DNA from: Bdellovibrionales bacterium RIFOXYA1_FULL_36_14
Lineage (GTDB): Bacteria; Bdellovibrionota; Bacteriovoracia; Bacteriovoracales; Bacteriovoracaceae
Length of the DNA stretch: 64,000 nucleotides
Reading direction: 5' to 3'
NCBI GenBank assembly: GCA_001769975.1
Contig: MEPW01000023.1
Coordinates: 1 to 64,000 of the forward strand
This document shows, in pieces, positions 1 to 64,000 of this stretch. The translations under genes were made by a program, and so were the position numbers. Within the stretch, counting starts at the first letter, position 1; each line of letters begins with the position of its first letter. The notes beneath the pieces were generated by a model. It was not told the DNA's origin, ran no database searches, and saw only the letters and a program-made list of their open reading frames with translations.

Positions 1-1839
1 CCAGAAAAATTCTGGGGCGATTATGCCGAACAATTTACTTGGCATAAGAAGTGGAACAAAGTTTGTTCAGGAAATTTCCAAAATCTAGATTACAAATGGT
101 TTGAAGGCGCCAAACTGAACATGTCTGAAAACTGTCTAGATCGACATCTGGCAACGAAAGGCGATAAAGTCGCTTTATTGTTTGAACCAAATGATCCCAA
201 TGAAGATGTCAAACGTTACACTTACAAACAACTTCATAAAGAAGTTTGCAAAATGGCCAATGTTTTAAAAAACAAAGGCGTAAAAAAAGGTGATATTGTA
301 ACTTTCTACATGGGCATGGTACCAGAACTCCTTATTGGTATTGTAGCATGTACGAGAATTGGAGCTATTCACTCTGTAGTATTTGGTGGATTTTCAGCTA
401 CCGCTCTTGCTGATAGAATGATTGATGCCAAATCAACTATACTAGTAACTAATGATGCTTCTTATCGAGGCAACAAAACCGTTCCTCTCAAAGAAACCGC
501 TGACGAAGCAGTAGCTAAATCCCCAACCGTTAAAACGGTTATTGTAGCAAAAAGAATCGGGAACAAAGTAAATATGCAAGCTGGAAGAGATGTATGGTTG
601 CATGAAGAACTAGAAAAAGCATCTGATACCTGTGCTCCTGCTTCTATGGACGCAGAAGATCCACTCTTTATCCTTTATACTTCTGGTTCAACCGGAAAAC
701 CAAAAGGCCAACTACATACCACCGCAGGTTACATGACTTGGGCAAAATTTACTTTTGAAAACGTATTTCAAGTCAACGAAAACGATTTGTACTGGTGTAC
801 CGCTGATATCGGTTGGGTAACTGGACATACTTATATTACTTACGGTCCACTGCTTTCAGGTGCTACAACTATCATGTTTGAAGGTATTCCAACTTACCCA
901 GACGCTGGCAGATTCTGGCAAGTAGTTGATAAACACAAAGTAACTCATTTTTATACAGCTCCTACTGCTATCAGAGCACTTCAAGCTCAGGGGCTAGAAT
1001 TTGTTAATAAACACAGCCTCTCTAGCTTAAAAGTTTTGGGCACCGTTGGCGAACCTATCAATGAAGAAGCATGGGATTGGTACTACAAAAACATTGGAAA
1101 AAACAAATGCCCAATCGCCGATACTTGGTGGCAAACTGAAACTGGCGGTATCATGATTTCTAACCTTGCAGGAGTAACTCCTCATAAAGCTACATTTGCC
1201 ACGATTCCACTTCCTGGTGTTGAGCCGATGCTGGTGGATGCCGATGGCAAAGAAATTAAAGGAAACCCAGCTGACGGTAACCTCTGTATTAATAGATCAT
1301 GGCCTGGTATGACTCGTGGTATTTACGGTGACATGGATCGATTTAAGAATACTTATTTCACCACTTACCCAGGCAAATATTTCACTGGCGACGGTGCCCG
1401 AAGAGATGAAAAAGGTCAATATAGAATTACTGGTCGAGTTGATGATGTTATCAACGTATCTGGTCACCGAATTGGTACAGCAGAAGTTGAAGATGCACTT
1501 AACCAACATGAAAAAGTAGTTGAATCAGCTGTTGTTGGCTACCCACATGAAATCAAAGGTCAAGGTATCTACGCATACGTTATCTGTACTGAAAAACCAA
1601 CAGACCAAGAAGCTTTCAAAAAAGAACTCAATGCACTTGTTAATAAAATTATTGGGCCAATTGCAAAACCTGATAAAATTCAGTTAACTTCTGGTCTTCC
1701 AAAGACTCGTTCAGGAAAGATCATGAGAAGAATTCTTAGAAAAGTTGCAGAAAATGATACCAGCTCGCTTGGTGATACATCTACTCTTTTAAATCCTGAA
1801 ATAGTTGATGAAATTATTAAAGGTGCAAAGAAAATCTAA
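1..1839 (+). CDS. acs: Acetyl-CoA synthetase (5' end cut by window edge)
   Basis: AMP-forming acetate:CoA ligase, a cytoplasmic enzyme that makes acetyl-CoA from acetate, ATP and CoA through an acetyl-AMP intermediate. The ORF track starts at base 121, but the same frame is open to base 1 and encodes typical Acs N-terminal sequence (PEKFWGDYAEQFTWHKKW, then KWFEGAKLN), so the true start lies upstream of the window. Visible motifs are the adenylate-forming P-loop YTSGSTGKPKG, the WWQTETGG motif, and the C-terminal TRSGKIMRR, whose lysine is the conserved acetylation-regulated residue in Acs proteins. The visible 612 residues fit a family length of about 650. The gene stands alone on the plus strand and ends in a strong intrinsic terminator. 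The family assignment is firm. Confidence 0.97.
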   Translation, partial: PEKFWGDYAEQFTWHKKWNKVCSGNFQNLDYKWFEGAKLNMSENCLDRHLATKGDKVALLFEPNDPNEDVKRYTYKQLHKEVCKMANVLKNKGVKKGDIVTFYMGMVPELLIGIVACTRIGAIHSVVFGGFSATALADRMIDAKSTILVTNDASYRGNKTVPLKETADEAVAKSPTVKTVIVAKRIGNKVNMQAGRDVWLHEELEKASDTCAPASMDAEDPLFILYTSGSTGKPKGQLHTTAGYMTWAKFTFENVFQVNENDLYWCTADIGWVTGHTYITYGPLLSGATTIMFEGIPTYPDAGRFWQVVDKHKVTHFYTAPTAIRALQAQGLEFVNKHSLSSLKVLGTVGEPINEEAWDWYYKNIGKNKCPIADTWWQTETGGIMISNLAGVTPHKATFATIPLPGVEPMLVDADGKEIKGNPADGNLCINRSWPGMTRGIYGDMDRFKNTYFTTYPGKYFTGDGARRDEKGQYRITGRVDDVINVSGHRIGTAEVEDALNQHEKVVESAVVGYPHEIKGQGIYAYVICTEKPTDQEAFKKELNALVNKIIGPIAKPDKIQLTSGLPKTRSGKIMRRILRKVAENDTSSLGDTSTLLNPEIVDEIIKGAKKI

Positions 1840-1870
1840 TTTTAACATTTTTTTAAAATGATTTTTTGAG

Positions 1871-1900
1871 GGCCGCAAGATAATTGCGGCCTTCTTTTTA
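1871..1900 (+). terminator. Intrinsic terminator of acs
   Basis: A perfect 8-bp stem (GGCCGCAA / TTGCGGCC) with a GATAA loop is followed by TTCTTTTT. It lies 32 bases after the acs stop and directly against the stop codon of the convergent lipoprotein gene. The U-tract is on the plus strand only, so it should act mainly on acs transcripts. Confidence 0.9.
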
Positions 1901-3640
1901 TCAGAGCTGGTCAATTACATCTTGAAGTTGAGTCACTTTTAATACGATTTTTGATTTTTCATCTGTTTGTAGATAACTTAAAATGCCCTGTAATTTTTCA
2001 GGTGTGATCTTTTCCCAGGGCAGCTTTTTTAAATAAAAAGAAAACACTTCTTGAGCCACGCTAGTACTATTTTTGAAATTCATAATCATTAAATTATTAG
2101 TATCAAATAAATGACTGCGAGGATCGGAATTTGCCGACCCGATCCCCACAAAAATATCATCTACATTAATAATTTTAGCATGCAACGATCCTTCTTGCTT
2201 GCCAAGACCTAGTTCATGAAACTGGATAGAACCAATCTGATTAATCCAATCTTTCATTTTGCTATAGGCGCCCACATTAACAATACTAAGATCTGTTGTA
2301 GTTGCTGAATTTGTATAAATATCTATTTGAACCCCGTTTGCAGCTGCCTGCTTTAATGATTCAATGAGTTCCGGGTATAGATATAGATAGGCAGATACAA
2401 TTTGGATCTTGCTAGTAGCATTTCCAATTAAATGTTGCCAAGCAAGCGTAATTTCTTTGCCATCAAGCTTTGATAAATAACTGTTTTCAACATAATGAGC
2501 AGCGATCTTATCACTAATTACATAAGAACCACGCTCCCCACGTTCTTTCATCCGAGCAATATTATCTAAATAGGTATTTGCCTTTATTGACATATTTTTT
2601 TGAATCTCGTCAAAAATATTTTGGTCTAGCTGAGAGTTATCCAGCGCAATGGCAAGAGTAGAATCCCACAGCTGATTAAATGTATCTTCAAAATCTTCGG
2701 CGAAGTTGTTAACAGAAAACAACCCCGAAACTTCACAATCATAAAATGGATATGAGCGCCCCTTCAAAAGATTCTTTTCATGCTTTAATTCTTCTGCACC
2801 AATGTGATACTCATCACTTATATTTCGACCGCCAACGATAAATTCTTTTCCATTATTGGTACGAGCAATTGTAATTTTATGGTGCATTCTTCGAAGGAAT
2901 GTTCTCAAAAAACTTCTCATTTTAATTAATGACTTAACAGTCCCGAAAGCCTGGGGATTGGTCATAACCGATTGTAATACGCTGAACTTTAAACTATTTA
3001 ATTCATCTGGCGAAATCCCTCCTGCCGCATTTAATTTTTTCAATTCTTCCAGCAATTTGGTCTGACTTTCTATCAGGGGTCTAATCGTATCGGAAGACAT
3101 CATGCCTGTAAGTAGCAGCTCGCTGTTTTGACTCATTAATCCCTTGATAAAAGAGTCTGACGCTTTCATCCCTAGCTCGCTCGCAAGATAATTTTTAAAA
3201 TCTTTGGTCGGTGGCCTAAATCGTTTAATTTTGATATTTGAGTTGGAACCTATAAACTTTAACCAAGGAATATATTTCTCACTCATAAAGTAATCAACAA
3301 TCAGACGGATTTTAACTCCTCTATCCGCCGCTTCAAGCATTTTTTTAACAAGGAAAGAGGATGAATAATCATCTTCAAAAATAAAATAGGCCATACTTAT
3401 TGTACTACCAGGCAAGGCATTTTCAAGCATGGAGACTTTTTTAAAAAAACCAGAATCTCCAACGAGATGAATTACGGGGTGATCAATTTCCCCAAGGACT
3501 GAATGAGTCAAATCACTAGGAAGAAATGCATCTAATTGGGTGCTAGAAGGGGCCCGATCTTCTGTTTTTAAAAAGACTGAACAGGAAATTAAACTCGTGA
3601 TTAAAATAATACTAAAAAAATAAATTACACAAAATTTCAT
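1901..3640 (-). CDS. Phospholipase D-family lipoprotein
   Basis: A 579-residue protein with a lipoprotein signal (lipobox LISC, Cys20), so probably anchored to an envelope membrane. It carries two phospholipase-D/cardiolipin-synthase half-sites: HHK...GGRN (about 253-272) and HAKIINVDD...GSANSD (from His487). These catalyse phosphatidyl transfer or phosphodiester hydrolysis through a His nucleophile. The first half-site has Arg260 where HxKxxxxD predicts Asp, while the second is complete. A helical insert of about 100 residues (150-250) precedes the first motif. It resembles the ClsC/YmdC branch more than secreted PLD toxins, but the substrate cannot be read from sequence. It follows the membrane-protein gene at 4752-3664 with a 23-base gap and an AAGGGG ribosome-binding site, so the two are probably co-transcribed. 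Confidence 0.82.
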   Translation of the reverse strand: MKFCVIYFFSIILITSLISCSVFLKTEDRAPSSTQLDAFLPSDLTHSVLGEIDHPVIHLVGDSGFFKKVSMLENALPGSTISMAYFIFEDDYSSSFLVKKMLEAADRGVKIRLIVDYFMSEKYIPWLKFIGSNSNIKIKRFRPPTKDFKNYLASELGMKASDSFIKGLMSQNSELLLTGMMSSDTIRPLIESQTKLLEELKKLNAAGGISPDELNSLKFSVLQSVMTNPQAFGTVKSLIKMRSFLRTFLRRMHHKITIARTNNGKEFIVGGRNISDEYHIGAEELKHEKNLLKGRSYPFYDCEVSGLFSVNNFAEDFEDTFNQLWDSTLAIALDNSQLDQNIFDEIQKNMSIKANTYLDNIARMKERGERGSYVISDKIAAHYVENSYLSKLDGKEITLAWQHLIGNATSKIQIVSAYLYLYPELIESLKQAAANGVQIDIYTNSATTTDLSIVNVGAYSKMKDWINQIGSIQFHELGLGKQEGSLHAKIINVDDIFVGIGSANSDPRSHLFDTNNLMIMNFKNSTSVAQEVFSFYLKKLPWEKITPEKLQGILSYLQTDEKSKIVLKVTQLQDVIDQL

Positions 3641-3663
3641 CGTTATCCCCTTTTATTGGTCAA

Positions 3664-4752
3664 CTATTTTTTATTAGGAATAGGTGGCAGTGGAGGTGGT
3701 GACTCAAGTTCCAATACCGCTAAACCATCATGATGAATGACATCTTCTTCTTGTAACCCAGTTTCTGGTGATTCTGCCATATCACTGAAATCAACTGCAT
3801 CCCCCTCATCCTTATCTGCTGCAATAATTTCTTCCAGCTCCACCAATTCATCTATCTCCTCTTCCACAAAATCAATCAACTGATTAACAAACTTCGCATC
3901 ATCGGCCCCTGGATCTCCGTAGCGCAGATTAATCCTTTCTTCCCAATTGCCCTGGATCACATCTTTCAAAGTTCTAAAATAAGCGTAAGTTACACCATTG
4001 GTTTTCGCAAAAAGATTATTAGCAATGATAAAATACACCAGCACCATCGTCACCATGGTAACCATGACGATAGATGAAAGTAATTCTTGCTGGGTACTAA
4101 AAAAAAGCATGTGATTTTGCTTGATCTGTAGTACTTCCACCGCAAAATTGGTAATCTTTTGATAAACATCCTTGCTCATATAATCAAGGCCCAGCGTCGT
4201 TACAATCGTAATTACAAAAAGCAAGAGCACATATATAAGATAATGAAGGTAATCAAAAACCACCCCTTTAATATTCCAAAATTTCATAGGTATTTCTGAT
4301 TTCAGCACTACCCCGGCTCCCCGAGACTCCGCTATGTAATCAAAAAATAATTGTGCAAATCGCATGAGATATTCACGCTTTTCCAAGGTTGAAAGTTTGA
4401 ATTCTGCATTAGGCTCATCCGTTAATTGGGCAGCAAACTTGCCAATTTTTTTAAAACTTCTAAGCAAAAGGTTGGCGAGGTAAAAACCAATCACATAAAG
4501 AAAAACAAAATATAAAAGAAGCAAGGGAATATAATTTTTAAGATCACTTAGTATTTGTTTATAAAACATTTCTTTCAGATTTAAGGTGTTAATCATGCTC
4601 GACAAAAAAAATCCATACATGGTTTCTAGAAAAATCCAAAATCCAAAAGAGATAATAATAAGAGAAATAAAAGGTACAAATGCCACCTTAAATGCGGTTA
4701 CATGTTTAAATTTAGTATCGTTTGATAATTTCAAATCATAAATAATATTCAT
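3664..4752 (-). CDS. Four-helix membrane protein with acidic tail
   Basis: I do not recognise a named family. The 362-residue protein has four hydrophobic segments (about 22-43, 75-97, 166-189, 225-246). After the last helix comes a stretch (about 250-300) that looks like a HAMP-type signalling linker, with a GD pair and a following helix (KFVNQLIDFVEEEIDEL), then a very acidic region and a proline-rich end (PPPLPPIPNKK). HAMP-like linkers normally join membrane helices to an output domain, but none follows here. It is the first gene of a probable two-gene unit with the PLD lipoprotein. A perfect TATAAT box lies 34 bases upstream of its start. Topology and operon partner suggest an envelope role; function is unknown. 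Confidence 0.75.
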   Translation of the reverse strand: MNIIYDLKLSNDTKFKHVTAFKVAFVPFISLIIISFGFWIFLETMYGFFLSSMINTLNLKEMFYKQILSDLKNYIPLLLLYFVFLYVIGFYLANLLLRSFKKIGKFAAQLTDEPNAEFKLSTLEKREYLMRFAQLFFDYIAESRGAGVVLKSEIPMKFWNIKGVVFDYLHYLIYVLLLFVITIVTTLGLDYMSKDVYQKITNFAVEVLQIKQNHMLFFSTQQELLSSIVMVTMVTMVLVYFIIANNLFAKTNGVTYAYFRTLKDVIQGNWEERINLRYGDPGADDAKFVNQLIDFVEEEIDELVELEEIIAADKDEGDAVDFSDMAESPETGLQEEDVIHHDGLAVLELESPPPLPPIPNKK

Positions 4753-4785
4753 TTACAAGTCCCTAAAAAAAAGACCTTTAAATCC

Positions 4786-4791
4786 ATTATA
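4786..4791 (-). promoter_or_regulatory. Probable -10 box for the 4752-1901 unit
   Basis: On the minus strand the sequence reads CGTTTATAATGG, a perfect TATAAT box 34 bases before the start codon at 4752. No convincing -35 hexamer is seen 16-18 bases upstream. The same 330-base intergenic region must also hold the promoter of the divergent gene at 5083, for which I see no clear box. Confidence 0.45.
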
Positions 4792-5082
4792 AACGATTCA
4801 TATTTAAATCATAACAAGAACTTATTACCTCTTACTAACTGGCTCACAAGAATGGGGGCGATTCATATCTAACTTTGGGAAATCATATTAGTTATTTAAA
4901 TAAAAATAAGCTGTTACAGTAGAAAAATCATAACCTCTTAAAAAATAAAGATTATTGTTTCCTTCAACCCCATTGGTGTAGACCAGTTTAGTATGTAATT
5001 ATGGGTAATAAAGATTGTATTTTTACCCTCCGTGTCATTTTTATTGTATAACCATATGCATGTATAAACTGCGAGGACTTGT

Positions 5083-7095
5083 ATGAACCAATTGATTCTA
5101 ATTACTCTTCTTTTTTCTTCATTATTAACAACTCCCGCTATGGCCATCATGTTTGAAAAAAGAATGGAAGTAGGATTAAAAAACCTATCCATCATATCTA
5201 ACGAAAATAATCTGATTGGTTCGACCGAACTGACTCACCTGATCTTTGCCAACGAATTAACCAACATAACGTTGCGAGATAAGCAATTGAAAAAATATTC
5301 CATCACCATCAATCCGGAAATGATTCAAGTGATGGGTGGCGATTTTAATTATAAATTTCCCAGCTTTGATAATTTTGATGGTATCAATTATAAAAAAATT
5401 CTATCCAACAATTTTAATTATCAGCTTTATAATAACATTCTCGAGATCAAATCTGACTATTTTGAAATTGAAACTTATAGCTACTATTTAAAAGCAGTCA
5501 TGTTTAACCTGGAATGTTTTCTTGAAAATAATGAAATCGACGTAGAGCGCTGCCTCAATAATTCGCAAGTAACCTCTTATGACCCGGTCATATCTCCATC
5601 GATTCATTTTAACAACGCTGAGTCAGATTTAGAAATTAATGCCAATAATATAACGCTTACACCAGACCGGTTAAAAATAGATACCAATACTTTGAATTAT
5701 GTTTCCCAAAATTTGGAGGTTGCCCTTAAAGAAAGCAATATCGAGTGTCAAAAAAGCTGGGTTACTCCCAATTCCCAAGGGCTGGATTTCATCCTAGGGT
5801 GCCTGGCCGAAGGAAATCTAAAAAAAGGCTGGTTTGAAATTTTTCTTCCCGAAAAGTCAATTAAAGCCACTCTCTTTAACAATCAAATGACAATTAATGA
5901 TTATAACTTTGATTTCAATTTAAAAAGTAGCAAGTTCGAAATGGAAGACAAATCCTTATTTAGCACAGAAAAAACTACTTTTAAGTGTCATGCTCAAACT
6001 CATATTCAAAACATTGAAACTTTTGATTTTCAAAAAATTCTATTCGAATGTGCTAGTGAACTAAGAAGTGACATTGAAAATCTGGTCTATCAATCCAAGG
6101 ATCTTTCATTGAAAATGGAAACTTTCCATTACGAAACCCAAAAGGAAGATTCAACCAAAATATATGCGCAAATCAATAACATTTCCGGTAACAAAGACAC
6201 TGGAAGTTTTTTAATTCCTACGGTGAAAGCTAGTTGTAACAACATAAAAAACTTTGACCTCAGTGCCTTGATCACTGACTGTCTAATGGATGGCACTGTC
6301 GAACTTCCCACTATTGATTATAGTGACCAAGAGACTAAAACGAATGTCAAAATTAATATTTCCAGTGCCAATATTAAAAACAATCAATTTATATTAAATG
6401 CTCCCAAAATCGCCATTTCCTCTCCTACCATCATAGCGTCAATTCATAATATCGAGGCCAGCTGTAAAAGAAATCAAAATGATCCTCCACTGGATTTTGA
6501 CTTACTTCAACGGAGGTGTTTCGAAAACTCACTCCTTAAAATTTCACTAATTAAAGCCACCAATAACAAATATGATCTCCAAATGGAAGTTAAGGATGTG
6601 TCGGTAGACAAAAATAAACTATTTTTAAATATTCCTGCTGCTAAATATAATCTTAACCAAAAGAGTATTTATTTTGAAAAAATGAATTTTTTATGCAACC
6701 CCAACGTAACGTTTGAAAACTTTCAAGATTTGAACGTAAACAATGTACTTGATAATTGTGTTAACAATACTAAAATCACTATCGACACCGTTAAAAATGC
6801 CCTAAACGGAGGAAGCAAAAAAACCAAATATGAAAATATTACTTTTCTAACTGCCAATTCAAACTTCACTCTCAAACTTAAAATGAGTGTTATGTTGATT
6901 CCAACTAATGTTAAGTTTGAAGGAACTATCAAGTATAATAAAGAAACTTCAGAAATCATTCTAAATGTAGTCAAGGCTTCTGCCGGTCCATTGCTTGGAA
7001 AAAATTCCATTTTATTTTTCATGAAGAACTTTTTTGCGGATGAAAACATTCGCGTAGAAGGAAATAAGATCATTGCCAAGCTTGGTGATAATTAG
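5083..7095 (+). CDS. Secreted protein of six Cys-pair modules
   Basis: Unknown family. The start is supported by GAGGA 7 bases upstream and by a signal peptide (MNQLILITLLFSSLLTTPAMA). The mature part of the 670-residue protein is organised in six modules. Each carries one pair of cysteines: 145/157, 222/240, 302/323, 385/400, 461/479 and 538/559. The first cysteines are 76-83 residues apart, a very regular period. In most modules a hydrophobic, beta-like run precedes the first Cys, and the loop between the cysteines contains a [FL]D[FL] or similar element. A final region without cysteines (about 570-670) contains a hydrophobic strand-rich part. Paired cysteines in an exported protein suggest one disulfide per module. 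An elongated periplasmic or surface repeat protein is the simplest reading; no function is claimed. Confidence 0.85.
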   Translation: MNQLILITLLFSSLLTTPAMAIMFEKRMEVGLKNLSIISNENNLIGSTELTHLIFANELTNITLRDKQLKKYSITINPEMIQVMGGDFNYKFPSFDNFDGINYKKILSNNFNYQLYNNILEIKSDYFEIETYSYYLKAVMFNLECFLENNEIDVERCLNNSQVTSYDPVISPSIHFNNAESDLEINANNITLTPDRLKIDTNTLNYVSQNLEVALKESNIECQKSWVTPNSQGLDFILGCLAEGNLKKGWFEIFLPEKSIKATLFNNQMTINDYNFDFNLKSSKFEMEDKSLFSTEKTTFKCHAQTHIQNIETFDFQKILFECASELRSDIENLVYQSKDLSLKMETFHYETQKEDSTKIYAQINNISGNKDTGSFLIPTVKASCNNIKNFDLSALITDCLMDGTVELPTIDYSDQETKTNVKINISSANIKNNQFILNAPKIAISSPTIIASIHNIEASCKRNQNDPPLDFDLLQRRCFENSLLKISLIKATNNKYDLQMEVKDVSVDKNKLFLNIPAAKYNLNQKSIYFEKMNFLCNPNVTFENFQDLNVNNVLDNCVNNTKITIDTVKNALNGGSKKTKYENITFLTANSNFTLKLKMSVMLIPTNVKFEGTIKYNKETSEIILNVVKASAGPLLGKNSILFFMKNFFADENIRVEGNKIIAKLGDN

Positions 7096-7101
7096 GTCAT
7101 C

Positions 7102-7869
7102 TTACATTGCGGTAATGGATATACCCGAATCGACATAAATAATTTGACCGGTCACCGCTTTGGATAAATCACTGGCCAACCATACTGCCGCACCACCAAT
7201 ATCCTCCGTGGTTACATTTTTATGCAATGGAGCACGTTGTTCAATTATTGCTCTAAAATTTTGAATAGTTTTTATACCAGAAGATGCCAAAGTTTTAATT
7301 GGTCCAGCGGAGATGGCATTAACCCTAATTTGATCCTCCCCCAAGTCATCAGCAAGATATCTGGTCGCTGATTCCAAAGCTGCCTTAGCGGCGCCCATAA
7401 CATTATAGCCCTTCAAAACTTTCTGTGACCCATGATAAGTCATGGCCATGGCCGAGCTACCTGCGGGCATCATGGTTTTCAAGTACTTAAGTAATGCAAT
7501 AAAAGAATAAACTGAAACATCAAAGGCCTGCATAAATCCTGATCTTGAAATATCGGAAAATCTTCCGCTTAAATCCTCCTTATCAGCATATGCGAGTGAA
7601 TGAACCAGGATATCCACCCTCCCCCATTTTTTTTCGATAAGTTCTTTTAAGTTTTGAAAATGTTGATCGTTAGTAACATCCATTTCTTGCAAAAAATCCA
7701 CTGGAAAATTTAAAAGAAGTGGATCTATTCTTTTCTTAAACAGTTCACTTTGATAGGTAAGACCAATATTTGCGCCATATTTTTTTAGTTCTTTAGTTAT
7801 TCCCCAGGCAATAGATCTTTCGTTGGCCACACCAAGGATAAGTGCATTTTTATTCTCTAATAAATTCAT
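7102..7869 (-). CDS. fabI: Enoyl-[acyl-carrier-protein] reductase (NADH)
   Basis: Catalyses the last step of each fatty-acid elongation cycle, reducing trans-2-enoyl-ACP with NAD(P)H in the cytoplasm. The 255-residue length is normal. Motifs match FabI: the cofactor loop GVANERSIAWGI near the N-terminus, and the catalytic triad positions Tyr145, Tyr155 and Lys162 within YHGSQK...GYNVMGAAKA, followed by NAISAGPIKTLA. The residue corresponding to E. coli Gly93 is Ala (HSLAYA), as in many FabI proteins outside enterics. The start is supported by AAGGAG upstream. It lies in a minus-strand run downstream of the unknown secreted protein at 10240-7934 with a 64-base gap, and converges on the modular secreted protein with only six bases between stops. 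Confidence 0.96.
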   Translation of the reverse strand: MNLLENKNALILGVANERSIAWGITKELKKYGANIGLTYQSELFKKRIDPLLLNFPVDFLQEMDVTNDQHFQNLKELIEKKWGRVDILVHSLAYADKEDLSGRFSDISRSGFMQAFDVSVYSFIALLKYLKTMMPAGSSAMAMTYHGSQKVLKGYNVMGAAKAALESATRYLADDLGEDQIRVNAISAGPIKTLASSGIKTIQNFRAIIEQRAPLHKNVTTEDIGGAAVWLASDLSKAVTGQIIYVDSGISITAM

Positions 7870-7933
7870 TACTTCTCCTTAGGTGTTGGTTTAGTGCATT
7901 TAGGAGATTAGTTATTACATAATATCATACCGC

Positions 7934-10240
7934 TTACTTACTTATTTTCATTTTGATTTTGTCTTTAAGTCCGTACACAATATTTTTTTTCTGATAAGTA
8001 TTATAGGCACATGCTCTTACTGGAAATTGTTTTTTATAATAATTATCATAATGCAAATCAAGTTCGGGTAAAACGCCTAGATTTAATTCAAATCTTATGC
8101 GGTTCCATTCGCTTATGATGCGAGAGTCTTTACAAACAGCAACGACCTCTCCACCTTCCCCTGTACTATAATTTTTGTAGGGAGTAGACAGGAGTATGGC
8201 GCATGCCTCATTATATGTATCCATATTGACCAAAATTCCATCCTCAAAATCTCTTTTTATTTGCTTAATTTCATTCAAAATTGTTTTGCGCAAAGGTTTT
8301 ACTTCCACAAATGATTTCAAATTGTAAGTAATGACATCCATCGACCTCTGCCGATCATCTAAGGCCCTTCTTTTATCATTATCAGCCCCTTCTTTTCTTA
8401 GAGTTTCTAAAACATTTTGTCTTTTTAGATGAATTAACTCATCTTCCAGTGGGGAAATTTCCCCCAGTTTGATTTTCGCCTCCAAGTCTTTTTTTAAAAT
8501 AATTTCAAACTTAGGACCCAGAAGCAATGCTCTATTATCTTTAAATGAAAGTAAGTCGGACAAAAGTTTTATTCTAGAAGCTGCATCGATCAGGTTATTT
8601 TGCAAAACTTCCTCAATACTATCTATAATATTTTTTATTTTTATGGCTTCTTGTAACGGTGTAGGACAACCAGCCTTGGTCTTTAGATTAATGCAAGTTT
8701 CCTCATCTCGGTTATATTCATAATACTTTTTAAATGTGACAATTACTCCCAATATATAATCATGAAGGTTTTTCAATCCCTCTCTTGGGGATAAATCATA
8801 AATCGTGTCTTTCACTTCAGCATATGCCAGCAACACCCCGGGGTCCCCCAATCTACGTTTTAATAAATCGCGATCCATGTCCTTACTGACGGTGGTGGAA
8901 ATCATCTGAATATTCTTTTCCATATTGGTAATAATACTCTTTAAACTTTCGTCACTGGTGGGAGGATTTCCATAATAAATTTTTAAGAACACAATAAAAC
9001 GATCGCAGTTTAAATCATTGTCAGGGCAAGCAGGAGAAGTCGTTATAGTGCCAGCTATTTCTGGTGGTGCGACCAGAATATAATTCATAAGTCCGGCATT
9101 AAATCTTTGGGTAAAGTAAACGGTTCCCGGCTCTGACTCCACTGCACCTGTTGAGGTGGACATCCCCGTCATCAATATTTGCAAGGATTGCGTATAATTT
9201 CTAATCAAATTAAACTTATCTCCACCTTCTTCCATTTTTTCTATCATTTCTTTATATTTTGCATGCACCAAATTCAAAATCGCTTCAGCTGAATTAATTT
9301 GTTTTAACATCATATTTTGTGAGTAGGCATCCGTCGTATTGGCCGCAGGTGTTCCGTAATACAACCTTTTAATCCAAGACTGAAAAACCGGTAAAGATTC
9401 AGATTGAATATCTATCCCCTTCCATACCACTTGTGATTGATTATCTTCACCAACTAAATCGATCCTCATTAATTCTTTTATCAGGCTAATCTCAGTTTGT
9501 TTTTCGCAATAATAATTCGATTGCATCTCAATCATGCAAATAAGATTATAAAAAAGTGCCGTTTTATCCAAATCATCAATATATTTCCACTGATAATTTC
9601 TTATGGCCTGCCCCAACTGGGTCACGAGACTTCCGATGGTATTGCCAACCCCTGCCCATAAAGGATTAAGTCCGGCGAGTCCGGCCACACTACCAGTAAG
9701 ATTAATCATCCCCCCTAAAATGCTGGCTGCCCTAGCTGGATTTTGAGCAAAGCAACCCTCATACATAGAAACATCATTTATCACGTTTGATATTTCCATC
9801 ACCAAATTCTGAATATTAGTTTTTTTAAATTCTTCACCTAGATCGCTGCTGGATATCTTCAAGCTGGCTTCGTTTTCAATCAAACTACTTTGAGAGCTCA
9901 ACATTTCATTCATGACGCTAGTTCTTTCTTCCACACTGGAAGCATCATTATAAACATTGTACAGTTGTTCCAGTTGTTCCTTTTGCAACAAAATGCCTGC
10001 TTCCTGCGAGCGATGTTCCAAGTAATAGCTATAAAATTTTGTAATATCATCCAATGATTGAAAGCTTCTATCGGAAACTGCGCAATTAGTTTCGGTTTTT
10101 AATTTACTTAAATCGCTTATCAATTCATTAGTATATTGCAAGGCCATTTGAGTATTGCTACCGATAAAAGAACAATAGTTACTTGATGCATATAAATTAA
10201 AGGTAACCATCCACCCGCAGATTATAATAGTTAATTTCAT
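7934..10240 (-). CDS. Large secreted protein, unknown function
   Basis: I do not recognise this 768-residue protein. It starts with a signal peptide (MKLTIIICGWMVTFNLYAS, then SNYC), so it is exported. Residues about 165-215 form an Ala/Gly-rich hydrophobic stretch (ASILGGMINLTGSVAGLAGL and following) that could be a membrane-inserting hairpin or a buried helical core. The rest is mainly charged and helical, with likely coiled-coil stretches in the second half (KRRALDDRQRSMDV). Cysteines are scattered, including a CPDNDLNC loop. The start codon has an AGGAGAATAG ribosome-binding region. It faces the divergent etf operon across 256 bases. A periplasmic or surface protein is the most that can be said. 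Confidence 0.8.
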   Translation of the reverse strand: MKLTIIICGWMVTFNLYASSNYCSFIGSNTQMALQYTNELISDLSKLKTETNCAVSDRSFQSLDDITKFYSYYLEHRSQEAGILLQKEQLEQLYNVYNDASSVEERTSVMNEMLSSQSSLIENEASLKISSSDLGEEFKKTNIQNLVMEISNVINDVSMYEGCFAQNPARAASILGGMINLTGSVAGLAGLNPLWAGVGNTIGSLVTQLGQAIRNYQWKYIDDLDKTALFYNLICMIEMQSNYYCEKQTEISLIKELMRIDLVGEDNQSQVVWKGIDIQSESLPVFQSWIKRLYYGTPAANTTDAYSQNMMLKQINSAEAILNLVHAKYKEMIEKMEEGGDKFNLIRNYTQSLQILMTGMSTSTGAVESEPGTVYFTQRFNAGLMNYILVAPPEIAGTITTSPACPDNDLNCDRFIVFLKIYYGNPPTSDESLKSIITNMEKNIQMISTTVSKDMDRDLLKRRLGDPGVLLAYAEVKDTIYDLSPREGLKNLHDYILGVIVTFKKYYEYNRDEETCINLKTKAGCPTPLQEAIKIKNIIDSIEEVLQNNLIDAASRIKLLSDLLSFKDNRALLLGPKFEIILKKDLEAKIKLGEISPLEDELIHLKRQNVLETLRKEGADNDKRRALDDRQRSMDVITYNLKSFVEVKPLRKTILNEIKQIKRDFEDGILVNMDTYNEACAILLSTPYKNYSTGEGGEVVAVCKDSRIISEWNRIRFELNLGVLPELDLHYDNYYKKQFPVRACAYNTYQKKNIVYGLKDKIKMKISK

Positions 10241-10496
10241 CTATTCTCCTACACATTATAATTTTTTAAACAAGATAAAATCATGCCATTAGTTCAAGGA
10301 AAATGAAAAGGATAATGGTGCGTGCGTCTTTTTTTTTAAAAAGGGGCACATTTGCCATGTTTTAATGTTTATGCGTTAAAAATACCCGTGTTTAAAACCA
10401 AATCTTGATAAAAATCAGCATATTTTAGGTAGTCAATTTAGCTCTATATCTTTAGAATGACATGGCTTAAGAATTGATTTTTAAGGAGTCTTTGAC

Positions 10497-11375
10497 ATGG
10501 GTGCTCTCAACATCATCGTAACCGTTAAACAAGTCCCGGATACTCATAATATTTCGGTAGATGCCATGAAAGAAGATGGCACTGTAAACAGAGCACTGCT
10601 TCCCACTATCTTTAATCCAGAAGATCTAAACGCCCTTGAGGAAGCTCTAAAAGTAAAAGACCAATTAGGTGGAAAAATCACAGTTATAACTATGGGCCCA
10701 CCAAAGGCAATTGAAGTCTTAAAAGATTCTCTTTACCGAGGTGCGGACGAAGCTATTTTAATCTCAGACCGAAAATTTGCGGGAGCTGATACTCTGGCTA
10801 CGTCATATTCGCTAAAATGTGCGATTGAAAAGCTAGGCAAATACGACATTATTTTCTGTGGTAGACAAGCTATCGATGGCGACACAGCCCAAGTTGGGCC
10901 ACAAATCGCCGAAAAACTTAAGATCAACCAAATCACCAACATCATCAATGTCGAAGAAGTCACCCATGAATCAATAACCCTCCGCAGACAAACTGAATAC
11001 GGACAAGAGATCGTTAAATCTCGCTTCCCTGTTCTTATAACCGTAACCGCAGAGGCCAATGAGCCAAGGTTTCCAAGCGTCAAAAGAGTCATGATGTTTA
11101 AAAACATCACTAAAAAAGAAACTGAGGAATCTTATGATGAGACTTATTTAAAAATTGATACAGATCGATCTAAAAAATATATTACTGAATGGAGTGCTGA
11201 CTCTATTGGGGCAGATAGTATAAAAATCGGATTAGCAGGCTCTCCTACCAAAGTTAAACATATTGAAAAAGTAGTTTTAACCGCTAATAGTAAAAATATG
11301 CAAGATATTCCAAACACTGAGGTCGGCATTTGTGCCTTGATTAATGAACTTAAAAATGAACATATTTTTGGATAG
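10497..11375 (+). CDS. etfB: Electron transfer flavoprotein beta subunit
   Basis: Forms the EtfAB heterodimer that accepts electrons from acyl-CoA dehydrogenases. The 292-residue protein has the EtfB fold signature, with KQVPDT near the N-terminus and GRQAIDGDTAQVGP at about 122-135. That second motif, with DGDTAQVGP rather than the shorter AMP-binding version of mitochondrial EtfB, is the form I associate with ETFs that bind FAD in the beta subunit, including bifurcating types. The C-terminal tail is somewhat longer than the usual ~255 residues. AAGGAG lies 8 bases before the ATG. It is the first gene of etfB-etfA-acyl-CoA dehydrogenase, with etfA only nine bases downstream. Identification is firm; the bifurcation question is open. 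Confidence 0.95.
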   Translation: MGALNIIVTVKQVPDTHNISVDAMKEDGTVNRALLPTIFNPEDLNALEEALKVKDQLGGKITVITMGPPKAIEVLKDSLYRGADEAILISDRKFAGADTLATSYSLKCAIEKLGKYDIIFCGRQAIDGDTAQVGPQIAEKLKINQITNIINVEEVTHESITLRRQTEYGQEIVKSRFPVLITVTAEANEPRFPSVKRVMMFKNITKKETEESYDETYLKIDTDRSKKYITEWSADSIGADSIKIGLAGSPTKVKHIEKVVLTANSKNMQDIPNTEVGICALINELKNEHIFG

Positions 11376-11384
11376 GAGATAAAA

Positions 11385-12386
11385 ATGAACGCGCCGATCC
11401 TGGTCTTTATTGAACATAATAATAAAAAAGTTGCTGACGTAAGTTTGGAATTGATCAGCGAAGCCACAAGACTTGCTAAAAAATTAAACTGCGAAATTCA
11501 TGGGGTCGTCTTATCCCACAATGCCGCAGAAGAACTTACCCAACTTGGACACTATGGATGCCAAAAACTTTACTACGTAAAAGACAAACGATTGAATCAT
11601 TTTTCTTCGGTCCCTTTTGCCAAATTAGTTACATCAATTATCAAAAAGCACCAACCGCAAATCGTGCTGTTTGGCGCAACTTCCACTGGTCGCGATATTG
11701 CCCCCAGAGTTGCCAGCGAACTATGCTGTGGACTCACTGCTGATTGCACCAAGCTGGAAATTGGTAGTCATAGTATTAAAGATCAAACTTTTGACAATAC
11801 TCTCCTACAAATTCGTCCTGCCTTTGGCGGAAACATTGTGGCAACGATTGTGTCACCAGAATCAAATCCCTCTATGGCGACGGTACGAGAAGGTGTCATG
11901 AAGCTTAATCATCCTGAGACTAATAAAAAAGTTGAAATTATATCTGAGCCGTGTGATCTCTCAGATAGTGATTTTTTAAGTGAGATTTTGGAAGTCATTC
12001 GCGAAGAAAAAACCGTAGATCTTAAACAAGCCAGAATAATTGTCGCCAGCGGAATGGGTGCTAGCACTCCAGAATGTATCTCCCTCATTAGACAACTGGC
12101 TAAAACATTAGGTGGCGAAGTCGGTGCAAGCAGACCAGTGGTAGATGCGGGACTGCTTGGCAAAGATCATCAAGTTGGTCAAACGGGAATCACCGTACGC
12201 CCCAACTTATATATCGCTTGCGGAATATCCGGCCAGATTCAACATATGGCCGGTATGAGTGAAGCCAAAAGAATAATTGCCATCAACAATGATCCTGATG
12301 CCCCGATATTTAAAATAGCTAATTATGGCATCGTGGGAGATGTTAAAGACGTAATACCAAAAATGATCAAGGCCTACCGAGGATAA
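11385..12386 (+). CDS. etfA: Electron transfer flavoprotein alpha subunit
   Basis: Binds the catalytic FAD of the EtfAB complex. The 333-residue length is typical. The N-terminal half carries GRDIAPRVASEL and GLTADCTKLE. The C-terminal FAD domain shows SRPVVDAGLLGKDHQVGQTG, then ACGISGQIQHMAGM and AINNDPDAPIFKIANYGIVGD, all classic EtfA features (Arg of the SRP motif, the QVGQTG loop, the ISGAIQH-type loop). The ribosome-binding site (AGGAG) overlaps the etfB stop codon, and the next gene begins four bases after its stop, so translation of the three genes is likely coupled. Confidence 0.97.
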   Translation: MNAPILVFIEHNNKKVADVSLELISEATRLAKKLNCEIHGVVLSHNAAEELTQLGHYGCQKLYYVKDKRLNHFSSVPFAKLVTSIIKKHQPQIVLFGATSTGRDIAPRVASELCCGLTADCTKLEIGSHSIKDQTFDNTLLQIRPAFGGNIVATIVSPESNPSMATVREGVMKLNHPETNKKVEIISEPCDLSDSDFLSEILEVIREEKTVDLKQARIIVASGMGASTPECISLIRQLAKTLGGEVGASRPVVDAGLLGKDHQVGQTGITVRPNLYIACGISGQIQHMAGMSEAKRIIAINNDPDAPIFKIANYGIVGDVKDVIPKMIKAYRG

Positions 12387-12390
12387 ATAC

Positions 12391-14106
12391 ATGTCAAACT
12401 TTTATAATGATAATCAAGATATTATATTTCATATGGAAAATATGGATCTTCGCAGGATTGTCGAACTCAAAGAAGACAACTTCACTGATTCAAAAACCTG
12501 TAGATATTCTCCACTGGATTATGAAGATACCAGGGATAATTATAAAAAGCTCTTAGAAATTATGGGTGATATTACTGGCAATTATATTGCGCCTAGGGCG
12601 ACTGAAGTTGATCAATTAGGCGCTACATATAAGGACGGTGAAGTCGCTTATGCCCAAGGTACTAAGGAAGCCATTGATATTTTAAAAAAAGCAGATCTTA
12701 TGGGAATGACTCTCCCTCGAAAATACGAAGGTCTTAATCTTCCTAAAACCATCTATTCTATGTGCATCGAAATGGTTTCCCGTGCAGATGCATCTTTAAT
12801 GAACCTAGTGGGTCTGCAAGATATCGCGGACACTATCTGTAAATTTGGTTCCGAAGATCAAAAAGCCAGATATCTTCCTCGTTTTGCCAGAGGAGAAGTT
12901 ATGGGGGCCATGGCCTTAACTGAACCAGATGCCGGTAGTGACCTGCAAGCCGTTATGTTAAAAGCTACACAAAATCCCGACGGAAACTGGTATTTAAACG
13001 GAGTAAAAAGATTTATCACTAACGGCTGCGCCGATGTTTCGCTAGTTCTTGCCCGAAGTGAAGATAAAACCACTGATGGTCGAGGGCTTTCTCTTTTTGT
13101 CTATGAACGAGATAAAAATATGACCATTAGAAGAATTGAACACAAGCTTGGTATTCATGGTTCGCCGACTTGTGAAATCCAATTTAACAATGCCAGATGT
13201 GAGCTACTGGGTACCAGAAGAATGGGGCTCATTAAATACACCATGAGTCTTATGAATGGTGCCAGACTTGGGATTGCGGCTCAATCCCTGGGTATTGCCG
13301 AAGCTGCCTATCGAGAAGCCTTAAAATATGCCAAAGAACGAAATCAATTCAAAAAGAAAATTTTAAACTTTACGGCAGTCTATGAGATGCTTACTGATAT
13401 GAAAATTGGTTTGGAAGCTTCTCGAACACTCCTTTATGAAACCAGTAAAATTGTCGATATCAAAGAAGGCCTGGAAGAGCGGATGGAAAAATATCCCGAG
13501 AGAAAATCCGATCTCCGTGATGAAATCAGCAAATACACCAAACTGGCAGGATTATTTACTCCCTTAGCAAAGGCCCATAACGCTGAAATAGGAAATAAAA
13601 TTTGCTACGATGCCATTCAAATTCATGGAGGAGTTGGTTATACCACTGAATTTAGCGTAGAGAGACACGCCAGAGATCAAAGGATCACCAACATTTATGA
13701 AGGTACTACCCAAATGCAAATCGTCGCAGCTATTGGTGGAATTACCAGCGGCTTAGTAAGTGAGAGACTAAACGAATACGAAAACGATAACGATTTTACT
13801 AAAATGCCAGATCTTTTTAAATCGCTTCAAGAACTAAGAACTAATTTAGAATTGGCCGTATCTCATATTAAAAAGAGAAATGATAATTTATCAATAGAAT
13901 TCCATGCCCGGAGACTCACTGAGATGGCCCTCTATACTGTTAACTCATATCTACTTTCCATTGCTGGACTAAAAAATGATCGAAAAAAACAAATTGCCAA
14001 AATTTATACCAGCAAAGCTTTACCAGACAGTAGAAGCAGACTTGAATTTATCTCCTCGAATGATTACTCCATTGTTGAACTACATGAAGGGATTATCAAC
14101 CATTAA
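12391..14106 (+). CDS. Acyl-CoA dehydrogenase, long form
   Basis: FAD-dependent alpha,beta-dehydrogenation of acyl-CoA thioesters, passing electrons to the EtfAB encoded just upstream. Domains in order: N-terminal helical part with TLPRKYEG, central part with AMALTEPDAGSDL and the NGVKRFITNG flavin loop, C-terminal part with QIHGGVGYTTEFSVERHARD and IYEGTTQMQ, in which Glu437 is the predicted catalytic base. At 571 residues it is much longer than the ~380 of short/medium-chain enzymes and has an extra C-terminal helical domain of about 120 residues. That places it with the long bacterial ACADs, a group that includes DmdC-type enzymes, but the substrate cannot be deduced. It is the last gene of the etf operon; no strong terminator follows. 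Confidence 0.93.
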   Translation: MSNFYNDNQDIIFHMENMDLRRIVELKEDNFTDSKTCRYSPLDYEDTRDNYKKLLEIMGDITGNYIAPRATEVDQLGATYKDGEVAYAQGTKEAIDILKKADLMGMTLPRKYEGLNLPKTIYSMCIEMVSRADASLMNLVGLQDIADTICKFGSEDQKARYLPRFARGEVMGAMALTEPDAGSDLQAVMLKATQNPDGNWYLNGVKRFITNGCADVSLVLARSEDKTTDGRGLSLFVYERDKNMTIRRIEHKLGIHGSPTCEIQFNNARCELLGTRRMGLIKYTMSLMNGARLGIAAQSLGIAEAAYREALKYAKERNQFKKKILNFTAVYEMLTDMKIGLEASRTLLYETSKIVDIKEGLEERMEKYPERKSDLRDEISKYTKLAGLFTPLAKAHNAEIGNKICYDAIQIHGGVGYTTEFSVERHARDQRITNIYEGTTQMQIVAAIGGITSGLVSERLNEYENDNDFTKMPDLFKSLQELRTNLELAVSHIKKRNDNLSIEFHARRLTEMALYTVNSYLLSIAGLKNDRKKQIAKIYTSKALPDSRSRLEFISSNDYSIVELHEGIINH

Positions 14107-14559
14107 TGGGTTTGAATACTTTTTATAAAAGTCAATAGCATGAATTCACGGCAAGACATCGGTAAGTCATTCTCTTTACAAGGGAGAAATCCAACTATTT
14201 GATAACGTTTATTACAGATTTAAAGCTATGCTTAACTCTCTGATTTTTTGTAGGGTTGAACACATTTTTATATATTAATTGTTCCAATCCCTAAGCAGGG
14301 TTAAAATGTAAAAAACAATGTTTTTTTATTATTTGATTTTGCAGTAGCACGTAAGCCCCATGACAAAATCAATTGATAGTATGTTGTGGCCTTTATGAAA
14401 GTGAAAAGACATCAATCTAAAACTAAAACTTTTCTAAAGCGCATTTGGGCCTTTGGTGCTCAAATGATTCCTTCTATTCTAATTAGAAATCAAAATGTTA
14501 TTAATCTTAGAGAAGATTTTTGTATAGTTGATGGTCAGGCCAATCAGGGGGAGGACAAT

Positions 14560-14583
14560 ATGAACTATAAAACACCACCGTAA
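14560..14583 (+). CDS. Seven-codon mini-ORF with strong RBS
   Basis: GGGGGAGGACAAT precedes ATG, an almost ideal Shine-Dalgarno, followed by MNYKTPP and a stop. It is in frame with the end of the weak 65-codon ORF from 14386, so it might simply be an alternative start of that ORF. Directly behind it lies an imperfect stem-loop with a T-rich stretch. Together they resemble a leader-peptide attenuator upstream of the VWA lipoprotein gene. This is inference from layout only. Confidence 0.25.
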   Translation: MNYKTPP

Positions 14584-14585
14584 CC

Positions 14586-14641
14586 AGCCTAAACTTATTG
14601 TAATAAGTAAGTTAGGGTTTAACGTTTCTTTATTTTGTTTT
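14586..14641 (+). terminator. Possible attenuator or terminator hairpin
   Basis: CCTAAACTTATT and AATAAGTAAGTTAGG form an imperfect stem with a short loop and a small bulge, followed within about 20 bases by TTTCTTTATTTTGTTTTTTA. The pairing is weaker than in the other terminators of this window and the U-tract is interrupted. Confidence 0.35.
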
Positions 14642-14776
14642 TTATGCTTTTCGAAATCTGTGTTTTTGTGTAGTACGTTTGTTCCATGGGTACGTTTGAT
14701 ATAAACAAAAGCAGGAAAACCGGAATACGAAGTTGAGATCATTAACGACTTTGTGACCGTTTCATTAGGAGACGGT

Positions 14777-15949
14777 ATGGTTTTCACAACATTTACAAAA
14801 TTATTATTTATTGCTTCACTTTTAGTGGTTTTATCCGCTTGTCAACAAGAAGAATTTTTTGAGAAGACATATCTTGAGGGTACAGACGTTGTTGATACCA
14901 CTCCTGATATTGACCTTCCAATTATTGATGAGATTCCAGTAGTTGAACCAACCCCAGTAGTGGGACCAACTCCAGTAGTTGAGCCAACTCCAGTAGTTGA
15001 GCCAACTCCAGTAGTTGAACCAACTCCAGCAGTAGTTGAACTTGAACTCGTTTCAGAGCAATTTATTCAAAAAAATGTTGGCGCTAATTCAGGTAAAGTT
15101 GACATTCTATGGGTAATTGACAACTCAGGTTCAATGGGTGATGAACAACAAGCTATTGCCAAAAACTTCAAATTCTTTATTAATGCCTTCATCAATAAAG
15201 GAGCTGATTTTAAAATGGCAATTACTACTACAGACACTACTACCAAGTACAATGGTAACATTACCTGCGGTTATAATTACTCCTACAGATCAACCAATGT
15301 TTGCGGAACTCCTGGTAACATCAGTTCAGATGAACTTATCTATAAGTTATCTGCTGAAGCCGCCAGCTACGATCTGGTTGATTTTATCGACGACTTTATG
15401 AAATACATCTATGTAGGTGCAAATGGTTCAGGTACAGAAAGAGGACTCAAAGCTACTTCTTCTTTCTTAGCTAAATACAACCAAACTTTCCTACGTGATG
15501 AAGCTTTCTTTGCTGTTATCGTTGTTAGTGATGAGCAAGATCAATCATCAGATACCGTTGCTAATTATGTAAACTACATTAGATCACACAAAACTAACGA
15601 AGGTATGGCAAAAATCTATTCCATCGTTGCTAAAACTGCTAGTTCACAAAATACGATTGGAAGTAGATACGTAGAAGCTTCAAATTTAACAGGTGGAATT
15701 CACGATGATATTAAAAAAGATTTCTATGAAACACTTCTTAATATCGGTGGTTCTATTATTGAATTGTTAGATAGTTTTGCTTTGGCCCAAGGCCCATACG
15801 CTGGTACAGACGTAATAGTTAAAGTAAACGGAGTTGTTATGAATTCAGGCTGGATCTTTAATGCTGATAATAACTCAATTAAATTTAATGAAGACAGTAT
15901 CCCAGCAGAAGGAAGCATAATCACTATCGATTACTATGTACAAAAGTAA
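14777..15949 (+). CDS. VWA-domain lipoprotein with Pro-Val-Glu linker
   Basis: The ORF track begins at a GTG at 14753, but ATG 14777 has AGGAG at the right distance and starts directly with a lipoprotein signal (lipobox LSAC, Cys22), giving 390 residues. A linker of repeated PVVEPTP units (about residues 53-85) lifts a von Willebrand A domain off the membrane. The domain begins DILWVIDNSGSMGDEQQ, an intact DxSxS metal-binding (MIDAS) motif, and contains two cysteines in the CGYNYSYRSTNVCG loop. A last segment (about 320-390) is strand-rich and ends VDYYVQK-like. MIDAS-type VWA domains bind protein ligands through a metal ion, so adhesion or surface-complex assembly is plausible. A strong terminator follows, so it is transcribed separately from the Glt-like operon. 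Confidence 0.88.
   Translation: MVFTTFTKLLFIASLLVVLSACQQEEFFEKTYLEGTDVVDTTPDIDLPIIDEIPVVEPTPVVGPTPVVEPTPVVEPTPVVEPTPAVVELELVSEQFIQKNVGANSGKVDILWVIDNSGSMGDEQQAIAKNFKFFINAFINKGADFKMAITTTDTTTKYNGNITCGYNYSYRSTNVCGTPGNISSDELIYKLSAEAASYDLVDFIDDFMKYIYVGANGSGTERGLKATSSFLAKYNQTFLRDEAFFAVIVVSDEQDQSSDTVANYVNYIRSHKTNEGMAKIYSIVAKTASSQNTIGSRYVEASNLTGGIHDDIKKDFYETLLNIGGSIIELLDSFALAQGPYAGTDVIVKVNGVVMNSGWIFNADNNSIKFNEDSIPAEGSIITIDYYVQK
14935..15030 (+). repeat. 18-bp tandem repeat in VWA linker
   Basis: About five copies of an 18-base unit (CCAGTAGTTGAGCCAACT and close variants) encode the PVVEPT linker of the VWA lipoprotein. Copies three to five are nearly identical at DNA level, so copy number could change by slippage and alter linker length without breaking the frame. 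Confidence 0.9.
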
Positions 15950-15962
15950 GGATTAAATAGCT

Positions 15963-15997
15963 GGTCGGGATAACGAGGAGTTATCCCGGCCTTTTTT
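15963..15997 (+). terminator. Intrinsic terminator of VWA lipoprotein gene
   Basis: GGTCGGGATAAC and GTTATCCCGGCC pair over 12 positions (one G-T) around a GAGGA loop, followed by six T. It lies 13 bases after the stop codon. This is one of the strongest terminators in the window. Confidence 0.95.
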
Positions 15998-16049
15998 CAT
16001 TTAAGTATTTTGATTTTTTAAGATTTAGTTAATTGTTAGTAAAAAGCAA

Positions 16050-16078
16050 TTGAAGTTTTGGACGCATTGCGCTATTTT
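16050..16078 (+). promoter_or_regulatory. Candidate sigma-70 promoter of Glt-like operon
   Basis: TTGAAG, a 17-base spacer, then TATTTT. Spacing is ideal and both boxes are acceptable, placing transcription about 135 bases before the first gene at 16219. It is the first promoter-like site after the VWA terminator, but its boxes are not strong. Confidence 0.4.
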
Positions 16079-16167
16079 TAAATAAAGGGTTCTTTTCTTT
16101 AGATTTTGTGTCAGGACGTTAGTTAGCGTTGAAAAAAGTGGTTACACAATCTCAAAGTTTTCCAGAG

Positions 16168-16199
16168 AAGTTTAAGTCCAAGTTACCATGCTTAAACTT
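16168..16199 (+). promoter_or_regulatory. Inverted repeat before Glt-like operon
   Basis: AAGTTTAAG and CTTAAACTT are perfectly complementary over nine bases with a 14-base loop, and an outer AGAAG/CTTCT pair extends the symmetry. It ends 19 bases before the first start codon of the operon and would form a hairpin in the 5' leader. It could be a protein operator or an mRNA structure that limits translation. No U-tract follows, so it is not a terminator. Confidence 0.4.
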
Positions 16200-16218
16200 T
16201 GGCTTCTAGGTATATCCC

Positions 16219-16944
16219 ATGAAAAATAATTTTATTCTAAGTGAGATCGGACGGTTTATTATCGTATTATTTTTAATTTTCATTTTCATCGTTCCAACAT
16301 ACCTGCGAGCAACGGAAAAAGACCTCTACGATTTTTTGTGGCTTGATCAGGATAAAAAAGTTTATGTTCTCCAAAACAAAAACTATAAAAAGAAAAATTC
16401 ATTTTATTTTGATGCAGGTTACACCAAGGTTATCAACCAAAAATTTATAAGTGGTAAAGCCTTGGCCTTAAGAACTGGTTTTTATTTTCATGAGGAGTGG
16501 GGTGTTGAACTGCTTTACAATACTTATTTCAATACCAACAATGATACTTTTGCGGCTGTCCAAAGAGTTAATGGTAGTGTGCCCTTCGTTAGAAAACTAA
16601 CTGGCAGTTACGCTGGTCTTTTGGTGTGGTCACCCTTTTATGGCAAAATAAATACGTTTAATAAAATCTATTATTTCGATTGGTCGTTTGGACTCGGTCT
16701 GGGTAATGCTGATTTTGAAAATAACTTAATTTCCGCAGGTGATGAGAATGTGCCAGACTCTTATGACAAAAAAAGTAGCATGGCAATCATGGCTAAAACC
16801 AATTTAAAATTCCATATTTCTAAACACATCCATTTAAATATTGAATACCTAAATACTTCATACAAAGACCGAAGCCCTTCCTCTCCCAAAGAAGAAAGAA
16901 GGTATAATTCAGACGTCACCGTTGGACTTGGGTTCTCATTCTAA
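16219..16944 (+). CDS. Outer-membrane beta-barrel protein, Glt-like operon
   Basis: A 241-residue exported protein with a long N-terminal hydrophobic signal (about residues 10-31) and a mature part of alternating hydrophobic/aromatic strands (FYFDAGYTKV, YFDWSFGLGLG, VTVGLGFSF) that ends in Phe, the usual last residue of bacterial outer-membrane barrels. The layout resembles the outer-membrane beta-barrel family that accompanies gliding-motility gene sets in Myxococcus and Bdellovibrio. It begins the nine-gene unit, 14 bases before the TPR gene, and is probably the outer-membrane end of the envelope machine. Family-level identity is inferred from neighbours as much as from sequence. Confidence 0.78.
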   Translation: MKNNFILSEIGRFIIVLFLIFIFIVPTYLRATEKDLYDFLWLDQDKKVYVLQNKNYKKKNSFYFDAGYTKVINQKFISGKALALRTGFYFHEEWGVELLYNTYFNTNNDTFAAVQRVNGSVPFVRKLTGSYAGLLVWSPFYGKINTFNKIYYFDWSFGLGLGNADFENNLISAGDENVPDSYDKKSSMAIMAKTNLKFHISKHIHLNIEYLNTSYKDRSPSSPKEERRYNSDVTVGLGFSF

Positions 16945-16958
16945 GGTAGAGGCAAAAC

Positions 16959-18479
16959 ATGAAAAAAATAATAATTAAATTACTACTCATTTTTATCATA
17001 TGCTTTGAAGCTTTTGGGTCCCTGGAAAAAGCCCGACAGCTTTATAACGATCCCAAGGTTGAGCGAAAAAATGAAAAGATCACTTATGAACTGATCATGG
17101 GGGATTATTATTTTTCCGCCATTCCATTTGCTATCAAACATATTGCAAGCACGCAAAAAATCAATCCGGAATTTGAAAAAGCATTAAAGGCTTTAGTCGT
17201 CAAAGCCGGCCCAGAAATCTTTTTTGATGTTTCCACGGAAGTACTTGTGAAACATGACTCGCCTACTCTATATTTTGTGCTAGGACTGAGATACTTCCAT
17301 GAAAAAAATTATGCCCTGGCCATTAAATATTTAGAAAAAGTTCCAGACAATAATTACCTACAACCAGAGGTAAGGCTCACCAAAGGTGCTGCCTATAGTT
17401 TGCTTGGTAATAGCGACGCTGGATATACCGAATATAAAAAATGCTACAATTACGCTGAGAGTGCGGTGAGCTCTAGTGCTAACGATAAAATAAAAAGATA
17501 CTACGCAATTCTAAAAGAAACCTGCTCAATTCATGTTGCCAGATTGAAATTTACCTCTCAAGAATATGACAAATCTATTGAAGCGTACGATGAAATTGAT
17601 AAGACTTCTTATAAATGGCCCTACGTGCTTTTGGAAAAGGCATGGGTAAAATTTAAACAAAAAGATTACAACCGAACACTCGGTTTGTTGGTTACTTACA
17701 AATATCCGCTACTCGAAAGTTATTTTATGCCAGAGAGCGAACTCCTCACGGCCTTATCTTATCATAAACTGTGCTTATGGGAGGATGCTTTAAGCGTTGT
17801 AGACCAATATTATAAAATTTATAAACCCAGATCAGAAGCGTTGGCTTCAGTGCTTATCAAAAACAAAACTTCTGACAATTATTTTTTCTACCTGACTCAC
17901 GAATCAACGCAAATGCTGGAAGCTAAGCACCCCTTTATTAAAAGTTTGATTACTCAGATTAAAAAAACAGTTAAATACAACGTAGAATATGGAGCTTATA
18001 AAATTGCCATGAAAGAAGCCACCTTGCTTAAAAAGATGAATCGGGATGATTTTATACGAGTCCTAATTGAAGAAACTGACACCCAGATTAACTCAAAAAT
18101 TAAATCCTTGAACTGGTACATTAAGGAATACATGTATGAGTTCATTAACAAAATAAACGGTCTGTCTTTCCAACTTTTTAAAATTAGAATCGATATTATG
18201 AGTAAAAAAAGAGATCTGATTTACAAAGGGACCCAGCTAATTTCCGATCGCGGACGAGGTGATTTAAAACATGTCAACAGAACAGTCGATGAACAATTTT
18301 GGGAATTCACTGGAGAATTTTGGGCCGATGAACTGGGGGATTATTCGTTTGGACTTAAATCCAACTGCGAAGAAGTAAAACAAAGAACGTTTGAGGACGT
18401 AAAACAGGAAATACTTGAGGAAGAAAAAAGTCAAAAGAAGAAAGATGATGACAGCTCCAAGGGGGTAAAAAATGACTAA
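16959..18479 (+). CDS. Secreted TPR-like protein, Glt-like operon
   Basis: Exported 506-residue protein (signal MKKIIIKLLLIFIICFEAFGS). The N-terminal two thirds contain TPR-like helical repeats (for example LGLRYFHEKNYALAIKYLEKVP and the next helix pair around 105-165, and YDKSIEAYDEID near 205). Such repeats act as protein-binding scaffolds. The C-terminus is highly charged (EEEKSQKKKDDDSSKG) and probably disordered. By order it corresponds to the periplasmic TPR components of Agl-Glt systems, such as GltC in Myxococcus, but I do not claim orthology. Its last bases overlap the start of the next small gene by eight bases, so the two are translationally coupled. Confidence 0.8.
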   Translation: MKKIIIKLLLIFIICFEAFGSLEKARQLYNDPKVERKNEKITYELIMGDYYFSAIPFAIKHIASTQKINPEFEKALKALVVKAGPEIFFDVSTEVLVKHDSPTLYFVLGLRYFHEKNYALAIKYLEKVPDNNYLQPEVRLTKGAAYSLLGNSDAGYTEYKKCYNYAESAVSSSANDKIKRYYAILKETCSIHVARLKFTSQEYDKSIEAYDEIDKTSYKWPYVLLEKAWVKFKQKDYNRTLGLLVTYKYPLLESYFMPESELLTALSYHKLCLWEDALSVVDQYYKIYKPRSEALASVLIKNKTSDNYFFYLTHESTQMLEAKHPFIKSLITQIKKTVKYNVEYGAYKIAMKEATLLKKMNRDDFIRVLIEETDTQINSKIKSLNWYIKEYMYEFINKINGLSFQLFKIRIDIMSKKRDLIYKGTQLISDRGRGDLKHVNRTVDEQFWEFTGEFWADELGDYSFGLKSNCEEVKQRTFEDVKQEILEEEKSQKKKDDDSSKGVKND

Positions 18480-18738
18480 AACAATTGTAACGATATTTTT
18501 ATTCACTTTGTTTACCACTAGCTTTCACGCTTTCGCAGAAAATAAAAAAGAAAAAGTAATCGTTGAATACAAAAAGTATGAACGCTTTGACCTTGGAAAC
18601 TTAGAAATCCAAGGTTCCGTCATCGCCCCTGGAGATGTTTCCGTAAAAGAGCGGGAACGTAAAGTATTGGAAACTGATTTCTATGAAAAAAAGGATTATT
18701 TTCCAGATATCAGACGGGATGTATTAAATTTAAAGTAA
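18472..18738 (+). CDS. Small secreted protein of Glt-like operon
   Basis: An 88-residue protein with a clear signal peptide (MTKTIVTIFLFTLFTTSFHAFA) and a charged mature part containing YKKYERFDLGNLEIQG and APGDVSVKERERK. It starts inside the last codons of the preceding TPR gene (overlap of eight bases) with a GGGGG ribosome-binding stretch just upstream. A small protein beginning with a KYE.FDLG-type motif is, to my recollection, a standing member of these motor/TPR gene sets, but I cannot check this. The overlap and signal peptide make it a real gene; its role is unknown, probably a periplasmic adaptor. Confidence 0.75.
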   Translation: MTKTIVTIFLFTLFTTSFHAFAENKKEKVIVEYKKYERFDLGNLEIQGSVIAPGDVSVKERERKVLETDFYEKKDYFPDIRRDVLNLK

Positions 18739-18856
18739 TCTTTTGCTAATAATTTTAATAACTTGACTTTGAAATTGATGTGCCTTTTTCCTCAAGTTTA
18801 TTTCATTAAGTGTCGATATAAGAACGTGATAGGAACATTTTTGTAGAGGAAAATAT

Positions 18857-19600
18857 ATGGAACAAACAATGAGTCAAGTTGCGGCAACCACACCCATCAA
18901 CGAAGCAATCGCTAACACCTCCTTAATTGAAGATATTGCTATTTTCATGAATGATGGTGGCGTCTTCATGTGGATCATTTTGGCGATTTGGATTTTTGGA
19001 ATTCTAATCACTTTAGAACGCTTCAAATCCTACGCCGTGTTTGATACAAAGGGTGATAGCTTAATGAATATGATAAAGAAGCACGTACTTCTAAACAATG
19101 TTCAAGAAGCTATTAAAATTTGTAGCAGTTCTAAGGCCCTACTCCCCTACGTGCTTAAGTCAGGACTAAAAAGAGCCAACCAAAGCAAGGAACAAATACA
19201 AGACGCGATCGAATCCTCCATGCTGGAAGTTCAACCTAAAATTGAACGCTGGATGGGATACTTACAATTAGTTGCCAATATTTCAACCCTATTTGGATTG
19301 CTTGGCACAATTCAAGGTTTAATTGGATCCTTTAGTGCTGTGGCTACGGCTGACCCCGCTTCTAAAGCAAAGTTATTGGCCATAGGTATTTCAACCGCCA
19401 TGAATACCACCGCACTTGGACTTTTATCTGCCATTACTATTATGATTGCTTACCAGGTACTGCTGAGCAAACATGACAAAATTACCGGGGAGATTGAAGA
19501 ATATTCAGTAAAATTAATTGACCTGCTAGGAACTAAAAAAGGTGGAAGCTTTACAGTCTCGGGTAGCTCGGAAGCACCAGATATTACTAAAGCTGCTTAA
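18857..19600 (+). CDS. TolQ/ExbB/MotA-family proton-channel subunit
   Basis: Inner-membrane stator protein of a proton-motive-force motor. The 247 residues show the TolQ/ExbB plan: one helix near the N-terminus (about 33-53), a cytoplasmic domain, then two helices (about 135-158 and 172-202) with the family pattern TLFGLLGTIQGLIGSF and GISTAMNTTALGLLSA. It is followed by two ExbD-type genes, the same one-plus-two arrangement as AglR-AglQ-AglS that powers gliding in Myxococcus. A GAGG ribosome-binding site precedes the ATG. A 118-base gap separates it from the small secreted protein, so an internal promoter is possible, though I see no good one. Confidence 0.93.
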   Translation: MEQTMSQVAATTPINEAIANTSLIEDIAIFMNDGGVFMWIILAIWIFGILITLERFKSYAVFDTKGDSLMNMIKKHVLLNNVQEAIKICSSSKALLPYVLKSGLKRANQSKEQIQDAIESSMLEVQPKIERWMGYLQLVANISTLFGLLGTIQGLIGSFSAVATADPASKAKLLAIGISTAMNTTALGLLSAITIMIAYQVLLSKHDKITGEIEEYSVKLIDLLGTKKGGSFTVSGSSEAPDITKAA

Positions 19601-19623
19601 ATTTGTATTGAGTGGATTAATAT

Positions 19624-20139
19624 ATGCAAAAATCGTTTAGTAAGTTAAACAGAAAAACCAAACCTAATTTGATTCCAATTATGGATGCGGTTTTTATTTT
19701 CATTTTTTTCCTGCTCATGTCTGCCCAGTTTATTGATATATACGAAATAAACTCCGATGCTCCTGCCGTAGTCACTATTGATAAAAAAATTGATAAAAAA
19801 GATCCTCTAAATTTAGTTTTAGAGATCACTAAGGATAGCATAATAATTAAAACAGGACTTAGTGAAAAAACTCACTTTGAACTTAATAAGAAAACCGACG
19901 GTAAATATGATTTAGAAAAGCTCAATAAAATGCTGGCGGAAATTAAGTTAAAAAACATTGATGAGGATGCAGTTATTTTGCGTCCGATCTCGACGGTATC
20001 CTATGCTGATATTGTCAAGATCATGGATACCACCAGAGAAACAAGTCATAACCAGATACTGACTGCACGTAATAAAAAAGGTGAACTTATAAAGACCACC
20101 AGCTTGTTTAATAAAATTATTTTTGAAACAATAATTTAG
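19624..20139 (+). CDS. ExbD/TolR-family protein 1
   Basis: A 171-residue single-span inner-membrane protein that should pair with the TolQ-like channel. The one helix (about 17-37, PIMDAVFIFIFFLLMSAQF) carries Asp21 at its start, the expected proton-accepting residue of ExbD/TolR/MotB proteins. The remaining periplasmic domain is ExbD-like, with the PISTVSYADIVKIMD segment matching the usual 'v.i.aD..v.y..vv.vmd' region. It differs from the second ExbD in its N-terminus and in having a longer periplasmic part. It begins 23 bases after tolQ and ends six bases before the next gene. Confidence 0.9.
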   Translation: MQKSFSKLNRKTKPNLIPIMDAVFIFIFFLLMSAQFIDIYEINSDAPAVVTIDKKIDKKDPLNLVLEITKDSIIIKTGLSEKTHFELNKKTDGKYDLEKLNKMLAEIKLKNIDEDAVILRPISTVSYADIVKIMDTTRETSHNQILTARNKKGELIKTTSLFNKIIFETII

Positions 20140-20145
20140 GATACT

Positions 20146-20646
20146 ATGAGAAAAAAACGTTTTAACCGATTAAAGAAAGGTAGTGGGGATAAGGCCCTGG
20201 AACTCGATATCACTTCGTTACTTGATATTCTAGTTATCCTGCTGGTTTTTTTATTAAAAAGTTATAATGCTTCAGATTTAAAATTGGATTTGCTCGGAAA
20301 AATTGAGTTGCCGGATTCAGTCTCTCGTACGCTGGGTAACGACTCAGTCATTTTACAAGTCAACCGCGATAAAAAGGTTTGGATCAACAACGTTTATGCT
20401 GGTGATATTCAAACAGGAGAAGAACGAGTTGATTTTATCTATGACAAGCTTGATGAAATAAAAAAAGAAAAAGATAAGACCGCCGATAGCATGAGGACAC
20501 TGGCCAGTGCTATGAAGGACCATAACAAACAAATCAATATTGTATTGGATAAAACCCTCTCGTATAAAACCCTTCGCCAGGTTATGCATACTGCGGCTTT
20601 AGCCGGCTATCCTGAGTTTAAGTTTATTGTCCAGGGTAATTACTGA
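20146..20646 (+). CDS. ExbD/TolR-family protein 2
   Basis: A 166-residue partner of the motor. A basic N-terminus precedes DITSLLDILVILLVFLL (about 21-37), with Asp27 as the predicted proton-carrying residue. The periplasmic domain ends in the typical DKTLSYKTLRQVMHTAALAGYPEF segment. Two different ExbD-like subunits with one TolQ-like subunit suggest a mixed stator, as with AglQ/AglS. Its TGA stop shares one base with the ATG of the following TPR gene (TGATG), so translation is coupled. Confidence 0.92.
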   Translation: MRKKRFNRLKKGSGDKALELDITSLLDILVILLVFLLKSYNASDLKLDLLGKIELPDSVSRTLGNDSVILQVNRDKKVWINNVYAGDIQTGEERVDFIYDKLDEIKKEKDKTADSMRTLASAMKDHNKQINIVLDKTLSYKTLRQVMHTAALAGYPEFKFIVQGNY

Positions 20647-23558
20647 TGAGAAAATTTATAAATTTAACCATATTCATTTGTTTCGTCTTAACTACACAAG
20701 GTTTCAGTAGCGATAAATGGCGAGAGTTAAGTAAATTGGTTGATAGTGAAATAAAAGCTATCACTCAAATCAAAGATAGAAAAGCCAAACTGGAATACCG
20801 CCTGTTTGAACTATACACTGAGAAAATGAAATTAATCAGGGAGGAAGAAAACAAATTATTTCTCCAGGCCACTCCCTCTGAAGTTGGCAAACTTGGCAAA
20901 GGCGCTTACTTTAAAAACACTAGAAACGCTTATACACTCACTAAAAACCATGGCCTATCTATTTTAAATAAATGGCCGGATAATCAGCATACCGCCGACA
21001 TTTACTATACCCTCGCACTTAATTCTAGGGACTACGGAAATGATCAATATACTGAACCTTTTTTTAAACATACCCTAAGGTATGCACCTAAAGATTCCAA
21101 GATTGCCCACAATGCCAAGATTTCTCTAGCAGAACACTATTACAACGAGAAAAGATGGAGTGATGCTTTCAACCTATATCAGGAAATTCTAGTAAAACCA
21201 CTAGATGAGTTTCATAGTAAGCATTTATATAACTCAGCTTGGTGTCTTTATCAAATGAGAGAATTTTCTGCTGCTATCAAAAACATGCACCGAGCATTTG
21301 CTTTTTCTAAAAATAAAAATTACATCAATATCAATGAACAAATTTTTGATTTTATGGGTTTGTTTCATGTGGACGGTAAGGATATCCCGGGCGGAGTTGA
21401 TTTTTATGTAAAAAACACCACTGATCCGGGAACTCACCTAATTAAAATGGCCAAAAGAACAGCTAAAAACGGTCAGTTTGAAGATACTAGATACATTCTA
21501 AGCAAAGCTTTGATTGAATGCCAAACCAGAAAACAGCGTGATATAGAAATTAATATTCGTTTGGAAGAATTGGATATTTATCGAAAATTCAAGAAAAATG
21601 ACCTCCATTTTCAAGTAGCTGATACTCTAGCTAAAATGCAAACCCAAAGCCCACTACCCACCGAACAACAAGCTTTAGCAGTAAAAGAAATTAAAGACTA
21701 TACTGGTTACTTGCAAGTTAGGCTTACTCGAAATGCCAAACATAAAATTCAACACTACAATAAAAACGATCTAGCAGAAATTATAAGCTACTTCGATATT
21801 TTAACCAGGCTAGATAAATCCAATATAGATCAATACCGTTTTTATCAAGGTGAAACCTTTTATGCCGTAAAAGAATACGCTCAAGCTGCCAATTATTATC
21901 AAATGGGTGTTGAATGGGGAAATAAAAATCTAACTCCAGAAAATAAAACTGCAGATAATGAAACCTTCCGAAGGAAGTTACTCGACTCACTTCTGGCCAC
22001 TTTAGCAGAGGGTGGTTTTTCTCCTGAAGCAAACTTTAAACACACTGAATTTGCCTATACAAACTACATAAAAAGCTGGCCGGTAGATCCTAAAAGTCAA
22101 AAAATCTATGAAAGGCTTTTTAACCTTTATTTCCAAAAGACCCTTTTGGATAAAGCGGTAGATGCTATTGCCATCTACAACAAAAGCTATCCCGTTGATA
22201 TCGAAAAACATCGCGCCATGCTGGGAGCTGTTATTGATCATTACGTAAAAACTAAAAACACTACCAACTTAGCTTTTTGGGTAAATGAAATAATTGGAGG
22301 TTTATATAGTTTTGAGCGAACCTATGTTGACAAGGCTACCATCATTTTAGGTCAGCTTTTGTTTGAAAAAATTCAAAGCGTAGAAAATAAAAACAAAGAT
22401 ACCGCTTTAGAAATGTATCAGCGCATTTATGACAACAAAATCTACCCAGCAAAAATCAAAGCAGAGGCAGCGCTTTGGATTTCCATTATCTATCTTGAAA
22501 AAAGCAATACTAAGGAGTCTTTAAATTGGGCGATGAAATCTTTTGATTACTTCCCGGATAAAGAGTTATTTGAAAATCGAAAAAAATATGTCACTTTGGC
22601 CAATCAATATTACTTAAATCAGGACTTCGATCGCTCCATTGAAATTTCAGCTAAATATCTGTCACGTTTTTGCAAAGATGAATATAGCGAAAAACAGGAA
22701 TTTTTAAAAAATATAATCCAGTTGCAAGTTGCAAGTGGTAAACCAGATCTGGCACTCACTGCACTCCAGGAATATAAGAAATGTTATGATGATAGGAACT
22801 TTGAAATTATCAGCAGACTTTCCATCTTAAATTATTATATTTTACATAACGACCTGGATAATTTTTTTAAATTCTATGCAAATTATAAAAAGGATCTGGC
22901 CCTTACCGAAACCTTTTTTTCTGCCATGCTTAATTACTATTGGCATTCACTGTATTTAAACCAACCAGCTATTAACGAAAAAATCAGTAAGATATTCAAA
23001 GCCGTGCTAGAAGTTTCATCTTCCGAGCCAGCTCCTAGCTCATACGTCATCTCCTCGATCCGAGGTATTTTTGCCTATAAAGAATTTATGGTATTTTCCA
23101 AAGATTTTTTCAATTTCAACGTTGAAGAAAAAGAGGAATTTGATGAAAAAATTTTTAACGAACAATTGCAAAAGAAAGTAATGTTGCTTAAATCGCTAGA
23201 AGATAAGGCCCAAGAGATTATCGCTTTAGGCCAATCTGATGTTATTTTGGGAGTCTATCAGATTTTAAATATTGCCGCAGAAGATTTCTCTAAAATGTTG
23301 CTGGCATATAATCCCAAAGGTATGCCGGAAGAATTCGTCATTAGTTTCAAACGGTCCATGAATCAACTGGTCATGAATTTACAAACCAAAATTAGCAACA
23401 ATACTAGAAGCATTGACCAACTTATTCATAAAAATCAACTGATTTCTTATTTTAATACGGAGGTAACCAGGGATTCTAAGTTACGAAAGACCACTGGCTT
23501 TCAATGGCCATTTGTCTGGAGATCATCCACGGTAGATTTCAAGGAGAATGATAAATGA
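20646..23558 (+). CDS. Large secreted TPR protein, Glt-like operon
   Basis: A 970-residue exported protein (signal MRKFINLTIFICFVLTTQGFSS) made almost wholly of helical TPR-like repeats, for example AEHYYNEKRWSDAFNLYQEI, YNSAWCLYQMREFSAAIKNM and ANQYYLNQDFDRSIEISAKY. These form a long curved scaffold in the periplasm. Size and place match the large TPR subunits of Agl-Glt machines (GltD/GltI type). It starts on the stop of the ExbD gene and ends four bases into the lipoprotein gene, so the three are coupled. The last 40 residues are less helical and end in a W-rich segment (FQWPFVWRSSTVDF). Confidence 0.85.
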   Translation: MRKFINLTIFICFVLTTQGFSSDKWRELSKLVDSEIKAITQIKDRKAKLEYRLFELYTEKMKLIREEENKLFLQATPSEVGKLGKGAYFKNTRNAYTLTKNHGLSILNKWPDNQHTADIYYTLALNSRDYGNDQYTEPFFKHTLRYAPKDSKIAHNAKISLAEHYYNEKRWSDAFNLYQEILVKPLDEFHSKHLYNSAWCLYQMREFSAAIKNMHRAFAFSKNKNYININEQIFDFMGLFHVDGKDIPGGVDFYVKNTTDPGTHLIKMAKRTAKNGQFEDTRYILSKALIECQTRKQRDIEINIRLEELDIYRKFKKNDLHFQVADTLAKMQTQSPLPTEQQALAVKEIKDYTGYLQVRLTRNAKHKIQHYNKNDLAEIISYFDILTRLDKSNIDQYRFYQGETFYAVKEYAQAANYYQMGVEWGNKNLTPENKTADNETFRRKLLDSLLATLAEGGFSPEANFKHTEFAYTNYIKSWPVDPKSQKIYERLFNLYFQKTLLDKAVDAIAIYNKSYPVDIEKHRAMLGAVIDHYVKTKNTTNLAFWVNEIIGGLYSFERTYVDKATIILGQLLFEKIQSVENKNKDTALEMYQRIYDNKIYPAKIKAEAALWISIIYLEKSNTKESLNWAMKSFDYFPDKELFENRKKYVTLANQYYLNQDFDRSIEISAKYLSRFCKDEYSEKQEFLKNIIQLQVASGKPDLALTALQEYKKCYDDRNFEIISRLSILNYYILHNDLDNFFKFYANYKKDLALTETFFSAMLNYYWHSLYLNQPAINEKISKIFKAVLEVSSSEPAPSSYVISSIRGIFAYKEFMVFSKDFFNFNVEEKEEFDEKIFNEQLQKKVMLLKSLEDKAQEIIALGQSDVILGVYQILNIAAEDFSKMLLAYNPKGMPEEFVISFKRSMNQLVMNLQTKISNNTRSIDQLIHKNQLISYFNTEVTRDSKLRKTTGFQWPFVWRSSTVDFKENDK

Positions 23559-24421
23559 TCAAGTTGCATAATTTTACAATCATTCTTGCTATCTTCTTTT
23601 ATGGTTGTGCCTCCACAGTACCACGACCTAAAATTGATTCCTTAGACAACGACTTATTTAGAAATGAATCACTCACTCAATATTCGATCGTTAACTTAGA
23701 GCTTGTGAAAAACAAGAAAAACAATGCCGCAATTGCTCTTTGTCACAATAAAAAAATCAGCGAAGGACTCGACCTATTGAAGACTTCTTTTGCTCAACAA
23801 AAAAACCACCCACTCTATTGGCTGCATGTGGGAACTTGTTACTATCTAAACGACAATTTTGACAAGGCAAAATTTTTCTATAACATATCACTGGATACTG
23901 CTTCCAAAGATGAACTGCAAAAGGCATTCGCCTATAACAATTTAGGTATACTCTATCTTAAAAATAACCATATTCTAGAAGCCCGGGATTATTTTGAAAA
24001 ATCACACAAAAGTAACCCCGATCTAATCACACCTAGATACAATCTTGGACAGATCTATATCAGATATGGATTGTTAACTGAAGCACTAAAGCTACTTGCT
24101 CCGCTTGAAACGCAAAATCCGAAAAGCATAGAACTGCTTTCATCTTTGGGTGTAATCCATACGTTGGATAATAATTCAAAGCAAGCTTTAAATTACTTTA
24201 AAAGAATCCCCGAGCCACTAAGACAACGTGAAGACATTGCTTGTGCCTATGCGCTAGCGCTTTATAACTTAAAAGATTACGCCAGTGCTAAAACAGTGTT
24301 GAGTGATCGAAAATCGCTTGGTTTAAAAGAAATGAATCAGATGGCATCCATGCTTATGGATGAAATAGATAATGAACTTAAGAATATTGAAAATTTAAAT
24401 AATAAAGTTAAGAAAAAATAG
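23555..24421 (+). CDS. TPR lipoprotein, Glt-like operon
   Basis: A 288-residue lipoprotein: lipobox FYGC (Cys18) followed by a TPR domain. Clear repeats include ALCHNKKISEGLDLLKTSF, AYNNLGILYLKNNHILEARD and RYNLGQIYIRYGLLTEALKLL. A short lipoprotein with TPRs is expected in this setting and resembles the outer-membrane lipoprotein GltE of Myxococcus in layout. It overlaps the preceding TPR gene by four bases (ATGA) and is eight bases from the FHA gene. It probably joins the periplasmic TPR scaffold to the outer membrane. Confidence 0.87.
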   Translation: MIKLHNFTIILAIFFYGCASTVPRPKIDSLDNDLFRNESLTQYSIVNLELVKNKKNNAAIALCHNKKISEGLDLLKTSFAQQKNHPLYWLHVGTCYYLNDNFDKAKFFYNISLDTASKDELQKAFAYNNLGILYLKNNHILEARDYFEKSHKSNPDLITPRYNLGQIYIRYGLLTEALKLLAPLETQNPKSIELLSSLGVIHTLDNNSKQALNYFKRIPEPLRQREDIACAYALALYNLKDYASAKTVLSDRKSLGLKEMNQMASMLMDEIDNELKNIENLNNKVKKK

Positions 24422-24429
24422 GAATACAT

Positions 24430-26301
24430 GTGGGTTTATTAAAAAATAAACAAAATCTTAATGCTTTAAAATTGGTCTTATACCAAGAAGGTACAGATCA
24501 GATAACTTTCAATTTAAGTAAAGATAAACTTTTAGTCGGCAGTTATGAAAATTGTGACATTGTATTGAAAGATTCACATGTATCTCATTATCACGCCATA
24601 ATTTTTATGAACGAAGATGGTGGAAAATTTCTGGATTTAGAAAGCGTCAATGGGGTCATTTTAAATGGAACCCGGATAAAAGAAAGTTATTTCGGTGTAG
24701 GCGACGTCATTAAAATTGGAAATTTAGAACTGCATGTTGAAGAATATCTGGCGAGCGAATCTTTACACAATTTAGACCAAAATATCTCAAGGTATAAAAC
24801 GACAATTGACACTTATATTCCCACCCAAAAATCAAGTGCTGATCTGGTCCTGGTGGACGGAGAATTTTGCGACATAGTCTTCACCGAACCGATGCATCCT
24901 CCATTAACGGACATTCCCTTAAAACCTAACAGCCTAGATTTCACCAGTTATATAGATACTGATGAGAATAAAATTCTCTATCCACTATTTAAAAAAGCTG
25001 ACCAGCTGGCCATCCAGGTCACGATTATGTCCAACCGACAAATTTTAAATATTGAGTATCTACAATTAAAAGATGGTACCTATTTCATTTCCAACAAAAA
25101 ATCCAATCGTCGCACCATCAAAATTGAAACTTTAAATTCAACCACCAAATTACCTTTTATAGATATCAAAGGTACTGATATTGAAATTCATCCCGTTAAA
25201 GATTTTTCAATGACCAACTTTAGACAAAACATTGAATTATCTACCAAAGAACCTTTTAAACTCACCCAAAATGATATCTTGAGTTTTTATTCAAACACTG
25301 TACAAATCATTGTTCAGCTAGTGGAAGCTCCACCGGAAATTAAGAAAGTGCCCTTCTTTGATTATGACAAACATATGGGCAAGCAATCCGGCATTGTATT
25401 TGGTATCTATATTGCTCTATGGTTGATCTTAACTTTCATTATAAATATCAATGAACTTAAAAAAGAACCAGTGAAAAATATTGCGGTAGTTTATCGACCG
25501 GCCGTGCGCAGTGAAGTCACTTCTGAACAAAAATCAAGCGGAGAATCAACTGTTAAACCAGAAGACAAAGGTGTAGAAAAGAATTTACGCCCAGATGATC
25601 CAATTAAACAAGCTAAGCAGGGACCAAAGACTCCGACAGAGCAACAACAGTCTAAAGCTAAACAGGAGACGTCTGCTAAGACAGAAACTAAAAATATCAA
25701 ACAGATTAAGACTTATAACTTCGCCATGGCAAACAACCTTTCATCCATGTTAAGTTCCAATACCAATGTGGAAAATGTAAAAGTTAATCAAAACAATAAG
25801 GCCATAGCTTCAGAAGGTTTTTCTAATTCAGTCAGCGACTCTTCAGACCTAAAAAGCAGAAAGATCGGAGACGCGGGAAATCTGGGTAGCGGTTTAAAAG
25901 GAAAATTTAGTACCTCCTCTGGAGCACAAGGGTTGGGTTCTAAACAGGGTATTGATACGACATATGTAGATCCTAAGACGGTTGTGCTAGGCTCCATGGA
26001 TCCCGAGCTGATCAGAAAAATCTTACAAGAATATCTCCCTCAATTTCAGCACTGCTACCAACAAGAACTTATGAGAAATGATGCGGTAAAAGGCGTAGTT
26101 CGACTTGATTTTAGAATTAATAAGGATGGTGCGGTATCGAATGTTTCCATGAGTGCTAAGAATGCCCAATTCTCAAGCCGCGGTGTAGGCTGCATTACCC
26201 AGGTAATGAATATGATCAACTTTCCTCAACCCAAAGGTGGAGGTGTAGTAGACGTTACCCAACCTCTCAACTTCTTTAGTGAGAAAATTTCAGGTAGGTA
26301 A
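24430..26301 (+). CDS. FHA - membrane span - AgmX/PglI C-terminal protein
   Basis: A 623-residue protein that links cytoplasm to outer membrane. An N-terminal FHA domain (about 13-105: LLVGSYENCDIVL, SHVSHYHAIIF, SVNGVILNG) would bind phosphothreonine partners, although the usual Arg after the first Gly is Ser. One membrane helix follows (about 322-343), then a Lys/Gln/Thr-rich linker and a Gly/Ser-rich region. The C-terminal domain (about 522-615) has the TonB-like AgmX/PglI pattern with two conserved cysteines (FQHCYQQEL and GVGCITQV) and FPQPKGGGVVDVTQPLNFF. This is the plan of GltG/GltJ, which transmit motor force across the periplasm. The start is GTG with AGGA upstream; the nearby ATG at 24428 is out of frame. 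It is the last gene of the unit. Confidence 0.88.
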   Translation: MGLLKNKQNLNALKLVLYQEGTDQITFNLSKDKLLVGSYENCDIVLKDSHVSHYHAIIFMNEDGGKFLDLESVNGVILNGTRIKESYFGVGDVIKIGNLELHVEEYLASESLHNLDQNISRYKTTIDTYIPTQKSSADLVLVDGEFCDIVFTEPMHPPLTDIPLKPNSLDFTSYIDTDENKILYPLFKKADQLAIQVTIMSNRQILNIEYLQLKDGTYFISNKKSNRRTIKIETLNSTTKLPFIDIKGTDIEIHPVKDFSMTNFRQNIELSTKEPFKLTQNDILSFYSNTVQIIVQLVEAPPEIKKVPFFDYDKHMGKQSGIVFGIYIALWLILTFIININELKKEPVKNIAVVYRPAVRSEVTSEQKSSGESTVKPEDKGVEKNLRPDDPIKQAKQGPKTPTEQQQSKAKQETSAKTETKNIKQIKTYNFAMANNLSSMLSSNTNVENVKVNQNNKAIASEGFSNSVSDSSDLKSRKIGDAGNLGSGLKGKFSTSSGAQGLGSKQGIDTTYVDPKTVVLGSMDPELIRKILQEYLPQFQHCYQQELMRNDAVKGVVRLDFRINKDGAVSNVSMSAKNAQFSSRGVGCITQVMNMINFPQPKGGGVVDVTQPLNFFSEKISGR

Positions 26302-26574
26302 TCTTAACTTTCTTAAATTTTTTGTTACTTTTATTTGAAAATATAAAAGCTCATAACCAAGTATCACCAATCAACCATCTTTATTCAACATGAATAAGGT
26401 CAAATGTATTCAATTTAATTTTTGAGTAAGATCTTTCTTGTACATATTTTCAAATCATTCTGAATTTTATACCAGTAAAATAATTTTTAATAGACGATTA
26501 TTATCTAAAATTCTAGGATTCAAGAATTATTTAAACGAACTAATATTAATTTAATGACCGCCAGGACTTACAAA

Positions 26575-28833
26575 ATGTCTTTTATTTCAAAATTACAACT
26601 TATGAACAAACCCCAAAAACATCAACCGAGTGACTCAAAAATCTTTTTTTATGGACGCATTAGTTCTGCTATCTTAGTTTCATCTGGAGCCCTAGCAATT
26701 CAAAAAATACTACAAACCAAAGTGGGTGGTACGATCCCTTTATTTCTACTTTCATATCCAGCTGTGTTTGGTATAACCGGACTATGCGGTATGATACCTG
26801 GCTTGATTGCCACGACTATAACCGGATTAGGCGTGCTGTATTTTTTTATTCCTTCACTTGACAACAATGTCATTTATAATTTGGCTGATTTACTTTCGCT
26901 TGGAATTTTTTTAGTAGTAGGTGTGGCTTCTAGTATGCTCATCCCTAGTATTCAAATAAAACAAACTCAGGCCAAGTTAGCGGCTGCTTCGGAATCACTA
27001 AAACTTTACGAGCTCATGGCCATGCACTGTCGTGATATAATTCTTTTTATAAGACAAGTTGATGGGAAAATTCTAGAATGTAATAAAGCTGCTACCCTAA
27101 CCTATGGTTTTAGTCATGAGGAGTTCAAGTCTTTAACCATTTCGAACTTGTTGGCGGACCAAGCGCCTTCTCATACTCATGACTTAAAAAGCGATACAAA
27201 CCCTAATGGCATGTTGTGGGAATCAATACATCGACGCAAAGATGGTAGCACCTTCCCCGTAGAAATTAGCTCCCAGGCTGGAGTTACCATGGGAGAAACC
27301 CGCGCATTAATTAGTGTTATTCGCGATATCTCTAAACGTAAAAAAGCTGAAGAGACTTTGCTTACTACTGGAGAACATTTACGAATCTCTCTGGCATCCA
27401 ATCATATGGCCACCTTTGATTGGGACATTATTCAAAACAAACACACCTGGGATAACATCGTACACGAATTGTTTGGAACCAACCCTGAAACTTTCAGAGG
27501 TACTACCGAAGAGTTTTACCAGATTGTTCATCCAGATGATTTAAATTGCGTAAAGGAAGCACAAAACTTGGCGATCAAAACTGGCCATAGCAAAGTTGAT
27601 TTCCGGGTTATCTGGCCAGACGGAAGTCATCATCATATCTCGTCTTGCAAAAAAGTTTATCGAAACGAAGCTGGAGTTGCCCATAGAATGATTGGCATTT
27701 GCTGGGATGTCACGGAACAAAAAGTTAATGAGAAGGCCCTGCGTTTGGCCACCGAAAGCTGGCTACGCACCTTTGATGCTATTCCCGACCTCATCGCTAT
27801 ACTTGATTCTCAACATCGAATTACTCTGGTAAACAAGGCCATGGCCTTGCGACTCAAAAAGCAACCACATGACTGCACGGGATTGTTTTGTTACAACGTG
27901 GTTCACGGACTTGATGCTCCACCAATGTTTTGCCCTCACTCGAAAACGATCTGTGACGGGCATGCGCACATGGAAGAGGTGCACGAAATTCACATAGGCG
28001 GAGACTTTCTCGTCAGTACCACTCCTATTGCAGGAGATGATGGCAAAATTCTAGGCTCAGTACATGTCGCCAGAGATATCACCGACCGCAAAAAAATGGA
28101 AACAGAACTTCGCTGTGCCATCGAATCTCAAGAGGAATTTCTAGCGATTGCCTCTCATGACCTAAAGGCTCCTCTTACCGATTTATACTTGACTCTAAAT
28201 TTTATGGAAGAAATAGTTAAGCAATCCCCCATGGACCAACCACAACTTTTCGATATGATCTCTCATGCGCTTAAGTCAGGGCAGCAGTTAGTTGTCCTAC
28301 TGGATGAGCTGCTGGATATTACCAGAATTCGCGCAGGAAAACTGGTGCTAGAAAAAGAAGACATGGATCTCAAATCCGCCGTCTTAGAATGGGTATCAAT
28401 TGTATCCACTGAAGCTCGCCAAAAAGGAAGTCAGATAACCGTCAAAGCCAGTGATTCTGTGGTAGGAGAATGGGACCCGGTACGCATCAATCAAGTGATA
28501 TCTAACTTGCTTTCCAATGCGATTAAATACGGCGAAGGAAAACCTATAGAAGTCACAGTGCTAGCCGATTTGCAAACTAAATGCGCTAAACTGATTGTAC
28601 GCGATCAAGGAATCGGTGTTCCTTTAGAAATGCAGTCCAAGATTTTTAAACGCTTCGAACGCGCAGTATCTGATCGTATGATTCACGGTCTTGGACTGGG
28701 CCTTTATATTGTAGGCCAGATTGTCCACGCCCATGGCGGCTCTATCAGCCTTAAAAGCGAGCCTGGCAAGGGATCTCAGTTTACAGTTTTGCTCCCCTTG
28801 AGCGATATAGAGTGCACACTGGTAGATGTATAA
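26575..28833 (+). CDS. PAS-domain sensor histidine kinase
   Basis: Membrane sensor kinase, about 752 residues from ATG 26575 (AGGA eight bases upstream). The ORF track's ATG at 26554 has no ribosome-binding site and adds seven residues. Order: a cluster of hydrophobic helices resembling the KdpD-type DUF4118 sensor region (about 25-130), PAS (about 140-260, YGFSHEEFKSL), a PAS_3-type domain (about 270-400, VHPDDLNCV), a third PAS domain with several Cys/His (CPHSKTICDGH), then HisKA with phospho-acceptor His528 (IASHDLKAPLTD) and HATPase_c (NLLSNAIKYG, DQGIGVP, GLGLGLYIV). No response regulator is adjacent. The Cys/His-rich third PAS could hold a cofactor or metal. Codon use looks slightly less AT-rich than its neighbours. 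Confidence 0.93.
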   Translation: MSFISKLQLMNKPQKHQPSDSKIFFYGRISSAILVSSGALAIQKILQTKVGGTIPLFLLSYPAVFGITGLCGMIPGLIATTITGLGVLYFFIPSLDNNVIYNLADLLSLGIFLVVGVASSMLIPSIQIKQTQAKLAAASESLKLYELMAMHCRDIILFIRQVDGKILECNKAATLTYGFSHEEFKSLTISNLLADQAPSHTHDLKSDTNPNGMLWESIHRRKDGSTFPVEISSQAGVTMGETRALISVIRDISKRKKAEETLLTTGEHLRISLASNHMATFDWDIIQNKHTWDNIVHELFGTNPETFRGTTEEFYQIVHPDDLNCVKEAQNLAIKTGHSKVDFRVIWPDGSHHHISSCKKVYRNEAGVAHRMIGICWDVTEQKVNEKALRLATESWLRTFDAIPDLIAILDSQHRITLVNKAMALRLKKQPHDCTGLFCYNVVHGLDAPPMFCPHSKTICDGHAHMEEVHEIHIGGDFLVSTTPIAGDDGKILGSVHVARDITDRKKMETELRCAIESQEEFLAIASHDLKAPLTDLYLTLNFMEEIVKQSPMDQPQLFDMISHALKSGQQLVVLLDELLDITRIRAGKLVLEKEDMDLKSAVLEWVSIVSTEARQKGSQITVKASDSVVGEWDPVRINQVISNLLSNAIKYGEGKPIEVTVLADLQTKCAKLIVRDQGIGVPLEMQSKIFKRFERAVSDRMIHGLGLGLYIVGQIVHAHGGSISLKSEPGKGSQFTVLLPLSDIECTLVDV

Positions 28834-28932
28834 ACTTTTGACACTTTTTAGACTCACTACACTCCATAAACTTTTTTGACAAAGAAAAGCCCTTAAATTC
28901 CATAGATTGTGAACACAAATAAGCATAATTCG

Positions 28933-28948
28933 TGGCACTTATCTTGCA
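28933..28948 (+). promoter_or_regulatory. Sigma-54 promoter of metzincin operon
   Basis: TGGCACTTATCTTGCA fits the sigma-54 consensus TGGCACG-N4-TTGCA with one mismatch and has the obligatory GG-N10-GC spacing. The -12 element lies about 60 bases before the ATG at 29008, leaving a leader of about 50 bases. Sigma-54 promoters need an AAA+ activator, so the operon is likely switched on only under a particular condition. No activator gene or clear upstream activator site is visible here. Confidence 0.7.
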
Positions 28949-29007
28949 CTCTTATCTATAAATATAGTTATTTGAGTTTTTTATATTTTAAAGACAAAAG
29001 GATGCAT

Positions 29008-32000
29008 ATGCAAAACCAAAAACACCTTATTACTCTCAGCTTTTCCTTGGTAATCGTAGTGATAGTGTTAGCTTCATGTAGCCTTAAAAGACCTGAAAGT
29101 GCAGCACCACTTGAAACCGGTATTAGCAAAGATTTTTTTACGACTAAAGTAATTAATCCAATGACTAAAAAAGAAGTATTACAGGGAAAAAAGTTTATGT
29201 GTGGTTGGGCACCAGTGGCGGAAGTTGGAGCATATGCCAAACATTATAATGATCATAATGTTATTGAAAATTGGCATTGCAATGTTGTTTTCACTTTTAA
29301 TCATGATCATTCACGTCTAATCGGAAAACTAGTTAACCCCAGTTATCCAGATGATATAAGCAAATGGACTACGGCTTTAGAAATTCCCATTACCAGAAAT
29401 TATACTCGGGAATATAAAAAAGATGAGTATCAACGAGTAACCAATGAAATCGTCGAAGATGAAACTAAGAATCATCCATCCGCCAGACCATTAATGGATC
29501 TGGATTTTTCCAATATGATGGTATCTGAAATTGGTTTTCGTAATATAACAACTGAGAGTGATTTAATAAGACCCGGGTCTTCTACTCAAAACATTGAAGA
29601 TATTGAAATTGATAACGCTACCGGTTTTATCGGTTTTACCTTAACTTTCAATGACCCTGATGTTTCCAGCGGTAATTCATTCGAAAGAAAAATCCGTTAC
29701 AACTTCCTGGAAATGAAAACTAACGAAAAATTCGAGTCCACCCCATGGCACGAAAAAAATGCTTCTCATTTAAATGCTCTTCATATTCTTGGCAAGAAAG
29801 TAGAAGGAGCTTCTTCTGCTTTCTTTGCTGCACATTGGGATAAATATAAAAGCCGTAAAGTTTATCTCATTGGTTTCCCAGAGAAATATTTTAAAATCGC
29901 AAAAGAAGCGTTGGGAAATTATAACAAACTATTTAAAGACCAAGTTGCTGATAAAGATCACCCCATTACTCATGACTTATTTATCCCGGAGCGAGGAGAT
30001 CATTTAAAATACTCCTTCGACCTACGTTATACCAGCATCACTTGGATTGATGATTTTGAAAAATCCCTAAACGCACCGCTTGGAATAGGTACGGCTTTAG
30101 CGGATAGATTAACCGGTGAAATTCAGTGGGGGGGCGTAACACTTTGGGGAGGCATGATTGAATATATAATAAAATCAGCAGCACCAAGCTTGGATCTTAA
30201 TTCTTCTCTTCCAGCTTCTCATGGTTTAAACTGGCTTGATAAAATAGAAGACAATGCTTTTGCATTTAATTATCAATTTGATTTCCCCGTCTCTCTAGAT
30301 CCTAATTTTAAAGGCCCATTTTTCAACACGTTTGTCAGCAACTCTTTAAATAAGATATTATTTGATGATTCCAAGCTCATGCTTGGCCAAAAAGATTTTG
30401 TTAAAACAAAACTAAATGATGAGTATCTAGAAAATTTTATTACAAACCAGGCCAGTTGGTTAAATAACCATCATAATGCGCAAAAGAGAAATTATCAGGA
30501 TTTTAGTTTTAATCATTATTTTAAAAATCTAGTCGGCAATAAACAATATAGCCAAAGTCAGGTTATGCATGACTTTAATAATAAGGATGCACTTCACTAC
30601 CATATGAATCAGGCAAAACAACATCTCAACTCCCCTATTTGTGTTATTTCTACGGAAGACGTCATTGCTGATATCCTAGAAGCCAAAGAGCGTGGCAATT
30701 TTGATCCAGAAAAAGTTATGGAAGCCTTTGTGAAAGATGTTATCCTTCATGAATTTGGACATATGATCGGACTCGGCCATAATATGGCAGAGAATATTCT
30801 TCCTACGGTTTCTGCAGTTATGGATTTGAATATTCATCCACCAAAAGTTGATATGAACGATAGCGAATACCAAGATCTTGATAATCTAAAAAAGATCATG
30901 CAATCAGAAAAAACCAAGTATACCGTACCTAAGAAATACTGGTTGCCACTTGAAATAGCCGCTATAAAAAACATGACTAATGCGTCCACAGTGATGGGTT
31001 ACAAGAACTCAAGAACGGACGTTCTATATGACAATCATGAACAAATTTTGCCAGGTCCTAGTGACGTTCAAGTCCTTAAATATCTTTACAATCAACAATA
31101 TGCCACGTTTAAATACGGCGAAGAAGATTTTACCTATTACAAAGTTCCTGCCACCGGACAAATTCCACTTTTTGCTCCTCGTAACGTAAAAGATCGATCA
31201 AGTAGATTTGTTTCATACTTTCCATCATGCACCGATTTTGAAGCAACCTTTGACACTAGTCCTTTATGTAAAAGATGGGATCGGGGTTATGATGTAAAAA
31301 CCCTGGCAGAAGATTACATGCTCTCCATTGATAATTTAAGAGATTCCAAACTTATTGCCAAATCAGAATTAAAAGGTGCTCGCAGTATTTATCGATTAGA
31401 AAACTATCTCTACGGTCACAATTTGGAGATGATGGGACGCCTTCGACTTTTTTATGATTATATGAGAGATCTCTTTAAAGATGAAATTGATTCCATCTCC
31501 CATGACGTTGAAGCAATCAAAATGTTTTCCACAGATTGTATGAGAGAAAAGATGGAAAACGCTTCTTTAATAAATCTATTCACCAATAATCCTAAATTAA
31601 AAGAACTCTGCCAAGTCAATAAAAAGATCGTTGAAAAGCTTGGTAGTTATATGGCCAAAAGCGGTAGAGATTTTACTAAAATTGATTATAAAAATAAAAC
31701 CGCACCTGGGGGAATGAGTTTTGGTGATGCTGACCCAAACTGGACTCAAATGAGTGGAACTTACCAAATATTATCCGATTTACCCTTTAAAATAGTGGCC
31801 CTCAACACCTTAACCTTAAGTCAACCTTATGCTTACCTTTATGGATGGATGCTTGAGATGGACAACTACTCCCATGAAAATGGCGGTTACCTTTATAGCT
31901 CACTTTATCCCAATGAATATTCACACGCGATCAAAAATGCCGTCCAAAACAATCTGCAGTTTGGTACCAATGGCGAAAAAACTATTCTGAAAAAAACTGC

Positions 32001-32778
32001 ATTAAGCCTTGGATACTTTCTCCAGCGAGGAAGTTGGGAAACGGCTAACGATAAATTCAGATTCCCCAAACCTACTTTTTTAAAGAAAATTGCTGACCAA
32101 ACCCAATTTAATGTTTCGTATGTGGCAGTTATTTTAACCGCCGTTAAGATGGAAGGAAACAATGCTCCACCTAATCGTTACAGCTCATTTACTGGAAGAA
32201 TTCTAGATATTAACAGTGGAAAAGATACTTTAGCTGGAGAAGTTTTTGTGCTACCGGATAGTTCCATTTTGGTTAAAGGTGCCGCCAACACCATTATTAA
32301 CCCTATCACTAAATTACAATTTTATAGCGACACTGAAGCCTTTGCTTGGGCCTATAAAATTTCTTTTGATTCAGATGATAATGACAGTCTATCATCCGAA
32401 AGTGTCAAAAACATATTCCCTAACATGGTTAATAATGCAATTGATGCTTGTATAAATGGTAAAGATGGCAACCAAAATGGACTAAAACATTTCTTCAATA
32501 AGATGGCCAACCCTGATGTTAACAATTTATTGGAAAAAGAAGATGAGTATATTGGCTTTGAAATACTTCCGGGAATTGCCCAATCAGCTGCTTTCCAAAA
32601 TGATTTCAAAGATTCTATCAAAGACAACTACCAAAGATTTGTTAAAAAGTTCCCTTCTCATGAACTAATTGAAAAGACTTGTTTTGAAGCTTTAAACGGA
32701 GTTGGATTAACCAGCGCGAGCGCAGGGGCCATCAATGGATATTGGATGCCTGGAATGCGTGAGTACATAGAGGAGTAG
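29008..32778 (+). CDS. Large metzincin-type metalloprotease lipoprotein
   Basis: The ORF track starts at a GTG at 28909, but ATG 29008 has AAGGA six bases upstream and begins directly with a lipoprotein signal (lipobox LASC, Cys24), giving 1256 residues. The zinc site HEFGHMIGLGH (from His581) is a full metzincin motif, with Glu582 as catalytic base. A matching Met-turn (STVMGY, Met663) lies about 80 residues later. Long flanking regions (25-550 and 700-1256) have no family I recognise. It is the first gene of a tight four-gene unit with two giant lipoproteins and a barrel, three bases before the next gene. A surface-anchored protease acting on host or envelope proteins is likely; the substrate is unknown. 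Confidence 0.88.
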   Translation: MQNQKHLITLSFSLVIVVIVLASCSLKRPESAAPLETGISKDFFTTKVINPMTKKEVLQGKKFMCGWAPVAEVGAYAKHYNDHNVIENWHCNVVFTFNHDHSRLIGKLVNPSYPDDISKWTTALEIPITRNYTREYKKDEYQRVTNEIVEDETKNHPSARPLMDLDFSNMMVSEIGFRNITTESDLIRPGSSTQNIEDIEIDNATGFIGFTLTFNDPDVSSGNSFERKIRYNFLEMKTNEKFESTPWHEKNASHLNALHILGKKVEGASSAFFAAHWDKYKSRKVYLIGFPEKYFKIAKEALGNYNKLFKDQVADKDHPITHDLFIPERGDHLKYSFDLRYTSITWIDDFEKSLNAPLGIGTALADRLTGEIQWGGVTLWGGMIEYIIKSAAPSLDLNSSLPASHGLNWLDKIEDNAFAFNYQFDFPVSLDPNFKGPFFNTFVSNSLNKILFDDSKLMLGQKDFVKTKLNDEYLENFITNQASWLNNHHNAQKRNYQDFSFNHYFKNLVGNKQYSQSQVMHDFNNKDALHYHMNQAKQHLNSPICVISTEDVIADILEAKERGNFDPEKVMEAFVKDVILHEFGHMIGLGHNMAENILPTVSAVMDLNIHPPKVDMNDSEYQDLDNLKKIMQSEKTKYTVPKKYWLPLEIAAIKNMTNASTVMGYKNSRTDVLYDNHEQILPGPSDVQVLKYLYNQQYATFKYGEEDFTYYKVPATGQIPLFAPRNVKDRSSRFVSYFPSCTDFEATFDTSPLCKRWDRGYDVKTLAEDYMLSIDNLRDSKLIAKSELKGARSIYRLENYLYGHNLEMMGRLRLFYDYMRDLFKDEIDSISHDVEAIKMFSTDCMREKMENASLINLFTNNPKLKELCQVNKKIVEKLGSYMAKSGRDFTKIDYKNKTAPGGMSFGDADPNWTQMSGTYQILSDLPFKIVALNTLTLSQPYAYLYGWMLEMDNYSHENGGYLYSSLYPNEYSHAIKNAVQNNLQFGTNGEKTILKKTALSLGYFLQRGSWETANDKFRFPKPTFLKKIADQTQFNVSYVAVILTAVKMEGNNAPPNRYSSFTGRILDINSGKDTLAGEVFVLPDSSILVKGAANTIINPITKLQFYSDTEAFAWAYKISFDSDDNDSLSSESVKNIFPNMVNNAIDACINGKDGNQNGLKHFFNKMANPDVNNLLEKEDEYIGFEILPGIAQSAAFQNDFKDSIKDNYQRFVKKFPSHELIEKTCFEALNGVGLTSASAGAINGYWMPGMREYIEE

Positions 32779-32781
32779 ACC

Positions 32782-35700
32782 ATGAAGCAAAATATTAAAA
32801 ACCAGATCGTCTCTCTTTTATTACTCAGCTTATTGGCATGTTCCAAAGAAAACATCCAAGAAGCTAAACATATGGATAAAGTTGACTCTGACCTATCTCA
32901 ATCAACATTCATACCAAGCAATATTAATCCGGCTGACCTGGATAATTTAAACAACATTGATCTCGATCTTTTCAATACCACCAACCTAAAATCAGCGAGC
33001 GGCCCAGCACTCAAAAATGCGGAAGCTTCCCTTCGCAATTTCATTTCACAAAATTATATAGATCAGTTTCAAAACACTCAAAAGTTAAAAAACCTACTAT
33101 CTACCTATAATCAAATCATCATTGCCCTGATTACAAACAATCCACGCAAAGACGATAAAGACATCAACACAATTCTTGACCGTTATTACGATCTCTTACT
33201 GGCTGATTGCGATGAATCCATGAAGGGTTGTGTAAACCTAAGTTTCTTTAACAAAGACTATTATAATACCGCCACTATTTTACAAGATAAGGTTTACACA
33301 ATTGATAAAAACATTGAGCTTAAGAAAAATAAATCAAAAGATTTTAATCAAGAACTAGTGACGTATTATCAATATTTGGATCTTATTTATGAACTGAAAA
33401 ATTCACGCACCAATGAAATGCTGGACGCTCTTTATATTAAATATTCTTTCGAATATGCCAAACACCTAAACCAAACCAAGCAAACCGAAAAGCTTAAAGA
33501 GCATGGTAGTTTTTTTGAAAATAAATTAAAAGCCTACCTGGAAATCGCTGACAAATCTCAAACCAAGATTCACACACTCAACGTCATTGGACAATTTGAT
33601 CCTTGCCACTACTCAAAAAACAACCAAACCCAATTTTTTAAATATGGTCAACCGGAATTACTTAGCTTAAGTTCAGAATTCATGGGAAATGAGCTTATTA
33701 AATGTTTCTCCAAAGCCATGAGTGAAAATAAAAACAATTCCAGTTTACAAGAAAAAAGTTTTTTACAAACTGTCGAAACACTCAATGCCAAATATTTAGA
33801 TATTTTAAATAATATGGATATGACTTCCCTTAAAAATGTTTTTACCAACAACCCAAGTTACTTATATATAATCGATAATCTCTATAGAAGAAACTGGTCA
33901 GAATTAGATGCGCAAAGCTTAACCGATAAATTAAACCTCAACAATGACATTATGTTAAATGTTGTGGAAGCTTATATTAAATACGAGTTAATCAATGCTG
34001 TAATCAAAACCAATGCAATTTTGCATAATATTTACTACAATGACAAAACCGTAACCAGTAAAAACATCTACTCAAAGGCCATTGACGAAAATCTTGAACT
34101 CATTACCATCTGGAAAGAGTTTAATGATCGCACTGAAGCCTTAAAACGTTTCACCCTATACAATCTTAACCAAAAAAGAAACGCTGATCAGATTGCCAAA
34201 TTTAATGTACTTTTTGAAGATCTAGAAAAAAACATTAAGTATATCTCAAGCGTACCCCAGATGATGCTCCTTACTTATAAAATGGCGCAAAAGGAATTCA
34301 AAGTTTCGGTAATGGGTTTTGGTGGATTAACCCAAATTGACACTAACGACATTATCAATAAATTTTTCGGCGGTGATTTTCCATTATGGTTTAAATTTGT
34401 AGAAAATACTAATCCCCTTAAAAAGATGGAGCTGCTTTATGCATTCGATTTTGCTTTAAAAACCAAAGTCTTTGACAATTTTGCGCAAAAAAATGACACC
34501 CAAAAAACTAAAATTAGTCCTGCGGATTTCTTTAAAGTAGTAATTGGACGATATTTAAGAACAACCCGGGAGTCGGTTCAATTACTACTTAATGACACTG
34601 AACTGCTGAATAAGAAAAACCTTACTACTATTTATAAAATTTGTAATAATGACCAATATTCTCTATCAATTGCTTTAAAAGATTTATCTTATAAAACTCT
34701 CCTTGGAAATATTCCAGAAATTGCCCAATTTCACAACGGTAATATCGCTAATGCCCTAAAATCTGCGCGCAGTAATTTGCTCATTGAACTATCTTTTGTA
34801 CAAAATTTAATTGATCTCTATAAGTCTCACAACCCCAACGCAAAAGACAGTATTGACGAAGAAACCAATGCGATCAAAAACAAACTGGCCATGGTTTACC
34901 AAAACGTCCTAACTTTTGAGACCAACACCTCTGACTGTATGTACAAGCTCATTAAAAAGGAATACGCCCAACAACAGGCCTTGTTTGAAATGGAAAAAAA
35001 CCATATTAAAACCATTTTTGACAAGATGATCAGTCTGCAAGATATGCCTTCCTCACAAAAAGATGAACTGGAAGCTACCTTCAATCAAGAACTCAATACT
35101 TCTAATCTCAAAGATATTCTTAAGCGTGAACTTGTATCAGAAGATGAATACTTTGATAAAATCAGCAATAATTATTATTATTTTTCAAAGCTCGGTGTCC
35201 TCGGTCGAATCACCAATTATTTAAAAGAAATTAATGCCAATATCATTATTGATGTACCAAGTATGATGCAACATAATGATCTTTACCAGACAGATAAAGG
35301 TAATACTATTCACGCCGTATTTTTACCTCAGGAAGGTAGTTATGAAGAAAGACTACAAATATTCACTAAAAATGTGCTAGAAAAAATGTTAAGCGGGGCC
35401 ATGGCCCAGATCAGATGGACTGAAGACTCTACTACCATGAATGTTAATTATTTGTACGACAAATTGATTTTGCTAGTAGAATTACTCAAAGGAAAAAGCC
35501 ATAATCTTTTTAACGAAAATGAATCTTTTTGCACAGGCAAGCTAGCAACGCTTACTAAAAAAGCATGTTTGGAAAAAGTAAAAATCACTCCGACTAGAGT
35601 AATTCAAGAAACTTTAAATGTGGCCAAACTTTTATCATTAAGCGCACAAGATATCGAAATGTTAAAATTAATTAATTTAGATAAAAAATTCCCCCAGATT

Positions 35701-36174
35701 TTACAAGAACGACTCTTTTTTAAATCGCAAACCGAACCGCTGACCCTTTTGGAAAAGATCTATGCTGAAATAAGTGACAACAACCAACTCAAAAATGAAG
35801 CCGAAACATTTCATAAACAAATTGTACAAAGTCGTCAAAACTTGCTTTTTATGCCAAGTGCAAACATTAAATCAATTATGACTGCTAATTATGCCCCTCT
35901 CATTCATGACTCTTTTGGCCTAATAAATGATTTTAATAAGGCAGTCACTCGAATAGAGAATGCTCACAGCCAGGATAATGAATTAGGGATAACCCAGTAC
36001 TTTTATAAAATAGATCTGGAAGGTGATGAGCACCAGTTCATATCAATGGTTAATGACACAAATGAACTTACTTATTTAAACCCAGATAAAATGTCAGACA
36101 ACGATAAAATAATCATCAACTTTCATAAGGATACCCAAAATTATTTCAATGCTTCCAAAGCTGGGAAAAACTAA
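32782..36174 (+). CDS. Giant helical lipoprotein A (paralogue of 37018-40239)
   Basis: A 1130-residue lipoprotein (lipobox LLAC, Cys20). It is Asn/Lys/Leu-rich and almost all helical, with no domain I can name. Parts align with the second lipoprotein of the operon: KNIKYISSVPQMMLLTYKMA matches MNIKYMISFPEMMILLYEFA, and MELLYAFDFALKTKVFDNFA matches EILYAFYFALNTGLFRDFA. They also share a DECDES-GC / CSADS-GC element near residue 150. So this is one family present twice. It begins three bases after the metalloprotease stop and its TAA overlaps the ATG of the barrel gene by one base. It may be a partner or substrate carrier of the protease; this is inference from context only. Confidence 0.85.
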   Translation: MKQNIKNQIVSLLLLSLLACSKENIQEAKHMDKVDSDLSQSTFIPSNINPADLDNLNNIDLDLFNTTNLKSASGPALKNAEASLRNFISQNYIDQFQNTQKLKNLLSTYNQIIIALITNNPRKDDKDINTILDRYYDLLLADCDESMKGCVNLSFFNKDYYNTATILQDKVYTIDKNIELKKNKSKDFNQELVTYYQYLDLIYELKNSRTNEMLDALYIKYSFEYAKHLNQTKQTEKLKEHGSFFENKLKAYLEIADKSQTKIHTLNVIGQFDPCHYSKNNQTQFFKYGQPELLSLSSEFMGNELIKCFSKAMSENKNNSSLQEKSFLQTVETLNAKYLDILNNMDMTSLKNVFTNNPSYLYIIDNLYRRNWSELDAQSLTDKLNLNNDIMLNVVEAYIKYELINAVIKTNAILHNIYYNDKTVTSKNIYSKAIDENLELITIWKEFNDRTEALKRFTLYNLNQKRNADQIAKFNVLFEDLEKNIKYISSVPQMMLLTYKMAQKEFKVSVMGFGGLTQIDTNDIINKFFGGDFPLWFKFVENTNPLKKMELLYAFDFALKTKVFDNFAQKNDTQKTKISPADFFKVVIGRYLRTTRESVQLLLNDTELLNKKNLTTIYKICNNDQYSLSIALKDLSYKTLLGNIPEIAQFHNGNIANALKSARSNLLIELSFVQNLIDLYKSHNPNAKDSIDEETNAIKNKLAMVYQNVLTFETNTSDCMYKLIKKEYAQQQALFEMEKNHIKTIFDKMISLQDMPSSQKDELEATFNQELNTSNLKDILKRELVSEDEYFDKISNNYYYFSKLGVLGRITNYLKEINANIIIDVPSMMQHNDLYQTDKGNTIHAVFLPQEGSYEERLQIFTKNVLEKMLSGAMAQIRWTEDSTTMNVNYLYDKLILLVELLKGKSHNLFNENESFCTGKLATLTKKACLEKVKITPTRVIQETLNVAKLLSLSAQDIEMLKLINLDKKFPQILQERLFFKSQTEPLTLLEKIYAEISDNNQLKNEAETFHKQIVQSRQNLLFMPSANIKSIMTANYAPLIHDSFGLINDFNKAVTRIENAHSQDNELGITQYFYKIDLEGDEHQFISMVNDTNELTYLNPDKMSDNDKIIINFHKDTQNYFNASKAGKN

Positions 36175-37004
36175 TGAAATATGTTTTATCGATCACATTT
36201 ATTTTTTCACTCTTAAGCTTACATACTGTAATCCTGGCTAGCGAAGAGACTAAAACATGGGGAGCAACTGCCGGTTACATGATCACTAGCGATTATGCGG
36301 ATGAACGCTCCCCTAGACTCTACGAAAACAAAGTTTTATTAAACCTTTCAGGAAACTTTCTTCCTTATCAAATAACTACCACCCTGAAAAATTCTATTAA
36401 CTTCAACACTCTGGGTAACTCAGTTTATGAAGAAAATCCTGACTCTCATGGAATTCATTTTGCTGATACGATTTTAGTTTTTAACAAGACGTTAGCCTTA
36501 TCCCAGACCAATTCACAATTTCCTGGAATTCATCAACTAACACCCATAGTTTTTAATATATTTCCAACCAGCGACAGCTCAAGATATGCAGGATATCGAT
36601 CATCTCCTGGAGCACAGGCTGTGTTATCTTCTACCTTCTTTGATGGACATTATAATCTGAAAAATGGGATAAATTTTATTAAAGTCATTAACACTTACAC
36701 CCACAATCCAGCTAACCACACACCATCTCCATCCTTGATAAGCGTTTTTGAACAAGATCATACTTTTGCTTTAGGCCTGGGATTTTCCGTAGGTGCTGGC
36801 TTTAGTTTTAAATATTCAAAGGATGTGGATGGTAATAGCAATACCACTTTTGAAAATAGCGCTTCGCTTGAATTCGCCTATAAACAAATGAGTGCATCAC
36901 TAGTTTACTCAGGTGGCGATCATACTACAATTGACAAAGTGGAGCTCTGGTACGTTGATAATACTAGAGAATTATTAACCTTGGTTTTGACTTATACCAT
37001 TTAA
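36174..37004 (+). CDS. Probable outer-membrane beta-barrel of metzincin operon
   Basis: A 276-residue exported protein (signal MKYVLSITFIFSLLSLHTVILAS). The mature part is built of short amphipathic strands rich in Thr, Ser, Tyr and Phe (KVLLNLSGNFL, FALGLGFSVGAGFSFKY, SASLEFAYKQMSASLVYSGG, LLTLVLTYTI) as in outer-membrane barrels of about 10-12 strands. It has no cysteines. It starts on the stop codon of lipoprotein A and lies 13 bases before lipoprotein B. It could be a channel or an anchor for the two lipoproteins. I do not recognise the family. Confidence 0.75.
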   Translation: MKYVLSITFIFSLLSLHTVILASEETKTWGATAGYMITSDYADERSPRLYENKVLLNLSGNFLPYQITTTLKNSINFNTLGNSVYEENPDSHGIHFADTILVFNKTLALSQTNSQFPGIHQLTPIVFNIFPTSDSSRYAGYRSSPGAQAVLSSTFFDGHYNLKNGINFIKVINTYTHNPANHTPSPSLISVFEQDHTFALGLGFSVGAGFSFKYSKDVDGNSNTTFENSASLEFAYKQMSASLVYSGGDHTTIDKVELWYVDNTRELLTLVLTYTI

Positions 37005-37017
37005 GGAAGAAGTACTT

Positions 37018-40000
37018 ATGAAAAATACTTTTAATCTAATTCTTCTTGTTATTACTATGATTATGATTAGTTCATGTAACAAGAAAATTGAATCCAGTCA
37101 AAACCAACATAAAAATGCTGTTTTAAATTACAGCGAAGTATCGGCGATTGATAATTCTGTTTGTAGTTTTGAATTAAATCATGAGAAGCTTGAAAGAGTT
37201 TTAATAAATCCAGCATACTCCGCCCATAACCAGTGTGTACTTAAATTTTTAGAAAAACAGATTGCCAAACTTACCTCTTCACTCGACTCAAATAACGCCG
37301 ACACTTTAAAAAGCATGAATTTAATTTTCGAAGGTTGCAGCGCTGACAGTTTAAATGGTTGTTTATATTTTCAAAAACTAAAATCGATCTTGGCCATGAG
37401 AGATTTTTTACTAAAGCTTGCGACAGTTCATGAATCTAATATTCAAAAATACTATTTCTTTCTAAATGCATGGTTTGAGCTTAAAAACGAACAATTAGAT
37501 GCTAGACTTTTTGAATTATACTTAAAGAAAGAAAAAGAATACCGCAAGCTAATCGCTCACGATAAAACCTTACTTGATTTACATAACGAAACTCTACATC
37601 TGATATCCCAAAATGCCTCTCAGTTATCTAACAATTCAGCTTTCAAAGCCTTCATTCTCTCTTACAAACTCCCCACCCATAAAAATATTTCCAATCTAGA
37701 CAAAATAGTTTTGGAAATTATCTTTTCTAACTCTCAAGATAGAGATTATAAAAGCAAATTAGAGACTTTTATAAATAATGAAATTACTAGTATCAAAGCC
37801 ATCGATAACTTCAAACAAGCCGACCTTGATTATTATTTAAAATCCCTTGATATCTCAAGCTTGCAATATGATTTTTATTATTACATGATAGCTAGCGCTT
37901 ATCACAACAGAAGTGATAGTAATTTTTTAGAAACTCTCTGGAAATTCTACCAAGGAGATACCCAAAAGCTAAGTGATACTACGAATTCCTATGTGCGCAT
38001 CAAATTCCTTCAAGTGCTTAGTTTATCCCATCAAAACATAGTTAAATATTTTCATGAAAAAGATTATACCCCTAATAATTTCTTTATTAAGGCCATATCA
38101 AAAAGCGAACAAGTATCTCCTCATTTTCAGGAACTTTTTCAAAAATCTGAATATCTTCAACTATTTTTAGAAAGCTTATTAATGAAAGGTAACTCTAAGT
38201 CTCAAGCGATCTATCAGGATTTATCAAGAAATCTTTTTTCTGGGATCAAAATGAATATAAAATATATGATTTCGTTTCCAGAAATGATGATCTTACTTTA
38301 TGAATTTGCCAAAAACGGACTGGAATTTAAAATCAACTCCCACTATAATGGCCTAGTACAAGTCTCATCTAATCAGATCATGAAAGAATTTTTCGAAGGT
38401 AGATTTTATTCATTTTTTAATTATTCCGACGATACTAAAGCACTTACTTCTGAAGAAATCCTATATGCTTTCTACTTTGCACTTAATACCGGTCTCTTTA
38501 GAGATTTTGCTTCCAAGCAAAATGAAACCCAATTGGTAAAAGACTTTATTAAAATGGTGGCTACGCAACTTTCCAACATCGAAATTAATAAACTCACCAC
38601 GGATTTTAACGTATTTACCAATAATTATAAAGCCGATACCACCTATAACATTTTTTTAAACCTATGTAATTCACCAAAAGGTTATGTTCACCAGCTAACC
38701 CTCGATGATCTCGATCGGTCGGTGCTTCAGGGTAAGATAGTTGGGGAACGTATTGTTAATAATCCTGGCTTCTATGGTCCCTACTTTGAAAGGAGTTTGG
38801 AGCGCATTCGCACCAATGTGCAAAACATTGAATTTAAAGTTACCCAGATGATCTCCATTTATGAAAAATACCTTCGTAAGTTTAATACTAATGAAACCGT
38901 TGTGAAAGAAATTATGGCAGACTTAAATTCTGCGCTAGATCCTATCACTCATATCAAAACCGCATATTTAACTCAATTTATGAAACGTCACCAGGAAATT
39001 GATAAATGCCATTTTTCTATCTATCAAAAAGAAAAAAAATTACAAGAGAATCTGATAAAATATGAAGAACTTTATCTTAGAAACTTGTATAACAAATACC
39101 AGGAAGCTTACGCCACTAATTCGCTGGAAGAATTAAATAGGGAAATTCAAAATTATAACTTGAAAGATTTTATAGGTCTTAATAAATTCAAAAATGGTCA
39201 CTACTACTACACCCAGATAGATTTTTTAATACGCGCAAAGCAATTTATCGAAGTTGGACAGACTCTGGATAATCAAAAACTTCCTGCACTTTCTAAGGGG
39301 GTGAAAATTTCTGTCCCCACTAATGAATATAATTGGATTCAACACTCTTTTTATGCTGGGTCACAAGATAAATATTTTACTCTTGATATTAGCAATATGA
39401 CGGAAGATGAATTTGTCTTAAATGCACTTTCCAACATTGTGACTGACACTACCAACCCAAATGGTTTTGTCACCTGGTTTGTGGATAAGAGTTATTACAC
39501 TTACAATCTTCCTTCTTTTAATGCCAAATCCCGCACGTTGGTATCCCTGTATAAACTTGGTGATTTTGACATTTACGAAAAAGAAGAGTGTAGCTTAAAA
39601 AACAGTGGGAAAGGTTGTAAAAGAATTAAACAAAAATTTTCCGTAGATAACCTGGTAAAGATTGGATCTAATTTAAAAAACTTTTTACACATTGATGACC
39701 AAGAAGCTTTGATACTTAAAAAAGTTGGAAGAAAGAAAAGAATAGATGATTATCTACAAGCTTTTAGTTTCATGCATCCGATGTCTAATCGCCCAGAAAA
39801 CTGGGGAATATTTGACTATCTCTATTATTCCCTGAAAGAACCTTTGCTAGATGCTTACTCAAAATTTCCATGGGACATGGAAGATGACCATGTAAGTAAA
39901 ACACTTGATAAGCGAAAAGGAGCTTTGGAAACGGCTTTTGATTATTGGCAGGCCAGAAATAATCGCGGAGAATTCTTATTTAACATCAGTAATTCTTTTG

Positions 40001-40239
40001 AAGCAGAAATGAATCAAAAATTTAAAGAAATTGCCTGGAATGAAATCAACAAGATCAGAAGCTTTGAAGCGGCCATTAACCCGGAAAACAACCCGGCTAT
40101 TGAAAAGTTACAAGGTCAAATTCGCTACGAAATTGACAAAACCGTTGATAAAGATATTTTGAGTGACACTCTCCTTGAGGAAGTAGATGGAGTTATTAGA
40201 AACTTTCATCAACAAACAAATTATTTTTATAAACAATAA
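37018..40239 (+). CDS. Giant helical lipoprotein B (paralogue of 32782-36174)
   Basis: A 1073-residue lipoprotein (lipobox ISSC, Cys20) with AAGGAAGAAG before the start. It shares segments and overall order with lipoprotein A, clearest between residues about 415 and 530. Its C-terminal 250 residues differ, being richer in aromatic and charged residues (SFMHPMSNRPENWGIFDYL), and have no equivalent I can align by eye in A. Probably a duplication within the operon followed by strong divergence, so the two copies may form a heteromeric assembly. It is the last gene of the unit and a hairpin follows at once. Function unknown. Confidence 0.85.
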   Translation: MKNTFNLILLVITMIMISSCNKKIESSQNQHKNAVLNYSEVSAIDNSVCSFELNHEKLERVLINPAYSAHNQCVLKFLEKQIAKLTSSLDSNNADTLKSMNLIFEGCSADSLNGCLYFQKLKSILAMRDFLLKLATVHESNIQKYYFFLNAWFELKNEQLDARLFELYLKKEKEYRKLIAHDKTLLDLHNETLHLISQNASQLSNNSAFKAFILSYKLPTHKNISNLDKIVLEIIFSNSQDRDYKSKLETFINNEITSIKAIDNFKQADLDYYLKSLDISSLQYDFYYYMIASAYHNRSDSNFLETLWKFYQGDTQKLSDTTNSYVRIKFLQVLSLSHQNIVKYFHEKDYTPNNFFIKAISKSEQVSPHFQELFQKSEYLQLFLESLLMKGNSKSQAIYQDLSRNLFSGIKMNIKYMISFPEMMILLYEFAKNGLEFKINSHYNGLVQVSSNQIMKEFFEGRFYSFFNYSDDTKALTSEEILYAFYFALNTGLFRDFASKQNETQLVKDFIKMVATQLSNIEINKLTTDFNVFTNNYKADTTYNIFLNLCNSPKGYVHQLTLDDLDRSVLQGKIVGERIVNNPGFYGPYFERSLERIRTNVQNIEFKVTQMISIYEKYLRKFNTNETVVKEIMADLNSALDPITHIKTAYLTQFMKRHQEIDKCHFSIYQKEKKLQENLIKYEELYLRNLYNKYQEAYATNSLEELNREIQNYNLKDFIGLNKFKNGHYYYTQIDFLIRAKQFIEVGQTLDNQKLPALSKGVKISVPTNEYNWIQHSFYAGSQDKYFTLDISNMTEDEFVLNALSNIVTDTTNPNGFVTWFVDKSYYTYNLPSFNAKSRTLVSLYKLGDFDIYEKEECSLKNSGKGCKRIKQKFSVDNLVKIGSNLKNFLHIDDQEALILKKVGRKKRIDDYLQAFSFMHPMSNRPENWGIFDYLYYSLKEPLLDAYSKFPWDMEDDHVSKTLDKRKGALETAFDYWQARNNRGEFLFNISNSFEAEMNQKFKEIAWNEINKIRSFEAAINPENNPAIEKLQGQIRYEIDKTVDKDILSDTLLEEVDGVIRNFHQQTNYFYKQ

Positions 40240-40248
40240 ATGCTTAGA

Positions 40249-40283
40249 AAGCTAATGTAAATTACTTTAGTTTACATTAGCTT
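40249..40283 (+). terminator. Hairpin ending the metzincin operon
   Basis: AAGCTAATGTAAA and TTTACATTAGCTT pair perfectly over 13 bases around a nine-base loop, ten bases after the stop codon of lipoprotein B. Only a short T run (TTTTC) follows, so release may be less efficient than at the other terminators, but the stem is very strong. Confidence 0.8.
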
Positions 40284-40441
40284 TTCATTCGTATTTTCAA
40301 TAGGTTAAAATACCAATACTGCCTTATTTATTGGCCTATTTCTATGGTCGACCTCTGCTAGGCAAATCCTATCTACCCCCAGTAAGCCTTTAAAACCTTT
40401 ATGTTTTTATGCTTTTATCCGATACGTTGTGCAGAGTGGAA

Positions 40442-40447
40442 TATAAT
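40442..40447 (+). promoter_or_regulatory. Possible -10 box of Calx-beta giant gene
   Basis: A perfect TATAAT lies 49 bases before the ATG at 40497, after the operon-B hairpin. No good -35 hexamer is visible at 16-18 bases, so an activator may be needed. The start itself has no close Shine-Dalgarno; GAAGGATGCGGTGAG lies about 20 bases upstream. Confidence 0.35.
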
Positions 40448-40496
40448 GAATTAATCCATAAACCGAAGGATGCGGTGAGTTAGTATAAAAATACAT

Positions 40497-43400
40497 ATGA
40501 TGTTTGTAAGTACTAAAAACACATTCCTTTTAGCATTACTGACCGCAGCGCTGGTCCTGATGAGCTGTATTCAACCCCCACCTGCTTCTAAAAGTGCCGG
40601 AAAATATGGTGCAAACCCAACCACCCCCCGCATTAATCTTTCAAGTGGTACCACCACCATCACCGAATCAAATACCACAATAAATATACCAGTTTATTTG
40701 GATATAGCTAGCGGTAGCACGGTAACGGCTTTCTGGCGTATAGTAAATTCAGGCGATTTGCCGACAACCAGCGCTTTTTCAGTAGCTGCCGGGTCTGTCA
40801 GTATTCCTGCCGGATATAAAATTGGTAATATCGCACTGGTTGCTTCTGATGACTACCTCTACGAAACTAACGAAATTGTTTATCTAGAAATCTATAGTGT
40901 TACCGGGGCGATTATTTCAAATCCATCCACTAAATTTATTACCGTTATTGATAACGACTCTGGTAACAAACCGACCCTCTTTTTCCCATCTACCTTCGCG
41001 CAAACCACGGAAGATTCCACGGCCTCAATCAATGTAGCGGTTTCCATCAGTGCTCCTTTAAATATTGACGTGGATATTGCTTTTCTAGTTTATGGGGATG
41101 CCGTTTATCCAGCCGATCACGGGTTAACGAGTGGGATGATTCACTTCCCAAGAGGAACCACCACTTTGAATATCAACGTTCCTATTGTAAACGATGCAGT
41201 TTTAGAAAATAATGAAAATATTTATATCGAACTTATAGGTATTGACGAAATTCAACTCACACCAGCTACGAGTGTCTTTAATTTAAGTATTCTAGATGAT
41301 GAAGCAGGTGCGGTAATCAATTTCACACCCCCACTCACGATAACCGCTACAGAAAGTGATGGTGCGGTGTATGCCACTGTCAACCTTTCCTTTGCTCATG
41401 GTATTGATACCATCATTAACTTTACCGCCAGTGGCGATGCTACTTGGGGCGCCGACTACACCGCCTCCTCCAGCATTACTATTCCAGCGGGAATAACCAC
41501 TTATACCGTAACTTTCTCGCTGATTAATGATTTAAAAGACGAATACGATCAAACCATCGAATATATTCTAACAACTCCAAGCAGAGGCACGATTGGGGTC
41601 AATAACTCATTTGTTATCACTCTCCAAGATGACGATAATATTCCTACCTTAGCTTTTAATTCTTCCACTTCAAGCATTGTAGAAGGGCAGACCGGTTTTT
41701 TTAGTCGGATGATTCCACTTACTTTGAATGTGGCCAGCGAAAAAATAATTACCATCGATTATAATTTATCAGGCACAGCCACCGTTAATTTGGATTATAG
41801 CAATTTTACCGGTTTTACCGGAACCTCTTCTGGCTCGTTAACTATTGCCGCTGGATCAACATCATTTGATCTCTATTATATTGCCCACGGTGATCTGATT
41901 GATGAAGATAATGAAACAATTATTGTTGACCTGGCCACCACCAGTCAGGTTAATGTGGAGGCAACGGGAATCATTACTCATACCGTAACCATCGTGGATG
42001 AAGACCTCGTGCCGACCATATACTTCCCGCAAACCAGTGCCCTCATTGATGAAGATATGATTACTTATAGTGTAACGGTCAGTCTGCGCACGCCCTCCCA
42101 AAAAATAATCACCGCAGATTTTTCAACGGCAGCTGGCTCAGCTTCTCCTGGGGGAACGGATTACGACTTCCCAAGTGGAAGTATCATCACTTTTAATCCC
42201 GGAGAAATGACTAGTAATATACTCATTAGTGTAGTTAATGGAGATGGTGTTGAACCACTAGAGGATATCGTCCTCATCCTTGATTCCATAACTAATTCCG
42301 TAACCTCTACCCTGCCTGCCTACCCTGACACTTTCACCTTAAATATAGTTGATACCGACGCACTGGCTGAATTATCTTTTACTACATTATCATCAACCGT
42401 GGCTGAAAATATTTCTCCGGCCCGAATCAGTATTACGGCCATACTTGATAAAATCAGTGCAAGGGATACGGAATTTGAATTTGAATTATCAGGGACAGCT
42501 ACGACCAGCGCTCCTTATCAAGATGTTCTCTTACCGGCCATACCGATCATCATTCCAGCGGGCAGCTTAAGTACCATATTCAATCTAACTATGGTAAACG
42601 ATGTCCACTTAGAATCCACCGAGTATTTAACCCTCACCGCAACCAACTTAACAAGTTATGCGACCATCACCGATATTGCCTCTGTTACATACAACCTCAC
42701 CATTTTAGAAGACGATGTGATAATACCGCAAATCAGGTTTTCTTCCGCGAGTTCAATATATGTCACTGAAGATGCGACAAACTTTTCCATTCAAATTCAA
42801 AGCGATCGTTCCTTTGGTTTTGATATCGAAGCCTATATCACCTTAACTGCTTCGGAAACTACCGCAACCTCCAGTCCTTCAGCCTTCGCTGATTTTGACT
42901 GGCCGGGCTCAGTGACGGGAGTGGCCACAATTACGATACCGGCCTACGGTACCACCGCGGCTTTCGATATCGGGATATTCGAAGATATTGCTGACGAAAT
43001 AGATCCTGAATCCATTAGCTTAAAAATTGATTCAGTATCATTAGAGGCTACGGTAGGAAGTATTAACACCTCATTTATTTATATTAATGATGACGACGGA
43101 CCACCAAGTGTGGATTTTGTAGATGTAACTTTGGATGCGACAGAAGGGTTTTCTTTTACTGCTACAGTCACCCTAAACGCCACTTCGGCTTTTGATGTGT
43201 CTATCCCTATTTCCATAAACGGAGGTCTAACCACCGCCAATGCCAGCGACTACACCTTCGCGCCTTCAACTTTGAGTATTCCAGCAGGTAGCTTGATTGC
43301 CACCACCTCGCTTATTTCCATCACCGACGATTTATTAGACGAAGCCACGGAACATTTAGTTTTACAATTGGGAACCCTGGTGAACGCGGTAGCCGGACCA

Positions 43401-46400
43401 TCCAATCCGATGGATATAAGCTTAATTGATAATGATGATCCACCAACTATTTATTTTGAGGCCACTTCCGAGATCGTCAATGAAACCAACGCCAATATTA
43501 CGTTATCAACCACCATTTCACTGTCTGCAACTTCCGGCCAGGATATCACCGTCAATATCACATCCGCACTTTCCACCACCGCCATTTTGGGTGGCGATTA
43601 TATTTCTGATTCTGCCACGATCACTATTTTAGCAGGAGAAGTGATTTACTATGCTACCACAACTATTATAGGTGATTTCATTGATGAGTCTGATAAACAA
43701 ATTGTGTACGATTTGTCCGCGCCAACTAACGCTACTTTGGGAGCTACCACGGCTCACACTATCTTCATCATTGATGATGAAGCCACCCCTTCCATCTTCT
43801 TTAGTACCGCTACTGCCGCATTTATGGAAGGTGGTCTATACGCCTTTACTATTAATCTTACTGCCACCAGCGAATATGATGTAACCTTTGATCTGGATTA
43901 TAATTTGCTAACGACGGCGTCCATGACCTTGGGAGTGGATCACACTTTTGCCACTGGATCATTAACGATATTGGCCGGCAACCTCTCAGTTACCAGCACT
44001 CCTTTTAATATTATTAATGATGGTTTTTATGACGAGGAAATTTTAGTTATTGATCTGGTAAACCCCATCAATACAGCGACGTCGGCTCCGGCCACCATTA
44101 CGGCAACGCTGTTTGATACTTCGGCTAAACCATTGGTCAGTATGTCACAAAATAGTATTACATTGTACGAACCAGGAGCAGGGGCCACAACCACTTATAC
44201 CGTCACGTTTTCGCAAACAGAAGCCTCTGGGCTTGATACTGAAATATATTTCTCTCTGTCCGGAACTGCTGTAAGTGGAGTCGATTTTACCATTCCAGCC
44301 AGTCCCGTTACTATTTTAGAAGGCAGTACCTCCGCCTATGCACTTATCACTATTTTAGACGACACTCCCGCAATTGATCCAGGTGAATATTTTGATCTGC
44401 AGATTACCAGTATCACCGGAGCTTCCACCAGTGCGTATGACAGCTTACATGTCTTTATTAATGATGCTGGAACAGAAGATGCTAGTGCTTCATTAACTCC
44501 CACCATGATTACGATCACGGAAGGAGCAACCTTCGAAATCGAATTTAGAATTAATGAGCCGATTACTGAAGATATCACGATGTCATATCGACTGGCACCT
44601 CCTCCTACTTCCTCAGCTACACCTACTGATATATCTCCCTCTTTAGGAAATATTTTAATTACTGCGGGCAGTACCAATACCAGTGTTATATTTACCGCCA
44701 TAAACGACACGCTAGATGAATTTGATGAAATTGGATACATTGAAATTACGGGAACATCCACTGGGGTTATCTCTACCACCAATGCCACGGCTACCGTAAC
44801 CATTCTTGATAATGATCCGTTAACTAGAGTCAGTTTTCAATCTGTTGCTGCCAGTACCAATGAATCCTCACCGGTGGGATCATTTACCTTTGTGCTGGAT
44901 AATATCGTTGGCAAAAATGTAGGCATTCCATATACCGTGGCGGCTACTTCAACGGCGATCAATCCCACCGATCATGATCTAGTATCTGGTACGGCTACCA
45001 TCACCGAAGGAAATACCAGCATTACCGTCACCTTTAGTATCGTCAATGATTCCATCGATGAATACAATGAAACTGTTGTAGCGCAAATGGGTCCTCCTAT
45101 AAATGCAAACGTCGGCACAATTGTTAATCATACTCTGACCATTCTTGACGATGATCCAGCTCCCTTTGTTAACTTTGCCACCACTTCCCTAACCGTGATG
45201 GAAAGTGTTGGAGTGGTCAGCATTGATATAACCCTCAGTAGCACTTCCGAAAAAATCATGAGTTTGCCATATGAATTTGGGCCTGGTACTTTAGCCACCT
45301 ATGGGCAAGACCATGACTTACCTAATAATGGAAGCATAAGTATTCCTTCAGGAGCCTCTTCCCATACTGCGACCTTCACGATCATTGATGATACTCAGTA
45401 TGAAGACACTGAAGCTGTAGAAATCACCATGCTGGCACCAATGAATCTGGAACTAGGTACCACCGTTACCGCCAGCGTACACATCGTTGATAATGATCTG
45501 CCACCCACGGTGCAATTTACGATGGCCACCTCCACTATTCAAGAAGACACCGGCACATCACGAATTCAATTCTCACTCAATCCGGCCAGTGGAAAAGCTA
45601 CGACGGTCTACTACTCAGTCCAACCAGCCTCCACCGCACAAGGATTGGGAATTGATCACAATTTAGTGGACGGATCAACCGTTATACCGGCCGGTCAAAC
45701 CATTGCCTACACCACCGTTTTTGATATCAATGATGATGTACTAACAGAAAACCCCGAGACCATCGTAGTCAATCTTGATAGCGCTACCAACGCCAACGTC
45801 GGTGCACTCACTTCTCATACCATGACTATTATCGACAATGATCAAATTAAAGTGGCCATTGGAGCTGAGCATACCTGTACTTTAGTGGATGGCGGAGTCT
45901 ATTGTTGGGGAGACAATACTTATGGACAAAGAGGAATGGAAGTAATAGACGACGCATTTGGTGATGAGCCCGGAGAAGATCTAGCGCTACTTACCGCTCA
46001 AGGTACTGTTGATCTAGGAACAGGCTTTAGTGTTAAACAAATTGTAGCAGGAAGCTATCATAACTGTGCCCTATCCACCGCCGGACAGGTCAAGTGTTGG
46101 GGTCTTAATAACGAGGGACAACTAGGACTAGGTGATGCTATTGATCGTGGCAGACTGGGCAGTCAAATGGGTGATGACTTACCAACTGTCAACATTGATC
46201 CAGGAGTAACTGTCACCAAACTATCAGCAGGCGAACAACATACCTGTGCTCTTTTAAGTAATCAAACCATCAAGTGTTGGGGTTCAAATAATTCAGGTAA
46301 CCTAGGTCAACCATCTATCTTAAACCTCGGTACAACCCCAGATGATATTTTTAATATAAGCCCCATTCTCTTTACCAGTGCTCCAAGAGATGTAGTGTCC

Positions 46401-47081
46401 GGTTCCAATCATAACTGCGCAAGATTTGCAGGACCAAATCTTGAATGCTGGGGCGAAAACAGTGATGGACAACTAGGGTACGATAATAATATTGATACTG
46501 GTGGATCAGTGGGAGATTTCTCCCCTGCCAATTATGTAGAACTTAACGGTACCGTGTTTACTGACATGTCCCTCGGTCACCGTCATACCTGTATTTTGGC
46601 TGCCAGTACCAGCGAGGCTAAATGCTTCGGCGAAAACACCTACGGGCAACTGGGACTTGGAGACACCATCAACAGGGGCGATATGGTCGGTGATATGTTA
46701 AACTTGAATCCCCTACCACTGCCTGGTGGAGTAACAATTAAAAAAATAAGTAGCGGTTATAACCATAACTGTATGCTTTATAGTAATAATCAGACCAGAT
46801 GCTTTGGTAGAAATGACTTGGGTCAGCTAGGATCTGATGACTCTATTGATTGGGGTGATGACCCCACTGAAACTGCTAGCAACGCTGCGGTTATTAATAT
46901 TAATGGAAGCACCGTTATGACAGATATATTCTCAGGGGGAAATCATAGTTGTGGCGCCATAGATTCTCGAACCATTAAATGTTGGGGTAATAACAGTAGT
47001 GGGCAATTACTGACAGAAGACACCATTCCATATGGATCAAGTGTCGATACCGTCACCAATTCAGCAACTTTAGGTTTCTAA
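40497..47081 (+). CDS. Giant Calx-beta/RCC1 lipoprotein, probable surface adhesin
   Basis: A 2194-residue lipoprotein (lipobox LMSC, Cys24). From about residue 45 to 1780 it consists of about fifteen tandem Calx-beta-like repeats of about 115 residues. Each has the calcium-binding signature of the type NDxxxExxExxxxxL near its end (IVNDAVLENNENIYIEL, AINDTLDEFDEIGYIEI, INDDVLTENPETIVVNL) and closes with a D-D-[DE] strand turn. From about 1787 to the end there are seven RCC1 repeats (GxxHTCxL...CWGxNxxGQLG), enough for one seven-bladed propeller, each with a Cys pair. The order gives an outer-membrane anchor, a long Ca-stiffened stalk and a propeller head, as in large adhesins. Composition is Thr/Ser/Ala-rich and less AT-rich than the neighbouring Lys/Asn-rich genes. 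The stop overlaps the stop of the convergent deacetylase gene by four bases. Confidence 0.92.
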   Translation: MMFVSTKNTFLLALLTAALVLMSCIQPPPASKSAGKYGANPTTPRINLSSGTTTITESNTTINIPVYLDIASGSTVTAFWRIVNSGDLPTTSAFSVAAGSVSIPAGYKIGNIALVASDDYLYETNEIVYLEIYSVTGAIISNPSTKFITVIDNDSGNKPTLFFPSTFAQTTEDSTASINVAVSISAPLNIDVDIAFLVYGDAVYPADHGLTSGMIHFPRGTTTLNINVPIVNDAVLENNENIYIELIGIDEIQLTPATSVFNLSILDDEAGAVINFTPPLTITATESDGAVYATVNLSFAHGIDTIINFTASGDATWGADYTASSSITIPAGITTYTVTFSLINDLKDEYDQTIEYILTTPSRGTIGVNNSFVITLQDDDNIPTLAFNSSTSSIVEGQTGFFSRMIPLTLNVASEKIITIDYNLSGTATVNLDYSNFTGFTGTSSGSLTIAAGSTSFDLYYIAHGDLIDEDNETIIVDLATTSQVNVEATGIITHTVTIVDEDLVPTIYFPQTSALIDEDMITYSVTVSLRTPSQKIITADFSTAAGSASPGGTDYDFPSGSIITFNPGEMTSNILISVVNGDGVEPLEDIVLILDSITNSVTSTLPAYPDTFTLNIVDTDALAELSFTTLSSTVAENISPARISITAILDKISARDTEFEFELSGTATTSAPYQDVLLPAIPIIIPAGSLSTIFNLTMVNDVHLESTEYLTLTATNLTSYATITDIASVTYNLTILEDDVIIPQIRFSSASSIYVTEDATNFSIQIQSDRSFGFDIEAYITLTASETTATSSPSAFADFDWPGSVTGVATITIPAYGTTAAFDIGIFEDIADEIDPESISLKIDSVSLEATVGSINTSFIYINDDDGPPSVDFVDVTLDATEGFSFTATVTLNATSAFDVSIPISINGGLTTANASDYTFAPSTLSIPAGSLIATTSLISITDDLLDEATEHLVLQLGTLVNAVAGPSNPMDISLIDNDDPPTIYFEATSEIVNETNANITLSTTISLSATSGQDITVNITSALSTTAILGGDYISDSATITILAGEVIYYATTTIIGDFIDESDKQIVYDLSAPTNATLGATTAHTIFIIDDEATPSIFFSTATAAFMEGGLYAFTINLTATSEYDVTFDLDYNLLTTASMTLGVDHTFATGSLTILAGNLSVTSTPFNIINDGFYDEEILVIDLVNPINTATSAPATITATLFDTSAKPLVSMSQNSITLYEPGAGATTTYTVTFSQTEASGLDTEIYFSLSGTAVSGVDFTIPASPVTILEGSTSAYALITILDDTPAIDPGEYFDLQITSITGASTSAYDSLHVFINDAGTEDASASLTPTMITITEGATFEIEFRINEPITEDITMSYRLAPPPTSSATPTDISPSLGNILITAGSTNTSVIFTAINDTLDEFDEIGYIEITGTSTGVISTTNATATVTILDNDPLTRVSFQSVAASTNESSPVGSFTFVLDNIVGKNVGIPYTVAATSTAINPTDHDLVSGTATITEGNTSITVTFSIVNDSIDEYNETVVAQMGPPINANVGTIVNHTLTILDDDPAPFVNFATTSLTVMESVGVVSIDITLSSTSEKIMSLPYEFGPGTLATYGQDHDLPNNGSISIPSGASSHTATFTIIDDTQYEDTEAVEITMLAPMNLELGTTVTASVHIVDNDLPPTVQFTMATSTIQEDTGTSRIQFSLNPASGKATTVYYSVQPASTAQGLGIDHNLVDGSTVIPAGQTIAYTTVFDINDDVLTENPETIVVNLDSATNANVGALTSHTMTIIDNDQIKVAIGAEHTCTLVDGGVYCWGDNTYGQRGMEVIDDAFGDEPGEDLALLTAQGTVDLGTGFSVKQIVAGSYHNCALSTAGQVKCWGLNNEGQLGLGDAIDRGRLGSQMGDDLPTVNIDPGVTVTKLSAGEQHTCALLSNQTIKCWGSNNSGNLGQPSILNLGTTPDDIFNISPILFTSAPRDVVSGSNHNCARFAGPNLECWGENSDGQLGYDNNIDTGGSVGDFSPANYVELNGTVFTDMSLGHRHTCILAASTSEAKCFGENTYGQLGLGDTINRGDMVGDMLNLNPLPLPGGVTIKKISSGYNHNCMLYSNNQTRCFGRNDLGQLGSDDSIDWGDDPTETASNAAVININGSTVMTDIFSGGNHSCGAIDSRTIKCWGNNSSGQLLTEDTIPYGSSVDTVTNSATLGF

Positions 47082-48007
47082 TTACAAAGCGCTCGCATAT
47101 GGTATAAAACACCTTCCGTCAAACCTTGTGGTTCGTACCCTCCTTCCAGATAAGAAATAATCCGACCTTTAAAAGAAGGAGTAGATTCCATGATTATCTT
47201 AGTGAACTCACCGTAGACCTCACTCGATAAATTTATACCCGATAAAAAATCCCTCGCATGGGCATCAAACCCCGCCGAAATCAAAATAAAATCTGGCCCA
47301 AAATTTTGTACAATTGGTACAATCTCATTATTAAAAACCTCCAGATATTCCTTATCACCACTATGAATTTTCATAGGAAAATTTCGGTTATATCCTTTTC
47401 CGGTGTCACGCCCGTTTTCATTACTAGCTCCGGTTCCCGGATAATGTGGATACTGGTGCAAGCTGATATAATAAACGCTGTGGTCCTCGTAAAAAATTTC
47501 TTCAGTTCCGTTACCATGATGAACGTCCCAATCCAAAATTAATATTTTCTTTATTTGGTGTTTTGCTTGCAGATACTTCGCAGTAATGGCCACATTATTA
47601 AACAAACAAAAGCCCATTGGTTTATTAGTTTCCGCATGATGACCAGGTGGTCTTGCGGCAATAAAGGCCCGTTTAAAGTTGCCTTTCATAATTTCATCGC
47701 TCGCCAAAATACCGGCACCCGCGGCATACAACGCCACCTCAAATGAATTTTTACAAATAACGGTATCAGCATCCAGTGCTTTGATTTCTCTGATGGATGC
47801 TTCTTCTATTCTTTTAATATGGGATTCAGGATGAACTCGAAGTAAATCTTCCCGCTTGGCCTTAATTGGCTTTTTAATGACCAACTTATCTCTAAACGAA
47901 CAATGCTCAATGCCAGCATTAATCCAATCCAAACGAAACTTGGTTTCTGGATGATCATCAGTTTCATGTTGTTTAAAGATGTCGTCGTAGATATAGAGTA
48001 AGGACAT
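47078..48007 (-). CDS. Histone-deacetylase-family hydrolase
   Basis: Zinc-dependent amidohydrolase of the HDAC/acetoin-utilisation/acetylpolyamine family, 309 residues. The ORF track start at 48049 is 14 codons too early: ATG 48007 has GGGGAG at good distance. Motifs: ARPPGHHA (His123-His124), the zinc site LDWDVHHGNGT (Asp161, His163) and SAGFDAH (Asp248), plus EGGYEPQGL near the end. These proteins remove acetyl groups from lysines or small amines in the cytoplasm. The acs gene at the other end of the window makes acetyl-CoA, but no direct operon link exists, so the substrate is open. Confidence 0.93.
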   Translation of the reverse strand: MSLLYIYDDIFKQHETDDHPETKFRLDWINAGIEHCSFRDKLVIKKPIKAKREDLLRVHPESHIKRIEEASIREIKALDADTVICKNSFEVALYAAGAGILASDEIMKGNFKRAFIAARPPGHHAETNKPMGFCLFNNVAITAKYLQAKHQIKKILILDWDVHHGNGTEEIFYEDHSVYYISLHQYPHYPGTGASNENGRDTGKGYNRNFPMKIHSGDKEYLEVFNNEIVPIVQNFGPDFILISAGFDAHARDFLSGINLSSEVYGEFTKIIMESTPSFKGRIISYLEGGYEPQGLTEGVLYHMRALCN

Positions 48008-48109
48008 AACTTCTCCCCTTAGGTTAGCAAAACTGTCAGATATTAACATAAATGTGAAATAATAAACAAATGATAAAATGATTAGCGCATGTAGTCTTTA
48101 GAGATTTTT

Positions 48110-48868
48110 GTGGAATTTAAATTATATAATGGATTAAGTATGACCAATTTTTTTAAAACCACCGTCCAACCCAAGAATTTACTCTTAAAAGTATTTTTCG
48201 TTTTATTTTTTTATAAATTCTATAAATTTATCATCGCCCAATCTTTAGGCCATCACAATTATTACCTCCTTGAATATTTCCATTCCATTTATCGCCTAAT
48301 CGCAATACTGCTGGCCTTTTATTGGATAAGTCATTTATATCCGTCACCCAAAAAACAATTTATCATATCCAATCGCCCCTTAGTCCTTCTAAATCTTGGC
48401 ATCTTCTTCCCTCTTTTTTTTATCATACGATACCTTAACTATGATTTTAGCTTTCATTTCAATCAATTTTTTCAAGAACTAGGTTTTTGTGTGTTAGTGG
48501 GCCTATTTGAAGAATTTTTTTTTCGTGGGTTGATGCTCACTCTATTTTTTAACTACTTTACCAAGTCCAAGGCCATTATTTTTTCTTCTCTTATTTTTAT
48601 GATTTGGCATCTTGATGTCACTCAAAATCACCTTGAATTGTTTACAATTTTCTTGGCCAGCATTTATTTTTCCCTTAATTTCACCTCCGGAATATCACTT
48701 CTGGTTTTAGCTTTTTTCCATTTTTTATGGGATTTGATTATTTCAGGTTTTGGGTGGGAGGTTTTTAAACATCCGACCACGAATTTTTACGATGAATACC
48801 TGAGAATTGCTTTACTCATTACTTTTAGCTGGTTTATCTATGTATATAATAAGCGTAAAAAAAATTAG
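48110..48868 (+). CDS. CPBP-family intramembrane metalloprotease
   Basis: A hydrophobic protein of up to 252 residues with about six to seven membrane helices. It carries the CPBP (CAAX protease and bacteriocin-processing) motifs: EEFFFRG (Glu134, Glu135, Arg139), then His167 in FMIWHL, and His204 in AFFHFLWD. These enzymes cut substrates inside the membrane. Start is uncertain: GTG 48110 has a weak AGAGA; ATG 48140 (M11) lacks a clear site but is in frame and in the right place for the first helix. It lies divergent from the deacetylase gene and no bacteriocin cluster is nearby. Function is not deducible beyond the enzyme class. Confidence 0.82.
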   Translation: MEFKLYNGLSMTNFFKTTVQPKNLLLKVFFVLFFYKFYKFIIAQSLGHHNYYLLEYFHSIYRLIAILLAFYWISHLYPSPKKQFIISNRPLVLLNLGIFFPLFFIIRYLNYDFSFHFNQFFQELGFCVLVGLFEEFFFRGLMLTLFFNYFTKSKAIIFSSLIFMIWHLDVTQNHLELFTIFLASIYFSLNFTSGISLLVLAFFHFLWDLIISGFGWEVFKHPTTNFYDEYLRIALLITFSWFIYVYNKRKKN

Positions 48869-48978
48869 TTCAAATCAAACAGCCAATTTCTCTTTTATTA
48901 TCATTGATATTTTTATAAGTTAAATCGACAAAAATGATTGTTTTTGATATAGAAATCTTTTAACGCTGGAGTCTTAAT

Positions 48979-49812
48979 TTGGCAGAATACATCGAAAAAT
49001 ATGTAGGTAACAAATCCCCGCTTCGAGCGTCAGTAGTCATCGATACGGAGCTAATTGAGCAAATCAGAAAAATGCAAAAGTTATCTCCCGTAAGTACCAT
49101 AGGTCTCGGCAGGGCCTTATCAGGTGCACTGCTTTTAGCTTCTAATACCAAAAACAATCATAAAGTCGGCCTGCAATTTAAGGGCATAGGCCCCCTTGGA
49201 AGTATCTATGCGGAGGCCAATTACGAAGGGCAAACCAGAGGTTGTGTCAGTAATCCGGGACTCATCATGGAAAAGCCCGAAGACAATTTTAGCCTAAAAA
49301 ACACCCTAGGCTTAGGTGAGCTGACCGTATTTAACAATATGGGAGACGGAGGAATGTACCAAGGACGCGTCCTTCTACAAACTTCAGAGATTGGTGATGA
49401 CATTGCTTTTTTTCTCTATCAATCCCAGCAAATTCCCTCCATCGTTTCACTTGGTATTTATCTGGACAAAAATGGGATTGTTCAAGGAAGCGGCGGTATT
49501 ATCGTCGAGCTCATGCCAGGACATACTGAGGAATTAATCAATCAGCTTGAAAAAAATGTTTCCAAGATTAAATCTATTTCCTCGATGATTTCAGATCATG
49601 CCAGTCATGATGAAATTATGAACGCTTTTTTATCTGGAATTGAGATGAATTCGATGAATCATCATAGGGAAATTGAATTTAAATGTGAATGTAGTGAAGA
49701 ACGGGCAGCACGTTCTCTAAGCCTTTTAGAAAAAAATACCAAAAGCTCTGAAAAAGATTTCAAAATCACCTGCGAGTTTTGCGGAAAGGAATACCTACTC
49801 TCCCCCAAATAA
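48979..49812 (+). CDS. hslO: Redox-regulated chaperone Hsp33
   Basis: Cytoplasmic holdase turned on by oxidation. The 277-residue protein has the Hsp33 fold signatures (LGRALSGALLLAS, GPLGSIYAEA, GRGYVxxP-type GCVSNPG, SGGIIVELMPG) and the C-terminal zinc site CxC...CxxC (Cys236, Cys238, Cys265, Cys268), which releases zinc and forms disulfides under oxidative stress. The start is TTG at 48979, supported by GGAG seven bases upstream; no ATG/GTG fits the conserved N-terminus. It is transcribed alone and its likely promoter is in the 110 bases after the CPBP gene, though no clear boxes are seen. Confidence 0.96.
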   Translation: MAEYIEKYVGNKSPLRASVVIDTELIEQIRKMQKLSPVSTIGLGRALSGALLLASNTKNNHKVGLQFKGIGPLGSIYAEANYEGQTRGCVSNPGLIMEKPEDNFSLKNTLGLGELTVFNNMGDGGMYQGRVLLQTSEIGDDIAFFLYQSQQIPSIVSLGIYLDKNGIVQGSGGIIVELMPGHTEELINQLEKNVSKIKSISSMISDHASHDEIMNAFLSGIEMNSMNHHREIEFKCECSEERAARSLSLLEKNTKSSEKDFKITCEFCGKEYLLSPK

Positions 49813-49846
49813 ATGATGTCTGTTGAAGATTAGAAATAATGAATAT

Positions 49847-50128
49847 TTAATGAACCAGATTGTAGGCCCGAAATATTCCCACAATGCTTACAAAAATCCA
49901 AAAGGTATTAAGTAAAATATAAGCATAGTCTTTTTTTAGAGTGGAACACCAAGAAAGTATTACAGAGTCTATGGTGTTTAAAACCCAAACAAACATAAAG
50001 GGACTACTAGAGCCGAGCCAGCTTACCAGACTAAAGCTAAATATTCTCATTAACACACCAACCATTTCGATAGTGCGAATGTTTGTTAAAATTTTCTGGT
50101 TAATTGGATACAAAAGTGTCATTTTCAT
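49847..50128 (-). CDS. Small three-helix membrane protein
   Basis: A 93-residue protein with three hydrophobic segments (about 22-38, 42-58, 67-88) and a basic first 18 residues. The start at 50128 has AAGGGG nine bases upstream. Segments such as SFSLVSWLGSSSPFMFVWVLNTID recall small PQ-loop or PnuC-like membrane proteins, but this is only a resemblance. The opposite-strand ORF at 49941-50144 has no ribosome-binding site and I treat it as a shadow. It stands alone between hslO and a secreted protein gene. Confidence 0.6.
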   Translation of the reverse strand: MKMTLLYPINQKILTNIRTIEMVGVLMRIFSFSLVSWLGSSSPFMFVWVLNTIDSVILSWCSTLKKDYAYILLNTFWIFVSIVGIFRAYNLVH

Positions 50129-50221
50129 TGAGCCCCTTTTATAATGATATATTTAATAAATCTAGAAATAAATATCAGAATGACTTAAAAGAAGTTACAA
50201 TTTTATTATAAGGGAAGGTTT

Positions 50222-50860
50222 ATGAAGCTTTTCGTTTTATTGATAATTATTTTTGGAAAAACTTTTGCCAACGAAAACACATCCATTGTGTGTAAGGAAA
50301 ATCGATCAAGAGAACTCCAAACCATTGTTAAGGCGAGTCAGGATGCGCGAAAAAATTTTGAAAATTTGACCCAAGAACAGCTGAACTTATTGGGAAAAAA
50401 AGATAACGAACATCTTTTACGGATCGAGAAAATTTTTAAAGAAGGATGTTTAACATCATCTGAAGATTTTGCAGCCGCCGCAATGGTGTTTCAATATGGT
50501 GCAACCTCAAAACATTTTTTTCAATCATTTTTATGGGCAAAAAAAGCAGTTGAACTGGGTGATACTACTCAAAAACGTTTAATGGCACTTTCAATTGATC
50601 GCTATCTAATAAGTATTAACCATAAGCAAATTTTTGCCAGCCAGGCCTTTAAACCTGATAGGCCTAAAAATAGTTGCTGGTGTCTTGAGATGGTGGAAAA
50701 AAGTTTTCCTGACAAACTGAGATTACATTATATGGGCAATAATTTAAATGCACAGATAACTTGGTTAAAGGGCCTTAATAAAAACAATAAATGTCCTCAG
50801 ATTTATTGTAACAAGAAAAGAAAGAATTCTCCCAAGGGAACAGTGCCAGGGTTTTGGTAA
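50222..50860 (+). CDS. Secreted DUF6624-like protein
   Basis: A 212-residue exported protein (signal MKLFVLLIIIFGKTFA, NE), with AGGGAAGG before the start. The central part, KDNEHLLRIEKIFKEG, AAMVFQYGATSKHFFQSFL, and LSIDRYLISINHKQIFASQ, fits the pattern of DUF6624 (Asp-Asn then a helical core ending DR..v..g..Q.yGTQ), with an unusual Cys-containing extension (SCWCLEM, KCPQIYCNKK). The two extra Cys pairs suggest disulfides in the periplasm or outside. DUF6624 has no known activity. It is a single gene. Confidence 0.65.
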   Translation: MKLFVLLIIIFGKTFANENTSIVCKENRSRELQTIVKASQDARKNFENLTQEQLNLLGKKDNEHLLRIEKIFKEGCLTSSEDFAAAAMVFQYGATSKHFFQSFLWAKKAVELGDTTQKRLMALSIDRYLISINHKQIFASQAFKPDRPKNSCWCLEMVEKSFPDKLRLHYMGNNLNAQITWLKGLNKNNKCPQIYCNKKRKNSPKGTVPGFW

Positions 50861-51366
50861 ATTTTATTCGTAGTCTTTAAAGAATGCCTACACCTACGTA
50901 GAGTCTTAGCGTTCACTTATCTTGTCTATTTATAATTTAGAGTTTAGCCTGATTGTTTTCCTCAAAATGTCTGTCCCGGACGGGTACTTAGGATTTAAAT
51001 ACTGATCCATTTTATTTTGTCCAAAATCCTTGATCGTTTTGCGCTTATTGCTTTTGGATCGATAAAAGTTGATATTGGAGAGATCGTTGCTAACTCTCTT
51101 ATCAACGATCTCTTTAACTTTTCGAGTAATAGCATGGTTTCAATGATCCAAAATATTTTTCAAAAAAGTCTTACAGTGAAAAATATTTTTATTCACTCAT
51201 ATTAACACTTGGATTTTCAATTTGAGAATCAAGAGACAAAGTACCCTTCCCGGACAAGTAAACGTATAAAATGAAATAAAAGTTTTATAAATATTTTTTG
51301 AGATCAGGTCAAATCAGAAGTTCCGGCTAAAAAACTGGTCTTGCACGCCATTAGACCGACTGACTA
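50861..51366. other. Non-coding 500-base stretch with REP-like ends
   Basis: No convincing gene. The ORF of 62 codons at 51017-51205 has no ribosome-binding site and lies within inverted-repeat structure, so I reject it. The stretch contains an 18-bp imperfect inverted repeat pair and an internal 11-bp hairpin, described separately, and otherwise AT-rich spacer. Confidence 0.6.
50972..51256. repeat. REP-like inverted-repeat element
   Basis: TGTCCCGGACGGGTACTT at 50972-50989 and AAGTACCCTTCCCGGACA at 51239-51256 are inverted copies matching at 16 of 18 positions, spanning 285 bases. Within them, AGAGATCGTTG (51079-51089) and CAACGATCTCT (51103-51113) form a perfect 11-bp stem. G/C-rich CCCGGAC repeats stand out against the AT-rich context. 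This looks like a REPIN-type or small non-autonomous element; no transposase is present in the window. Confidence 0.55.
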
Positions 51367-51816
51367 TTAAAAATCCCCCCAATCCGGTTGCAGGGTAATA
51401 AGACCCAATTCATCACGCCACATTTTTACCACACTTAAGCGGTCATCCAATACAAATAAAATATCATATCGATTTTTTATCTGTTCTAGGTAAATTTCTT
51501 TTTTCACCAGAGCATCATCCCGACGATCTTTTGATTTTCGAGAATAATATTCATCATACCTTATAGAATGATCAGCCAACCATTGTTTGGTTAACCCATC
51601 AAATCGCTCTCCTCTTCCTGTGATAATAATAATTTTATATTCGCGTAAAGAGAAAGCCTTTAACAATTCATGACACCAATGATTGACTTTATCGGAGGGG
51701 ATTTGCTCCATGAAGTTCTTCCAATCAGGCGGATTTTGCCTGACTAAAGACACTCGGTGCTCCATCTCGACCAAGGTCCCATCCAAATCTACAATTATGG
51801 CCTTGGGTTTATTCAT
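51367..51816 (-). CDS. PNKP-type 3'-phosphatase (HAD family)
   Basis: The ORF track starts at 51975, inside the neighbouring gene; the real start is ATG 51816 (MNKPKAIIVDLDGT), giving 149 residues. It is a HAD phosphatase with the nucleophile motif DLDGT (Asp10, Asp12), ITGRGE, and the closing signature DDRLSVVKMWRDELGL...GDF. That last signature matches the 3'-phosphatase half of T4 polynucleotide kinase, which removes 3'-phosphates from nucleic acid ends. Its kinase half is missing. It overlaps the end of the upstream kinase-like gene by eight bases, so the two are translated together. Alternative substrates (nucleotides) cannot be excluded. Confidence 0.85.
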   Translation of the reverse strand: MNKPKAIIVDLDGTLVEMEHRVSLVRQNPPDWKNFMEQIPSDKVNHWCHELLKAFSLREYKIIIITGRGERFDGLTKQWLADHSIRYDEYYSRKSKDRRDDALVKKEIYLEQIKNRYDILFVLDDRLSVVKMWRDELGLITLQPDWGDF

Positions 51817-53485
51817 TATGAGCAATCTCGTAACCACTTCCACCAATAAATTCCCTGATCGGTGAAAAGCGATCCACGTCTTCGATCTGTGGATATTCCA
51901 AAACTGTATCAAGCAAGGATAAAAGTCTAATACCTCTGATGTAGGCATCCAGTCTACCTTGCGCCAATAACTCATTTAAATATTTTTTATCGGGAAGTTT
52001 ATCTTTTAAGACCGCTTTTAATATCGGTAGCTCATAAGGGAGACCGGAATTAAGTACGGCATCTACTGAATAAACGTAAGGGATAATATGCTTTAATTCT
52101 CCTTTTCTTACATAAAACCAATGCTCTAAGGTTTTTTTGGCCTCGTATGCACGATAAAGGGAATCGCGGATCATGCGTTTTAAAAGTCTGATATCTGTCC
52201 ACATGGTATAGGAACTATCAGAACTTCTAAGCATATTGGCGGATTCAGTGTAAATTTTAAATTTATTTCGAGAAGGCACACTGGCGGTCAACTTTTGAAA
52301 AAGACCATGCAGACAATCTATTAAAATGATTTCATCTTTACCGACTTTGAAATCCGTATAACCGTCTCGCATACCTGTTTTAAAATTATATTTAGGACGC
52401 TTGATAGTCTTGCCGGAAATTAAATCCTTTAAATTTTCATTAAGAAGCGGAATATCAATTGCTTCCGGCATCTCATAATCATAATCACCAAATTCATCCT
52501 TGGGATGTTCACTCAAGTTGTAAAAATAATCATCAATATTAAGTTGTTTTAGTTTGAGACCATTTTTTTCCAGTTCTTTTTCAATAATAGTCGTAGTCGT
52601 AGTTTTATTGGAACAACTTGGACCGGCGATAATCACCACTTTTATTTCATTTTTTCTGCCTACAATTTTTGTCACAACACTGGCAATATCATTATAGAAT
52701 CTTTGATCAGAGAGTTTCATCAATTCCTTGAAACTTTTTCCGTTACGACCAATAATCCAATCATTGAGTCCGAAAACCGTGTCACATTCATGTTGAATAT
52801 TCCAGGTAAGAGTCTGCCTTACCCTTTCCTTATGTATTCCATTATGAGTAAACTGGGCCTTGGATATCTCATTTTGCATGATTTTCTTTTTTCCTTCCCT
52901 GAAAATCATAAACCCTTCCGCAATCATCACTTCACCAATATCTTTTAGCGTGGTTTCAATTTGATCTTGGATATAATCGCGGGTGGGAAAATAATCACTA
53001 TCCGTTAACCCTTCTTGAGATTTTAAAATAACTTTTTTCACAAAGAGCGTAGAAACTTCATGCAACAAAGTTTTATCCGTAAAATATTTGGCAAATACCG
53101 TACCAATAAAGTCGGTTAACTCGGGACTATTTTTATCTGTTAATCGCTGGATTTTCTTTTCGCTAACAAAGTGAAGCAAGAGCAAAGTGGTAAAGCGACT
53201 GGCAAACTCAACGCGATTAATGCGAATTTCCCTTTCATTTTTATCAAAAGACTTGATCACCCGAGAAAAAAACTGGGCCAAAAAATCAATATTGTAAAAG
53301 TTATTATAGGCATTCTCCTTCACCATGTCGGCGTATTTAAAAGCTCTTTCCTGGGCTTCCCAAGAAGCAGCGTTCTCCACATCCATAATACATCTGGAAA
53401 TGGCGTTTTGAACTTTGGCAATTTGAAAACTTTCAACTTGAGCGTTCTTGTTAATCATTTTAATGAGCGTATTAGGTACTGGCAT
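51809..53485 (-). CDS. ATP-cone / uridine-kinase-like protein
   Basis: A 558-residue cytoplasmic protein with two parts. Residues about 6-205 look like an ATP-cone regulatory region (VESFQIAKVQNAISRCI, EIRINRVEFASRF, then FPTRDYIQDQIETTL and FMIFREGKKKI, the pattern seen before ribonucleotide reductases). Residues 280-500 are a P-loop kinase of the uridine/phosphoribulokinase type: GPSCSNKTT (288-296), LNIDDYF, PKYNF, and LIDCLHGL. The P-loop has Asn293 where Gly is expected (GxxxxGK), an unusual change; the DNA codon is AAT. If active it would phosphorylate nucleosides. Its last eight bases overlap the phosphatase gene. AAGGA lies nine bases before the start. Confidence 0.82.
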   Translation of the reverse strand: MPVPNTLIKMINKNAQVESFQIAKVQNAISRCIMDVENAASWEAQERAFKYADMVKENAYNNFYNIDFLAQFFSRVIKSFDKNEREIRINRVEFASRFTTLLLLHFVSEKKIQRLTDKNSPELTDFIGTVFAKYFTDKTLLHEVSTLFVKKVILKSQEGLTDSDYFPTRDYIQDQIETTLKDIGEVMIAEGFMIFREGKKKIMQNEISKAQFTHNGIHKERVRQTLTWNIQHECDTVFGLNDWIIGRNGKSFKELMKLSDQRFYNDIASVVTKIVGRKNEIKVVIIAGPSCSNKTTTTTIIEKELEKNGLKLKQLNIDDYFYNLSEHPKDEFGDYDYEMPEAIDIPLLNENLKDLISGKTIKRPKYNFKTGMRDGYTDFKVGKDEIILIDCLHGLFQKLTASVPSRNKFKIYTESANMLRSSDSSYTMWTDIRLLKRMIRDSLYRAYEAKKTLEHWFYVRKGELKHIIPYVYSVDAVLNSGLPYELPILKAVLKDKLPDKKYLNELLAQGRLDAYIRGIRLLSLLDTVLEYPQIEDVDRFSPIREFIGGSGYEIAHNE

Positions 53486-53555
53486 AGCTTAAATCCTTCA
53501 GGGTTAATGGGTAGGTTAAAAATTATCTTATCTACTTTCAAAAAACAATTCATAT

Positions 53556-53614
53556 CTAACATTATATTACATTTTTAAATAAGTTTTGACGGTATTTTTT
53601 TGGCCGGATATGAT
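53556..53614 (+). promoter_or_regulatory. Promoter of first C25 peptidase gene
   Basis: TTGACG (53586-53591), 17-base spacer, TATGAT (53609-53614) form a good sigma-70 promoter. Twelve bases upstream lies CTAACATTATATTACATT (53556-53573), an 18-base AT-rich element that recurs exactly, at nearly the same place, before the second peptidase gene. It may be an UP element or a regulator site. Transcription would start about 50 bases before the ATG at 53670. Confidence 0.75.
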
Positions 53615-53669
53615 TCCTCTGAAGTCGTTGTTTCGACTGCGTATATTAACTCACGTCAAGGAAGATCCT

Positions 53670-55316
53670 ATGTTTAAAATTTTATCTCTCTCTTTGCTCG
53701 CTTTATTTGCCGTAAATGTTCTTGGTCGGGTTGAAGTTTCTCAACAAGGTGACCTTATCAACTATGAATTTTCTGACCTTTCCATAAGCACAGAAAATCT
53801 GACTATTGAAGGTTCGGAATTTATTCGCACAAAACTCGTAGGTGCTGATGACTACGAAGCTATTTTATTTGAACTGGGCATGCCTGAAATTCCAGTTATT
53901 CGTTTTTATGCGCCACAAGGCGAAGTTGAAGTTGTTTTAGGCGATGAAAAAGATTTTGGTCAACCCAAGGGACTTGCCATGGACCTTGTGCCAAACCTTG
54001 AATCTTTGGAAAAAATTAAAGGTAGCACAAGAAAACTTATCATTAATAAGTCATTTCAAAAAAGCAGTGCCTATTATCCTGCTAAAAAATTTGAAATCAG
54101 TAATGGCGGAACTACTAACGGCAATCAAGAACAGTTAATAACCGTTTACCCGCTTACTTGGAATCCATCATCAAAATCTATTAAACTAGTTAAGAATTTC
54201 CAAGTCATTGTTAAACCTGCTGTACAAGAACAAACCAAAAGTTTAGAAGTGGAAACCATGGTTTTTGTTATCGGTGGACAATTTAAAAATAGTCCCGCTA
54301 TAGCTCAATACGAAAATTTTAAAAAGCAGCTTGGTTTTAATGTAGTTCGAATTATTGTTGAAGGTTCAGTAAATACACCTGAAGCAATTCGCACCAAACT
54401 ACAAGAGCTTTTAAAGTCCACAAATTTGAAGTACGCTTTGATTTTTGGGGATGCTGAACATGTTCCGGCCAAGAAATCCAACATTATCTCTGGAGTGACC
54501 GACCACTTCTACGCAGCGATTGATACCAACAATTACGCCCAAGATATCAATGGTCCAGATATTGGAGTAGGAAGAGTTACTATAAAAAATGAAACCGAAT
54601 TACAAAATGTTGTTGATAAATTCATTAAGTATCAAACTACTAATTTTACCACTGATGAATGGCTATCAAACGCCTCCTTCCTTGCAACCAATGACAGATA
54701 TACTGTTGCCGAAGGTTCCCACAACTACGTCATTGACAGTTTTATGACCAACCACGGTTACAGCGGAATTTTTCCTAATGCTGCTCAACCGGGCGGTGAT
54801 AAACTTTACGCCATCACCTATCGGGTTAAAAATGAACAAGTAATAAACGCCATTAGTGCTGGTAGATCCATTATCGACTACTCCGGACATGGTGCCACTA
54901 CTTTTTGGGATGCTCCAAGATTCACTCAAGCTAACGTTAGAGATCTGAATCACTCCGCAGCCCTACCCTTTGTTATTTCTAACGCTTGTATCACCGGACA
55001 ATTTACCGTAAACGAATCCTTTGCTGAAACCTGGATCAAGCATCCACATGGTGCCATTATGTTTTGGGGATCTATGGATAGCACATATTGGGATGAAGAT
55101 GATTTCTTAGAAAGAGATACATTTAAGGGCATTTTTGAACTAAAGAAAGCCACCTTTTCGGAAATTACCCATTACGGTCTCAAGGAACTCTGGAGAAGAT
55201 ACAATGGGCAAAACCGCGCAGCCTACTACTGGGAAACTTATCTTACTTTTGGCGACCCATCTATTAAACTCAAGGTCAATGGTAATCAAGATTTTCTAGC
55301 TGAAGTCCTACCTTAA
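53670..55316 (+). CDS. Gingipain-type cysteine peptidase (C25), short form
   Basis: The track start is a TTG at 53586 that falls on the promoter itself; ATG 53670 has AAGGAAG and begins a signal peptide (MFKILSLSLLALFAVNVLG), giving 548 residues. An N-terminal pro-region is followed by the caspase-like C25 catalytic domain: GDAEHVPAKK, the metal/structural PDIGVGRVTI, catalytic His407 (DYSGHG) and Cys440 (ISNACITG), and the closing YLTFGDPSIKL. It ends just after the catalytic domain, so unlike its neighbour it has no C-terminal extension. Secreted Arg/Lys-type peptidases of this family digest proteins outside the cell. It is in tandem with a second copy, with separate promoter and terminator. 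Confidence 0.92.
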   Translation: MFKILSLSLLALFAVNVLGRVEVSQQGDLINYEFSDLSISTENLTIEGSEFIRTKLVGADDYEAILFELGMPEIPVIRFYAPQGEVEVVLGDEKDFGQPKGLAMDLVPNLESLEKIKGSTRKLIINKSFQKSSAYYPAKKFEISNGGTTNGNQEQLITVYPLTWNPSSKSIKLVKNFQVIVKPAVQEQTKSLEVETMVFVIGGQFKNSPAIAQYENFKKQLGFNVVRIIVEGSVNTPEAIRTKLQELLKSTNLKYALIFGDAEHVPAKKSNIISGVTDHFYAAIDTNNYAQDINGPDIGVGRVTIKNETELQNVVDKFIKYQTTNFTTDEWLSNASFLATNDRYTVAEGSHNYVIDSFMTNHGYSGIFPNAAQPGGDKLYAITYRVKNEQVINAISAGRSIIDYSGHGATTFWDAPRFTQANVRDLNHSAALPFVISNACITGQFTVNESFAETWIKHPHGAIMFWGSMDSTYWDEDDFLERDTFKGIFELKKATFSEITHYGLKELWRRYNGQNRAAYYWETYLTFGDPSIKLKVNGNQDFLAEVLP

Positions 55317-55334
55317 ACATTTAGTTTTTTAATA

Positions 55335-55373
55335 CAACGTTTCTTACGATCTATAAATAAGTAAGAAACGTTG
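55335..55373 (+). terminator. Hairpin after first C25 peptidase gene
   Basis: CAACGTTTCTTAC and GTAAGAAACGTTG form a perfect 13-bp stem with a 13-base loop, 19 bases after the stop codon. Only a short T-rich tail (TTCTTAGTT) follows, so this may act as a moderate terminator or mRNA-stabilising hairpin. Confidence 0.7.
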
Positions 55374-55397
55374 TTCTTAGTTAATATCAAATCAATA

Positions 55398-55458
55398 CTA
55401 ACATTATATTACATTCCACTGAAAACTTTTGACTGGGTGTTTTCTACCTGGTTATGAT
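55398..55458 (+). promoter_or_regulatory. Promoter of second C25 peptidase gene
   Basis: TTGACT (55429-55434), 18-base spacer, TATGAT (55453-55458). The same 18-base element CTAACATTATATTACATT as in the first promoter lies at 55398-55415, 13 bases upstream of the -35 box. The spacers differ in sequence while the boxes and the element are kept, which is what selection on a shared promoter would leave after duplication. Confidence 0.75.
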
Positions 55459-55504
55459 TTTGTCGTATTACTAATTTATTATTGATTTACTCAAGGAAGA
55501 TTTT

Positions 55505-58480
55505 ATGAAGAAGGTTTTCACGTTCATTCTTTTTTGCTTATTTTCATTTAGCATTTTTGCAACTGTAACCATCACCAAACAAGGTGACACTACCTCTTAT
55601 GACTTTACGGATATTTCTTTGGATACCCAAAAAGTGTTAGTAGAAGGTCAGTCCTTTATTAAAGCCAAATTGCTAGGAGTTGATGAGTTTGGTGCCATAA
55701 AATTTAAACTGGGTATGCCCGAAATTCCGGCAGTTCGATTATATGTTCCGGCCGGTGAAGTTACCGTTCAAATTGACGATACCAAAGGACTAAGTGACTC
55801 AGGAAAACTGGCCAAAGATATTGTGCCCAACCTGGAATCACTGGAAAAAATTCCCGGCAGTCAAAGAAAACTTATTATTAACAAATCATTTCAAAAATCT
55901 AATGCCTTTTATCCCCATAACAGTTACGAAATAATGAATGCAGGCACTTTAGAGGGCAAAGCCACTTTACTGGTTACGGTATACCCACTTTCGTGGAATC
56001 CAGCCTCAAAAAGTTATAAATTAATTGATCATTTCAATATAACTGTTAAAGAAAATCAAGTTCAGAAAAACCATGATCCCATGGAACAAACTTTTGCTTT
56101 CATCGTAGGCGGACAATTCAAAAATAGTCCCGCTGTATTAAAATATGAAAATTTTAAAAAACAACTAGGATATAATGTCGTCAGAATTATTGCCGAAGGT
56201 ACCATGAACTCACCTGAAGCTATCCGTACTAAGCTACAAGAATTATATCGCTCTTCCAATCTGAAATACGCCTTAATTTTTGGTGATGCGGAACATGTTC
56301 CTTCCAAAAGAGCCAACAATATATCAGGGGTCACCGATCATTATTATCGAGCTATTGATAATGCTGACTACGAGTCTGACATAAATGGTCCCGATATTGG
56401 TGTCGGACGAGTCACAATTAAAAACGAGCAGGAACTTTCCCAGGTAGTAGAAAAATTTATAAAATACCAAACTGCTAATTTTAGTGACGAATCCTGGTTA
56501 GACAATGCGGCGTTTATCGCTACCGATGATCGTTATGTAGTTGCCGAAGGCTCGCACAACTTTGCTATTGATACGTACATGGCCCCTCGGGGTTATATGG
56601 GGGTTTTCCCATCTGCCGAACAACTCGGGGGGGATAAACTCTATGCTATTACCTATCGGGTTCAAGACGAGCAAGTGGTCAGCACCATGAACCTTGGACG
56701 AACGATTATCAATTATTCTGGACACGGAGGAACCACCGTGTGGGCAGGACCTACCGTGACCCAGGAAGATGTCAGATCGCTTAATCATCCAAACGCTCTT
56801 CCTTTTGTCATCTCTAATGCATGTGTAACCGGCGATTTTACTACCGACGAATCCTTTGGAGAAACCTGGATCAAACATCCTACTGGTGCCATAATGTACT
56901 GGGGATCAATGGATAGCTCTTACTGGGATGAAGATGATTTTCTAGAAAGAGATATGTATGCAGGAATCTATGATTTAAACAATTCCGAATTTTCTGAAAT
57001 CACCCATCACGCTCTCAGAGAACTTTGGCGTAGATATGGTGGCGAAAATAGATCCAAATATTATTGGGAAACTTATGTAACCTTTGGCGATCCTTCCATT
57101 AAGCTTCGCACCAGTCACACCCAAAATATTATTTTAAATGGTCCATCCACTATACCTGTCGGTATGTCCAATATAGAATTTCAATTAACTTATAACGATG
57201 GCACCTCTGCCCCCAACGCCAGGGTTGTGCTTATGCAAAATAATGCCTTAAAAGCATCTGGTACATCCGACAATCAAGGAATGGTCAAATTAGACATTCC
57301 ATCAAATTTAAACCCCGGAAACTATCAAATAAAAATTTATGGTATTAACACCAAAATTGTTGAAAACAATTTTACAGTGGCACTTGCTGATCAACCGTTA
57401 CTGATTTTAAGCGACGTGGTCATTAACGGGCAAGATGATTTAAAAGTAAACCCCTTCGAACAATTGGCATTCAATTTTAAAATTAAGAATGCCGCTCGAG
57501 TTGGAACCCGTGGTGCTTACGTGTCCATTGAAAAAATCGAGGGCGCTGCCAGTAATATTGGAGAAAAAAATGTGGAAATCCCCGCTTTAGGATCAAATGT
57601 ATCCTATCAATATGTAGAAGACGGACTGAAAATTCAAATTGACGATGCTGCCGATCAGGAACGCATAGTTGTTCATTTTAAATGGGTAACCCTAGAAGGA
57701 CAAGAGGGATTCGGCAAAGTGGCATTACTCGTTAACAGAGGGGATATCGTCATCAGCTCTCTTGACTATGGTGATATCCAAAATCCCAATAATGGAGGCA
57801 TCCGACCAGGTACGACAGGTGATGTCTATCTAACCATCAAAAACTCTGGCAGTGCCATCATGACAAACATTAATCTCTATCCAGAAATTGATACTTGTAT
57901 CGAATCCATAAACGGCGCCGTTTTTATTGACAAGCTTGCTCCAGGAGAGACCTATCGAGCGACTACACCACTTGCGGTAACGCTAAATAACGATTGCCAG
58001 AATAACCAGCTAGCAAAATTAAAACTGGTTGGCAGTTACGGATCTTGCACTCAAATAGACTTGACCGGACAAGTTGTTTTTGAAATTGGTAAGTATACCC
58101 TTACTTCGTTAGAACAAGACCTCTCGTTAGCTATTCCAGATCAATCTTCCATCACTCACACTTTTAACATAAACAGTGACATTGCCTTTATCAAGGATCT
58201 TGGCATTCATATTAAAATCACTCATACATATGTAGGCGATATCATCATTAAACTCGTACACCCTGATGGAACCAGCATTAAACTCAGGGATAAAGAAGGT
58301 AGTGATACACATAATATAGATGACATTTATGGAATGGGCGGTATTGCCAATAGTGCGTTTGAAAATTTAAAGAACAAACCCGCCAATGGCACTTGGAAGT
58401 TAATTGTTACTGATGATGCTAACAACGATATCGGCACCCTGACTTATTTGAATATAAATATTAAAGGTTTGATGGATTAA
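55505..58480 (+). CDS. Gingipain-type cysteine peptidase with P-domain
   Basis: A 991-residue exported protein (signal MKKVFTFILFCLFSFSIFA). The first 540 residues are collinear with the preceding peptidase, with catalytic His407 (NYSGHGG) and Cys440 (ISNACVTG) at identical positions, PDIGVGRVTI and YVTFGDPSIKL. The extra C-terminal half holds Ig-like/CARDB-like beta modules (about 545-870) and a proprotein-convertase P-domain at the end (about 875-990: HTYVGDIIIKLVHPDGT, GTWKLIVTDD). P-domains often stabilise or target secreted peptidases. AAGGAAG precedes the start. It has its own promoter and ends in a strong terminator. It is a tandem paralogue with clear domain gain or, for the short copy, loss. 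Confidence 0.93.
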   Translation: MKKVFTFILFCLFSFSIFATVTITKQGDTTSYDFTDISLDTQKVLVEGQSFIKAKLLGVDEFGAIKFKLGMPEIPAVRLYVPAGEVTVQIDDTKGLSDSGKLAKDIVPNLESLEKIPGSQRKLIINKSFQKSNAFYPHNSYEIMNAGTLEGKATLLVTVYPLSWNPASKSYKLIDHFNITVKENQVQKNHDPMEQTFAFIVGGQFKNSPAVLKYENFKKQLGYNVVRIIAEGTMNSPEAIRTKLQELYRSSNLKYALIFGDAEHVPSKRANNISGVTDHYYRAIDNADYESDINGPDIGVGRVTIKNEQELSQVVEKFIKYQTANFSDESWLDNAAFIATDDRYVVAEGSHNFAIDTYMAPRGYMGVFPSAEQLGGDKLYAITYRVQDEQVVSTMNLGRTIINYSGHGGTTVWAGPTVTQEDVRSLNHPNALPFVISNACVTGDFTTDESFGETWIKHPTGAIMYWGSMDSSYWDEDDFLERDMYAGIYDLNNSEFSEITHHALRELWRRYGGENRSKYYWETYVTFGDPSIKLRTSHTQNIILNGPSTIPVGMSNIEFQLTYNDGTSAPNARVVLMQNNALKASGTSDNQGMVKLDIPSNLNPGNYQIKIYGINTKIVENNFTVALADQPLLILSDVVINGQDDLKVNPFEQLAFNFKIKNAARVGTRGAYVSIEKIEGAASNIGEKNVEIPALGSNVSYQYVEDGLKIQIDDAADQERIVVHFKWVTLEGQEGFGKVALLVNRGDIVISSLDYGDIQNPNNGGIRPGTTGDVYLTIKNSGSAIMTNINLYPEIDTCIESINGAVFIDKLAPGETYRATTPLAVTLNNDCQNNQLAKLKLVGSYGSCTQIDLTGQVVFEIGKYTLTSLEQDLSLAIPDQSSITHTFNINSDIAFIKDLGIHIKITHTYVGDIIIKLVHPDGTSIKLRDKEGSDTHNIDDIYGMGGIANSAFENLKNKPANGTWKLIVTDDANNDIGTLTYLNINIKGLMD

Positions 58481-58506
58481 ACTTTTCTCTTTTAGGGATT
58501 GAAAGG

Positions 58507-58536
58507 ATAAAGGCCGGTCACTGTACCGGCCTTTAT
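58507..58536 (+). terminator. Bidirectional terminator between convergent genes
   Basis: ATAAAGGCCGGT and ACCGGCCTTTAT pair perfectly over 12 bases around CACTGT. It ends one base before the stop codon of the convergent PHP gene and lies 26 bases after the second C25 peptidase stop. A/T runs on both sides let it serve both strands. Confidence 0.9.
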
Positions 58537-59349
58537 TTATTGATTACTAAATATTTTAAATTTGGCAAAATTCTCCTCATCTAAACCATAATCACCTAAA
58601 CTATAATTATTATGGCCATGAAAATCACTACCCCCAGTCACCAACAAGTTATAGAATTTGGCCAATTCAAAGTAATGTCGTACATTCTTATTGGAATGCT
58701 TAGGGTGCCAAACTTCTAAACCTTGTAAGCCATCTTGTACCAGTTGCTTAAGCAAAGAATCTAAGTCTTCACATCCAGGATGGGCCCATACACAGATTCC
58801 ACCGGCTTGTTTGATTAATGCAAAAGCATCATGAGGGGTGATTTTAAATTTTGGCTCATAAAACGGACTTTGATCCCCTAAAAAAGTTTTAAAAGCATCT
58901 TGGATGGAACTCACTTGTCCGTTTTCATATAAAACCTTTGCAATGTGCATTCTACCAATGACCCCTAATCCTGCACATTTTTGAATTTGCTCGTAAGTGA
59001 TTTTAATTCCAGCTTGGATCAATTTGTTGACGATTTTAAGTCCTCGTTCTTGCCTGACTTCCTTACATTTTTTTAAAACATCTAAAAGTGTCTTATTTTT
59101 ATAATCCACATAATAACCTAAAATATGGACATCATGATTTTCAATTTCAGTAGATAATTCTATGCCTGGAATAACCTCGATCCGGTTATCTGCAAAGCTT
59201 ATGGCCGATGAAATTCCCGCTACTGTATCATGATCGGTAATGGCCACACTTTTTAAATTTCGTTTAATTGCCAAATCAACAATTTCATCCGGTGAGTAGA
59301 TTCCATCTGAGCAATTGGTATGGGTGTGAAGATCACAAACAACGCGCAT
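58537..59349 (-). CDS. PHP-domain phosphoesterase (YciV/RNase AM-like)
   Basis: A 270-residue cytoplasmic metal-dependent phosphoesterase. All PHP motifs are present: DLHTHTNCSDG (Asp6, His8, His10), ITDHDT (His40, Asp41), GIELS, WAHPG and GGSDFHG. The sequence follows the YciV (RNase AM / 3',5'-nucleoside bisphosphatase) branch, with the inserted helical region about residues 95-165, rather than the polymerase-PHP branch. It would remove phosphates from small nucleotides or trim RNA 5' ends. It is the last of four minus-strand genes, 48 bases after the RMD1-like gene, with AGGGA before its start. Confidence 0.92.
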   Translation of the reverse strand: MRVVCDLHTHTNCSDGIYSPDEIVDLAIKRNLKSVAITDHDTVAGISSAISFADNRIEVIPGIELSTEIENHDVHILGYYVDYKNKTLLDVLKKCKEVRQERGLKIVNKLIQAGIKITYEQIQKCAGLGVIGRMHIAKVLYENGQVSSIQDAFKTFLGDQSPFYEPKFKITPHDAFALIKQAGGICVWAHPGCEDLDSLLKQLVQDGLQGLEVWHPKHSNKNVRHYFELAKFYNLLVTGGSDFHGHNNYSLGDYGLDEENFAKFKIFSNQ

Positions 59350-59397
59350 AAAATAATCCCTAAAAATACTACTCTTTTAAAATACCAGTAAATTTAG

Positions 59398-60507
59398 TTA
59401 AACAAAACTTAAATCTTTAAAGAAATTCCAAAGCAGGGGTATAACTTCAATCGCAATTAAAATAATGATCACAATCTCAAGCAATTGATTTTTTCGGCTA
59501 TGTATTTCGCTTTGAAAAAGGGTGGAGATATCTAAAAGGTTTCTAAGCTTTTGGTCAACACTAGTCTGCCAGTCATTTAGCCTAAGCCTTTCATTAGATG
59601 CCCTATATATTTTGGCATAATAAGCATCCCCGATAAGCTTTAAGGAGTTTTCCACCTTTTCAATAACTTCACTGATCTCGATATATAATCTGGATGCCTT
59701 TTCAAACATCTGGGAATATTTATTTTTCCAGGCAAAACCACTGTTTTTTTTAATTGAACGATACAGGGCATTTAATTCTTTATCCAGCAAATCGTCATAA
59801 TAGCGCAGTTCCAATAACTGACAAACGGAAAATTCAATAACATCACAAATATCCTTAGCATCATCCTTGCTTAAAATAAAAGAACTGTTCCAATCCAGTA
59901 AGACCGCATCTTCGTTGGTATAGCGAAAGGTGTATTTTTTAATTGGGGCAATCATTTGATCATTAAGATTGTGGGAACTTTCTAACAATACTAATTCATA
60001 TAGTTCATTGCTACTAAGTAGCTGATCAACGTCGGTAACCGGCAATTTATCTGCATCGTGAACAAATATAAGATAATCCTCATATTCAACCCATACTTTC
60101 TTTTCACGGATAGCACTGGCAAGTTTGGTATAAACATCCTCCATTTTCTTTCGAGCAAGTTCGTGAATGGAAGGATCTTTTTCTAAAAAATTTGCTAAGT
60201 CTTTAAGCGCATTCAACTCCATCTCTTGAGCTATATTTACTTTGATAATAATTGAAAGCGCCCCAAAGTTCCATATCTTACCGGTTATAGTAACCAAATA
60301 CTCCGCACCCTGGATTTCTCGCATCTCTTTGCCCAGAAATACCACTAGCGGCTCTTCTTCAATTACCAATGCCCGAGAAATTTTTCCCAGATTGAAATCC
60401 TTTTGAGACGTCAAATTATTTAAGATAGCATCAGCTTCGAGAAGATTGACTTCTCCACCAATATCAAAAAACCTATAACAATTAATATAACCTGAAAATT
60501 TCATCAT
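59398..60507 (-). CDS. RMD1/DUF155-family membrane protein
   Basis: A 369-residue protein of the RMD1/DUF155 group, known from yeast RMD1/RMD8 and many bacteria without a defined activity. The N-terminal domain (about 30-215) is globular, and the C-terminal part is a long helical stretch with the family pattern WQTSVDQKLRNLLDI...SRKNQLLEIVI, ending in a membrane helix (about 343-362). The topology suggests a tail-anchored inner-membrane protein. It starts six bases after the HD gene stop, so the two are co-translated. In this operon the partners are an HD hydrolase and a PHP phosphoesterase, so a link to nucleotide or RNA turnover is conceivable but unproven. Confidence 0.85.
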   Translation of the reverse strand: MMKFSGYINCYRFFDIGGEVNLLEADAILNNLTSQKDFNLGKISRALVIEEEPLVVFLGKEMREIQGAEYLVTITGKIWNFGALSIIIKVNIAQEMELNALKDLANFLEKDPSIHELARKKMEDVYTKLASAIREKKVWVEYEDYLIFVHDADKLPVTDVDQLLSSNELYELVLLESSHNLNDQMIAPIKKYTFRYTNEDAVLLDWNSSFILSKDDAKDICDVIEFSVCQLLELRYYDDLLDKELNALYRSIKKNSGFAWKNKYSQMFEKASRLYIEISEVIEKVENSLKLIGDAYYAKIYRASNERLRLNDWQTSVDQKLRNLLDISTLFQSEIHSRKNQLLEIVIIILIAIEVIPLLWNFFKDLSFV

Positions 60508-60513
60508 ATATTT

Positions 60514-61428
60514 CTATTTTTCGTACTTCGTTTGGAATTTTTTTACAATTCCACCTCGGCGCAAAAAATCCCTGTAAAAGTTTGGTTGCTCTTTTAAAAC
60601 TTTATCCAAATAAGCAATGTGATGGTCTATAGCTTCCTGGTACAAATCCTCATCAATATTATACCGGTGTTTAAAATGCAAATGAACATATTTATGAAAC
60701 CCACCTAAAGTCTTTGTCAATCTATGTTCCGCTTCTTTTTTAAAGGAAATAGTCTTTTTGAAAAAGTCCAACTCCCCTTCAAAACCAGGAACCTTTCCTT
60801 CATCAAATTCTTTTACCAAAAATAATAACTTCTCCAAATAATTTCGATCAGACATCTGTCCGATTAAATCAGCTGCTCCTAAAATTTTCCCAAGATCCTC
60901 GATCTCTTTTGACGGAAATTTAACTCTAGTTAAATCAATACTCACCCCAGTACATCTAATCATGGCAGCGATCTTTTCAAAATCAAGATCATTATAACTA
61001 CCTTTGGTCTGCAGATATTTTTCGACAAAATCTACGCTCAGTTCCACATGATTAAGAGTGTATTTGGCTCCGGTTCCGGTTTTATCGGTCACTGGCAAAA
61101 TATAGCCTGTATCATGAAAAAGCGTCGCCAGCACTCCCAAAAAAATATCCCAAGACTTGTATTTTTTACCGGCCAATGAAGCTCCATGCACAATGCGCAC
61201 AAACGCCAAAGTAGCATCCAAAGTATGGAAAATATCATGATAATCGGTGGAACAGGACTGATATCCAGGATATTCTCCTTGAAAGATTTTCTTGAATTCT
61301 CCAATTAAATTTTTGACTTTTACTTGATCAATTTCCTTGGAGATTAATTTTATGGTTTCAAGAATCTCATCACTTATTGAGTCAACATCATAATTAGGGA
61401 CTAAGGCTGCAAGATTGATTTTTTTCAT
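60514..61428 (-). CDS. HD-domain phosphohydrolase
   Basis: A 304-residue cytoplasmic protein with an HD-type metal site: YHDIFHT (His64, His68), LFHDTG (His105-Asp106), HVELS and GAADLIGQMSD. The spacing resembles the cyclic-nucleotide phosphodiesterase branch of HD proteins (first His well before the HD pair), though smaller nucleotide phosphatases share this plan. Substrate unknown. It lies 14 bases after the small secreted protein gene and six before the RMD1-like gene. The start MKKIN has only a weak GGAT upstream. Confidence 0.85.
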   Translation of the reverse strand: MKKINLAALVPNYDVDSISDEILETIKLISKEIDQVKVKNLIGEFKKIFQGEYPGYQSCSTDYHDIFHTLDATLAFVRIVHGASLAGKKYKSWDIFLGVLATLFHDTGYILPVTDKTGTGAKYTLNHVELSVDFVEKYLQTKGSYNDLDFEKIAAMIRCTGVSIDLTRVKFPSKEIEDLGKILGAADLIGQMSDRNYLEKLLFLVKEFDEGKVPGFEGELDFFKKTISFKKEAEHRLTKTLGGFHKYVHLHFKHRYNIDEDLYQEAIDHHIAYLDKVLKEQPNFYRDFLRRGGIVKKFQTKYEK

Positions 61429-61442
61429 AATTTTTATCCAAT

Positions 61443-61874
61443 TTAGTAAAATTCTCTTTCAATATAATCTATATCATTTGTTTCAGTAGTGATGTTCTTG
61501 TCGATAACGGTACGTCTACTGCTGGTATTAAAATAAACTGTCATTTTTCCTTTCAAAAAATCACCACCAATTACGATCTTTTTGAAAAACCAATAAGAAG
61601 ATGCATTATCAACTTTTACCGCTTCACCAACCCCAATCAACTGGGATTGATCATACCCCGTGTAAAACTCCCCTTCATCTCCAACTCTTATATCATCAAA
61701 ATAACCTCTATCAATCCGAAGAGTTCTACCGGTTGGGGAAGCCTCCATAATGGTAAAGGTTCGAGGCATAGTCTTCATATTTAAAGCTTCTTTTGATTGC
61801 GCTAATCTAACTGGCGTTAAAATGATCGCTAGGAACCAAAATGCAAAGATGAAGATATGAACTTTGATTAACAT
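61443..61874 (-). CDS. Small secreted protein, first in PHP/HD operon
   Basis: A 143-residue exported protein (hydrophobic signal to about residue 25, cleavage near RLAQS). The mature part is beta-rich (FTIMEASPTGRTLRIDRGYF, DEGEFYTG, VGVGEAVKV-like), reminiscent of a small SH3- or OB-like domain as found in FlgT-type periplasmic proteins, but I cannot name it. It starts a four-gene minus-strand operon with short gaps. The ribosome-binding site is weak. Confidence 0.6.
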   Translation of the reverse strand: MLIKVHIFIFAFWFLAIILTPVRLAQSKEALNMKTMPRTFTIMEASPTGRTLRIDRGYFDDIRVGDEGEFYTGYDQSQLIGVGEAVKVDNASSYWFFKKIVIGGDFLKGKMTVYFNTSSRRTVIDKNITTETNDIDYIEREFY

Positions 61875-61966
61875 GTACTTATTTTATCTTTGTATCCAGT
61901 GCAAACAAATAAGGAAAAGAAATCCCCCTCTTTTATTATCTGATCAAGGCAATGTACTATTAAAAT

Positions 61967-62302
61967 ATGCCATTTATACTTATACTATTTTTTATATCTT
62001 TGAAGGCTTTTGCTAGCATAGGGACCCTGGGTTTTATCGTAAGAGATCAAGCTGAACTCTTTAGTGATCATCAGTTAACCGAGATTGTTAAACTAGCTCA
62101 AATAAACCAGCAAGCCATTATCGTAAATAGTACTTTTAATAACCACCATGCACAAAAAATCAATTTAGACGGATTTAATTACTGGATTGCCTTGAGAGAT
62201 ATCGTGATAGTCGACTATCCCCAGTACTCAGAAAGTCAAACCATAGATCCTGATAGATTAGGTATCATCAAAAATTATCTTTTCAGACTATATGCCAACT
62301 AA
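61967..62302 (+). CDS. Small secreted protein, unknown
   Basis: A 111-residue product with a signal peptide (MPFILILFFISLKAFAS) and a mixed alpha/beta remainder (GFIVRDQAELFSDHQLTEIV, DRLGIIKNYLFRLYAN). No clear Shine-Dalgarno precedes the start, and no family is recognised. The uninterrupted frame, the signal peptide and the fit into the 435-base space between two minus-strand genes make it probably real. Confidence 0.5.
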   Translation: MPFILILFFISLKAFASIGTLGFIVRDQAELFSDHQLTEIVKLAQINQQAIIVNSTFNNHHAQKINLDGFNYWIALRDIVIVDYPQYSESQTIDPDRLGIIKNYLFRLYAN

Positions 62303-62308
62303 GATTAG

Positions 62309-64000
62309 TTAGGTTTTTTTTCTGGCCAACATCCACAAATAAACACTGACTAGAATTAAAAGCAGTACTGAAACCAAATCCTTAAGTGCATAGTTTGAAA
62401 AACTGCCAGATATATCAATATTCATATAAATAATAAAGGCCAAAACGACTCCCATAATCGCCTCGCCCGCAATTAATCCGGAACTGAGTAAAACTCCATT
62501 TCCTGCTTCATCTTGGGATTTATTTTTTCGTTCCACAAAGTAGCGGATCAATCCACCAATCAGCATAGGCACAGCTAAAGTAATGGGTAAATAAATACCC
62601 ACTGCCATGGGCATTAAATGGAGTCTGAATTTCCCAATTTTTTTCAGTACTACTTGATCAAAGATAATTATCAAAACTCCACTGGCTGCACCAATAATGA
62701 CCATCCTATAGGGCAGACTGCCGTCACCAAAAAGTGCGTTAGTAATGCTAGCAAACAGAGTGGCTTGCGGGGCCTTTAACCCCGTACCAATGCCGTAGGC
62801 AGAATGAAGAACCGATAAAACCGGGGCAATCACAAACGCAGGTACTACCACCCCAATCATTTCAGCTATCTGTTGATATTTGGGAGTGGCCCCAACTAAA
62901 TATCCAGTTTTTAAATCTTGAGAGCAATCTCCGGCAGTACAAGCCGCACAACAAACAATTGCAGCCACACCGAGGGTGGCTAAGATTGCTGAGTTTCCGG
63001 TGAAACCTAAAACTAAAAACAAGGAAGCGGTTACTAACAAGGCAGAAATCGTCATTCCTGAAACTGGATTATTAGAACTTCCCACCAAACCCACAATATA
63101 ACTAGAAACTGCGACAAATAAAAAGGCTAAAATGGTCATAACTACGCTGGTGAAAAATGTTAATCCCAAATGGTGAATCATGGACTGGTAAACAAACAGC
63201 ATAATCGTAAAACTGATAATAAACATAACCAAGATAGCGAGTAAATTCATATCCTGTTCGGTTCTTTTAACCGTTTGGTTTTTTCCTCTGGAATAAGTAT
63301 TTTTAAGCTCGCCAACACCTTTAACAATACCTTTTCTAACTGATATAATTGACCACACCCCACCGGTTAACATGGCCCCTACTCCGAGATATCTAATTTG
63401 TTTGGACCATAGTTCCCAAGCAATTTCCAAAGCATCTTTGGAAGCGAGATCGCCACTTATGCCTAAAATGGGCATAGTGATGAACCAACCGAGTGATCCA
63501 CCAATAAAAACCAGTAAGGCGACTTCTAAATTTACAATGTAACCAACCGCCAAAAGTGCAGGAGAAATATCACTACCAAAAAACCAAACTCGGTCTCCTT
63601 GAACAAAAGCTTTTTCTACGCTTCCTTGGACCACTTTAAAACCAGAGGTGAGCAATTTAAAAATCCCACCAATCCCAAGACCGATTAAAATGGTAATAAA
63701 ACCTTTTTTTCCTTCTCCCGAACCAGCTTCTAAAACAGTAGCACAAGCCACACCCTCGGGATAAGTTAGATCTTTATCATCCACAATCAACGCTCTTCTT
63801 AGAGGAATCATAAAAACGACTCCCAGTAAGCCGCCGGAAATCGCAATCAACGTCGTCGGCCAAAATTCGAAGTTTTGCCAGGCCCCTACTAATACCAGCG
63901 CCGGAAGCGTAAAAATTATTCCAGCTGCCAGCGATTCACCTGCTGAGGCAATCGTTTGCACCATATTACTTTCTAAAATACTATTTTTTTTGAGTAGCCC
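62309..64000 (-). CDS. OPT-family oligopeptide transporter (5' end beyond window)
   Basis: Polytopic inner-membrane carrier of the OPT family, which takes up peptides or metal chelates with protons. The ORF track starts at 63964, but the frame has no stop from there to the window edge and encodes the expected KKNSILESN just before VQTIASAGESLAAG, so the true start is outside. Characteristic motifs: GESLAAGIIFTLPAL, GGSLGWFITMPIL, SNNPVSGMTISALL, CAACTAGDCSQDLKTGYLVGATP. About 13 or more membrane helices are present in the 563 visible codons. In a predator, peptide import fits with the extracellular peptidases nearby, but this is inference. Confidence 0.93.
   Translation of the reverse strand, partial: GLLKKNSILESNMVQTIASAGESLAAGIIFTLPALVLVGAWQNFEFWPTTLIAISGGLLGVVFMIPLRRALIVDDKDLTYPEGVACATVLEAGSGEGKKGFITILIGLGIGGIFKLLTSGFKVVQGSVEKAFVQGDRVWFFGSDISPALLAVGYIVNLEVALLVFIGGSLGWFITMPILGISGDLASKDALEIAWELWSKQIRYLGVGAMLTGGVWSIISVRKGIVKGVGELKNTYSRGKNQTVKRTEQDMNLLAILVMFIISFTIMLFVYQSMIHHLGLTFFTSVVMTILAFLFVAVSSYIVGLVGSSNNPVSGMTISALLVTASLFLVLGFTGNSAILATLGVAAIVCCAACTAGDCSQDLKTGYLVGATPKYQQIAEMIGVVVPAFVIAPVLSVLHSAYGIGTGLKAPQATLFASITNALFGDGSLPYRMVIIGAASGVLIIIFDQVVLKKIGKFRLHLMPMAVGIYLPITLAVPMLIGGLIRYFVERKNKSQDEAGNGVLLSSGLIAGEAIMGVVLAFIIYMNIDISGSFSNYALKDLVSVLLLILVSVYLWMLARKKT

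Follow-up and report, generated by a model that had tools for sequence, protein, structure and literature searches.

Four close-packed genes on the plus strand of a contig from Bdellovibrionales bacterium RIFOXYA1_FULL_36_14 raise the question of whether a predicted surface protease, two giant lipoproteins and a small barrel make up one envelope assembly or are neighbors with separate tasks. The genes, encoding a metzincin lipoprotein, LP1, the barrel and LP2 in that order, occupy positions 29008 to 40239 of a 64-kb stretch of DNA (64,000 nucleotides, called the window here) in a 2.06-Mb draft genome that is 86% complete. An initial annotation, made from the sequence of the window, had described four tightly packed genes with spacings of 3, -1 and 13 bases, and all of the open reading frames (ORFs) were found at those positions and with those sizes (Table 1). 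The mechanical ORF of the metzincin begins at GTG 28909, upstream of the predicted promoter. We consider ATG 29008 the likely translation start and disfavor GTG 28909 because the sequence AAAAGG fits the former as a ribosome-binding site. The residues that follow the lipid-bearing cysteines of the three lipoproteins are S, S and N. By the sorting rule for E. coli lipoproteins, which may not hold in this host, these residues would favor the outer membrane.

Table 1. Features of the operon and of related loci. Positions are those of the window unless a locus is named.
Feature	Position or loci	Strand	Evidence or description
Predicted sigma-54 promoter (-24/-12), TGGCACTTATCTTGCA	28933..28948	+	Exact match; conserved in sister genome G001; RpoN encoded
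Probable ribosome-binding site AAAAGG, for ATG 29008	28996..29001	+	Direct sequence reading
Metzincin lipoprotein, long class	29008..32778	+	ORF, 1256 aa; lipobox LASC with Cys24
Zinc-binding active-site motif HEFGHMIGLGH, residues 581-591	30748..30780	+	H581, E582, H585, G588 and H591 invariant in 25 homologues
Met-turn VMGY, residues 662-665	30991..31002	+	M663 and Y665 invariant in 25 homologues
LP1, giant lipoprotein, predicted to be mostly alpha-helical	32782..36174	+	ORF, 1130 aa; lipobox LLAC with Cys20
Probable small outer-membrane beta-barrel with signal peptide	36174..37004	+	ORF, 276 aa
LP2, giant lipoprotein, diverged paralogue of LP1	37018..40239	+	ORF, 1073 aa; lipobox ISSC
Intrinsic-terminator-like hairpin, 18 pairs	40247..40285	+	8 bases 3' of the LP2 stop
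Metzincin-LP-barrel-LP loci	window, L020, L022, L023, L024, L057, L058, L059, L063, L066, L069, L072, L073		13 loci in 13 genomes
Metzincin-LP-LP loci without barrel	L021, L062, L065, L067, L068, L075, L076		7 loci
Barrel-metzincin-LP-LP locus	L071		1 locus
Plain barrel-metzincin pair of the window genome	L098 4031-8914		Contig C18; 1328-aa metzincin
Matrixin-like lipoproteins near the operon (family f20)	L058 1020-1670, L059 15422-16081, L063 16104-16808, L074 10439-11101		

Expression of the operon had been attributed to sigma-54. The promoter candidate TGGCACTTATCTTGCA is the sole zero-mismatch sigma-54 site in the window, and the whole genome holds two perfect sites including this one, compared with one match to a reversed control pattern; by count alone, the match could be chance. 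In the sister species, a site is present at the same place just upstream of the metzincin gene, with both the GG (-24) and the GC (-12) elements untouched in a leader that is 89% identical. RpoN is encoded in the source genome (RpoN DNA-binding domain, E = 1.4e-63). Because the site is kept in the leader of the sister species and RpoN is encoded, we take the predicted promoter as real. Operon loci from other families had no convincing sigma-54 site, and no full-score site was found outside the genus. RpoN control therefore appears to be a trait of the genus and not of the system, so that the proposed promoter stands for this operon but does not define operons of its kind.

The metzincin assignment was borne out. 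The window protein carries both hallmarks of the metzincin clan, the zinc-binding motif HExxHxxGxxH and a downstream Met-turn, and both were also found in all 19 of the long homologues checked. The two elements are 70 residues apart in the window metzincin and 33 to 70 residues apart in its relatives, and Cys24 of the lipobox is invariant in the alignment. Against the Pfam family DUF4953 (PF16313, Met-zincin), the protein scored 22.2 bits (E = 9e-5; curated cut-off, 24.2), and in a genome-frame search it scored 24.5 bits, just above the cut-off. DUF4953 was matched at E <0.01 by 21 of 25 long-class relatives and by 15 of 15 shorter-class relatives. On these profile scores, the window metzincin appears to be a remote member of the DUF4953 group. 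A second conserved region, around D338-R340 and G370, is common to the long and shorter classes, and the start of small matrixin-like proteins aligns near positions 270 to 308 of the metzincin profile. These two observations suggest a catalytic domain running from about residue 270 to beyond the Met-turn, with an insert at about residues 390 to 560 (about 170 to 190 residues). A literature search for DUF4953 or DUF5117 found no text, and metzincin relatives were absent from the plasmid collection searched.

Metzincin-profile matches of 216 to 234 aa at four loci were considered as possible fragments; they are instead separate matrixin-like lipoproteins. In family f20, such a lipoprotein (about 220 aa, with HELGHVLGL..H) is encoded no more than a few kilobases from the operon, and in at least L059, L063 and L074 a response regulator is found between the two. 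At L074 (4555-8390, genome G248), the metzincin reading frame is in two pieces, reflecting a frameshift or an assembly error.

Homology between LP1 and LP2 (BLASTP E = 3e-26, 26% identity over 515 residues) agrees with the earlier reading of LP2 as a diverged copy of LP1. Their family, comprising 40 proteins, had no consistent match in Pfam and no match in NCBIfam, and its profile had no meaningful match among PDB sequences. The lipid cysteine Cys20 is invariant in the alignment, and little or no variation is seen at cysteines 143, 150, 621 and 719, a pattern that exported proteins would be expected to show. An AlphaFold model built from a four-row alignment of sequences from the window and locus L001 was mostly helical but too poor to confirm a fold (mean pLDDT, 44). 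In a quick tree built from 39 LP proteins, whose long branches make its details unsafe, the first- and second-position proteins fall largely into two groups: the position labels require 3 changes, compared with 13.3 when shuffled. The duplication that produced LP1 and LP2 is therefore older than most of the operon's spread.

The barrel is less conspicuous in profile searches. Its family matched the Pfam model OMP_b-brl in 2 of 24 members (best E = 4e-6) and, weakly, LamB and DUF2490 in one member each; the window barrel itself had no match in Pfam, and the barrel profile retrieved nothing meaningful from PDB sequences. Most of the relatives terminate in an aromatic residue. An AlphaFold model from a two-row alignment, again of window and L001 sequences, had a mean pLDDT of 31, too low to confirm a barrel. 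One ORF (L021 18890-19501) that was first aligned as a barrel was found not to be one and was left out. The initial annotation had recognized no family for three of the four proteins. With generic barrel models set aside, LP1, LP2 and the barrel indeed belong to none described, but the metzincin can probably be placed in the DUF4953 group.

If the four genes form a set, they should be inherited as one. We surveyed 369 Bdellovibrionota genomes with metzincin and LP profiles and scored no more than two candidates in each, which makes copy numbers lower bounds. Long-class metzincins were present in 23 genomes, in two of which (G113 and G256) they were found only as fragments on short contigs. LP relatives were present in 21 genomes, and every one of these also carries a long metzincin (hypergeometric P = 3e-32, uncorrected for phylogeny although related genomes are not independent). 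The LP-bearing genomes span six families (f1, f6, f11, f18, f20 and f25), with few genomes within f1; the only sister species in the set, Bdellovibrionales bacterium RIFOXYC1_FULL_37_79, was also the sole find of a single-protein contig search. In 13 loci, the order metzincin-LP1-barrel-LP2 is kept on one strand with overlaps or short gaps, with contig or stretch ends cutting the metzincin in L072 and the last LP in L023 and L024. Eight further loci have the order metzincin-LP-LP, and no LP match without a metzincin was seen among the fetched loci; the genes were not found apart outright. Neighbors outside the operon vary from locus to locus and between families. In L022, by our reading of the ORF sequences, the operon sits within a murein-synthesis cluster. 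Inter-genome distances correlate across all four proteins (Spearman coefficients of 0.42 to 0.70; Mantel P = 0.0005 to 0.014), which would fit inheritance or transfer as a block, with a contribution from shared species history. Because LP relatives and long metzincins co-occur and gene order is kept, the four-gene set is a real conserved evolutionary unit. The proposal of one four-component set has to be loosened in one respect: the barrel is optional, being absent from seven of the eight metzincin-LP-LP loci and placed in front in the other.

The metzincin and the barrel are not peculiar to the operon: relatives of the two pair across Bdellovibrionota without the giant lipoproteins. Shorter lipoprotein metzincins (mostly about 970 to 1700 aa, typically starting with CAKE or CAKK) are widespread in Bdellovibrionota, with a DUF4953 match in 15 of 20 relatives. 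In 24 of 28 loci, a member of the window barrel's family is encoded no more than two genes away from the shorter metzincin, as counted with a barrel profile that was seeded partly by barrels from such loci. Nine newly fetched loci that contributed no seed (L098, L099, L101-L106 and L108) likewise have an adjoining barrel, with profile E values of 7e-12 or better; L110 has a neighboring match as well, to a barrel that was a profile seed fetched again. Among 527 other ORFs, the profile matched four, all near partial or neighboring metzincins. Because the shorter metzincin adjoins a same-family barrel at most of these loci, the window operon looks like an enlarged form of a widespread two-gene protease-barrel module. 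The window genome also carries the plain pair (Table 1); the sister genome's counterpart of this metzincin (L113) showed no adjoining barrel. At L026, L082, L094 and L108, a separate lipoprotein of 650 to 800 aa without an LP-profile match is located in front.

What, then, might the operon build? We see about an even chance that it encodes a single outer-membrane proteolytic assembly in which LP1 and LP2 are scaffold arms. The three lipoproteins would be lipid-tethered to the outer membrane and the small barrel embedded in it. The metzincin, presumably an active zinc protease, would be the catalytic part. The barrel, apparently a long-standing partner of this protease group, would probably anchor the enzyme, help to display it or conduct its products. 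LP1 and LP2, as ancient copies of one gene, may have been added to an ancestral protease-barrel pair as large helical arms, with the probable task of holding or selecting the substrate. RpoN would switch the set on in this genus. The complex need not include the barrel, because of the seven loci without it and the one with it in front. A more specific proposal is that of an undescribed Bdellovibrionota machine, in which a metzincin lipoprotein and a dedicated barrel gained, in patchy lineages, a pair of giant helical paralogues from a new lipoprotein family to give one surface complex, possibly acting on prey. We regard this as possible but somewhat doubtful. A role in predation is unsupported, because the set is patchy.

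Co-inheritance of the four proteins does not prove physical contact, and they might be surface proteins with separate functions that are merely co-transcribed. The barrel and metzincin do occur without LPs, and metzincin-LP-LP occurs without the barrel. We consider this reading very unlikely, given that across six families the genes strictly co-occur, keep their order and diverge in a correlated way, and that the neighborhoods beyond the operon vary from locus to locus. Nutrient acquisition would account for a lipoprotein, a barrel and a hydrolase together, with the protease digesting external protein, LP1 and LP2 binding the products and the barrel importing peptides in a SusC/SusD-like manner; regulation by nutrients would be consistent with sigma-54 control of the operon in this genus. 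Pfam searches, however, found a TonB-dependent receptor or SusD match in no member, the mature barrel, of about 250 residues, is much smaller than SusC, and seven loci do without it, all of which leave this explanation improbable.

A function in envelope maturation or shedding fares somewhat better, although we still think it rather unlikely. Here the metzincin would cut proteins that the cell itself secretes or displays on its surface, such as adhesins and large Calx-beta proteins, with LP1 and LP2 as adaptors and no role for prey. The presence of the protease-barrel pair in most Bdellovibrionota sampled suggests a housekeeping role in the envelope, and a 2194-aa Calx-beta/RCC1 lipoprotein is encoded directly downstream of the window operon. 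The four-gene form, in contrast, is as patchy (21 of 369 genomes) as a housekeeping function should not be, and the Calx-beta neighbor is not kept beyond the genus. The single proteolytic assembly at the outer membrane is thus the reading that we prefer.

Such an assembly would have partial likenesses among known systems. The window metzincin shares its active-site and Met-turn region with the DUF4953 metalloproteases, but that family lacks the conserved upstream and downstream regions, the large insert and the operon partners of the long class. The metzincin fold signature is likewise shared with the Metzin_BF0631 (TIGR03952) zinc metalloproteinase lipoproteins, the serralysins and the archaemetzincins. 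Profile matches to these groups are weak and mostly do not extend beyond the active-site region; the window protein is far below the archaemetzincin cut-off. In SusC/SusD-type systems, lipoproteins and a barrel are encoded together, as they are here, but the window operon differs in its small barrel and in lacking SusD and TonB-dependent receptor matches. The small barrels of OMP_b-brl (PF13505) resemble only the two family members noted above, and our barrel family is defined instead by its metzincin neighbor. No anti-phage defense model in PADLOC matched the operon, and a literature search found nothing on such an operon. With no known secretion, S-layer or defense system matched, the earlier statement that this composition corresponds to no described system still holds. 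Both the enzyme family and, in general outline, the combination of lipoproteins with a barrel are already known. The sources searched contain no description of the LP family, the barrel family or the assembly.

Little is known of the envelope machinery in predatory bacteria and their relatives. A large lipoprotein family that lies outside Pfam, NCBIfam and PDB and is linked to a single enzyme and a single barrel family offers a testable module; a second target is the protease-barrel pair found across the phylum. In proteomic work on B. bacteriovorus, the zinc-metalloprotease homologue Bd3137 is among the early-abundant proteins, and many proteins important in predation are still uncharacterized (PMC12546842).

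Other genes lie on both sides of the operon in the window. A run at 18857-26301 encodes a MotA/TolQ/ExbB protein, two ExbD/TolR proteins, a 970-aa protein, a TPR protein and an FHA-domain protein, and it is similar to the motor and envelope portion of gliding clusters of the Agl/Glt type. A histidine kinase gene at 26554-28833, immediately upstream of the operon, encodes a DUF4118 domain along with several PAS domains and is kept in the sister species. The downstream lipoprotein, at 40497-47081, consists of Calx-beta repeats followed by RCC1-like repeats at its end, and a histone-deacetylase-family protein is encoded on the minus strand at 47078-48049. In the sister genome, the first 304 residues of the Calx-beta lipoprotein, which are all that lie within the fetched stretch, are 80% identical, and other genes lie between it and the operon.
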